A stretch of DNA of 35,758 nucleotides, taken from the IMG/VR virus record IMGVR_UViG_3300010885_080705, positions 1-35,758 of that record; one strand, written 5' to 3'. Below, in pieces: positions 1-35,758 of this stretch (positions are counted from its first letter, which is position 1; each line of letters starts with the position of its first letter). A program made the position numbers and the translations under genes. The notes under the pieces were generated by a model. It did no database searches. It worked only from the letters and a program-made list of their open reading frames with translations, and had not been told where the DNA came from. The stretch is from a virus.

Positions 1-2910
1 ATTTAAGCCATCTCCAACAACAAACAAAGAATCGTAGTTGTTTATTGTGTTATATTTACCAAAAGCAGCTTGAACAATACTTGGTGGATCAATACCATCA
101 ATTGAACCATATGCATTGGTTCCTAGACCAGCAGCAAGTGATCCTGTACCAATCGTTGCTGTTTGATAGCCCATAGCGTGCGAATATTCACCGTTTGTTA
201 TAGAGCCAGTACCTTCAGCATGAGAATATGCGGAATTTGAAATTGTACCAGAACCCTCAGCATGTGATGCATAGCCGCCAGCAGTTGTTGAAGAACCTTC
301 TGCGTGTGCATATTGCCCAGAAGCAATTGTTGAATAACCCTCAGCATGTGATGCATAGCCGCCAGCAGTTGTTGAAAAACCTTCTGCGTGTGCGTATGAA
401 TTAGAAGCGACTGTAGCCCCACCTTCAGCATGGGAATAATCCCCTTGAGCGGCTGTAGAATTACCTTGAGAGTATGCATACAATCCAGTTGCCGTAACAG
501 AAGGTTCTCCATGTCTGACAGAAGTAAGAATAACTGCTGGAATTGAGCTAGACAATACAAACGAACCTGTAATTTCTGCTCCTGATGAAGATGAAAGGTA
601 AGTCATTGCAACAGAACCTGTTGTTGCCATAGAGTTTAAGGTCAACTCAGTAAAGAAATTTGATCCTCCTCCACCTGATCCTGTAATTTCCCATTGCCCC
701 AACGAATTATAATTTGCCGTTATGTTTGATCCTGCAACTATAAAAGGATTACCTGCTACGGTGCCACTGATCGAACCAGTTATTCCTCCAAGAACTGTAA
801 ATGATCCTGTAACTTGTACAGCACCACTATTAACTCTTAAAACATCACGACGATTAGATGCGTTTAAGCCGTCTCCAACAACAAACAAAGAATCATTATT
901 ATCTTGAAGATTGTATTTGCCAAAAGCAGCTTGAGTTGTCGTTGGAGGATTGTCGCTAGGCCCAGAACCAGAAGCAACTGTATATAAACCAGCAGCCAAA
1001 GAACCTGCGCCATATGCTTCTGAACCCCAACCTTGGGCATGAGAATAGTTCCCTCTAGATTTTGTATAAACTCCTTCTGAATGAGAGGCGAGGCCAGATG
1101 CAATCGTGACTGCTCCTTCGGCATGAGCAGAATCACCAGAAGATATTGTTTGATAACCTTCTGCGTGAGAATTACCCGCAGTTGCCGATGTGAGATTACC
1201 TTCGGAGTGTGCAGAATAAGCAGAAGCCAGTGTATTGACACCTTCTGAGTGGGAGGCATATCCAGATGCAGTTGTTAAATAACCTTCGGCATGAGATTGG
1301 TCACCACTAGCCGTTGCTCCCTGACCTTCGGCGTGAGATTGTGGACCACTTGCTAACGTTTGATAACCTTCTGCGTGTGCGTATGCATTCGAAGCTACTG
1401 TTCCACTCCCTTCTGCGTGGGAGGATCCTCCACTAGCGACACAACTATTCCCTTCAGCATGGGAATAATCCCCTTGAGCGGCTGTAGCACTACCTTGAGA
1501 ATATGCATACAATCCAGTTGCTGTAACAGAAGATCCTCCGTGCCTGACAGAAGTAAGGATAACTGCTGGAATTGAGCTAGACAATACAAACGAACCTGTA
1601 ATTTCTGCTCCTGATGAAGATGAAAGGTAAGTCATTGCAACAGAACCTGTTGTTGCAATAGAGTTTAAAGCTACTTCACTAAAATAGTTTGTTCCTCCTC
1701 CACCTGATCCTGTAATTTCCCATTGACCAAGAGAATTATAGTTTGTTGTTATGTTTGGACCGTTTATCAGAAATGGAATAGTACCAACATCATCGACATA
1801 TTCGATTGAACCAGTTATATTTGGGGCAATAAACGAACCAGTAACTTGAACTGAACCAGAATTAACTCTTAAGATATCATGACGGCTTGAAAGGTTTAAA
1901 CCATCACCTATCACAAAAAGAGAATCTGTGTTGTTTTCAACATTGTATTTTCCAAAAGCAGCTTGCACTGTAGGTGGAGGAAATGAACCGTCTACAGAAC
2001 CAGAGGCAATGGTATATAAACCAGCAGCTAAAGAGCCTGTACCAATCGCTTGAGTTCCAATTCCTTCAGCATGAGAAGCTTCACCATATGCAAATGTACT
2101 ATTACCTTCTGCATGTGAAAAATTACCATATGTAGTTGTGAAATTACCCTCAGAATGTGAAGAAGAACCGTAAGTGACGGTAAATTGACCTTCAGCATGA
2201 GAATGGTTTCCATAGGTTACATTAGAATACCCTTCCGTATGAGAATATGGAGAAAATGTAGTTGTCAGAGCACCTTCTGCATGAGAATAATCGCCGTTTG
2301 TAGTGGTTGCTAGTCCTTCTGCATGAGAAGCAAAGTTGTTTGCAGTAGTATTGGACCCTTCTGCATGAGAAGCAAAGTTGTTTGCAGTAGTTTTCTCCCC
2401 TTCTGCGTGGGAATATGGACCAGCAGCAAGCGAGCCACTCCCTTCTGCGTGGGCGTAACTATTTGAACTAGTTGTAAAATATCCTTCTGAATGTGATCCG
2501 TAACCATAAGCCCAAGTTCCAAAACCTTCAGCATGAGAATAATCATTTATTCCTGCTAATGTTCCAAAACCTTCTGCATGAGAAGCCTTACCAGAAGCCG
2601 TTGTTGTTTCTCCTTCAGCATGAGAATACAAACCCGACGCAACTACTGAGTTTCCTTGTGCTAAAGATTTATGTATTCTCACATTCCCAGAAACTATTGC
2701 ATCGCCACCAAACAAACTTTTTCCTGTACCATCAGTGGCACCAGATACAAAGAAAAACACATCTGTTCCCACAGAAGAAGTTACAAACTCTGCTGTTTGT
2801 CCACCAGTTAAATCACTGGCGCTACTTGATGGATATACAAGAATTGGTGTCGAACCAGAAGAAATTAATCGGTTGAGTCTTACTTGATTTGCTCTAAAAT
2901 CTGTTGCCAT
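1..2910 (-). CDS. Giant modular tail-fibre / adhesin protein (5' part; runs off the left edge)
   Basis: An open frame of 970 codons runs on the minus strand from the ATG at 2910 to base 1 without a stop, so the 3' end lies outside. The protein is built from 14-15 residue repeats of the form SHAEGxxTxAxGxx. They form three arrays at about 2630-2055 (14 copies), 1465-1030 (11) and 440-165 (7). Each array is followed by a cap resembling AAFGKYN...DSLFVVGDGLN and then a serine/threonine/glycine-rich linker with VTGSF motifs. SHAEG repeats of this kind occur in trimeric YadA-head-like beta-prisms and in phage tail fibres, so a host-binding trimeric fibre is the likely role (inference). An A-rich AAAGTAAA lies just upstream of the ATG as a weak RBS. 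The 239-aa structural gene lies 28 bases upstream on the same strand. Adhesin is an alternative name; fibre is favoured by the phage context. Confidence 0.85.
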   Translation of the reverse strand, partial: MATDFRANQVRLNRLISSGSTPILVYPSSSASDLTGGQTAEFVTSSVGTDVFFFVSGATDGTGKSLFGGDAIVSGNVRIHKSLAQGNSVVASGLYSHAEGETTTASGKASHAEGFGTLAGINDYSHAEGFGTWAYGYGSHSEGYFTTSSNSYAHAEGSGSLAAGPYSHAEGEKTTANNFASHAEGSNTTANNFASHAEGLATTTNGDYSHAEGALTTTFSPYSHTEGYSNVTYGNHSHAEGQFTVTYGSSSHSEGNFTTTYGNFSHAEGNSTFAYGEASHAEGIGTQAIGTGSLAAGLYTIASGSVDGSFPPPTVQAAFGKYNVENNTDSLFVIGDGLNLSSRHDILRVNSGSVQVTGSFIAPNITGSIEYVDDVGTIPFLINGPNITTNYNSLGQWEITGSGGGGTNYFSEVALNSIATTGSVAMTYLSSSSGAEITGSFVLSSSIPAVILTSVRHGGSSVTATGLYAYSQGSATAAQGDYSHAEGNSCVASGGSSHAEGSGTVASNAYAHAEGYQTLASGPQSHAEGQGATASGDQSHAEGYLTTASGYASHSEGVNTLASAYSAHSEGNLTSATAGNSHAEGYQTISSGDSAHAEGAVTIASGLASHSEGVYTKSRGNYSHAQGWGSEAYGAGSLAAGLYTVASGSGPSDNPPTTTQAAFGKYNLQDNNDSLFVVGDGLNASNRRDVLRVNSGAVQVTGSFTVLGGITGSISGTVAGNPFIVAGSNITANYNSLGQWEITGSGGGGSNFFTELTLNSMATTGSVAMTYLSSSSGAEITGSFVLSSSIPAVILTSVRHGEPSVTATGLYAYSQGNSTAAQGDYSHAEGGATVASNSYAHAEGFSTTAGGYASHAEGYSTIASGQYAHAEGSSTTAGGYASHAEGSGTISNSAYSHAEGTGSITNGEYSHAMGYQTATIGTGSLAAGLGTNAYGSIDGIDPPSIVQAAFGKYNTINNYDSLFVVGDGLN
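421..1689 (-). repeat. Near-identical ~240-bp tandem module repeat inside the fibre gene (period 1029 bp)
   Basis: The stretch 421-660 is repeated nearly base for base at 1450-1689, an offset of 1029 bases or 343 codons. Long identical runs include the segment around 541-630 versus 1570-1659. Within the third array, an 84-bp unit (two 14-aa repeats) also recurs, for example the block starting at 267 and again at 351. In-frame duplication and recombination between modules would change fibre length without breaking the frame. Confidence 0.8.
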
Positions 2911-2938
2911 TTTACTTTGTAATTAATTAAGTCCATTA

Positions 2939-3658
2939 TTAAGACTTAACTACAATAAAGTTAATTTGATTTGACAATGGTGTTGAAACCGTAATGTCTG
3001 AATTTGTGTTTCCAATAGAAGTTCCCAACGACATTGTTACAAAAATCTGTGCGGTTTCATCATTACTAGCATCTTGAGGGGTTAAAAACAATTCAGTTGG
3101 GGCGGCACCAAGACTTGGATACGTAATTGTTTTTTGATCTTCGTTTGTTAGTGATATAATATCTGCTGAAGCAGTATAATACGTTCCAGGAAATAATGGC
3201 GTTCTTTCAACTACTGTTGGATAAGAAGAGTTATATATTGCACGATATCTGATTGATCCAGAAAACGCAGAAGAAAACTTGACGGTAAAATCTGTATTGG
3301 AAACAGAATCGACATACAGATTTATATTATACAAATCATTTGTTGAAATATTAGTTTGGGCAACAACAATTGGTGTTGAAGAAAACGGTGTCGTAAATGT
3401 AATTGTTTCTACTTCAGAAAATGTGGCAACATCATAATCATCTTCTTCATATTCTCCAAATATTGATGGTATTGGAATTGTATATGATGAATCAATGGCT
3501 TCGGCAAGCAAATAAAATTGCCTATCTACTTTTATGATGTTTCTATCAATTAAAATAGATTCAGTTGTACCAGCAATTAACACGTTAGCTAATGCAGGAG
3601 TTACACGCTCATAACCATATGTTTTTTTAAATCTATTTTTATTAATACTAGAAACCAT
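2939..3658 (-). CDS. Putative virion structural / receptor-binding protein with H-lectin-like segment
   Basis: This gene encodes 239 aa rich in Ser, Thr, Ile and Val with no Cys, typical of beta-structured virion proteins. The middle, about residues 80-165, has the pattern ITFTTPFSSTPIVVAQ followed later by NTDFTVKFSS and IRYRAIY. That layout recalls H-type lectin or fibre-tip beta-sandwiches (hydrophobic strand, PFSSTP turn, strand with T-F-TV), but the match is by eye only. It is first in the minus-strand transcript, 28 bases ahead of the giant fibre gene, so the two probably form one structural unit. A candidate promoter sits at 3688-3715. It could equally be a fibre-attachment or baseplate protein. 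Confidence 0.5.
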   Translation of the reverse strand: MVSSINKNRFKKTYGYERVTPALANVLIAGTTESILIDRNIIKVDRQFYLLAEAIDSSYTIPIPSIFGEYEEDDYDVATFSEVETITFTTPFSSTPIVVAQTNISTNDLYNINLYVDSVSNTDFTVKFSSAFSGSIRYRAIYNSSYPTVVERTPLFPGTYYTASADIISLTNEDQKTITYPSLGAAPTELFLTPQDASNDETAQIFVTMSLGTSIGNTNSDITVSTPLSNQINFIVVKS

Positions 3659-3687
3659 TTGAAATTAACTAATGCTAAATAAAACTT

Positions 3688-3715
3688 ACTATAACCGTTT
3701 TTTAGTTTCTATCAA
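3688..3715 (-). promoter_or_regulatory. Candidate sigma70-like promoter for the fibre operon
   Basis: On the minus strand TTGATA (3715-3710) is followed after 16 bases by TATAGT (3693-3688), about 30 bases before the ATG at 3658. Five of six bases match the consensus in each box. No phage late-promoter motif was recognised here. Confidence 0.45.
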
Positions 3716-3817
3716 TAGGAAAATAGTTTGAGTAGTATTGGGTTACTACATATAAGGGGGTTTGGGGGAGAGTGAAACAATCTTGAGTGTAGAGAACTAA
3801 TCCGATTAACATCATGC

Positions 3818-3846
3818 TTGCATCTGGATAACTCTGACCATATAGG
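3818..3846 (+). promoter_or_regulatory. Candidate promoter for the primase gene
   Basis: TTGCAT (3818-3823), a 17-base spacer and TATAGG (3841-3846) precede the primase ATG at 3871. The -35 box is 4/6 and the -10 box 4/6, so this is a moderate match. An AGAAGAG Shine-Dalgarno-like run lies just before the ATG. Confidence 0.35.
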
Positions 3847-3870
3847 TGTTGGGTTCTAGAAGAGAATAGT

Positions 3871-5994
3871 ATGGCATTAGAAGATTTCTATTCAATGATT
3901 GGTATCGATCACGGGTTTAAGCTTTTGTTTCTATACGGTGTTATGCCTGATAACAGGTGCAATTGTGTATCATCTTTATGTAAAAGTATTGGGAAGCATC
4001 CAATTGAAAGATGGAAAGGTAGCGACTTTCTAAGAGAAAAAGCTGTAAAAAGAGAGGAAGTTTCTTATTATACAGGTTTGGTTAAAAGAAACATGTATAA
4101 CATTGGTGTTGTTTGCGGCAAAAATCACGACCAAACTAAAAGTATGGTTGTTGTTGACTTTGATGATGTCCAGTTAGGAAAAGAGTTAATTGAACAACTA
4201 AAAAAGGAAAACACTTGCGAAGTTGTTTCTGGAAAAGGTATACACTTTTACTTTTTTGGCGAAATGCCATCAAGGATAAAGATTAAAAACCAAGGTTTTG
4301 ACATTATCTCAAACAATAGATTTGTTGTTGGCCCAGGATCAAAACATTCATCTGGAAAAGAATATACATGGAATGGGAGAAGTCCACAACAATTACCAGA
4401 ATGGTTTAAGGAAAAATATAAAAAACAAACAAACAATGAAGATATTGTTGGTATTGAAAAACTAAATGGAAGTTTTAATGATCAAGAATTGATTAGGGTT
4501 GGTTATAGAAATCAAACTTTATTTGATCAACTTATAAAAGTTGCCAAAAAAACAAACTTCAACAAGAAAGAAATTTCTAAAGCAGCTAATATCTGTTGGT
4601 CTTTGATGGAAGATAAAAACTCATTTACCAAACAAGAAGTAGAAAGAACTGTAAATTCTGTTTTATCTTATCAAAACAAAACTTCTAAGGTAGACAAAGT
4701 AAAAAATGACAAGAACGTGTTCTCGCTTGAGAACGCTAGTTCTATGTGGGTAAAAAGGCTTATAAACCTTGGCTTTATGGATTCAGAAGAAGTTCATTCT
4801 ATGAATCTTTTTAGTTTGTTTAATAGTTTTGAAATCAAAGTATTTGAATATTCCATAGTAAAGAAAAAACTATCTGAAAATTTTACGGGACATACAATAT
4901 CTGAGTTTATTCAAAACAGAAACATGATTATGGATAAAGTGTTTGATGGTATTCCATTATGGAATTATCTAAATGTTGAACACCAAAACTGGGCATCTAT
5001 ATTCAATATTAATCAATACAGCAAACAAAGATACAGAGGAGTAAAATACTTTGGCAAAGGCAATGGAACAAAGGAAAAAATTGGTTTTGGATTTACTTTT
5101 GTTGATCAAAATCTGGTAATAGAAAAACTAACAAATGAATTTAAACTGTTAATTAACTTGATTAAAACAAATGTAAAAAATCCAAGGGGCAACATAATAA
5201 AATTCAATTCAAAGATTGATAATAAAATAGCTGAGTATATGAGGGTAAATCCATCTGAGTTTGATAACTTGTCAGCGGCATCAAAAGAAAATCCCAAGAT
5301 ATGGCCAGTCGCAAAACATAAAGCTATGCAGAAGTTCAAGTTTGAAACAGAAGGGTTGACTACACCACAGCAAGACACTAGCCTATGTCTTGAAAGTGAA
5401 GTCACTACTATGACAACAGAAACTCAACAATCAGAACAACAAGAGCAACCAAAACAAAAGATGGAAAGAAAACTTCTATCTGAAACAAAAGTAAAAGTTA
5501 CAGATAATCCAAAACATGTTTTGAAATATCGTCAAGTAAGAACAATGGAATATAATGAAGCAGAAATGAATTATGTTTCCAATTATGAAGATGATATGAT
5601 TGCCGCTCAAACTGATGGTATGTTGTCAAATAGACAACTTGTTCTAGAAACAATTGCTTCTTGGAATCAAGATGATATTATTGGAATTGGAACAGATATC
5701 TTTGTGTTTGACGCCGCATATGAAGAAGATGATGAAGTTGTTTTGTACAAAAAGTTTTATGTTAAAGATTGTAAGCCAGAAGGCTTGGTTAAAAGAGATG
5801 CAAATAAATCTGTGATGTCTTTTGCTTTGCTTAACAAGCAAATTGATATGGGATATGTTGATATCCTTTATCGTGATGGTGAAGTTTATGGTTTGTCTGA
5901 GGAAGAGAAGTATCGCACATACCGTATCTTTGAAATGAAAAAAACTTCAGAAGATTCTGAACAAACTCAACAAGAACAAACAACTGAATCATGA
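3871..5994 (+). CDS. PrimPol (AEP-type) primase/polymerase with PriCT-1-like domain
   Basis: The protein of 707 aa matches the bifunctional primase-polymerase N-terminal family. Residues 30-37 give C-x-C-x4-C followed by GKHP, a pattern common at the start of these domains. The catalytic acidic motif VVVDFDD is at 93-99, SGKGIHFYF at 120-128 supplies the conserved His, and PGSKHSSGKEY at 155-165 is motif III. About residues 205-280 look like the PriCT-1 helical domain (GYRNQTLFDQL onward). It should prime phage DNA synthesis, perhaps with the DnaB-like helicase encoded at 16306. The C-terminal ~190 residues after a Gln/Glu-rich linker (about 515-535) are not recognised and are acidic; an internal Met at 5411 could allow separate expression. 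The start is supported by AGAAGAG upstream. No helicase domain is fused. Confidence 0.82.
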   Translation: MALEDFYSMIGIDHGFKLLFLYGVMPDNRCNCVSSLCKSIGKHPIERWKGSDFLREKAVKREEVSYYTGLVKRNMYNIGVVCGKNHDQTKSMVVVDFDDVQLGKELIEQLKKENTCEVVSGKGIHFYFFGEMPSRIKIKNQGFDIISNNRFVVGPGSKHSSGKEYTWNGRSPQQLPEWFKEKYKKQTNNEDIVGIEKLNGSFNDQELIRVGYRNQTLFDQLIKVAKKTNFNKKEISKAANICWSLMEDKNSFTKQEVERTVNSVLSYQNKTSKVDKVKNDKNVFSLENASSMWVKRLINLGFMDSEEVHSMNLFSLFNSFEIKVFEYSIVKKKLSENFTGHTISEFIQNRNMIMDKVFDGIPLWNYLNVEHQNWASIFNINQYSKQRYRGVKYFGKGNGTKEKIGFGFTFVDQNLVIEKLTNEFKLLINLIKTNVKNPRGNIIKFNSKIDNKIAEYMRVNPSEFDNLSAASKENPKIWPVAKHKAMQKFKFETEGLTTPQQDTSLCLESEVTTMTTETQQSEQQEQPKQKMERKLLSETKVKVTDNPKHVLKYRQVRTMEYNEAEMNYVSNYEDDMIAAQTDGMLSNRQLVLETIASWNQDDIIGIGTDIFVFDAAYEEDDEVVLYKKFYVKDCKPEGLVKRDANKSVMSFALLNKQIDMGYVDILYRDGEVYGLSEEEKYRTYRIFEMKKTSEDSEQTQQEQTTES

Positions 5995-6010
5995 TGATTT
6001 AATAATCATC
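5993..6010. repeat. Stem-loop overlapping the primase stop codon
   Basis: GATGATT, a TAAT loop and AATCATC form a perfect 7-bp stem whose left arm includes the last two bases of the TGA stop. There is no U-run, so it is a weak terminator at best; it may mark an mRNA 3' end or affect coupling to the next gene. Confidence 0.5.
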
Positions 6011-6019
6011 TCAACCAAA

Positions 6020-6952
6020 ATGAGAAACCTGTTTACAAACATTCCAATGGAATTTCATATTCCAAATCATTATGACACTGTTTTTGTTGCCGATTTTTTT
6101 GCAAACGATATTCAAGGCGGGGCAGAATTAACAACAGAAACACTCTTTAAAGAAAGACCAGAAAGTAGGAATGTTTTTAAACTACATGCTGGTTCCCTAA
6201 CACCAGAAATAGTTGCAAAAAATCTTGATAAAAACTTTGTTATCTTTAACTTTGTAACTGCAACCAGAGAAGGTTTAGAAGCATTAATTCAATCTGGAGT
6301 AAAATATTCAGTTGTAGAATACGATTACAAATATTGCAAGTTCCGTTCAGAAGGTTTGCATTTAATGCAAACCAAGAAACCATGCGACTGCACAATGAAT
6401 CTAGAAATTAGAACTTTGATTCAAAGCTTATTTTGTGGGGCGCAAAATATTTTTTGGATGAGCGAGGCACAGAAAAAACATTTCACATCAAGAATTCCTG
6501 AAGTTGCAAATTGCAATAACCACATTCTTTCTTCATGTTTTGACAAAGAAACAATAAAATACCTTAATGCACTCCATGGTGTGTTTGGTAATCCAAGTTT
6601 TAACAAAAAAGAAAAAGTTGCCATTCTATCAAACGATAATGCCTCTTGGATTAAAGGTATTGAAAATACTATAGCATGGCTTTCAGTTGAAAATAGAGAA
6701 TATGAACAACTTCCAAAACTACCATATGAGATGTTCCTAAAAACACTGGCTCAGTATAAAACTTTCTGTTTTAGACCCGCTGATAAAGATACTTGCCCCA
6801 GAATTGTAATTGAAGCTAAAGCACTAGGCTTGGAATTACTACTAAATAAAAATGTTCAGCATAAAGATGAAGCTTGGTTCACTGGCACAAGAGATGAAAT
6901 GATGGAATACCTAAAATCCCGTCCAAGCTTTTTTTGGGATACCCTCAAATAA
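6020..6952 (+). CDS. GT-B fold glycosyltransferase (GT1/GT4-like)
   Basis: This 310-aa protein has the GT-B layout. The N-terminus carries DIQGGAELTTETL (about 31-43), the acceptor-domain GGAE motif of GT4 enzymes. The centre has VAILSNDNASWIKGIE (about 202-217), where GT4 enzymes start the donor domain. The C-terminus has CPRIVIEAKALGLELLLN (about 261-278), the segment with the Glu that contacts the nucleotide sugar. Substrate is unknown: host glycan, virion protein or DNA are all possible. No clear SD is seen before the ATG; the gene follows the primase by 25 bases and is convergent with the next gene, from which it is separated by a hairpin. It is short compared with typical 350-400 aa family members. 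Confidence 0.75.
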   Translation: MRNLFTNIPMEFHIPNHYDTVFVADFFANDIQGGAELTTETLFKERPESRNVFKLHAGSLTPEIVAKNLDKNFVIFNFVTATREGLEALIQSGVKYSVVEYDYKYCKFRSEGLHLMQTKKPCDCTMNLEIRTLIQSLFCGAQNIFWMSEAQKKHFTSRIPEVANCNNHILSSCFDKETIKYLNALHGVFGNPSFNKKEKVAILSNDNASWIKGIENTIAWLSVENREYEQLPKLPYEMFLKTLAQYKTFCFRPADKDTCPRIVIEAKALGLELLLNKNVQHKDEAWFTGTRDEMMEYLKSRPSFFWDTLK

Positions 6953-6963
6953 ACTCATTTGAG
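6944..6963. terminator. Bidirectional hairpin between convergent genes
   Basis: CTCAAAT, a six-base loop and ATTTGAG form a perfect 7-bp stem that overlaps both the plus-strand TAA (6950-6952) and the end of the minus-strand gene (6955). Its position between two converging genes suggests 3'-end formation in both directions. The stem is AT-rich and lacks a strong U-tract. Confidence 0.45.
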
Positions 6964-7329
6964 ATCTTCATAAATCTCTCTATTTTTTCTACCCCAGAAG
7001 CGCACCGTGCGTCCTGACACAAGGTTAGCTTCATCTTCATACGGTTGCAGTTCTTCATCACTTGTTGGAAACCCATCATCATGATCCATTTTTTCAAGTT
7101 GTCTTAAATGGCACATTTCATGAGCGATTGTTCGCAAGCAATCAGCGATTGCTCGGTTTTTGCAGCAAACAAATATTTCACTTGTTGATGGATTAAAAGT
7201 TCCTGCTGTTGGGTGTTCTAATCCTCTGTTTATAAGTTTAACAGTGAATCTAGAAACAATACCAAGCTCATCCTTGCAATGTCTTATAAATTCCTCAACA
7301 ATTCTTTTATTTTTTGGTGTTAAATCCAT
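6955..7329 (-). CDS. Small HExxH zinc metallopeptidase-like phage protein
   Basis: A 124-aa protein starting at the ATG at 7329 (an upstream in-frame TTG at 7350 is less likely). The motif IAHEMCHLRQ at about 68-77 gives the zinc-binding H70-E71-x-x-H74, and PYEDEAN near 97-102 could supply the third acidic ligand. The preceding stretch TAGTFNPSTSEIFVCCKNR plus ADCLRTIAHE resembles small SprT/M48-like proteins carried by T4-type phages and cyanophages. Substrate unknown; it may trim host or virion proteins. It is the only minus-strand gene in this region and is divergent from the GMP-reductase-like gene. GAAAG lies about 10 bases before the chosen ATG. Confidence 0.7.
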   Translation of the reverse strand: MDLTPKNKRIVEEFIRHCKDELGIVSRFTVKLINRGLEHPTAGTFNPSTSEIFVCCKNRAIADCLRTIAHEMCHLRQLEKMDHDDGFPTSDEELQPYEDEANLVSGRTVRFWGRKNREIYEDLK

Positions 7330-7363
7330 AGTATATGTTCTTTCATTCAATAAGTATTGTCTA

Positions 7364-7393
7364 TTGACTAGTAATAAAGGCAGGTATTATATT
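7364..7393 (+). promoter_or_regulatory. Promoter placed directly on the GMP-reductase-like start codon
   Basis: TTGACT (7364-7369), an 18-base spacer and TATATT (7388-7393) end six bases before the ATG at 7400, so the predicted transcription start coincides with the start codon. An alternative -10, TATTAT (7385-7390), would leave about three leader bases. No Shine-Dalgarno lies within 15 bases of the ATG. Confidence 0.6.
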
Positions 7394-7399
7394 CACAGT

Positions 7400-8512
7400 A
7401 TGAAAATTGACACATCTCCGAAGTATTCTTATCAAGATGTATTTATTAAATCAAAATATTCCTCTCTCCGTTCAAGGATGGATGCTGATACAACAGTCCA
7501 TTTTGCTGGGTTAGATATTAGAGTTCCCGTGTTTGTTGCAAACATGGATACGGTTACTGAATCAGAAATGGCTGTTGCCGCTTTTAAAGCTGGTGCAATT
7601 GCTGGTTTGCATCGTTTTATGTCTATTGAAGAAAATGTGCGACAGTATAAAGCTGTTGTTGCGGCTGGTGCAGATTGTTTTTGTAGTTTGGGTGTAAAAG
7701 ATTATGTGAATAGAATTCATCAACTTTATCTTGCTGGATGTACCAGATTTATTGTTGATATTGCAAATGCTTGGTGTGTTCAAGTAGAAGAAATGATGAA
7801 TGTTGTAAACAATCTATCGTATCGTAAAGAACTTTTTATTGTTGTTGGTAATGTGGGAACACCAGAAGGTGCTATTGCACTACAAGAAATGGGAGCAGAT
7901 GCGATTAAGATTAACGTTGGCAGCGGTTCTATTTGCTCAACAAAAAACGTAACTGGTGTCAATTCTCCAACATTTTCTAATGTTCTAGAAACAGCTACAC
8001 ATTCAAAAATCAATGTTCCAATTATTGCTGATGGTGGCTGCAAAGAAATTGGAGACTTTGCAAAAGCAATTGGCGGCGGCGCTACGCTTGTTATGAGTGG
8101 TTCTTTTTTTGCTGGCACACAGGAAACCCCAATTGTTGTACATGTAAAACGGCATATTAAACAAATTGAAGAACGTATGTTGGTTGAAGAAACTGGTGGT
8201 TATGAAGTTGATCATCTACAACGATTGGTTGAATCAATTCAACCAAATACTGGAACAGTCCAATATCGAGGTATGGCTTCATTTTGGGCAATGAAAAAAC
8301 AAAGTAGTGTACTGAATGATCAAAGTATTATGCGAGCAACACCAGAAGGTAAAGAAGTCACTGTAAAAGTAAAAGGCAGCGTTGTAGAAGTTATTGAGCA
8401 AATCGCTGGTGGTATTCGTTCTGCAATGAGTTATTGTAATGCAAGAACACTTGAAGAATTTAGATCAAATGTAGAATTCGGTGTTAGATACAACTCCTCT
8501 AACTATTCGTGA
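7400..8512 (+). CDS. IMPDH/GMP reductase family enzyme, probably GMP reductase-like
   Basis: This 370-aa (beta/alpha)8 enzyme has PVFVANMDTVTESEMA (43-58) and the catalytic-cysteine loop INVGSGSICSTKNVTG (171-186, Cys179). It also has the phosphate-binding IIADGGC (208-214), a GGGATLVMSGSFFAG segment and a C-terminal YRGMASFWAMKK with GGIRSAM. There is no CBS-domain insertion, and the TG-x-N-SP after the catalytic loop is closer to GMP reductases (NADPH-dependent GMP to IMP) than to IMP dehydrogenases. The YRGM-S segment is more IMPDH-like, so the direction is not certain. Conversion of GMP to IMP would favour adenine nucleotides in an AT-rich phage (inference). The frame stays open upstream to 7160, but that part overlaps the metallopeptidase gene and has no family resemblance. 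The ATG at 7400 gives the normal family N-terminus and sits on a promoter. Confidence 0.85.
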   Translation: MKIDTSPKYSYQDVFIKSKYSSLRSRMDADTTVHFAGLDIRVPVFVANMDTVTESEMAVAAFKAGAIAGLHRFMSIEENVRQYKAVVAAGADCFCSLGVKDYVNRIHQLYLAGCTRFIVDIANAWCVQVEEMMNVVNNLSYRKELFIVVGNVGTPEGAIALQEMGADAIKINVGSGSICSTKNVTGVNSPTFSNVLETATHSKINVPIIADGGCKEIGDFAKAIGGGATLVMSGSFFAGTQETPIVVHVKRHIKQIEERMLVEETGGYEVDHLQRLVESIQPNTGTVQYRGMASFWAMKKQSSVLNDQSIMRATPEGKEVTVKVKGSVVEVIEQIAGGIRSAMSYCNARTLEEFRSNVEFGVRYNSSNYS

Positions 8513-8516
8513 TGGC

Positions 8517-8546
8517 TTGACAAAGTGGTAAGGTAAGCCTTATCAT
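8517..8546 (+). promoter_or_regulatory. Promoter placed directly on the Cas4/RecB-like nuclease start codon
   Basis: TTGACA (8517-8522, perfect), an 18-base spacer and TATCAT (8541-8546, 5/6) leave six bases before the ATG at 8553. The predicted transcript would start at the ATG itself. No SD lies at normal spacing. Confidence 0.6.
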
Positions 8547-8552
8547 GAGCGT

Positions 8553-9455
8553 ATGTCAGTCGAATTACCCAAAAAGAAAGTATTACCTATTCTTTACTTT
8601 GAACAACAAGGCGAATCTATTGAAGATTTTAACTTGAAAAAAGTATTTGAAGGTAATGTTTCAACACTACCAATTGAGAAAAAGAAAAACTATATTTCTT
8701 TTTCTGAACTTTTAACTTGGTATGAATGCAAATTCAAACACAAGCTAAAATACATTCATCAAATTGCACTTGATGGACCAAATGAAAATACTGAGTTTGG
8801 TCAAGTTTTACATGATATTCTTGAGAACTATATCAAGACAAAAGAAATGCCTGATTTTGAAGCACAAAAACAAGTATTAACAGAAATGTTTTCTAAACTA
8901 AAGAATGCCGCTGATCTTGAAAAAGAAAAAGAGTTGTGGCATGAAACGTTGAAACCGATAATGGATCAAATTCCTGATTTCATGAAAAATACATTTGGAG
9001 ATTGGGAGTTTGTTGCCGCCGAATATGAATTGTTTGAACCTATTATTGGAGAAGATGGATACTTCTTTAAAGGTTACGTTGATGCAATTTTTAAATCAGG
9101 CGATCATTACTGGATTTGCGATTGGAAGTCTAGTAAAGATTTTTGGGATTCATCTAAATCAAAAGATCCTAAAAAATATATGCAACTTGTACTATACAAG
9201 CACTTTTATGCTGTAAAAAATAATATTCCTCTTGATAAAATCAAATGCGGATTTGTTGTACTACGAAGAAAGGTTACAAAAAACAATCAAAACAGAATTT
9301 CATTCATTCCAATTGAAATTGATGAGGTTAAGCTTAAGGAAGCAGAAAAACTAATCCATAGGTTTTTCTTAAACATTAAAAAACACTTCTATACAAAAGA
9401 CAGAGAAAGCTGCCGATTTTGTGTATACTATAACACAACTCATTGCAAAGGTTAA
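8553..9455 (+). CDS. PD-(D/E)XK nuclease, Cas4/RecB-like with probable Fe-S cluster
   Basis: The 300-aa protein has the Cas4/AddB-type exonuclease layout: SFSELLTWYECKFKHKLKY (about 49-67) with a lone Cys59, and FGQVLHDILENYI (82-94) with His87. FFKGYVDAIF (171-180) gives Asp177 and ICDWKSSK (188-195) gives Asp190-x-Lys192, followed by a Gln in YMQLVLYKHF. Three more cysteines close the protein (CRFC about 287-290, then a Cys two residues before the last). One N-terminal plus three C-terminal cysteines is the known 4Fe-4S arrangement of this group. It probably processes DNA ends during recombination or replication, or degrades host DNA. No CRISPR array or other cas gene is present, so an adaptation role is not supported. 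The downstream GT gene starts two bases after its stop. Confidence 0.82.
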   Translation: MSVELPKKKVLPILYFEQQGESIEDFNLKKVFEGNVSTLPIEKKKNYISFSELLTWYECKFKHKLKYIHQIALDGPNENTEFGQVLHDILENYIKTKEMPDFEAQKQVLTEMFSKLKNAADLEKEKELWHETLKPIMDQIPDFMKNTFGDWEFVAAEYELFEPIIGEDGYFFKGYVDAIFKSGDHYWICDWKSSKDFWDSSKSKDPKKYMQLVLYKHFYAVKNNIPLDKIKCGFVVLRRKVTKNNQNRISFIPIEIDEVKLKEAEKLIHRFFLNIKKHFYTKDRESCRFCVYYNTTHCKG

Positions 9456-9457
9456 TC

Positions 9458-10474
9458 ATGACTAAATCTAGTGCATATGCAACAACTAAAGATGTTATAA
9501 ATGGAAAATATCCTGTTAAGGAATGTTTAAATTCTGTTTCTAATATTGTTGATGAAGTTATTGTATTTGATACATCAAGAAAAAACGATGGCACAAGAGA
9601 AATGTTAAAAGCATTATCAAGTGCAAATAAAAAAATTAAAATCTATACTGATGATAGTATTCCTTGGGATGCTCCAAATCATGGAATTTATGATGGTATT
9701 TGCAAGACAAAAGCAAGGCTACTTTGTTCTGGAGATGTTTTATTTCAAGTTGATGTAGATGAAGTGATCCATGAAAAGGATTATGTTAAATGGCAAAATA
9801 CTATCGCAGAGTTTGCGGATTCACCAGCCGACATATTGGCATTTCCTGTTGTTGAATTTTGGGGGGCAAACAAAATCAGAATTGATATTGGGCCAATAAA
9901 AGAACGGCTAACAAAAAACAAGACAAGGATTATCCACGGTATTCCTGGGGCATTGCGCTATCAAAAAGACGGATTAATGTATGCAAAACCAGGAACAGAT
10001 GGATGTAATCTTATTAGTCCTCAATCACTTCAACCGCTACCAATGCATGTTGTAAACGTTGATTTTATGTCTACTCTAAGACAACAAGCACTATGGAATG
10101 AAGACGCAAACGAAACTTATAGTTCTTGGTTTCTTAAAAATATAATAAACCATTCAACAATTCCATCAATTTATCACTATTCTTGGTTTTCTATCAAGCG
10201 TAAACTCGAAACATATAGAAGTTTTTGGAGTAAATCTTGGGCGGCATTATATGGGGACGACCCAACATACAACAATCCTATGTTCCCAGGATTAAAAAAT
10301 GAAGATGTAACCGATGAAATGATAAATCAATACTCTTCTAAAATTGAAAATCTTACTGCTGGATGGATATTTCATAAACCTTGGGACGGAACAATTGTAT
10401 ATGGTATCGATATTACATCTGTTTCAGAAGTTCATCCAACAATTATGAACCAATGGGTAGCAGACAACAAATGA
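9458..10474 (+). CDS. GT-A (family 2-like) glycosyltransferase
   Basis: This 338-aa protein has a GT-A nucleotide-sugar domain. It reads KECLNSVSNIVDEVIVFDTSRKNDGT (22-46) as the N-terminal beta-alpha-beta with an acidic residue for the nucleotide. LFQVDVDEVI (95-104) contains the metal-binding DxD. The C-terminal ~150 residues are rich in Trp and Tyr and are not recognised. The start is the ATG at 9458 behind AAAGG; an ATG at 9443 in the same frame lies inside the previous gene and is unlikely. It overlaps the next GT gene by ATGA, implying translational coupling, so the two may act on the same acceptor in sequence. Substrate unknown. Confidence 0.75.
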   Translation: MTKSSAYATTKDVINGKYPVKECLNSVSNIVDEVIVFDTSRKNDGTREMLKALSSANKKIKIYTDDSIPWDAPNHGIYDGICKTKARLLCSGDVLFQVDVDEVIHEKDYVKWQNTIAEFADSPADILAFPVVEFWGANKIRIDIGPIKERLTKNKTRIIHGIPGALRYQKDGLMYAKPGTDGCNLISPQSLQPLPMHVVNVDFMSTLRQQALWNEDANETYSSWFLKNIINHSTIPSIYHYSWFSIKRKLETYRSFWSKSWAALYGDDPTYNNPMFPGLKNEDVTDEMINQYSSKIENLTAGWIFHKPWDGTIVYGIDITSVSEVHPTIMNQWVADNK

Positions 10475-11208
10475 CAAAAACTGCTGTGATCATTCCAATA
10501 TATAACGAAGAAAAGTATATTGAAGAATCTATTACTTCTGTTTTAGAACAAAAAACCAAACATAATTTTGATGTGTTTTGCATCTTTAATAACTCAACAG
10601 ATAATTCTAAATCAATAATTGAAACAGTTAAAACTACTCATCATAATGGTCAAAATTTAAAAATCTTTGAACAAAATATCTATAAAGGCACAACGCCAAC
10701 TAGAAATTATGGTTTATTACAAGTTGATGACAGTTACAAATATATTGCCAATCAAGATGCAGATGATGTGTGGATAGATAAACTAAAGTTAGAAAAACAA
10801 ATTAATTTTCTTGAGCAAAATCAAGATATTGCAATCCTTGGTGGTCAGTATATTGGCAGAAATAAAAATGGAGAACGAGATAAGTATTTTTCATTACAAA
10901 AAAGACCATTAGATTTTGATGATTGTTTAGATTCCATTATTAATGGCATTAATCCAATTGGCAATGCTTCAGCAGTTTATAGAAGGTCTATAATTTATAA
11001 AATTGGAATGTATGAGGATTTACTACCTCTAACTGAGGACATGTGGTTTTGGTACAAAGCAATTTTAGCAGGATTCAAGATTTGTAATCTTGATGATGAG
11101 TTGGTACTTTACAACGTCAGCAGCAATCCCAATTATTCACCTGCCTACCCTATGTTCTTAAAAGAAGTGTTTGGGCACCTGATTAGGTTTAAAAATCAAA
11201 AAAGATAA
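10471..11208 (+). CDS. Second GT-A glycosyltransferase (family 2)
   Basis: A 245-aa family 2 enzyme with a classical start: TAVIIPIYNEEKYIEESI (4-21), then FCIFNNSTDNS (36-46), TPTRNYGL (75-82) and YIANQDADDVW (91-101) with the DxD metal motif. A later EDMWFWYKA segment supplies the probable catalytic acid (ED). It starts at the ATGA overlap with the previous glycosyltransferase. An in-frame start at 10381 would lie wholly within the upstream gene and has no family similarity. The pair probably builds a short glycan on the virion, on DNA or on the host surface; nothing in the sequence decides which. Confidence 0.85.
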   Translation: MTKTAVIIPIYNEEKYIEESITSVLEQKTKHNFDVFCIFNNSTDNSKSIIETVKTTHHNGQNLKIFEQNIYKGTTPTRNYGLLQVDDSYKYIANQDADDVWIDKLKLEKQINFLEQNQDIAILGGQYIGRNKNGERDKYFSLQKRPLDFDDCLDSIINGINPIGNASAVYRRSIIYKIGMYEDLLPLTEDMWFWYKAILAGFKICNLDDELVLYNVSSNPNYSPAYPMFLKEVFGHLIRFKNQKR

Positions 11209-11209
11209 T

Positions 11210-12241
11210 ATGTCAGAATTTCTTGAACTTCTCCGCACAGAACAATCTCAGAAGTTAAACAATATTCTTGCTCAAATGAATCTTGATTCAGAAGAGGAAC
11301 AAGAAAACTTAATTTTTAATTCTAAATTCTATAAATCTATTGTAATTGATCAGCCCACTTTTGATAAAACATTCTTATATTATGAAGAAATGTACAAGCC
11401 TTCTAACTATATTTTGGAATCACTTGTATCTTGTGATAGTTTTGTTGATATCGATGCAACAGAAAATATAATCCAAAATTATCGTCAAGTTAATGACAAC
11501 AGGAATCTTCATATTGCCGAAACTTTTTTGCCGCCAACAAATACTGTTGTTTATGGCAGAACCAGTTCTATTACTGGCAGACAAAAAATTATCTCTGGTC
11601 CACAAATCTTGATGCTTAAAAAAGAAGACCGCAGAAAGATTTTTGCTGGTAATAACCTTTACATGATGGATTTTTCTGCTTTGGAACCATCTATTCTTTT
11701 TCAACTTTGTGGGCAATCACAACTGGATTATCATGATCTTTACTCATCAATTAAAGACTATCTTGGACTAAGACACATTGATCGATCTGAAATCAAAAAT
11801 ACAGTTTTGAGATTAATTTACGGTTCTTCTATCGAACACTCAAATAGTCTTCATCAAGTTGAAGCTGTTGAACTAAACAGATTTCTTAGTTCACTTGGTA
11901 TTAATGAATTAAAACAACAGCTAAGGTCTGATCTTTACAATGATGGTTGCCTGTATAACCTATACGGCAAACCAATCATAACCAAACAACAGGCTCTTGA
12001 CTCTACATTTCAAGAGTATATGTTGATCAACTACTACATTCAATCAACAGCGGCAGATCTCGCTCTGCTGCTATTCTCCCAGCATTACAAACAAAATCGA
12101 AGTAAAATTCGACCACTATTTGTTATTCATGATGCGTTACTTTTTGCATCATCCGAACCCATAAAACCAGGGTCTATAAAGTCTTTTTTTGCTGGAAAAA
12201 TACAGGTATTTTCAAAGACAGAAAAAGCAAGTACGGCATAA
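11210..12241 (+). CDS. Minimal DNA polymerase I-like (family A) polymerase domain
   Basis: Only 343 aa, yet all polymerase motifs are present. YGRTSSITGR (115-124) matches the TGRLSS strand. LYMMDFSALEPS (150-161) is motif A with Asp154. DRSEIKNTVLRLIYGSS (191-207) is the O-helix motif B with Arg192, Lys196 and Tyr204. YIQSTAADLA (276-285) matches the IQGTAAD segment, and FVIHDALLF (304-312) is motif C with His307-Asp308. The 3'-5' exonuclease and most of the thumb are absent, compared with over 550 aa in Klenow-type enzymes, and the usual motif B aromatic is Leu200. It may be a repair or accessory polymerase, because a DnaE-type polymerase is also encoded here. It begins one base after the previous stop and lacks a clear SD. 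Confidence 0.8.
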   Translation: MSEFLELLRTEQSQKLNNILAQMNLDSEEEQENLIFNSKFYKSIVIDQPTFDKTFLYYEEMYKPSNYILESLVSCDSFVDIDATENIIQNYRQVNDNRNLHIAETFLPPTNTVVYGRTSSITGRQKIISGPQILMLKKEDRRKIFAGNNLYMMDFSALEPSILFQLCGQSQLDYHDLYSSIKDYLGLRHIDRSEIKNTVLRLIYGSSIEHSNSLHQVEAVELNRFLSSLGINELKQQLRSDLYNDGCLYNLYGKPIITKQQALDSTFQEYMLINYYIQSTAADLALLLFSQHYKQNRSKIRPLFVIHDALLFASSEPIKPGSIKSFFAGKIQVFSKTEKASTA

Positions 12242-12244
12242 AAT

Positions 12245-12274
12245 TTGACAAAAATTGTGCTGTGGCACTATAAT
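12245..12274 (+). promoter_or_regulatory. Consensus sigma70 promoter for the SSB gene
   Basis: TTGACA (12245-12250), an 18-base spacer and TATAAT (12269-12274) are perfect matches in both boxes, three bases after the polymerase stop codon. Transcription should start near 12280, leaving a leader of about 105 bases. It is the strongest promoter seen in the window. Confidence 0.8.
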
Positions 12275-12277
12275 TAT

Positions 12278-12353
12278 GGTCATCAACTCCCTAAAACTAA
12301 TCTCAAACACTGTCAATCTATTACACTATTGATGACCCAAAAATCCGAGATTA
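12278..12353 (+). promoter_or_regulatory. Pseudoknot-like fold in the SSB mRNA leader (candidate autoregulatory element)
   Basis: GGTCATCAA (12278-12286) pairs perfectly with TTGATGACC (12329-12337). Inside its loop, TAATCTC (12298-12304) pairs with GAGATTA (12347-12353) downstream of the first stem. Crossing stems are the definition of a pseudoknot. About 32 A-rich, apparently unstructured bases follow up to the SSB ATG. In T4, gene 32 mRNA has a leader pseudoknot followed by an unstructured tract where gp32 binds cooperatively and represses its own translation. The resemblance in layout is direct; the mechanism here is inferred. The first bases of the stem lie very close to the predicted start site. 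Confidence 0.5.
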
Positions 12354-12385
12354 ACATAAAGGACGTAACAACTAAGGAAAAAACA

Positions 12386-13258
12386 ATGGCACAACCAAAA
12401 TATCTATCTGCAATCAAAAAAGCTCTAGAACCAAAAGTACCAGGCGCAAAAAAAGATTTTACTCCAGCTTATAAAACATGGAAACCAGAAATTGGTAAAA
12501 AATATAATATTCGCTTTATTCAAGCAATTGACAACGGTAGCGATGAACCTTTCTACGAAATTCTGTTTTACCGCAACATCGATCCAAACAAACGTTTTGT
12601 AGCTCCATATCAATATGATATGCCTGATCCAATCAAACAAGAGTTTGATGAAATTCGCCGTGACAACTGGAATACAGCTAAACTTCTTAAGGCCCGTGAG
12701 TCTTACTTTGGTATTCTAATTGAACGAGGCAAAGAAGAAGAAGGACCACAAGTATTCGAATTTAACAAAAAGGTTCGTGATCAAATTTATGCTCAGCTTC
12801 AATCAGAAGATTATGAAGATTCAGACATTTTTGACATTGAAAACGGACATGACTTTCAGGTTTCAGTAATGCCTGAAACTGATGGATCAGGTAAACCAAA
12901 ACTTTGGAATGGCAAACAAGTTCGTCAATATACATTTACACTTCGTAATAAACCAAGCGCATTGCTACCAGCAGAAGATGCCAGACAAGAATTTATGGAT
13001 TCTTGTCCAAAACTTGGTGAAATCTTTAAAAACTGGATTAAAGATGGTGCATCACTAAAAACTGAACTAGAAAACTTCTATGCCCGTCTTGAAGACGGCT
13101 CTCTATCTGGCGAGTCAGCTTCTGCCGCTGATACTAGTGGAGTATCAATTGAAGATGATGAAGCTAAAGAAGCTAAGTTTTCCGCTGCTCCACCATCCTC
13201 AACCAGCGATGCGCTTGCTAAACTACAAGCACTAAAAGCTAAAGCTCGTATGGCATAA
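12386..13258 (+). CDS. Single-stranded DNA-binding protein (T4 gp32-like)
   Basis: This 290-aa protein has the organisation of T4-type SSBs: a basic N-terminus (QPKYLSAIKKAL), a central OB-fold-like region (about 35-210, including KKYNIRFIQ, ESYFGILIERG and QVFEFNKKVRDQIY), and an acidic Ser/Ala/Asp/Glu-rich C-terminal tail (about 235-275). It ends in a short Ala/Lys/Leu stretch. The Cys/His zinc site of T4 gp32 is not visible. It lies directly before RecA and near the helicase and exonuclease, as expected for a replication protein. The ATG at 12386 has AAGGAAAA in front; the open frame extending to 12245 is leader sequence. Its own strong promoter, structured leader and downstream terminator make it a separately controlled unit. 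Naming relies on pattern and context. Confidence 0.75.
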   Translation: MAQPKYLSAIKKALEPKVPGAKKDFTPAYKTWKPEIGKKYNIRFIQAIDNGSDEPFYEILFYRNIDPNKRFVAPYQYDMPDPIKQEFDEIRRDNWNTAKLLKARESYFGILIERGKEEEGPQVFEFNKKVRDQIYAQLQSEDYEDSDIFDIENGHDFQVSVMPETDGSGKPKLWNGKQVRQYTFTLRNKPSALLPAEDARQEFMDSCPKLGEIFKNWIKDGASLKTELENFYARLEDGSLSGESASAADTSGVSIEDDEAKEAKFSAAPPSSTSDALAKLQALKAKARMA

Positions 13259-13260
13259 CT

Positions 13261-13276
13261 CTCTAACAAATTAGAG
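13261..13276. repeat. Small stem-loop after the SSB stop codon
   Basis: CTCTAA, four loop bases and TTAGAG form a 6-bp stem two bases after the stop, followed shortly by the strong terminator. It may protect the mRNA 3' end. Confidence 0.45.
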
Positions 13277-13289
13277 ACTTAATATTAGG

Positions 13290-13322
13290 ATGCCGCCAAA
13301 AAAACTTGGCGGCATTTTTTTT
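13290..13322 (+). terminator. Rho-independent terminator of the SSB gene
   Basis: ATGCCGCCAA, a six-base loop and TTGGCGGCAT form a perfect 10-bp GC-rich stem followed by a run of eight T. It is the clearest intrinsic terminator in the window and isolates SSB transcription from recA. Confidence 0.92.
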
Positions 13323-13327
13323 GACTA

Positions 13328-13356
13328 TTGAACTAAAATTACTCAAGAACAATAAT
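13328..13356 (+). promoter_or_regulatory. Candidate promoter for the recA-like gene
   Basis: TTGAAC (13328-13333), 17 bases and AATAAT (13351-13356) lie between the SSB terminator and the recA ATG at 13370. A new promoter is needed after such a strong terminator, but the -10 overlaps the AAAGG RBS region, so the exact placing is uncertain. Confidence 0.35.
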
Positions 13357-13369
13357 AAAGGTTGTACAA

Positions 13370-14614
13370 ATGGCAAACATAAAAAAAGTAAAAGCAGATC
13401 TACCATTAGCCCAAGTAGAAAAACCCAAAGACAACAGCGTAAGACGTAATTTAATTGCAAATATTACAAAAGATATCAACAAGTCAAAAGGAGAGAAAGT
13501 TGCCTTTAATCTTATTGAAGATAAAGATGCTCCAACAAATGTATCAGACTGGATTAGTACTACTAGCATTAAGCTAGATTATATTATCGCAAATAGAAGA
13601 CCAGGAGGAATTCCTGGCGGCAGAATTATTGAAATTTTTGGCGAACCATCATCAGGTAAATCTACCCTTGCACAAACCATCTGTGCTCAACACCAAAAAA
13701 ATGGTGGGATTGCAGTTTATATCGATTCAGAAAATGCTACCTCATTAGAAAACCTAGCTTTACTAGGTGTTAATGTAGAAGAACTAATCTTTGTTCAAGA
13801 ACAGTGTATTGAAGATACATTCCAATTAATTGAGCAGATTATTACATCTGTTAAAAATCAAATGAATGATGTTCCAATCCTAATTGTATGGGATTCTGTT
13901 GCCGCATCTGTTTCAAGGACAGAATTAGAAGCAACATACGAACAACAGCAAATTGGTATTAAAGCAAGAGCTCTTAGTAAAGGAATTATGAAAGTAAACC
14001 AAATCTTAAAAGATAAGGGTGTTACTTTGATTTTGCTAAATCAAACGAGACAAAAAATTGGTGTGATTGGGTCCGATCCAACCACAACTCCTGGGGGTAT
14101 GGCGATTCCATTTGCCGCATCAGTTAGGCTGCGAGTTTATACTCCTTCTAAAATCAAAGAACTTGTTGACAAGCAAGAAGTAATCAAAGGTATTGAAATA
14201 AGAGTTGGTGCAGTAAAAAACAAGGTTGCAAGACCTTACCGTCAAACAACCATTCAAATTCTCTATGGAAAAGGAGTAACCGATTCAGAGCTTCTGTTTG
14301 ATGATTTGCGTGTATTTTGTGAATCATCTACCTATAAAGAAAAACGGGCTAAATATGCCTATAAAGATGGTATCGTAGCTAATATACATGGATCTGGTGG
14401 TTGGAAACATATTCAACTTCTTGATAGTAACACTGGAGAAATTGTTAAAGAACAAAACTTTAGAAAAGATGAGTTCGAAAGCAAGATTCTAAATAATCCT
14501 GAATATAAAGAGTATATTTTGGCTTTATGTGATGGGTGTTTTATCCTTAATGCTGTTGAAAAGGATGAAGTAACAAAAATCTCTGGCGAAGTTGACGAAA
14601 ATGCACTTACATAA
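13370..14614 (+). CDS. RecA/UvsX-like recombinase
   Basis: A 414-aa RecA-fold ATPase. Walker A is GEPSSGKST (91-99), preceded by GGIPGGRIIEIF. The stretch AVYIDSENATS carries the conserved DxE-type segment, and Walker B is in ILIVWDSVAA. GSDPTTTPGGMAIPF covers loop L2, with LNQTRQKIG before it. It would catalyse strand exchange in recombination-dependent replication and repair with the SSB encoded just upstream. The C-terminal ~130 residues, including YKEKRAKYAYKDG and an acidic end, are typical of longer phage versions. An AAAGG RBS lies before the ATG. Confidence 0.92.
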   Translation: MANIKKVKADLPLAQVEKPKDNSVRRNLIANITKDINKSKGEKVAFNLIEDKDAPTNVSDWISTTSIKLDYIIANRRPGGIPGGRIIEIFGEPSSGKSTLAQTICAQHQKNGGIAVYIDSENATSLENLALLGVNVEELIFVQEQCIEDTFQLIEQIITSVKNQMNDVPILIVWDSVAASVSRTELEATYEQQQIGIKARALSKGIMKVNQILKDKGVTLILLNQTRQKIGVIGSDPTTTPGGMAIPFAASVRLRVYTPSKIKELVDKQEVIKGIEIRVGAVKNKVARPYRQTTIQILYGKGVTDSELLFDDLRVFCESSTYKEKRAKYAYKDGIVANIHGSGGWKHIQLLDSNTGEIVKEQNFRKDEFESKILNNPEYKEYILALCDGCFILNAVEKDEVTKISGEVDENALT

Positions 14615-14661
14615 GGTTTCTTGACATAGGTTGGTGGGGCGAAGTCGGAAACTAATGTGAC

Positions 14662-14690
14662 TTGCATCTTGGAGTAGGCAGTCTTATACT
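14662..14690 (+). promoter_or_regulatory. Promoter almost on the dUTPase start codon
   Basis: TTGCAT (14662-14667), 17 bases and TATACT (14685-14690) end nine bases before the ATG at 14700. The predicted leader is zero to three bases, and no SD is present within 20 bases. Confidence 0.5.
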
Positions 14691-14699
14691 ATCTTCAAG

Positions 14700-15188
14700 A
14701 TGGACACTATCCTATTTAAAAAACTAAATACTAATGCACAGTTGCCAACCAGAGCTCATGCTGGGGATACAGGATTTGATCTTTATTCTGACGCAGATCA
14801 AATTTTAGAACCAGGTGAAACCAAATTAATTACAACAGGATTGCAACTTGCTGATTTTGTAACCGTAGTTACGACAGGCTTAAAAGTACCAAATTACACT
14901 ACTTATGAAGCCAATTCAATTTTCATGAAGATTGAGGGTCGATCTGGTCTGGCGTGCAATGGCATTTTTCCAATTGGAGGCATCATTGATTCTAGTTATC
15001 GAGGAGAAATTAAATGCATTATGCACAATAGTAGTAAGATAACGCATACTTTTAGGCAAGGTGACAGAATTGCACAAGTGGTTTTTTATCAGGTTGTAAA
15101 CCAACCACATCAAATTATCGTAGCTGAAACCGATACTGTTGTTGAAACTCAACGTGCTGATGGAGGTTTCGGTAGTTCAGGTAGGTAA
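14700..15188 (+). CDS. dut: dUTP diphosphatase (trimeric dUTPase)
   Basis: The 162-aa protein shows all five dUTPase motifs in order: AGDTGFDLYS (motif 1), GRSGLA (motif 2), GGIIDSSYRGEIKCIMHN (motif 3 with the catalytic Asp and conserved Tyr), GDRIAQVVF (motif 4) and the C-terminal RADGGFGSSGR (motif 5). It hydrolyses dUTP to dUMP, which keeps uracil out of DNA and feeds the thymidylate synthase encoded at 31645. A ~20-residue insertion (about 51-72) between motifs 1 and 2 is unusual. The next gene follows after five bases. Confidence 0.95.
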   Translation: MDTILFKKLNTNAQLPTRAHAGDTGFDLYSDADQILEPGETKLITTGLQLADFVTVVTTGLKVPNYTTYEANSIFMKIEGRSGLACNGIFPIGGIIDSSYRGEIKCIMHNSSKITHTFRQGDRIAQVVFYQVVNQPHQIIVAETDTVVETQRADGGFGSSGR

Positions 15189-15193
15189 TATAA

Positions 15194-16177
15194 ATGACTG
15201 TTTTAATTGTAGATGGTTTTAATAATTTTATAAGAAATTTTGCCGCCAATCAATCTGTAACTGCTACTGGTGATCTAGTGGGTGGTGTTGTTGGATTTAT
15301 TAATACGCTTAGATGGTCTTATAAGGTCATTCAACCTAAAGAGATTGTGATTGTATGGGAACAAGGTGGAGGGTCTTCTAGAAGGCGTTCTATTGATTCT
15401 GGATATAAATCTAATAGCGGCAAACAAAACGAGATCAAAGACTTTAATCAATTTAGAAATGACGGCAGACCAAACCCTTTTTTTGATGATAACAACAAGC
15501 CTAAACAACTAAGTCTTTTATTGTCATTACTTGAGTGTTTGCCTGTATACCAAATTTATGTTGAAAACACTGAATGCGATGATATCATTGCATATTTGGT
15601 TACGTCAAAACTAAAAGCGGACACAAGAAAAAAAGTAATTCTTTCTGGTGATAAAGATTTTTATCAACTGCTAACAGATCCACTTGTTCAAATTTATGAC
15701 CCACTTAAAAAGCAATATATTGATGCGGAATATGTAAAAGAAAAGTTTGGAGTTCTCCCAGAAAATGTTTGTTTGTTAAGGACAATGCTAGGAGATGATT
15801 CTGATACTATTTCTGGAATAAATGGTCTTGGAGAAAAGACGGCAATAAAATTATTTCCTGAACTTCTACAAGAAGAAAAAGATGTTGCTTGGCTTAGAAA
15901 TCAAACTGGTAAGATTTTCTCTGAAGCAAAAAAGCCAGCTAAAGCATTAATTCAATTGCATGAAAACTTTAATACTATTGAAAAAAATTGGAAGCTGATG
16001 TATCTTTCGTCAGCAGCACTTTCTGCTTCTCAGATACAAGAAGTTGATTCTCAGTTAGAAAGCAGAAATAATGTTCTTAGAAGGATGGAGTTTGTAAAAA
16101 TTTTGCACCAAGCAAAAATGCAACAAACGCAAGAGTGGGATTTTTTCCTAACAGAATTAAAAAAATTAGTGCATTGA
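15194..16177 (+). CDS. 5'-3' exonuclease / flap endonuclease (PIN-like, RNase H-type)
   Basis: A 327-aa protein with FEN-family motifs: TVLIVDGFNNFIRNF (2-16) with the first catalytic Asp, ENTECDDIIAYL (about 121-132), ILSGDKDFYQLL (about 146-157) with paired Asp residues, and LGDDSDTISGINGLGEKTA (about 196-214), the helix-three-turn-helix DNA-binding site. This matches T4 RNase H and the Pol I 5' nuclease domain, and the protein should remove RNA primers from lagging strands. The family A polymerase at 11210 lacks a 5' nuclease, so this may be its functional partner. AGGTAGG precedes the ATG. Confidence 0.9.
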   Translation: MTVLIVDGFNNFIRNFAANQSVTATGDLVGGVVGFINTLRWSYKVIQPKEIVIVWEQGGGSSRRRSIDSGYKSNSGKQNEIKDFNQFRNDGRPNPFFDDNNKPKQLSLLLSLLECLPVYQIYVENTECDDIIAYLVTSKLKADTRKKVILSGDKDFYQLLTDPLVQIYDPLKKQYIDAEYVKEKFGVLPENVCLLRTMLGDDSDTISGINGLGEKTAIKLFPELLQEEKDVAWLRNQTGKIFSEAKKPAKALIQLHENFNTIEKNWKLMYLSSAALSASQIQEVDSQLESRNNVLRRMEFVKILHQAKMQQTQEWDFFLTELKKLVH

Positions 16178-16243
16178 GAAAATTTAAAACAGACCTACTC
16201 TTTATGTTATACCAGAGCAAGGTACTACACATAAACTCTCAAT

Positions 16244-16272
16244 TTAACTGAGAATTTGCTTACTTTTATCAT
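16244..16272 (+). promoter_or_regulatory. Candidate promoter for the helicase gene
   Basis: TTAACT (16244-16249), 17 bases and TATCAT (16267-16272) sit in the 128-base gap between exonuclease and helicase genes. An AAAGGAAA Shine-Dalgarno at about 16282 precedes the ATG at 16306. A short CTCTCA/TGAGA inverted repeat lies just upstream (about 16236-16253). Nothing else is seen in this gap. Confidence 0.4.
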
Positions 16273-16305
16273 ATTTCACACAAAGGAAACGAGCTATACA
16301 AAAAC

Positions 16306-17757
16306 ATGGCAGACTCGAATAGTAAATCTTTTTCTGATGCGAACTGGAACGAAGCGATGCAAGAACGCATCATGCAATCTATGATTGTAGACAAGGAATG
16401 GGCTGGTGGATTTTTGGAAGTGTTTTCACCAGATTTTTTTGATGATGCAAACATGCATCTAAAAGCACTTTCAAAGCTTTATATCAAACATCATCAACGG
16501 TACAAGGAATTTCCATCTGTAGATCTTTTGGAAGCCATGTCAAAAGAATCTTTTGGGCAAGATAAACCAATGCTCAGCAAGATTGATTGTTTCTTAACAT
16601 CTGTAAGAGCAAATGAACACCTTGGCGATCTTGCTTATGCTAAAGAGAAATCACTTGATTGGTGCAAACGACAAAAAACATTCCAAACTGTTTTGGAAGC
16701 AACCACTCATATTGATGAAGGCAACTATGATTTAGTTGTACAAAAGATTAAAGAGGTTGCATCTTTCGGTATTACTCAATCACAAGGATTGAACTATGCG
16801 GAAGATTTTGAGCGAAGGTACTCCAAAGAAGCAAGAAAACCTGTTTCCACAGGAATTGCAGAACTAGATGACAAGGTTATCCTAAATGGCGGTCTTGCGG
16901 CAAAAGAAATCGGTATTGTGGTCGCCCCAACAAACCATGGTAAGTCCCATGTACTTATCCAGTTTGGAGCAGAGGCACTTCTACGTGGTAAAACAGTATT
17001 TCACTTCACCATGGAACTACCAGAAGAATATGTTGGTCTTAGATACGATTCGTATATCACAAAGATAAATTGCTCTGATCTAGAAGGCAGTAAAGAAGTT
17101 GTAAGGGAAGAAATTGAACGTCTGAAATCAGATGGTATTCTAGGAAACCTTATTATTAAAGAATATGCTGCTGGTGTTCCATCTGTTGGTACGTTGCGCT
17201 CATTTATTGAAAAGATGGCTTATAAAAACTATAAGCCAGATATTATAATTGTAGATTATGCCGCACTGATTCGTAGCATTGAAAGGCATGAACACATGCG
17301 TATTGAGCTACAGTTGATTATTCGTGAGCTAAAAGCTCTCGCAAAAGAAATGTCATGTCCAGTTTGGACCGCTTTGCAATCAAATAAAGAGGGATCAAAA
17401 AATGGTGTTGTTGATGAGACAAATCTAGCGGAATCATATGCTCAAGCAGCAGAAGCAGATTTTATTGTTGGCTTGTTTCAAAAGGGTGGATATGGAACAT
17501 TACATGTTGCTAAAAACAGAATGGGAATAAAAGATCGAACATTTGGTATACATCTTGATACTGCCAGATCTACTCTACAAGTTCTACCCGATGATCCAGA
17601 TGAAGAAACAGAAGGCTCAACATCAAAGGGAATTGTTGTTAAAGCCGCAAATAGTACAGATGCTAGTAAATCAAAAGAGTTTAAAAAATTCCTTAAGGAG
17701 CGTCAAGAAAAACTTAAGGAAGTTGACTCAAACGTTAAAATAGCATTCAATGAATAA
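16306..17757 (+). CDS. Replicative DNA helicase, DnaB/gp41-like
   Basis: This 483-aa protein has an alpha-helical N-terminal domain (about 1-160) and a RecA-fold motor beginning at PVSTGIAELDDKVILNGG. Walker A reads APTNHGKS (207-214), where the usual first Gly is Ala, a variation also tolerated in phage DnaB relatives. The H2/Walker B strand is PDIIIVDYAALI (about 308-319), followed by LKALAKEMSCPVWTALQSN, the H3 segment with its conserved Gln. A GYGTLHVAKNRMG segment gives the arginine-finger region. It should unwind the fork and load with the PrimPol. A Ser/Lys-rich tail ends the protein. No intein is present, unlike several phage gp41 relatives known to carry split inteins. Confidence 0.9.
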   Translation: MADSNSKSFSDANWNEAMQERIMQSMIVDKEWAGGFLEVFSPDFFDDANMHLKALSKLYIKHHQRYKEFPSVDLLEAMSKESFGQDKPMLSKIDCFLTSVRANEHLGDLAYAKEKSLDWCKRQKTFQTVLEATTHIDEGNYDLVVQKIKEVASFGITQSQGLNYAEDFERRYSKEARKPVSTGIAELDDKVILNGGLAAKEIGIVVAPTNHGKSHVLIQFGAEALLRGKTVFHFTMELPEEYVGLRYDSYITKINCSDLEGSKEVVREEIERLKSDGILGNLIIKEYAAGVPSVGTLRSFIEKMAYKNYKPDIIIVDYAALIRSIERHEHMRIELQLIIRELKALAKEMSCPVWTALQSNKEGSKNGVVDETNLAESYAQAAEADFIVGLFQKGGYGTLHVAKNRMGIKDRTFGIHLDTARSTLQVLPDDPDEETEGSTSKGIVVKAANSTDASKSKEFKKFLKERQEKLKEVDSNVKIAFNE

Positions 17758-17781
17758 ATACAGGAGCACTTTAGATTTACT

Positions 17782-19716
17782 ATGTCACTTCTAGAAAAAC
17801 GTATTACTTACAAACCTTTCTCATATAACCAAGCTTATGACTATTGGCTCAAACAGCAGCAAAGCCATTGGATTCCAACCGAAGTACAAATGGCTTCAGA
17901 TGTCCAAGATTGGAAACTAAATTTAACAGAGTCAGAAAAATCAGTTATTGCTGGTGTCCTAAAAGGATTTATTCAGACAGAACTAATTGTTGAAGACTAT
18001 TGGGCAACAAGGGTTGCCAAATGGTTCCCACATCCAGAAATCCAAATGATGGCTTCTACGTTTGGCTCTTTTGAATGCTTTGATAAAGAAACAGAGCTTT
18101 TAACTGCCACGGGTTGGAAAAATGTTACTACCTTGTCAATGAATGATAAGATTGCTCAATATGATATTAAATCTAAAAAGATTACATTTGTTAATCCCCT
18201 AAAAGTTGTAAGTTACGATTATAATGGTAAATTACACTACTATAATTCTAGCACAACAAATATTTGCGTTACACCAAACCATGATCTTGTTTTAATTCAC
18301 CCAAAAACAAAAAAGGCACAAAAAAAGAAATCAATGGAAGGCAAGTGGGGAAGAAATTACCTGTATCCTATTGCTGGAATTGGCGACGGCAAACAAGATA
18401 CCTTGTCTGCTTATGAAAAGCTATTGATTGCCGTTCAAGCTGATGGAACTTTGCGTGGATTGTGCCCACAAAGCAATAAAACATGGAAAACTTGTGATAT
18501 TAATCTAAAGAAAGAGCGTAAAATAAAACGTCTTGAGAGTTTGCTAAAACAATCTAAAATTGAGTTTAGTAAACGTATAACTGAAGATGGTTTTACACTG
18601 TTCACATTTTGTCTTCAAAATCAAACTGATATTAATCTAGTTAAATCTTTTGAATGTTTTAATCTATCAGATTTTTCTGTTGAAAAAGCCAAAGAATTTA
18701 TTGAAGAGTTAATTTTTTGGGATGGATCTGCTAATAGACTTTGGTACAATACAAATAAACAAGCAGTAGATTTTGTACAAGCGATTGCTGTACTTGGCAA
18801 TATTAGCGCCCAAGTTAGTATGAATCGTACAAAAGAAGAATCTCTAAAAAACAAATTGCCACAAGGTACAACTCCAAAAACAGCAAAAGATTGCTTTGTT
18901 ATTAGTTTCTCTGACCAAGTAAATAGAACCTATCCACATAGAGTGGAAGTGGATTACAATGATAAAGTTTATTGTGTATCAGTTCCAACACAGAACATTA
19001 TTTCGAGAAGAAACAATAAAGTTGCTATCACTGGAAATACAATTCATACTGTCGCTTATGCTTATCTAAACGATACATTAGGGCTAACTGATTATGACGC
19101 ATTCCTACAAGAACCAACTGCAAAGGCTAAGATTGATAGATTAATCAATATTGATCCACAATCAACTGATCTTAAAGAAATTGCCGCATCACTAGCCATC
19201 TTTTCTGCCTTTACAGAAGGCGTTTCCCTATTCTCAAGTTTCGCTATCCTGTTTAACTTCTCAAGGTTTAACAAACTAAAAGGAGTTTCACAAATTATTA
19301 GTTGGAGTGTGTTGGATGAATCATTGCATTCTCAAGCTGGAACATGGTTATTTAGGACTCTAATTCAAGAAAACCCAGAAATTTGGACTGATGATGTTAA
19401 GCAAAAAATTTATGAAGCTGCAAGAGAAACCATTAAACTAGAAGATAATTTTATTGATATGGTGTTTAAAGATGGTGAGATTGAAGGTGTTAATACTCAC
19501 GATCTTAAACAGTTTATCAGGCACCGTGCTAACGTAAAACTTGGTGAGGTATTGTGCAAAACTAACTGGAAGAATATAGATCAAGACTCCCTTAAACGTA
19601 TGGCTTGGTTTGACACACTGTCGCAAGGTATTGCCCAACAAGACTTTTTTAGCGGCAGAGAATTTAGCTACGGTAAGGGTGTGGTAGATTTCGGTAAAAT
19701 CTTTCAAGACGATTGA
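17782..19716 (+). CDS. nrdB: Ribonucleotide reductase class I small subunit with an in-frame intein
   Basis: The 644-aa precursor contains a 321-aa intein (residues 99-419), leaving a 323-aa mature NrdB. The exteins carry the di-iron ligands (Glu in ELIVEDYW, Glu98, and the His of TIH after the intein). They also carry the radical Tyr four residues after that His (TVAY, matching Tyr122 of E. coli), and the later ELxxS/DESLHSQ ligands. It generates the tyrosyl radical for the NrdA encoded 24 bases downstream. Splicing joins FGSFE to TIHTVAYAYL, restoring the E-x-x-H motif, so the enzyme cannot work unspliced. AGGAG lies 15 bases before the ATG, which is long. The pair is probably co-transcribed with the helicase gene. 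Confidence 0.93.
   Translation: MSLLEKRITYKPFSYNQAYDYWLKQQQSHWIPTEVQMASDVQDWKLNLTESEKSVIAGVLKGFIQTELIVEDYWATRVAKWFPHPEIQMMASTFGSFECFDKETELLTATGWKNVTTLSMNDKIAQYDIKSKKITFVNPLKVVSYDYNGKLHYYNSSTTNICVTPNHDLVLIHPKTKKAQKKKSMEGKWGRNYLYPIAGIGDGKQDTLSAYEKLLIAVQADGTLRGLCPQSNKTWKTCDINLKKERKIKRLESLLKQSKIEFSKRITEDGFTLFTFCLQNQTDINLVKSFECFNLSDFSVEKAKEFIEELIFWDGSANRLWYNTNKQAVDFVQAIAVLGNISAQVSMNRTKEESLKNKLPQGTTPKTAKDCFVISFSDQVNRTYPHRVEVDYNDKVYCVSVPTQNIISRRNNKVAITGNTIHTVAYAYLNDTLGLTDYDAFLQEPTAKAKIDRLINIDPQSTDLKEIAASLAIFSAFTEGVSLFSSFAILFNFSRFNKLKGVSQIISWSVLDESLHSQAGTWLFRTLIQENPEIWTDDVKQKIYEAARETIKLEDNFIDMVFKDGEIEGVNTHDLKQFIRHRANVKLGEVLCKTNWKNIDQDSLKRMAWFDTLSQGIAQQDFFSGREFSYGKGVVDFGKIFQDD
18076..19038 (+). mobile_element. 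NrdB intein with LAGLIDADG-type endonuclease domain
   Basis: The intein spans residues 99-419 of the precursor. It starts with Cys99 (CFDKETELLTATGW, block A), has TPNH in CVTPNHDLVL (block B) and ends VAITGN before Thr420 (block G, with Gly in place of the usual penultimate His). The middle has two DOD-like motifs, LLIAVQADGTLRG and FIEELIFWDGSANR, so a two-motif homing endonuclease is present, possibly active. Block F is represented by KVYCVSVPTQN. The insertion point lies between the metal-ligand Glu and the Thr of the ETIH motif. Confidence 0.92.
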
Positions 19717-19740
19717 TTAATAAGCAGAGGACAGACTACA

Positions 19741-21957
19741 ATGAAACTAAACTTAGAAGAACTAAAACTTAACGGTGAAGCGGCTGAATGGCACACAGAT
19801 GAATCAATTAAAACTCTAGAAAACGGTTATTTGCTGGAGGGAGAAACTCCTAAATCCATGTATAGCAGAATTGCTAGGGCTGTGGCATCAAGGCTTAATA
19901 AACCAGAACTAGAACAAAAGTTTTTTGATTATATGTGGAAAGGTTGGCTTGGACCCGCTTCACCAGTTTGTGCAAATATGGGAACAGAGCGTGGCTTACC
20001 TATTTCTTGCTATTCAGTTCATGTTGGTGATGCCGTTAATGATATTATGGATTCTATGAGTGAGTTAGCGGCACTATCAAAACATGGTGGTGGTGTTGGT
20101 ATGCATTGGAATGATGTTCGTTCACGGGGCAGCGAAATTTCAAACGGCAACGGTAAATCAGATGGAGTTATTCCATTTCTAAAAATTCAAGACTCTACAA
20201 CAATTGGAATTTCCCAGGGTGGTGTACGCAGAGGTGCTAGTGCTGCGTATCTCCCAGTAGATCATGGAGATGTTGAAGAATTCTTGAAAATGCGTAGACC
20301 GCAAGGAGATACCAACCGTCAATGCCTAAACATCCATCATGGAATTAATGTTTCTGATTCTTTTATGAATCGTGTTATTGATAAAAAAGATAAAGAAGCT
20401 AGATCTCTTTGGGTTGAAATCATGAAAACAAGATATGAAACAGGAGAACCATATCTTTTTTTCTCTGATAATGTCGATAAAAACAGACCTGAGATTTATA
20501 AAAAACTTGGCCTAGATGTAAAAGGATCGAATATTTGCTGTGTCTCTGGTGATACACTTATTTTGACAAAGCAAGGTCCGCAAAGAATTGATTCACTTAC
20601 AGGCAAGACAGTAGAAATATGGGATGGAAAGGAATGGGTGTTAAATAATACCTTTAGCCAACGTGGAGTTGACAAGCTGATTAGAGTAAGAATTTCAGAT
20701 GGTTCATTTATTGATTCAAATGCTAACCATAGATGGTTTGTTGCTAAGAACTATAAGACTCATTGTGATAGAAAACATAAAGAAACTTACACAAAAGATC
20801 TTAAGATTGGTCAGTGGGTTGAATCTCATAATATTGACAGTAAAACATGCAAACCTCTTGCTAAAAGACGTAAAGCCGCAAGGATTGTATCAATCGAAAC
20901 ATTATCTGGAGATCACCCAGTCTATTGTCCAACATTACCATCTACAGGTAAATTTGGTTTGGCTAATGGTCTTATGACTGGAAATACAGAAATTTTCCTG
21001 CACACTGATAAAGATCACAGTTTTGTATGTTGTCTTTCCTCTTTGAATCTTGCTAAATATGATGAATGGAAAGATACAGATGTAATGTACTATTCCACTT
21101 GGTTTCTTGATGGAGTTATGCAAGAGTTTATTGAAAAGGCAAAATCAAAACCTGGTTTTGAACGAGCAGTAAGATTCGCAGAAAAATCAAGAGCACTTGG
21201 TCTTGGCGTTCTTGGATTTCATACTCTTTTACAAAAACGTATGTTACCATATGATCATTTTGATACCTTTATGCTAAATGCAGAAATTTTCCGCAACCTA
21301 GATCGGGAAACAAAACGGGCATCAGAAGATTTGGCGAAAGAATATGGAGAGCCAGAATGGTGTAAAGGATTTGGAGTGAGAAATACTCACAGAGTTGCAC
21401 TAGCTCCAACAGTATCAAACTCTATTATTTCAGGAAACGTTTCACCATCTATTGAACCATGGACTGCAAATTCTTTTGCTAAAAAGTCTGCAAAAGGGAC
21501 ATTTATTCATCGTAACAAAGAACTAGAAGTAATCTTAGAAGCTAAAGGTAAAAATACTGAATCTGTATGGGCATCTATTGTTGGTAATCAAGGATCAGTA
21601 CAACATCTTGACTTTTTAACAAAACAAGAAAAAGATGTGTTTTTAACAGCAAGAGAGATTAATCAATTTGTTCTTATTAAACTTGCAGGGCAACGTCAAC
21701 GCTGGATTGACCAAGGGCAATCTATTAACCTTTTCTTTCCTTCAAATGTTGATCCAAAGTACTTTCATGATGTTCATGTAATGGCATGGAAAGAGGGTTT
21801 AAATACTCTATACTATTGCCGTACTTCTTCTCCACTTAAGGGAGATGCTGGATCAAGGGAGTATGATAGAAAAACAATAGATGCTCAAGCAGAAGCAGTT
21901 GTAGATAATACTCCATATTCAAGAAGTGCTTCTGAGTGTGTTGCATGTGAAGGTTAA
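19741..21957 (+). CDS. nrdA: Ribonucleotide reductase class I large subunit with a mini-intein
   Basis: The 738-aa precursor includes a 149-aa intein (267-415) and yields a 589-aa enzyme, clearly shorter than E. coli NrdA (761 aa). The N-terminal ATP-cone is missing, so dATP inhibition through that domain is not expected. The exteins show PISCYSV (Cys225 equivalent), SNIC (Cys266, thiyl-radical Cys439 equivalent) followed after splicing by TEI (Glu441 equivalent), and FVCCLSSLNL (Cys462 region). They also show LNTLYYC (Tyr730-Tyr731 pair) and the C-terminal CVAC redox pair. It reduces ribonucleotides together with NrdB. An AGAGGA Shine-Dalgarno precedes the ATG. Confidence 0.93.
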   Translation: MKLNLEELKLNGEAAEWHTDESIKTLENGYLLEGETPKSMYSRIARAVASRLNKPELEQKFFDYMWKGWLGPASPVCANMGTERGLPISCYSVHVGDAVNDIMDSMSELAALSKHGGGVGMHWNDVRSRGSEISNGNGKSDGVIPFLKIQDSTTIGISQGGVRRGASAAYLPVDHGDVEEFLKMRRPQGDTNRQCLNIHHGINVSDSFMNRVIDKKDKEARSLWVEIMKTRYETGEPYLFFSDNVDKNRPEIYKKLGLDVKGSNICCVSGDTLILTKQGPQRIDSLTGKTVEIWDGKEWVLNNTFSQRGVDKLIRVRISDGSFIDSNANHRWFVAKNYKTHCDRKHKETYTKDLKIGQWVESHNIDSKTCKPLAKRRKAARIVSIETLSGDHPVYCPTLPSTGKFGLANGLMTGNTEIFLHTDKDHSFVCCLSSLNLAKYDEWKDTDVMYYSTWFLDGVMQEFIEKAKSKPGFERAVRFAEKSRALGLGVLGFHTLLQKRMLPYDHFDTFMLNAEIFRNLDRETKRASEDLAKEYGEPEWCKGFGVRNTHRVALAPTVSNSIISGNVSPSIEPWTANSFAKKSAKGTFIHRNKELEVILEAKGKNTESVWASIVGNQGSVQHLDFLTKQEKDVFLTAREINQFVLIKLAGQRQRWIDQGQSINLFFPSNVDPKYFHDVHVMAWKEGLNTLYYCRTSSPLKGDAGSREYDRKTIDAQAEAVVDNTPYSRSASECVACEG
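20539..20985 (+). other. NrdA mini-intein (no endonuclease)
   Basis: The intein spans residues 267-415. It starts CVSGDTLILTKQGPQRI (block A), has SNANHRWFV as block B, and ends SGDHPVYCP...GLMTGN before Thr416. At about 149 aa it is a splicing-only mini-intein without LAGLIDADG or HNH motifs. As in the NrdB intein, the penultimate residue is Gly instead of His and the +1 residue is Thr. It sits immediately after the catalytic Cys266. Confidence 0.92.
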
Positions 21958-21959
21958 AA

Positions 21960-21982
21960 TATAGTTAGCTTTAAGCCAACTA
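21960..21982. repeat. Near-perfect palindrome covering the start of the next gene
   Basis: ATAGTT-A-GCTTTAAGC-C-AACTAT is palindromic apart from its two inner mismatches. It starts three bases after the nrdA stop and ends on the A of the next ATG (21982). It could be an mRNA hairpin limiting translation of that gene or an operator. Confidence 0.5.
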
Positions 21983-22716
21983 TGCTACAAGAAATAATAC
22001 AAAAACTTTCAGCGGCACCAACACAAGCCAAAAGAGAACAAGAAATAGGTAGGTTTCTAGAAATAGGAACACTACCTAATTTTATTTTTGAACCTACAGT
22101 TATAACTGTAACAGATAAAACAAACGTTCTTGAATACAAGGTTTGTTCTGAATATCTTTGTTTAGGTACAGAACAGGAATATATGCATATTCCAATGTCT
22201 CCATTAACCTGCAAAGAGTTTATGTTGCAAAGAGACTTTGTTTTACCAACTCCAACAATGTCTAAGCAAATTTATTCTGCCTCGAAAATTAAACCTGGCG
22301 TTATTTCTTGGTCTGATTTATACAAAAATAAAACCAAAAAATACAACAGAGACTCTACCATGTGCTATGTTGATCATAGCAATCGCCTTCAAGAAATTAT
22401 AAAGGTTAAAGGTAGTAAATCTGGAGAATTAATTGGCGGGCATAAAAAAGATGTTGTGTTAACAAACATGTTAACAAATCAAAAATATAAAAATAACGTA
22501 GCAATATACGGTTGGTTTAATACAGATGGATCAATGATTCAAAACCTAAACGCAGTAGACCATGTTGTAACATACGTTGACTATTCACATGGGTTACGAA
22601 TGGTTTATAATAAATGCAAGTTAAATGGACAAGATGCAACAATTAAACAAATATGGAATGATACAAATTTATGTAAATTATTGCATGATGATGTGTTAAA
22701 ATTTCAAAGTTATTAA
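21982..22716 (+). CDS. Conserved bacterial-type protein of unknown function
   Basis: A 244-aa protein without signal peptide or membrane segment. From memory it resembles a family of uncharacterised, often secreted, bacterial proteins with the order FLEIGxLPNFI, a YLCLG...HIPM strand pair, FVLPTPTMSKQIY (about 90), SGELIGGHKKDVV (about 150) and VAIYGWFNTDG-x-IQNL (about 173). YVDYSHGLR follows near 203. The invariant-looking His, Lys, Asp, Tyr and Trp residues suggest an enzyme or sugar-binding fold, but the activity is not known to me. It lies between nrdA and the dnaE half. No SD is visible; a palindrome covers its start. Confidence 0.6.
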   Translation: MLQEIIQKLSAAPTQAKREQEIGRFLEIGTLPNFIFEPTVITVTDKTNVLEYKVCSEYLCLGTEQEYMHIPMSPLTCKEFMLQRDFVLPTPTMSKQIYSASKIKPGVISWSDLYKNKTKKYNRDSTMCYVDHSNRLQEIIKVKGSKSGELIGGHKKDVVLTNMLTNQKYKNNVAIYGWFNTDGSMIQNLNAVDHVVTYVDYSHGLRMVYNKCKLNGQDATIKQIWNDTNLCKLLHDDVLKFQSY

Positions 22717-22743
22717 CAATACATTTACATTGAATATTGTTAA
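22713..22743. repeat. Perfect 9-bp inverted repeat spanning a stop codon
   Basis: TTAACAATA (22713-22721) and TATTGTTAA (22735-22743) flank a 13-base loop; the left arm contains the TAA of the upstream gene. No U-run follows. Confidence 0.5.
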
Positions 22744-22764
22744 ACATCATCTAAAAGGTTATCA

Positions 22765-23031
22765 ATGTTTAAAATAAGAGTAAATCCTGAAATGTTAAGA
22801 AGAGTTTTAGATTTTTATGTAAGAGAATTATTTAACACATTAGGCAACAGACCATTAACTCCTGCATTTATTGAGCTTTTAACACGGCAGTTAAATGAAA
22901 CTCAAACCAAGATGCGTATGGCAGAACCATACAATTCACACTGGGATATTGAAGTTAAATTATTGGTTGACATTCCAACCCAAAGATACGATGTTGACAT
23001 AGCCAATCCTGATCAGATTGAGCTAATGTAA
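22765..23031 (+). CDS. Hypothetical protein, 88 aa
   Basis: Unrecognised. The sequence is a well-formed small soluble protein with a helical first half (PEMLRRVLDFYVRELFNTLG) and a beta-like second half ending IELM. AAAGG lies at good spacing before the ATG. Its stop overlaps the next ATG by one base (TAATG), so the two are translationally coupled. It sits just ahead of the dnaE half, but a polymerase-related role is only suggested by position. Confidence 0.65.
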   Translation: MFKIRVNPEMLRRVLDFYVRELFNTLGNRPLTPAFIELLTRQLNETQTKMRMAEPYNSHWDIEVKLLVDIPTQRYDVDIANPDQIELM

Positions 23032-23543
23032 TGAGAGATAAATTTCAAGATTTATTTGGGGCAACACCAGAAACTACTCAAAAGATAAAAGAACAATTTT
23101 GTTATAAAACTTTTAGTTTTGAAATAGGTAATATATCAGTTAGCACATATCATGTACCAATGGCATCCAGAGATAAGTTGGAATTGACTAAAAAGTCAAT
23201 TGACTCTTTGGAGTGTATTAACAAAAACCAATATAAATTTAAATCAACAAGATATATCTTTAAAGAAGATTCTTTTGAAAGTAAAGAGGTAAGACGAGTA
23301 GATTATTTTTTAAATGATCCAAGATCAAACCTTCATATTTTTGCGCCAACACTTGATAGTTTTGACTTAATACTTTTGGACATTGCCCCGTACTGGGAAG
23401 ATGTATACAGTCTCCAGCTAACCAACAACATAAGTCATGGATCAAACATATATTCATTTTGTGCTAAAATACTGACACAATATGGTATGTTTTACTGTGA
23501 ACTATATGATTGTTTTCTTAAACAAAAGAGAATATCAACATGA
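23031..23543 (+). CDS. Hypothetical protein, 170 aa
   Basis: Unrecognised. It starts within the TAATG overlap with the 88-aa gene and ends in an ATGA overlap with the polymerase gene, so three genes are chained. The sequence alternates charged and aromatic residues (YFLNDPRSNLHIFAP, LILLDIAPYWEDVYSL) with no signal peptide, membrane segment or known motif. It contains several Cys residues (CYK, LECIN, FCAK, CELYDC) in no zinc-ribbon spacing. Confidence 0.6.
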   Translation: MRDKFQDLFGATPETTQKIKEQFCYKTFSFEIGNISVSTYHVPMASRDKLELTKKSIDSLECINKNQYKFKSTRYIFKEDSFESKEVRRVDYFLNDPRSNLHIFAPTLDSFDLILLDIAPYWEDVYSLQLTNNISHGSNIYSFCAKILTQYGMFYCELYDCFLKQKRIST

Positions 23544-25381
23544 GAGAACCTACTAAGTTTGTTAATCTACATGCTCACTCTAACGGTAGTATTGGAGATG
23601 CCATTTCCCTCCCGCCAGAACATTTTGAGTTTGCCCGCCAAAATGGTTTGGACGCCCATGCTATCACGGATCATGGTAACATGAACACGTTTTCACATTC
23701 ATATAAGCAATATGAAGAGTATGAAAAGAAAGGTGTTCCATTCAAGGTTTTGTACGGTAATGAAGCTTACTTTATTCCCTCTCTAAAAGAATGGGAAAAA
23801 CTCAAGCAAAAGAGGGCGGCAGAGAAAGCTGCTGAGAAGCTTGAGAAAAAGTCTTCTACCAAAAAATCTGCTGTATACGAACAAGCGATGGAAGCTATTG
23901 TTACTGAGTTTCTTCAAGACGAAGAAAACAATCGTGCCTTGAAAGATCATGACGAAAATCAAGATGCTTTGGTTGCTATCAAAGAAGATGCGGAAGGTAA
24001 TGAAGATACAACAGTTGTAGAAAATGAAGAGGAAACAAAAGCTCTAAAGAAGCCCTCTGATCCTCTTAGACAAAGAAACCATTTGGTGTTGCTTGCTAAA
24101 AATCTTCAAGGGCTAAAAAGCCTGTTTAAACTTACATCTCTCTCTTATAGAGACGGTATGTATTATTTTCCACGTATGGATTTTGATATGTTGCGAGAAC
24201 ATGCCAAAGGCAACATTATCGCTTCAAGTGCTTGTTTGGGCTCAGCACTTAATAATGCTATCATTGAAAATACAATCGATCTTGGTCTATCAAAAGAAGC
24301 TTATGAACAAAGTTTTACTTTGTTGAAGTCTCATAACTTTGACAAGATTCAAAAACAAATTGAAGCCCTCGCATGGCAGTTTGTTGAAGTTTTGGGCGGC
24401 ATTGAGAACTACTATCTTGAAATTCAGTTTAACAAACTGCCATATCAGCATATCCTAAACTATCACTTGATTGAACTATCAAAACGCACTGGCATTAAGC
24501 TACTAGCAACGGCTGACTGCCATTATCCAGATCCAAAACTCTGGAAAGAACGCTTGATCTACAAAGCAATGTCAAAAATGACGGCTGAAAAGCTAAAAGA
24601 GTTTGATATGTCACAGTTTCCTCAGATGGTTGAAGAACTAGAGTGCGAACTGTATCCTAAAAATGCCAAACAAATGTGGGACACATACATTAACAACTGC
24701 GTCCAAGGTTGCCCAGAAGTTTATAACGATCCTTCATACCATGATATGGTTTGTGATGCTATTGAACGCAGCCATGATATCGCACATAACTATATCGACA
24801 AGATTCCTTTTGATCGTTCTCCAAAACTACCATCGCTGGATAAACTTGTTCCTATAAACAAACTGCATCAAGCTAAACTTGAAGGTCTTAATGAAGAGGA
24901 GATTTCATTCAATGAATTGGTAGATAGTACAATCTCTGGGCTAACAACCAGAGGTTTGATTGAAGATACCAAGTATGTTGATCGTGCAATGGAAGAACTT
25001 GATGTAATTCGTCATCTTAAGCTTCCAAAATACTTCCTAACTTGTGCTCAATCTCTTAACTTGATTGGTGAAAAGATGTTTTTGGGAGCAGGTAGAGGAT
25101 GCTTTTTGCCAAATACTCCTGTTAAACTTGCTGATAATACAGATATCTTTATTCAAGATATTAAACCAAATCAGTTTGTTTATACACACAACGGAGAAGC
25201 AAAAGAGATTTTGCGTGTATGGGATTACGATGTAGATGAAGAAGTTTTGACACTTGAATTTCAAGATGGACGAGCTATAAGCTGCACAAAAGATCATAAG
25301 TTTCTAACTGCTTCAAGAGGATGGGTTTCTGCTGATAATCTTACAGAATTCGATGAAATTGTGGATGTGTTGTCGCCGTGA
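23540..25381 (+). CDS. dnaE: DNA polymerase III alpha-type (DnaE) N-terminal half fused to a split-intein N-fragment
   Basis: 613 aa. Residues 1-520 are the N-extein: a PHP domain with NLHAHSNGSIGD (9-20) and AITDHGN (41-47), GNEAYFI, then HLVLLAKNLQGLKSLF and YYFPRMDFDML, with SSACLGSALNNAI and LATADCHYP after them. It stops in the palm at LGAGRG (515-520), where complete enzymes continue with a Ser/Gly-rich loop and then the catalytic Asp residues. Residues 521-613 are an intein N-half. The charged stretch at about 85-180 is an insertion in the PHP domain. The polymerase palm, fingers and beta-binding parts must come from another gene outside this window. The ATG overlaps the previous stop (ATGA). 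Confidence 0.88.
   Translation: MREPTKFVNLHAHSNGSIGDAISLPPEHFEFARQNGLDAHAITDHGNMNTFSHSYKQYEEYEKKGVPFKVLYGNEAYFIPSLKEWEKLKQKRAAEKAAEKLEKKSSTKKSAVYEQAMEAIVTEFLQDEENNRALKDHDENQDALVAIKEDAEGNEDTTVVENEEETKALKKPSDPLRQRNHLVLLAKNLQGLKSLFKLTSLSYRDGMYYFPRMDFDMLREHAKGNIIASSACLGSALNNAIIENTIDLGLSKEAYEQSFTLLKSHNFDKIQKQIEALAWQFVEVLGGIENYYLEIQFNKLPYQHILNYHLIELSKRTGIKLLATADCHYPDPKLWKERLIYKAMSKMTAEKLKEFDMSQFPQMVEELECELYPKNAKQMWDTYINNCVQGCPEVYNDPSYHDMVCDAIERSHDIAHNYIDKIPFDRSPKLPSLDKLVPINKLHQAKLEGLNEEEISFNELVDSTISGLTTRGLIEDTKYVDRAMEELDVIRHLKLPKYFLTCAQSLNLIGEKMFLGAGRGCFLPNTPVKLADNTDIFIQDIKPNQFVYTHNGEAKEILRVWDYDVDEEVLTLEFQDGRAISCTKDHKFLTASRGWVSADNLTEFDEIVDVLSP
25100..25378 (+). other. Split-intein N-fragment of DnaE (93 residues, no C-half in the window)
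   Basis: Residues 521-613 begin with the nucleophile Cys521 (CFLPNTPVKLADNTDI, block A), show LTLEFQDGRAISCTKDHKFLT with TKDH as block B, and stop at IVDVLSP. The length and end point match known split-intein N-halves (about 100 aa). A complete intein would need a further ~35-aa C-half with a terminal Asn and then the C-extein. No such sequence begins any ORF here. The downstream GTG gene at 25378 does not encode one. Confidence 0.88.
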
Positions 25382-25608
25382 AAACATGTTCTTGGGAATA
25401 TCTTGAAGTTGGTAAAACTTATTCAATTAATGGTTTAATTTTTTCCTCTGAGGAAAAGGGTAATGATTATCATATTTTACTTTTAGAAAAAAAGGAATCT
25501 AAAGTATATAAACATGGAACTGTATATACATTTTTAACTAAAAACGGCTTGGAAGATTTGGTATTTTTTCCCACTGATGGTGTGTGGTTTTTTGAACTAG
25601 ATAATTGA
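25378..25608 (+). CDS. Hypothetical protein, 76 aa (GTG start overlapping dnaE-N stop)
   Basis: Unrecognised. The GTG at 25378 overlaps the TGA of the dnaE half in a GTGA coupling. The protein is a small beta-rich sequence (VGKTYSINGLIFSS, YHILLLEKKE, GTVYTFLTKNG, GVWFFELDN). It is not an intein C-fragment: it lacks the block F/G pattern and a terminal Asn-Ser/Cys/Thr junction. The reading frame and coupling support it as real. Confidence 0.5.
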   Translation: MKTCSWEYLEVGKTYSINGLIFSSEEKGNDYHILLLEKKESKVYKHGTVYTFLTKNGLEDLVFFPTDGVWFFELDN

Positions 25609-25635
25609 TGTATTTCTATACAATAATATTCTTGT

Positions 25636-25959
25636 ATGGATTGGGAAGAAACTGGACTTTTAGACGATTTAACCGCTTATCAGGCAGAAGTGGCAATAAG
25701 TCGATTAGACTATTTGCAAACAGCATTTAGTATTGTAAACGAAATTGATGCGGAAAAAAGGATTGCATCAGAACATTATAAAAATATTTTATTTGCGTTA
25801 ACAAATATTCTTTGTCATCAAAATATCTATTTTGATGAACAAGCGTTACTGGCAATAACCTCCAGAAAAATAAAACAAAATCCGCAATCAGTAACAAAAC
25901 CAGCAGAATTTATTGCTGAAGTTGTATCTGAAATTTCATTTGATATAAATCAAAAATAA
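25636..25959 (+). CDS. Hypothetical protein, 107 aa
   Basis: Unrecognised. A mostly helical small acidic protein (LDDLTAYQAEVAISRLDYLQTAF, ASEHYKNILFALTNILCHQNI). A TAATAT hexamer ends six bases before the ATG and no SD is seen, similar to the leaderless arrangement elsewhere, though no good -35 goes with it. A stem-loop overlaps its stop. Confidence 0.6.
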   Translation: MDWEETGLLDDLTAYQAEVAISRLDYLQTAFSIVNEIDAEKRIASEHYKNILFALTNILCHQNIYFDEQALLAITSRKIKQNPQSVTKPAEFIAEVVSEISFDINQK

Positions 25960-25979
25960 CTCTATTTAATGTTAGAGTT
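25958..25979. repeat. Stem-loop overlapping a stop codon
   Basis: AACTCTA and TAGAGTT pair perfectly over an eight-base loop, starting within the TAA at 25957-25959. There is no U-tract, and the next gene starts five bases after the stem. Confidence 0.45.
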
Positions 25980-25984
25980 GTAAG

Positions 25985-26407
25985 TTGATAATTCCAACTA
26001 GGCAAACGATAAAAAGATCAATAATAAAAAATCGTGGAACTGAAGACACGTATATGATGTTTTTTCAGATACTCCAAGACGATGACGACCAAACATACTT
26101 TTTTAATTTAATTGGACTTTACCCAGAAGAAATAAAATCTTTAAAGCCAATAAAGCATATTACAAATAGACGTATGCGGCAGTTTTTTCAATCAAACTAT
26201 GACATAAATGACATGGGAAAATATAGAGAAGAAAGAGAAATAATAAATTGTTATTTTCCTGCAACTCTATACGAAGACCCAGACAAAGTAAAATACTTTG
26301 TTTTTTCATTTTGTCAAAAATATTTAGAAAACAAGGGTTTGTTGAAAAAATTACCTGAGATTAAAGTAGTTTTAGATAACAAACAAAACAGCACTACTAA
26401 AAAATAG
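25985..26407 (+). CDS. Hypothetical protein, 140 aa (probable TTG start)
   Basis: Unrecognised. The frame begins with TTG at 25985; the next Met is at about residue 24, so the start is uncertain. The sequence is basic at the N-terminus (TRQTIKRSIIKNRG), then acidic (ILQDDDDQTYFF), with aromatic-rich segments (RRMRQFFQSNYDIND, NCYFPATLYEDPDKVKYFVF) and a basic tail. No known motif. Confidence 0.55.
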   Translation: MIIPTRQTIKRSIIKNRGTEDTYMMFFQILQDDDDQTYFFNLIGLYPEEIKSLKPIKHITNRRMRQFFQSNYDINDMGKYREEREIINCYFPATLYEDPDKVKYFVFSFCQKYLENKGLLKKLPEIKVVLDNKQNSTTKK

Positions 26408-26411
26408 TCTT

Positions 26412-26855
26412 ATGTCTAATAGAACATGTGTTAAGTTTCCAAAAAGTAAAAAACCAAGACCAAAAATAAATTATCATTGTCTTTTAACTCTTCAAGAAAG
26501 AGTTTCTGTATTAAAATCCAAAAGACATATGAATTATATTATTGTTAAAAAGTTCTCATCATATAAACAGTGGATCAAGTCTATTGCTCAAAGTCCAAAA
26601 GGTAAAGCTGAATTAAAAAGTTCTATTGGATCTTTTAAACACATGAATTATTATATGAATAAGGTTTTTCTAAAAGGTGAACTTTATTGGGTTTATCCAA
26701 CGGTTGATTCAAAAGATCAAATAAATTTCGGTAATTTTCGATCAAATGCTATAAAAGACTTGTCTGGGTTTTTGGTTAGCAAACCAACCCTAAATTATCT
26801 TAAATCTCTTGGCAAGAAAATAATTGATCAACCAAGTATTGAAATAATTTGGTAG
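26412..26855 (+). CDS. Hypothetical protein, 147 aa
   Basis: Unrecognised, strongly basic protein that begins four bases after the previous stop. It contains KFPKSKKPRPKINYHC near the start and ends LGKKIIDQPSIEIIW. Its last ~20 residues resemble the end of the next protein (KIID-x-PSI), suggesting diverged paralogues. A nucleic-acid-binding role would fit the charge but is only a guess. Confidence 0.55.
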   Translation: MSNRTCVKFPKSKKPRPKINYHCLLTLQERVSVLKSKRHMNYIIVKKFSSYKQWIKSIAQSPKGKAELKSSIGSFKHMNYYMNKVFLKGELYWVYPTVDSKDQINFGNFRSNAIKDLSGFLVSKPTLNYLKSLGKKIIDQPSIEIIW

Positions 26856-26863
26856 GTGATGCC

Positions 26864-27328
26864 ATGGCACAAATTATAAAGCATTTAAAGCAAAAGCAAA
26901 ATATAAATTTTGTAACAATAAGTTTTGGCAATTTACTTAGAAAGATTTCTAGGTCAATTTTTTCAAAGTATACTAGTAATATACCATCAGTTACAAATGA
27001 TAATATTGTTGTTTATGACAATTCCAATTATTATGTACTTGTTATATCTGAATGGTTATCCGAGAGAAAAACAAAAGCATTATGGCATAAGTTTACAAAA
27101 AAAGATTATCCAAGATTTCTTTTAGAATACAAAAAACCATTTGCTGTATTTGATATAATTTCGTTGCGAAGAGAACAAGATATTTATGATTTAAATTATA
27201 ATAAAATAAGAGAAGATATTAATAAAAGAAATTATGTTTGGCTTCTAACAAGAAAAAGGTTTTTAAATTTAAAAGAAACTAAAAACTTTAAAATTATTGA
27301 TACCCCATCTATTTCAGTAACTTATTGA
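26864..27328 (+). CDS. Hypothetical protein, 154 aa
   Basis: Unrecognised, basic protein. The chosen ATG at 26864 has AGGTG five bases upstream; an in-frame TTG at 26849 would overlap the previous gene. It contains YVLVISEWLSERKTKALW and YVWLLTRKRFLNL and ends NFKIIDTPSISVTY, like the end of the preceding protein. Confidence 0.55.
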   Translation: MAQIIKHLKQKQNINFVTISFGNLLRKISRSIFSKYTSNIPSVTNDNIVVYDNSNYYVLVISEWLSERKTKALWHKFTKKDYPRFLLEYKKPFAVFDIISLRREQDIYDLNYNKIREDINKRNYVWLLTRKRFLNLKETKNFKIIDTPSISVTY

Positions 27329-27353
27329 CTTTATCTTATCAGTGCTTAATCAT
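27325..27353 (+). promoter_or_regulatory. Possible promoter abutting the MazG/Nmad1-like start codon
   Basis: TTGACT (27325-27330), 17 bases and AATCAT (27348-27353) end six bases before the ATG at 27360. The -35 is good, the -10 weak. The geometry matches the clearer leaderless promoters at 7364 and 8517, and no SD is present. Confidence 0.3.
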
Positions 27354-27359
27354 ATATGC

Positions 27360-27707
27360 ATGAGCTTAAAAACCTTTAAAGATATTGCCTCGGAAACGGC
27401 TGAAATCTTAGAGATAAAAAACAGAGCATATGGTAATTCATTCAACAAAACAACAGAATTCTTAAAGCTGTTATTTCCTGATGGAGTTGTTGATGACCAA
27501 TATTGTCATCTAATGTATATCATTAGAGTTCTTGATAAAATTGGACGTATAGCTAATAGCAGTTTACTACCACCAGAAGAAGGTATTATTGATGCTTATA
27601 AAGATATCAACGGTTATACAACATTAATGCTAAAAATGTTGTATGATGATATGGAAAAACAAAATCAAGAGGCAGCAGAAAATGAAACAACAATTACTTC
27701 GGGATGA
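27360..27707 (+). CDS. MazG-like / Nmad1-like helical protein
   Basis: A 115-aa all-helical protein with the pattern IKNRAYGNSFNKTTEFLKLLFPDG, then MYIIRVLDKIGRIAN and EGIIDAYKDINGYTTLM. The order of NxxYGxS, RxxDKxxRI and a C-terminal DAYxDxxGY matches small phage proteins of the DUF1599 (nucleotide-modification-associated domain 1) and MazG-like group. Such proteins may hydrolyse or sense nucleotides. The ATG at 27360 is preferred to the in-frame start at 27342. Assignment is by eye. Confidence 0.6.
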   Translation: MSLKTFKDIASETAEILEIKNRAYGNSFNKTTEFLKLLFPDGVVDDQYCHLMYIIRVLDKIGRIANSSLLPPEEGIIDAYKDINGYTTLMLKMLYDDMEKQNQEAAENETTITSG

Positions 27708-27915
27708 AGTTCTTTGCAGCAAAGGACAATTGGTAGCAAAAGCCAGAACATTTCTTGTGAAAGACGATTTTGGCAACGACAGACAAAGATATTCAGAAAT
27801 TTATTTTGTTATGGGTACTAATACACCACTAGACTCAGTTGGCTTTACCCCACAAGAGTTTCAAGTTGTATACAATAGATTTAATGAATGGCTTCAAAAA
27901 AACCATGAAGTCTAA
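27682..27915 (+). CDS. Hypothetical protein, 77 aa
   Basis: Unrecognised. It overlaps the end of the MazG/Nmad1-like gene by 26 bases in another frame, with AAGAGG at acceptable distance before the ATG at 27682. The sequence is beta-alpha in character (ARTFLVKDDFGNDRQRYSEIYFVMG, then FTPQEFQVVYNRFNEWLQ). The overlap suggests co-translation with the upstream protein. Confidence 0.5.
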   Translation: MKQQLLRDEVLCSKGQLVAKARTFLVKDDFGNDRQRYSEIYFVMGTNTPLDSVGFTPQEFQVVYNRFNEWLQKNHEV

Positions 27916-28030
27916 AAAAGTAATTCCACCTGATGATTCACAGACCAACCAAGAAAGTGAATGTAGGGTGTTGACGACGGGGGAAGACGACTTAAACTGT
28001 AGAACACGAAACGAGGAAACAACAAATAAT

Positions 28031-28267
28031 ATGATTACAACACTAATTGAACATAACTTCCGTGGCTCATCTGCTATCTCATCATTCCGCTGGGTTGCTT
28101 CACGCACCGATCACACAGTTGGAAATATGACAGTAACTTTCACGGACGGCAATCGCTATATGTATCGTAACGTCAACAAGACAACTGCTCGCAACTGGAT
28201 GCGAGTCCAAAGTGCTGGTGGTTACTTCCAACGTCACCTAAAACCACTTCGCAGCGAACGAGTTTGA
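28031..28267 (+). CDS. KTSC-domain protein 1
   Basis: A 78-aa KTSC domain: SSAISSFRWVAS, then MTVTFTDGNRYMYRNV and WMRVQSAGGYFQRHLKP, the strand-strand-helix order typical of this family, which is named for similarity to the end of lysyl-tRNA synthetases. Function unknown. The ATG at 28031 has GAGGAAA upstream, and a TTGACG-N16-TAAACT sequence at 27971-27998 could be its promoter. The frame is open back to 27839, but that part is low in family signal. Its codons are richer in C-ending triplets than those of neighbours, a possible sign of high expression. Confidence 0.65.
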   Translation: MITTLIEHNFRGSSAISSFRWVASRTDHTVGNMTVTFTDGNRYMYRNVNKTTARNWMRVQSAGGYFQRHLKPLRSERV

Positions 28268-28279
28268 TACATACAAACG

Positions 28280-28341
28280 CTCCTGAAATAAACTAAAGGA
28301 GAAAACGGTAAAGCCTCTTGAGATTAACTCTCGGAGGCTTT
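28280..28341 (+). promoter_or_regulatory. Two-hairpin intergenic element with a hidden Shine-Dalgarno-like AGGAG
   Basis: CTCCT (28280-28284) can pair with AGGAG (28297-28301), a strong SD with no credible start codon after it. Immediately downstream, AAAGCCTC (28310-28317) pairs with GAGGCTTT (28334-28341), with an extra GAG/CTC pairing in its loop. The second hairpin looks like a terminator but is followed by only a poor U-tract. An attenuator, a 3'-end structure or a small RNA are possible. Confidence 0.4.
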
Positions 28342-28352
28342 ATCTATTTGTG

Positions 28353-28769
28353 ATGCTAAAATTCCTCTACACCAAGGAACTAGAGCCAGATAAGTATTCA
28401 ATCAACATGTACTCAAAAAATGAACAGTTGATTGGGTATATTACTTTTGTGATCCCTTCTCTGCAAACCCTCAACAGGTTGTTGAACAAAAAATCATCAA
28501 AAAATTTTAAAAAATGGTGGGAAGATCAGTATCTCAATAAACCATATGTGGATTATTCATTTATTAATATTGAATATAGAAATAAAGGGTATGGAAAAAG
28601 ATTGTATAAAGCGGCATCTTTGTGTTTAAAACTAAAATATGGACTTAAACTATATGCCTCTGGCAATCAAAGTAAAGAAGCTAAAAATCTTTGGCAATCT
28701 CTAAAAAAAGAAAATGACCCTTACTTCATCATTACTGGTGAATATCTTGAGGCAAAGATTAAATCATAG
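28353..28769 (+). CDS. GNAT-like N-acetyltransferase
   Basis: A 138-aa protein with the GNAT core: IGYITFVIP as a central strand, then FINIEYRNKGYGKRLYKAASL (about 70-90), where R-x-x-G-x-G/A binds acetyl-CoA, and LKLYASGNQSKEAKNLWQSL as the C-terminal beta-alpha unit. Acceptor unknown. A GTG lies directly before the ATG; ATG was chosen. It lies between KTSC genes 1 and 2. Confidence 0.7.
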   Translation: MLKFLYTKELEPDKYSINMYSKNEQLIGYITFVIPSLQTLNRLLNKKSSKNFKKWWEDQYLNKPYVDYSFINIEYRNKGYGKRLYKAASLCLKLKYGLKLYASGNQSKEAKNLWQSLKKENDPYFIITGEYLEAKIKS

Positions 28770-28777
28770 AGGTAAAA

Positions 28778-29014
28778 ATGTTAGAAACTCTTGAAAAAGA
28801 ACAACTGGATACCGAAACAAGTAGTTTGTTAACCAGAGCGGAATATGATCCATTAATGCATCATATGCATATTTGGTTTAAGAACTCAGGGGCAAAATAT
28901 ACTTATAAAGGGGTACCAGAAGAAACTTGGGCTGAATTTAAAGCAAGTGAAAGCAAAGGAAAATACTTCCATATGTTTATAAAAAATGTTTTTAGTTTCC
29001 AAAAAGAAACATAG
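28778..29014 (+). CDS. KTSC-domain protein 2
   Basis: A 78-aa KTSC protein: SSLLTRAEYDPLMHHMHIWFKNSGAKYTYKGVP, then WAEFKASESKGKYFHMFIKN. AGAGGT precedes the ATG at good spacing. It is a diverged paralogue of the genes at 28031 and 29027 and is short enough to be the domain alone. Confidence 0.7.
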   Translation: MLETLEKEQLDTETSSLLTRAEYDPLMHHMHIWFKNSGAKYTYKGVPEETWAEFKASESKGKYFHMFIKNVFSFQKET

Positions 29015-29026
29015 ATAATTAGCAAC

Positions 29027-29311
29027 ATGATCTTATTAAAAGAGCTGCTTGGGTTAGATGAAGAGGCTATTGATGAAATTCCACTTAATAGTTCTGCGAT
29101 ATTAGATGCTGAATATGACGAATCAACGGGCGAAATGCGTATTAGATTCGCTGCCAATCCAATAGCAACATACCTTTTCCCAGGGGTTCCAAAAGATGTG
29201 TTTGACCAATTTATAAGACTTGATAAAACAAAAGGGGAAAGCCCAGGCAGGTTTTATAACACTATAATCAAACCAGCTTATGCGGCAAATATTACCAGAA
29301 TAACAAGATAA
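29027..29311 (+). CDS. KTSC-domain protein 3
   Basis: A 94-aa protein with an acidic N-terminal extension and then a KTSC domain: SSAILDAEYDESTGEMRIRF, TYLFPGVPKDVFDQF, SPGRFYNTIIKP. The third KTSC copy in 1.3 kb. No strong SD is visible. A weak AT-rich inverted repeat (AAGATAA/TTATCTT) follows its stop. Confidence 0.7.
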   Translation: MILLKELLGLDEEAIDEIPLNSSAILDAEYDESTGEMRIRFAANPIATYLFPGVPKDVFDQFIRLDKTKGESPGRFYNTIIKPAYAANITRITR

Positions 29312-29331
29312 TAGTTTATTATGTTCTTATC

Positions 29332-29362
29332 TTGACTTTATTTTCGTGGTAGTTAAGATTAT
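29332..29362 (+). promoter_or_regulatory. Candidate promoter for the subtilase gene
   Basis: TTGACT (29332-29337) with either TAAGAT (29354-29359, 16-base spacer) or GATTAT (29357-29362, 19-base spacer) lies in the gap between the KTSC gene and the subtilase ATG at 29389. The -10 choice is unclear. Confidence 0.35.
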
Positions 29363-29388
29363 CCTGTTACAGAAAGTTGAGAAGTTAA

Positions 29389-31095
29389 ATGAAGAAAAAT
29401 TTAAGTCTTTTAGTTTTTGGACTTATTTTATTTGTGTTGCAAAATATTGCATTTGCTCAATCAAGAGAACAACCAAATCACCAAGAAATGATTGTTGATT
29501 TTCAAGATTCAGCATCAGAAGCAGAAGTTAGGCAAATTGCTAATTCTGTTGGTATCACACTAAGGGCAAATAGCCCGCAGATGGTATCCCAAGATAGAAT
29601 TTATACATTTGATGCATCAAACCAAAACCAACAAGATGTTATTAACATACTAAGACAAAACTCTTTGGTCCAAAGTGTTGGAGAAAATACAACCATGCAT
29701 ATTTTTTGGACTCCAAACGATCCTCAGTTTGGAGATCAATGGGGTTTTAGAAGAACCGAAACAGAAACCGCATGGAATTATACTTGCGGAAGAAATATTC
29801 GTGTTGCGGTTGTTGATACAGGGGTTGCTTGTGAAAATCATCAAAATTTTAGCAGGTTAACCGATTTGGCCCATACACGCTGTATGCAAGGGTGGAATTT
29901 CGTTTCTGACGACGAACATCCAAATGACGATCAAGGCCATGGAACACACGTTGCTGGTACTATTGCACAAACAACAAATAATGCTTTTGGTGGTGCTGGT
30001 ATTGCACATTGTTCTACTATTATTCCTGTTAAAGTTCTTGATAGAAATGGATCAGGAACAACTGCCGACGTAGTTGAAGGCATCCGTTTTGCCGCTGATT
30101 CTGGGGCTCACGTTATTAACTTGTCCCTTGGTGGTGGTGGCAGATCTAAAATTATGGAAGACGTTATTGCATATGCCAGAAGTAGAGGTTCTGTTGTAGT
30201 TTGTGCGGCTGGTAATAATGGTAGGTTTGTAGAATCGCCAGCAAGTGAACCAGGAGCATTTACTGTTAGTGCTATTGGTGTTGGTGATCAAATAGCTCCA
30301 TTTTCCTCAAGAGGACCAGAAGTAGATATTGCTGCACCTGGAGTTAATATCCTTCAACAAACAATTTGTGATCATGGCAGAAATCATTGTGAAGAATTTG
30401 CTTCATGGAGTGGCACATCAATGGCTACGCCACATGTGGCAGGAATTGCAGCACTGATAATGTCTATGGGTGTTACAAATCCAAGCGCAGTTGAATCTGT
30501 TTTAAGGTCAAGTGCTCAAAGACCAGATCATGGTATTAGAGATCCAAATCTTTACGGTGCTGGCATTGCAAATGCTGCGACGGCAGTAAAAGCGGTACAA
30601 AATCGTCAACTGTTTGCAAGAAGTTTTGCGTTTTGTTTAATTTTGGCCGCAGTCTTTAAACGAATTAAAGATAAAGGCGGCAAACTAGAAAACCCTGTTT
30701 TGTGGCTTGGTCCTGCCTTTTTTGCGGCATATGGACTATTCTTTCTGCCAAGAGTTATTCCACACACAATCCCAGCCGTAGAATATCTAATGCGTCCCCC
30801 AGGAGACTGGACAATTCTATCTAATCTAACAATTCATAAGTTTCTTCCGCTAGGAAGTTCATTTATTCCACTCGGATTGGCTGCAACGTTTTATAATAAC
30901 AAGCGACTAAGACCACTCATTGGTGGATATTCTCTAGGCACCGCTGCTTATCTACTTGGAACATTTCTAACAAACTTCCACGCCTCTCCATTTGGTTGGT
31001 TTGGATTACTAATTTGGACCGTTGCAAATGTAGTAGTTATGGGTGTTTTGGCCAGACTTACTCTTGACTTGACAAAAAACAATGCACAAGTTTAG
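29389..31095 (+). CDS. Secreted S8 subtilisin-like protease with C-terminal membrane domain
   Basis: 568 aa. Residues 1-24 are a Sec signal peptide (KKNLSLLVFGLILFVLQ, cleavage after AFA). Residues about 33-105 resemble an I9-type inhibitor prodomain. The catalytic triad is complete: Asp143 in VAVVDTGV, His184 in GHGTHVAGT and Ser344 in SGTSMATPHVAG, with the oxyanion Asn276 in AAGNNG. From about 408, four or five hydrophobic segments follow (for example FAFCLILAAVF, PAFFAAYGLFFL, FIPLGLAATF, LLIWTVANVVVM), so the mature protease is probably anchored with its catalytic domain outside the cytoplasm. A substrate at the cell envelope is likely. It has its own probable promoter and then runs directly into DHFR. 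An acquired host gene is likely. Confidence 0.88.
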   Translation: MKKNLSLLVFGLILFVLQNIAFAQSREQPNHQEMIVDFQDSASEAEVRQIANSVGITLRANSPQMVSQDRIYTFDASNQNQQDVINILRQNSLVQSVGENTTMHIFWTPNDPQFGDQWGFRRTETETAWNYTCGRNIRVAVVDTGVACENHQNFSRLTDLAHTRCMQGWNFVSDDEHPNDDQGHGTHVAGTIAQTTNNAFGGAGIAHCSTIIPVKVLDRNGSGTTADVVEGIRFAADSGAHVINLSLGGGGRSKIMEDVIAYARSRGSVVVCAAGNNGRFVESPASEPGAFTVSAIGVGDQIAPFSSRGPEVDIAAPGVNILQQTICDHGRNHCEEFASWSGTSMATPHVAGIAALIMSMGVTNPSAVESVLRSSAQRPDHGIRDPNLYGAGIANAATAVKAVQNRQLFARSFAFCLILAAVFKRIKDKGGKLENPVLWLGPAFFAAYGLFFLPRVIPHTIPAVEYLMRPPGDWTILSNLTIHKFLPLGSSFIPLGLAATFYNNKRLRPLIGGYSLGTAAYLLGTFLTNFHASPFGWFGLLIWTVANVVVMGVLARLTLDLTKNNAQV

Positions 31096-31098
31096 TGA

Positions 31099-31641
31099 AT
31101 GTTGTCTATAATTGTTGCTGGTTCAACAGAAGGGGTGATCGGATTTGGCAATGCCTTAATTTGGCATCTACCATCCGATCTTAAGCATTTTAGGGATACA
31201 ACGCTTAATAAAACTGTTGTAATGGGCAAGAACACTTATCTTTCGATAGGCAAACCTTTGCCAAAAAGAATAAATCACGTTATTAGTTCTACAATTAGTA
31301 ACCAAGAAAATATTACTGTGTTTAGCTCAATTCAAGAGTGGTTAGAGATTAATCATAAATTGGTTGAGTCTGATAGTGAAGATGTGTTTATTTGCGGCGG
31401 CAAAATAATATATGAAGAGTTTTTGCCATACACAAAAAGAGTTTATTATTCAAATGTACTTGTTGGCAAACAATTAGATCATACTGAATATGATACTAAA
31501 ATATTCTCTGTGTACGATTTAATTGATTCTGGTCAATGGGATGTAAAATCTGCAATCGCAGTACATGACCAAGAATCTTATTTGTTATCAGATAAAACAA
31601 AACCACTAACTTATACTAAGTTTGTTCTAGAAAGAAAATAA
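31099..31641 (+). CDS. Dihydrofolate reductase
   Basis: A 180-aa DHFR. SIIVAGSTEGVIGFGNALIWHLPSDLKHFRDTT (3-35) holds the Met20-loop-type region, the L-x-W-x-x-P motif and Asp26 of the folate site. VVMGKNTYLSIGKPLP carries the NADPH phosphate Lys/Thr motif, and VFICGGKIIYEEFLP is the GG dinucleotide-binding site. It regenerates tetrahydrofolate from the dihydrofolate released by the thymidylate synthase encoded three bases downstream, which supports a real dTMP-making role for that enzyme. A tandem TTGACTTGACA at 31064-31074 lies 25-35 bases before the ATG, but no good -10 goes with it. No SD is visible. Confidence 0.93.
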   Translation: MLSIIVAGSTEGVIGFGNALIWHLPSDLKHFRDTTLNKTVVMGKNTYLSIGKPLPKRINHVISSTISNQENITVFSSIQEWLEINHKLVESDSEDVFICGGKIIYEEFLPYTKRVYYSNVLVGKQLDHTEYDTKIFSVYDLIDSGQWDVKSAIAVHDQESYLLSDKTKPLTYTKFVLERK

Positions 31642-31644
31642 AGT

Positions 31645-32472
31645 ATGATTAAGGCAGACTATTATTTTAAAAATAACCTAAATAAAATTTTGGTTGAAGG
31701 TTTTACGGATGAAAACCCAAGACCAAAATATAAAGATGGAATAGTTGCACATAGTAAATATATTACACAAGTTTTTGAAGAATATGATCTTGATCTTGGT
31801 GAATTCCCTATCACAACTTTAAGAAACACAGCTATCAAAACTGGTATTAAAGAGATTTTATGGATTTACCAGAAACAGTCTAATAGCCTTTCTACTGCCA
31901 GAGAAATGGGAATTAATTGGTGGGACGAATGGGATATTGGAGATGGTACAATTGGTCAAAGATACGGGGCAACAGTAAAAAAATGGGGCTTAATGGATAA
32001 TCTTTTAGATGGGTTAAAATCTGACCCATATTCAAGACGGCACATTTTAAACATGTATCAATATTCTGATTTAAACGAAACAAAAGGTTTGTATCCTTGT
32101 GCATATGAGACACTTTGGTCTGTAAGGAAACAGCAAGGTATAAAATATCTTGATATGACCTTAATACAACGTAGTAGTGATTATATCATGGCTAACATGA
32201 TTAACAAAATACAATATGTTGCATTGATGATGATGGTTGCTGGGCATTTTGGGTATAATATTGGAAAGTTCTCTCATTTTGTACAAAACCTTCACATTTA
32301 TGACAGGCATATAAATGCTGCAAATGAGATCCTAGACAGAAGTCCATTAGCAGCACAACCAAGAATTGAACTAAAAACTAATAAAAACTTTTATGAGTAT
32401 AATGTAGAAGATTTCAATATTGTTGATAATGTTGGAACCAAACTAGAATCAAAGCTTGAAATAGCGGTATAA
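31645..32472 (+). CDS. thyA: Thymidylate synthase (ThyA type)
   Basis: 275 aa, with a Firmicutes-like ThyA pattern: ENPRPKYKDGIVAHSKYI, FPITTLRNTAIKTGIKEILWIYQ and WWDEWDIGDGTIGQRYG. The catalytic Cys is in YPCAYETLW, followed by QRSSDYIMANMIN and HFVQNLHIYDRH. The Asn at the end of QRSSDYIMANMIN aligns with Asn177 of E. coli, the residue that selects dUMP over dCMP, and the two Trp of WWDEW are retained as in true synthases. With DHFR next door, dTMP synthesis is favoured over a hydroxymethylase role. The usual Gln after the catalytic Cys (CxxxQ) is Glu here, which is worth noting. Confidence 0.92.
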   Translation: MIKADYYFKNNLNKILVEGFTDENPRPKYKDGIVAHSKYITQVFEEYDLDLGEFPITTLRNTAIKTGIKEILWIYQKQSNSLSTAREMGINWWDEWDIGDGTIGQRYGATVKKWGLMDNLLDGLKSDPYSRRHILNMYQYSDLNETKGLYPCAYETLWSVRKQQGIKYLDMTLIQRSSDYIMANMINKIQYVALMMMVAGHFGYNIGKFSHFVQNLHIYDRHINAANEILDRSPLAAQPRIELKTNKNFYEYNVEDFNIVDNVGTKLESKLEIAV

Positions 32473-32488
32473 TTCAGGAGAAATTAAA

Positions 32489-32725
32489 TTGAAGAATACC
32501 AAGTTTAATGAAAGACTTCATGAGGAAATTGAGAATTTTTCTAATGAGATTTTAGAACTCAAAGAAAAAATTTCTGGATTAGAAACAAAAGTAAGTCAAT
32601 ATAATGACGCGCTTGGTTGCAAGCACCAAATTATAACTCAAACTCACAGAGTTCGACACAGTAAAAATGATAATTTAACCATTGCTAATTGCATAAAATG
32701 CAATATAGAGTTTGAAACAGATTAA
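32489..32725 (+). CDS. Small coiled-coil protein with C-terminal zinc-knuckle-like CxxC
   Basis: A 78-aa protein that starts at a TTG with a perfect AGGAG eight bases upstream. The first ~40 residues form a heptad coiled coil (ERLHEEIENFSNEILELKEKISGLETKVSQY). The tail has GCKHQ and then NCIKCNIEF, so a Cys-His plus C-x-x-C zinc ribbon is plausible. Function unknown; it shares the thyA transcript. Confidence 0.6.
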   Translation: MKNTKFNERLHEEIENFSNEILELKEKISGLETKVSQYNDALGCKHQIITQTHRVRHSKNDNLTIANCIKCNIEFETD

Positions 32726-32745
32726 ATTATTTAATTGATTTAGAT

Positions 32746-33204
32746 TCAAGAGATTGCGAACGATCCAGAAAAGCTGAGAACGTGGAACAATCTGCCGTCT
32801 GATTGTAGAAGTGCAGTACCACCTGATGTGCCGCTCAAAACAAGTTTGGAACCTTGCCCAGCCGCACCAGAAAGATTGCTTATAAACACTCTTGTGCCAG
32901 CCGCTTCTTGTGATCCTGTTAAAACATGTGCGTGGTTGCTTGTGTTTCTAAAAATAAATGTGGCATTTGCTGCACTTGCTGCTGTTGGCATTGAGCATGT
33001 TAGTACAGCAGCTACTGAGCTAGAAAGGGTTATTACTCCAGCATCACCAGCGACTATTGTGCGTGATGATGTTACTGCATAAATTGAGTCAACTGCATAT
33101 GGAGCAAAACCAAGGTTTGATGTGTTGCGTTCGATGCTAAAGCCAGAATTATTGTCTGTTGTTACAACTCCTAGTGTAGAGTCTGTACGTGTTCCTACTG
33201 TCAT
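32746..33204 (-). CDS. Small virion-type structural protein
   Basis: A 152-aa protein rich in Ser, Thr, Ala and Gly with few charges (STLGVVTTDNNSGFSIER, VITLSSSVAAVLTCSMP, ANATFIFRNTSNHAHVLTGS). This is typical of phage head-decoration or tail-fibre tip beta-structures. It ends VLSFSGSFAIS. GGAGAT precedes the ATG on the minus strand. It is convergent with the coiled-coil gene, whose stop is 20 bases away. It belongs in character with the minus-strand structural genes at the left end, although it is not next to them. Confidence 0.6.
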   Translation of the reverse strand: MTVGTRTDSTLGVVTTDNNSGFSIERNTSNLGFAPYAVDSIYAVTSSRTIVAGDAGVITLSSSVAAVLTCSMPTAASAANATFIFRNTSNHAHVLTGSQEAAGTRVFISNLSGAAGQGSKLVLSGTSGGTALLQSDGRLFHVLSFSGSFAIS

Positions 33205-33304
33205 TTTATATTATATCTCCAAAAGTAAATATCATATAATAATAAAAATTACCAAAGATGTTTTAAAATATTAAAACTCATTAGAATTTGAAAGGATTAG
33301 GAAT

Positions 33305-33775
33305 ATGATAAAAAAACTTTTAGCAAGTGTTGCTGGTGTTGTAATTGGAAATGTTATCGAGTGGAATTTTCATAAACGGGTTTTGCATGGTTTAGGAAAA
33401 AACAAAAAATCAATTTGGAACTTTCATTGGTACAAGCATCACAAAAAATGTAGAAAATCAATGCTTGATACCGACTATGAAACGACCTGGCAAAATATTG
33501 TAAAAACACCAGAATTTATAACCTTGTCCGCCGCTTCCACTTTATTGCTTTTGGCGGCACCAAAAGCACCTTATTTTATTGCTGGATTGGTTGGTTATGG
33601 TGCTGCTTATTATGGGATTCATATGAAATCTCATTTAGACAATGCATGGGCCAAAAAATGGGTTCCTTGGCATGTTAACCATCATCAGTTTGGCAACCAA
33701 GATCATTCTTTTAATGTTGTTTTTCCATTGACTGATTATGTGATGGGAACAACATATCGTACAGTTGTTTATTAA
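33305..33775 (+). CDS. Fatty acid hydroxylase / sterol desaturase-like membrane protein
   Basis: A 156-aa protein with the histidine clusters of this di-iron membrane family: EWNFHKRVLHG (H-x4-H, about 19-29), FHWYKHHKKC (about 39-48) and WHVNHHQFGNQDH (about 130-142). It has a hydrophobic N-terminus and a long hydrophobic stretch around 76-105. It is about half the length of typical family members. Family enzymes hydroxylate lipids or carotenoids; the phage role is unknown. AAAGGATTAGGA lies just before the ATG. Confidence 0.75.
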   Translation: MIKKLLASVAGVVIGNVIEWNFHKRVLHGLGKNKKSIWNFHWYKHHKKCRKSMLDTDYETTWQNIVKTPEFITLSAASTLLLLAAPKAPYFIAGLVGYGAAYYGIHMKSHLDNAWAKKWVPWHVNHHQFGNQDHSFNVVFPLTDYVMGTTYRTVVY

Positions 33776-33784
33776 AATCTTGAA

Positions 33785-34144
33785 ATGATTTATGATATGA
33801 TAACTTGGCTAATTGGTTTAATTAAAAAAATTACAAGTAAAAGTCAGGTTGTTGAAGAAAAATCTATCATTTTTAGTGCGGCAAAATTAATTGAAGGTAA
33901 ACAGTATCAGTTTTTTTATAGGCAATCAAATAGAGAGCGGCTATCAGAAATAGATCGTACAATCATGTTTTTTAATGCAACGCTATTAAAACTTCGACAA
34001 AGACCAGATGCGATGTTAAGTAATAAAGAGGAGTATGTTTTAACAACCTTAAGAAAAGGGGTTGATACAATTACTGGTATATCTTACATCCATGAGTATG
34101 ATATACTTGAATCTGAAATTGAAAAAGTCATACTTCTGGATTAA
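33785..34144 (+). CDS. Hypothetical protein, 119 aa
   Basis: Unrecognised. A short amphipathic N-terminal helix (MITWLIGLIKKI) could attach to a membrane. The rest is helical and charged (RLSEIDRTIMFFNATLLKLRQRPDAML, EYVLTTLRKGVDTITG). It starts nine bases after the hydroxylase-like gene without a clear SD. Confidence 0.55.
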   Translation: MIYDMITWLIGLIKKITSKSQVVEEKSIIFSAAKLIEGKQYQFFYRQSNRERLSEIDRTIMFFNATLLKLRQRPDAMLSNKEEYVLTTLRKGVDTITGISYIHEYDILESEIEKVILLD

Positions 34145-34145
34145 T

Positions 34146-34176
34146 TTGATTATTTAGATATTTTAAAAACTATACT
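34146..34176 (+). promoter_or_regulatory. Weak promoter candidate before the 130-aa structural gene
   Basis: TTGATT (34146-34151), 19 bases and TATACT (34171-34176) precede a GGAGAATAT Shine-Dalgarno and the ATG at 34197. The spacer is on the long side. Confidence 0.3.
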
Positions 34177-34196
34177 TATGTCTGGAGAATATATTA

Positions 34197-34589
34197 ATGT
34201 CAATCAATTATCCATACATGGGAGAAGGTTATGCCCCAGCGTATCAAATTTCACCAGTACCATGGGTCACATCTTCAACTATTGCTCTTGGTGCAATCAC
34301 TGAAATTCAATTTGGAAACGTAACAAAGTATTTTACGATTAAAAACAATACTCCATCCACTGTTTTAGCAATCGCATTTACACAAAAGGGATTAACCCCA
34401 GCAAATTCTTATTTTTACCCACTAAGTGGAAGTAATGTACAGGAATTTGAAATCAGAACAGATAGAATCTTCTTATCTGGTTCTGCTGGTGCTAGTATTA
34501 GTTATACTGTATTAGCTGGATTAACTTCTATTCTTCCAACTAGGTTCTTAACAATTACTGCAAGTAATGGTTATCAAAACGTTGGTTAA
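34197..34589 (+). CDS. Small beta-rich virion-associated protein
   Basis: A 130-aa protein with the pattern GYAPAYQISPVPWVTSS near the start and IEFGNVTKYFTIKNNT-like strands, ending FLTITASNGYQNVG. Small proteins with an AYQxSxxPWVTS start and a K-FxIxN strand are common among marine and T4-like phage structural genes. No Cys, few charges. A GGAG Shine-Dalgarno lies at good spacing. Head-decoration or tail-associated role (inference). Confidence 0.6.
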   Translation: MSINYPYMGEGYAPAYQISPVPWVTSSTIALGAITEIQFGNVTKYFTIKNNTPSTVLAIAFTQKGLTPANSYFYPLSGSNVQEFEIRTDRIFLSGSAGASISYTVLAGLTSILPTRFLTITASNGYQNVG

Positions 34590-34604
34590 GTTAGGAAATA
34601 TATC

Positions 34605-35276
34605 ATGAAGATAGTAGCCATTTCAACTACAACCCATAAATTTGATGAATCAGCATCAAGTGCAGCGATCCGTGCAATATTAAGGGAATGCAAAGCCAGA
34701 GGGCATGAAGTTAGAATTATCAACGCAGATAAATTGCATATTGTTAAAAATCTTTCATGCTATGCTGGTGGCGCAAAAAACTGTGCCTCTTATGACGCTG
34801 GAGAATATCGTTGTTGGGCACATAAATCTTCTTTAGAAGATCCTGAGAAGTTTGGCGGCATAGATGAAATGCCTGTACTTTATGATGCTATGATGGATTC
34901 TGATATTGTTTTATTTTGTACATCTGTAAGATGGATGAGTCATTCTGCTGTAATGCAAACCATCATTGAGCGAATGAACACGCTAGAGAACAGGGTAACA
35001 GTATACGGTGAGGAATCTCCATTAAAAGATAAAAAGTGTGGCGTTGTTACAGTTGGTCAGCACTACAAAGCTCAGGATGTTGCCCGCCACATTATGGAAG
35101 TAATGGGTTTTATGGGTTTTAAAGCACCAGATCAAGCTATGTTTGTGTGGCAAAAAACCTTGGACTTAAATAAAGAACAAGGGGATAGCTCAAACATTGG
35201 AGCGGCAAGATCATATCTTGAATCTGAGAAGGGTATTATGCAAATGGAAAAATTTCTTAATGCCCTAGAGATTTAA
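34605..35276 (+). CDS. NADPH-dependent FMN reductase / flavodoxin-like protein
   Basis: A 223-aa flavodoxin-fold protein. The start MKIVAISTTTHKFDESASSAAIR (1-23) resembles the FMN phosphate loop of the family, with T-rich residues in place of GSPR. A Cys-rich segment CYAGGAKNCASYDAGEYRC follows (about 52-70). SDIVLFCTSVRWMSHSAVMQTIIERM (about 99-124) is the flavin-binding strand and helix, and KCGVVTVGQHYKAQDVARHI continues the fold. It would reduce or bind FMN with NADPH. Iron or thiol redox chemistry or reduction of a di-iron protein are possibilities. AGGAAA lies before the ATG. Confidence 0.75.
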   Translation: MKIVAISTTTHKFDESASSAAIRAILRECKARGHEVRIINADKLHIVKNLSCYAGGAKNCASYDAGEYRCWAHKSSLEDPEKFGGIDEMPVLYDAMMDSDIVLFCTSVRWMSHSAVMQTIIERMNTLENRVTVYGEESPLKDKKCGVVTVGQHYKAQDVARHIMEVMGFMGFKAPDQAMFVWQKTLDLNKEQGDSSNIGAARSYLESEKGIMQMEKFLNALEI

Positions 35277-35638
35277 TCTGTACCATAAACAGATTGATTT
35301 GCTTTGTGCTTTAAGGCAATTGCAAGGTTTCTTGCAACTATATCACCTGTTTTTCTGTATTGGAAATCATTTGTTGGTATTGATGGTACATCTTCTAGAA
35401 TATTAAGCCCATGTACATAATACACAAAGTTTCCATGAAGCATTTTAAGTACAACATCTTTCCAAAATTCATAGTCAACTGTGCTATCTAATGGTCTATT
35501 GGTTAATGTGTTCCAAGAGCTGTTAAAATAATTTGCAATAGACAACACAGTTGAACTTTGAAAAGGACTTGTAAAATAGTTGCTTTTCAACTCACACAAA
35601 ACAGTTTTGATTTCTTTTTTGATTAACTTTTTAAGCAT
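35273..35638 (-). CDS. Hypothetical protein, 121 aa
   Basis: Unrecognised. A soluble protein with a basic helical start (LKKLIKKEIKTVLCELK) and aromatic-rich middle (YEFWKDVVLKMLHGNFVYYVHGLN), ending VYGTD. Its stop overlaps the end of the flavin reductase by four bases on the opposite strand. In virion-protein neighbourhoods such a gene could be a neck or completion protein, but nothing proves it. Confidence 0.5.
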   Translation of the reverse strand: MLKKLIKKEIKTVLCELKSNYFTSPFQSSTVLSIANYFNSSWNTLTNRPLDSTVDYEFWKDVVLKMLHGNFVYYVHGLNILEDVPSIPTNDFQYRKTGDIVARNLAIALKHKANQSVYGTD

Positions 35639-35648
35639 TATAGATTAA

Positions 35649-35758
35649 TTAATATTTTCTTAGTATTAGTTTTTTATTTTCATTAATAAATGGACCAAGT
35701 TTTACTGATCTAACTTTATCGCCACCAATTTTTGCTACGGCATTTAAACTATCAGTAA
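35649..35758 (-). CDS. 3' end of a minus-strand gene (start beyond the right edge)
   Basis: An open minus-strand frame enters from the right edge and stops with TAA at 35651-35649, giving the last 36 codons (for example AKIGGDKVRSVKLGPF and ending KKLILRKY). The product cannot be identified. It is 10 bases upstream of the 121-aa gene in the same orientation, so they are probably co-transcribed. Confidence 0.5.
   Translation of the reverse strand, partial: TDSLNAVAKIGGDKVRSVKLGPFINENKKLILRKY

What the first reader, a model, noticed from the sequence alone, without database searches (positions are those of the whole stretch)
23540..25381. DnaE polymerase broken by a split intein just before its catalytic palm, with no partner half in the window
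The protein stops 93 residues into a typical intein N-half (Cys521, TKDH block B), directly after LGAGRG in the palm. The catalytic aspartates would be in a second gene with an intein C-half, absent here. The well-known cyanobacterial split DnaE breaks far more C-terminally, so this site looks different. Active polymerase would depend on trans-splicing of two separately expressed chains. Split inteins are known from phage-like metagenomic helicase, RNR and IMPDH genes; a DnaE case at this site would extend that set.
Basis: partly seen in the sequence, partly recalled or inferred. Interest (0 to 1): 0.9.

Follow-up and report, generated by a model that had tools for sequence, protein, structure and literature searches.

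The report
Phage DNA polymerase shattered by split inteins
A phage's DNA-copying enzyme is encoded as a fragment ending in half of a self-splicing element (a split intein), and its closest relatives carry the rest of the same enzyme as three or more separate genes elsewhere in the genome, so a working polymerase is probably stitched together from at least four protein chains after translation.

Summary
ORF 23540-25381 (613 aa) is DnaE residues 1-520 followed by a 93-aa intein N-half (C521, block B TKDH) and a stop. No other DnaE piece and no intein C-half lies in the 35.8-kb virus contig. Three sister contigs, 60-61% identical, have the same truncated gene, which makes a sequencing error unlikely.

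In one sister (IMGVR_UViG_3300028826_000180, 172 kb) DnaE is four ORFs. Piece 1 lies 15.6 kb from pieces 2-4, with genes shared with the window in between. Piece 2 opens with the matching intein C-half (...VHN|SGAGSLV). Joining the exteins at the predicted splice points rebuilds a full-length DnaE with no residue missing at any of four junctions. A second sister has four ORFs and ends at the contig edge. Distant phages have 3, 4, 5 and up to 8 pieces.

The GRG/S site is a common intein site, cis in bacteria and in Bacillus phage G. In phages it is split in at least 24 distinct loci (IntN 89-100 aa). Substitution rates show purifying selection on the intein half.

New points are the multi-piece fracturing and the distant halves. 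The window's own partner was not found, and no splicing was shown.

The parts
23540..25381 (+). DnaE piece 1 fused to intein N-half, whole ORF with stop (613 aa)
   Evidence: same ORF in three sister contigs
23540..25099 (+). N-extein: DnaE residues 1-520, PHP domain and start of the palm, ending LGAGRG
   Evidence: Pfam PHP 88.5 bits, Pol3_alpha 476-520; TIGR00594 171-520; PDB pol III alpha chains match residues 181-251
25100..25378 (+). Split-intein N-half (IntN), 93 aa, from Cys521
   Evidence: TIGR01445 over cut-off; best solved-structure match is the NrdJ-1 split intein, E 2.8e-5; groups with phage split inteins of the same site
25286..25297 (+). Block B motif TKDH (IntN residues 63-66)
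   Evidence: translation; TKDH is identical in all four lineage members
25379..25381 (+). Stop codon ending the IntN; equivalent position in L002, G002 and G003
25636..32472 (+). Unrelated genes that in the sisters lie between DnaE piece 1 and piece 2, in the same order, up to subtilase (29389-31095), DHFR (31099-31641) and thymidylate synthase (31645-32472)
   Evidence: Pfam; gene order in window, L002, G002, G003

Best explanation
The ORF is the first of several separately encoded pieces of the phage's DnaE-type polymerase. It makes the PHP domain and the first part of the palm, fused to the N-half of a naturally split intein. The matching C-half is fused to the next polymerase piece, encoded elsewhere in the genome. 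The two intein halves find each other, fold, cut themselves out and join GRG to the Ser of SGAGSLV. By analogy with the sister phages, two or more further trans-splicing events then add the pieces with the catalytic aspartates and the C-terminal part. Shown here: the IntN, its conservation, the C-half and the remaining pieces in sister phages, exact extein junctions, and the needed +1 Ser or Cys at every junction. Inferred: that the window phage has these pieces, that they splice, and that the product is its replicative polymerase.
For: Intein N-half over the curated cut-off. Three sisters keep the same ORF and stop. G002 holds piece 1 (155483-153597), piece 2 (138036-136633), piece 3 (136224-134974) and piece 4 (134858-133674), all on one strand; curated intein_Nterm and/or intein_Cterm models match in pieces 2, 3 and 4. 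Joining the exteins gives 1292 aa that align gap-free across every junction with intact phage DnaE. At IKS|C-GRHAGG the intein carriers have Cys where intact relatives have Ile or Leu, as splicing chemistry needs. Low dN/dS in IntN (0.09 for L002/G002; about 0.22 for window/G003, where dS is near saturation) and in the extein (0.08 for L002/G002). The window's IntN branch is about as long as the paths to its sisters (0.51 against 0.41-0.50). Gene order between pieces is shared by window, L002, G002 and G003.
Against: The window's own piece 2 was not found. In G002 it starts about 1.2 kb after thymidylate synthase; the window continues 3.3 kb past that gene without it, so its place has moved or it is missing. 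No transcript, protein or splicing data. IntN identity of the window to its sisters (48-50%) is lower than for the extein (62-63%).
Confidence: 0.85

Rival explanations
1. Remnant: the C-terminal pieces have been lost in this phage and the N-piece is decaying or has taken another role (for example the PHP domain alone), with another polymerase doing replication.
For: No partner in the contig; piece 2 is not where the sisters have it. The phage also has a family-A-like polymerase ORF at 11210-12241 and a primase-polymerase at 3871-5994, the former also in the sisters.
Against: The ORF is intact and the intein half keeps C1 and TKDH. Its branch is not clearly accelerated compared with sisters that have the other pieces. 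The sisters have the same family-A-like ORF and still keep their DnaE pieces intact.
Confidence: 0.1
2. Two- or multi-subunit polymerase without ligation: the pieces assemble non-covalently and the intein halves are only dimerising tags.
For: Split intein halves bind each other tightly, and binding alone could bring pieces together (general knowledge).
Against: C1, TKDH, the terminal Asn and the +1 Ser/Cys are kept at the junctions examined in G002, G013 and G015, and Cys replaces Ile or Leu at +1 only in intein carriers. That is expected of ligation, not of binding.
Confidence: 0.03
3. Sequencing or assembly error breaking a continuous intein, or an RNA intron rather than an intein.
For: A single contig could be wrong. 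In other phages (Jug) many gene breaks are group I introns (PMC12363816).
Against: Equivalent stop position in four independent contigs; no group I intron or other Rfam family in the window at gathering threshold; no IntC downstream in any frame.
Confidence: 0.02

Closest known systems
Fractured genes with split inteins (Dassa et al. 2009, doi 10.1093/nar/gkp095; cited through PMC6892783, paper itself not held)
   Same: Phage-type DNA metabolism gene broken by a naturally split intein with a ~90-aa N-half. IntN nearest in the PDB to the NrdJ-1 intein, which as I recall is one of that set. Distant relatives such as L027 have the classic layout N-half, free-standing ORF, C-half.
   Different: As I recall, those loci are broken once, with an endonuclease gene between adjacent halves. 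Here the pieces are 11-16 kb apart in the sisters, with about 20 unrelated genes between them, and the gene is broken three or more times. Whether DnaE was among their eight enzyme types I could not check.
Cyanobacterial split DnaE intein (Ssp/Npu DnaE)
   Same: Same host protein; IntN plus IntC on separate, distant genes; Cys1 and TxxH chemistry.
   Different: Cyanobacterial site is just before CFNKSHS (from memory), near the C-terminal part. The window's site is GRG/S in the palm, about 420 residues earlier in intact relatives. The sisters' last split site, FNQ|SHA, is close to but not the same as the cyanobacterial one.
Trichodesmium erythraeum split dnaE with several inteins (Liu and Yang 2003, title in the references of PMC5874633)
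   Same: One DnaE carrying several inteins, at least one split.
   Different: From memory only one of its inteins is split, giving two chains. Here four or more chains.
Contiguous GRG/S-site DnaE inteins of Cyanobacteria, Campylobacterota, Aquificota and of Bacillus phage G gp329
   Same: Identical insertion site and +1 Ser.
   Different: Contiguous; many are 380-440 aa (large enough for an endonuclease), others about 130-250 aa, made as one chain.
Split PolB intein of jumbo phage MIJ3 (PMC6892783)
   Same: Phage replicative polymerase broken by a split intein.
   Different: Family B polymerase, one break, HNH gene between adjacent halves.

Membership tests
Naturally split intein (class 1) | Intein N-half with Cys/Ser1 and block B TxxH, ended by a stop | tested here: met
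   C521, TKDH 583-586, stop at 25379; TIGR01445 over cut-off
Naturally split intein (class 1) | Separate gene with intein C-half ending in Asn, then Cys/Ser/Thr | tested here: inconclusive
   Absent from the contig; present in sisters G002 and G003...VHN|SGAGSLV
Naturally split intein (class 1) | Exteins join to a complete host protein | tested here: inconclusive
   Met in sister G002 and in G013 and G015: no residue lost or added at any junction; cannot be tested for the window itself
Naturally split intein (class 1) | Trans-splicing activity | not testable with these tools
   Needs co-expression
Fractured gene (Dassa 2009 layout) | Adjacent halves with a free-standing endonuclease gene between them | tested here: not met
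   No C-half in the window, and 11-16 kb of unrelated genes in the sisters. Layout met in the distant relative L027, although its middle ORF has no Pfam match
Cyanobacterial split DnaE intein | Insertion just before the CFNKSHS motif | tested here: not met
   Site is GRG/S, before PDIDxD
DnaE (bacterial DNA polymerase III alpha family) | PHP domain plus palm with PDIDxD aspartates, fingers, HhH | tested here: inconclusive
   Window piece has PHP and palm start only. Sister pieces 2-4 carry PDIDSD, DNA_pol3_finger and HHH_6

The most novel reading that the evidence does not exclude
The phage's polymerase is made from at least four separately translated chains, encoded at two distant loci, and assembled by three or more mutually selective split inteins. 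In some jumbo phages the number reaches about eight, with extein pieces of as few as seven residues (SGAPDID) around the catalytic aspartates.
Probability: 0.65. Interest if true: 0.85.

Novelty: new variant of a known kind. Interest (0 to 1): 0.76.

Why it matters
An enzyme that must be ligated several times in the right order raises a direct question: how do several coexisting split inteins avoid joining the wrong pieces, and does the need for assembly time replication? The sister genomes give matched natural sets of split inteins acting on one protein, useful for multi-piece protein assembly. For annotation, these genes read as truncated or missing polymerases; phages that appear to lack a DnaE may have one in pieces.

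Tried and rejected
Frameshift or assembly error: rejected, equivalent stop in four contigs. Group I intron: no Rfam match. Partner on the minus-strand 970-aa ORF at 1-2910: it is a repeat-rich fibre- or adhesin-like protein, not DnaE. Partner in the short ORFs directly after 25381: no IntC match in any frame. The first scan with the ORF alone and the scan with an alignment of intact C-terminal parts did not reach the sister's C-half; a degenerate DNA pattern for Asn followed by SxxGSL did. Cultured phages: among the rows listed only Bacillus phage G was seen to have an intein at this site, and it is contiguous; Tenacibaculum phage Larrie has DnaE annotated as two adjacent CDS, and a Klebsiella phage hit was not read further. 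A tree of the inteins has few columns and many unresolved forks; for the window only its clade with the three sisters is well supported.

Full report
What is in the window. The window is a whole virus record of 35,758 bases and probably a fragment of a larger genome. ORF 23540-25381 encodes 613 aa. Residues 1-520 are the N-terminal part of a DnaE-type polymerase (PHP domain, start of the palm), and residues 521-613 are an intein N-half. The curated NCBIfam model of intein N-termini passes its cut-off; the Pfam intein model falls just short, as expected when only half an intein is there. The best solved-structure match of the 93 residues is the NrdJ-1 split intein, followed by DnaE inteins. The catalytic aspartates are not in the ORF. 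No other piece of DnaE and no intein C-half is in any frame of the window.

It is not an error. Contig IMGVR_UViG_3300035183_001329 (L002/G001) has the same ORF, 61% identical, with a stop at the equivalent place, and so do IMGVR_UViG_3300028826_000180 (G002) and IMGVR_UViG_3300043411_002890 (G003). Between L002 and G002, dN/dS is 0.08 in the extein and 0.09 in the intein half. For the window against its sisters synonymous sites are near saturation, but non-synonymous change is far lower (pN 0.34-0.37 against pS 0.70-0.78 in the intein half). In an intein tree the window's branch (0.51) is about as long as the paths to its sisters (0.41-0.50), so there is no clear sign of decay on the window's side. 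Rfam finds no intron.

The partner exists in the sisters. A DNA pattern for the end of an intein followed by the DnaE sequence SxxGSL found 58 virus loci. One, L162, lies in G002, a sister phage of 172 kb. There DnaE is four ORFs on one strand. Piece 1 (155483-153597) matches the window. Piece 2 (138036-136633) reads MKLKSKTYRKYTGKVYDLSVENKSSYNVEGFPVHN|SGAGSLVCYLLGITQ...FLSKKKA|contiguous intein|SLPDIDSD...FKQIKS|second IntN. Piece 3 (136224-134974) starts with an IntC and CGRHAGG, holds the fingers domain, and ends in a third IntN. Piece 4 (134858-133674) starts with an IntC and SHAISYS and holds the HhH region. Pieces 2 and 3 carry the expected catalytic aspartates (PDIDSD; FDFLAL). Joining the exteins gives 1292 aa, and at each of four junctions the alignment with intact phage DnaE continues without a missing or extra residue. 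Every residue after a junction is Ser or Cys. At one junction the carriers have Cys where intact relatives have Ile or Leu, which fits a demand of the splicing chemistry.

Distance. Piece 1 and piece 2 are 15.6 kb apart in G002 and about 11 kb in G003. The genes in between, up to subtilase, dihydrofolate reductase and thymidylate synthase, are in the same order in the window, L002, G002 and G003, apart from small local differences. L002 ends just after thymidylate synthase, before piece 2 would come. The window goes on 3.3 kb past thymidylate synthase with other genes and no piece 2, so in this phage the partner is elsewhere or absent. In 24 other distinct phage loci the distance from the N-ORF stop to the end of the C-half is 0.15-2.4 kb in 22 and 5.0-6.5 kb in two.

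The wider family. Counting distinct C-halves, the GRG/S site is split in 24 virus loci with the N-half held and probably in about 10 more, and contiguous in 11. In bacterial genomes 34 are contiguous and none is a clear split: of the two that look so, one is cut by the end of the held stretch and one is a chance match. IntN is 89-92 aa in 22 of 24 split loci and 93 in the window. So the site is a common intein site, and the split form seems confined to phages in this sample. Other phages are broken more often: L027 in three (extein of 33-34 residues in the middle), G013 in four, G015 in five, and G016, a 309-kb record, in about eight ORFs, one with an extein of seven residues, SGAPDID. One junction of G016 (between 80997 and 79351) shows no complete intein ends and is unresolved.

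How it most likely works. The IntN of piece 1 binds the IntC of piece 2, the intein cuts itself out, and GRG is joined to the Ser of SGAGSLV. Further split inteins join the remaining pieces. Binding, cutting and joining follow from established intein chemistry and are not shown here. Selectivity between the coexisting split inteins is expected, since mispairing would delete part of the polymerase, but was not tested.

Against known kinds. It works like a natural split intein. It lacks the layout that defines the fractured genes of Dassa et al. (adjacent halves with an endonuclease gene between), which I know from memory and through citations in PMC6892783; that paper is not held. It is not the cyanobacterial DnaE split intein (different site). 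Precedents for parts of the picture are the split PolB intein of phage MIJ3 (PMC6892783) and the fragmented nrdD and polymerase genes of Jug phages (PMC12363816), where group I introns cause much of the fragmentation. I found no report in the held library of one protein broken by three or more split inteins, but subscription papers and most preprints are not held.

Limits. All evidence for the later pieces comes from sister phages at about 60% identity. The metagenome collection could not be searched.

Noticed in passing
L002 1822-2631 and 2751-3689; G002 164767-163955 and 163974-162076: RecA of two sister phages is split by an atypical split intein with an N-half of only about 18 residues (GDA|CVSPDTKIKIRTKMSNG stop) and a large C-half ending INHN|TTTPGG; in G002 a nuclease-like stretch precedes the C-half. 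RecA in the window (13370-14614) is uninterrupted.
   Followed up: partly
window 17782-19716 and 19741-21957: Both ribonucleotide reductase subunits carry contiguous inteins (NrdB ...CFDKETELLT...AITGN|TIHT; NrdA ...CVSGDTLILT...LMTGN|TEIF).
   Followed up: partly
window 11210-12241: Family-A polymerase-like ORF of 343 aa without the usual N-terminal part; motif C reads HDA instead of HDE. The G002 homologue is also 343 aa, so it is stable, not a recent truncation.
   Followed up: no
L232 (G016:C1:73000-88500): DnaE in about eight ORFs in a 309-kb phage record, with long nuclease-like ORFs between some pieces; one extein piece is only seven residues (SGAPDID). One junction lacks recognisable intein ends.
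   Followed up: partly
L027 4926-5963: ORF between the DnaE halves has no Pfam match but a pattern (FPDYIINDTTIIEVKSG) reminiscent of Vsr-like homing endonucleases.
   Followed up: no
L012 (Bacillus phage G) 7662-11634 and 16605-17299: Phage G DnaE has a contiguous intein at the same GRG/S site, and its gene is then interrupted, with a homing endonuclease ORF (gp330) between gp329 and later DnaE-like ORFs.
   Followed up: partly
window 1-2910 (-): Repeat-rich 970-aa ORF with many SHAEG motifs and a weak YadA head match; probably a tail-fibre or adhesin-like protein running off the contig.
   Followed up: no
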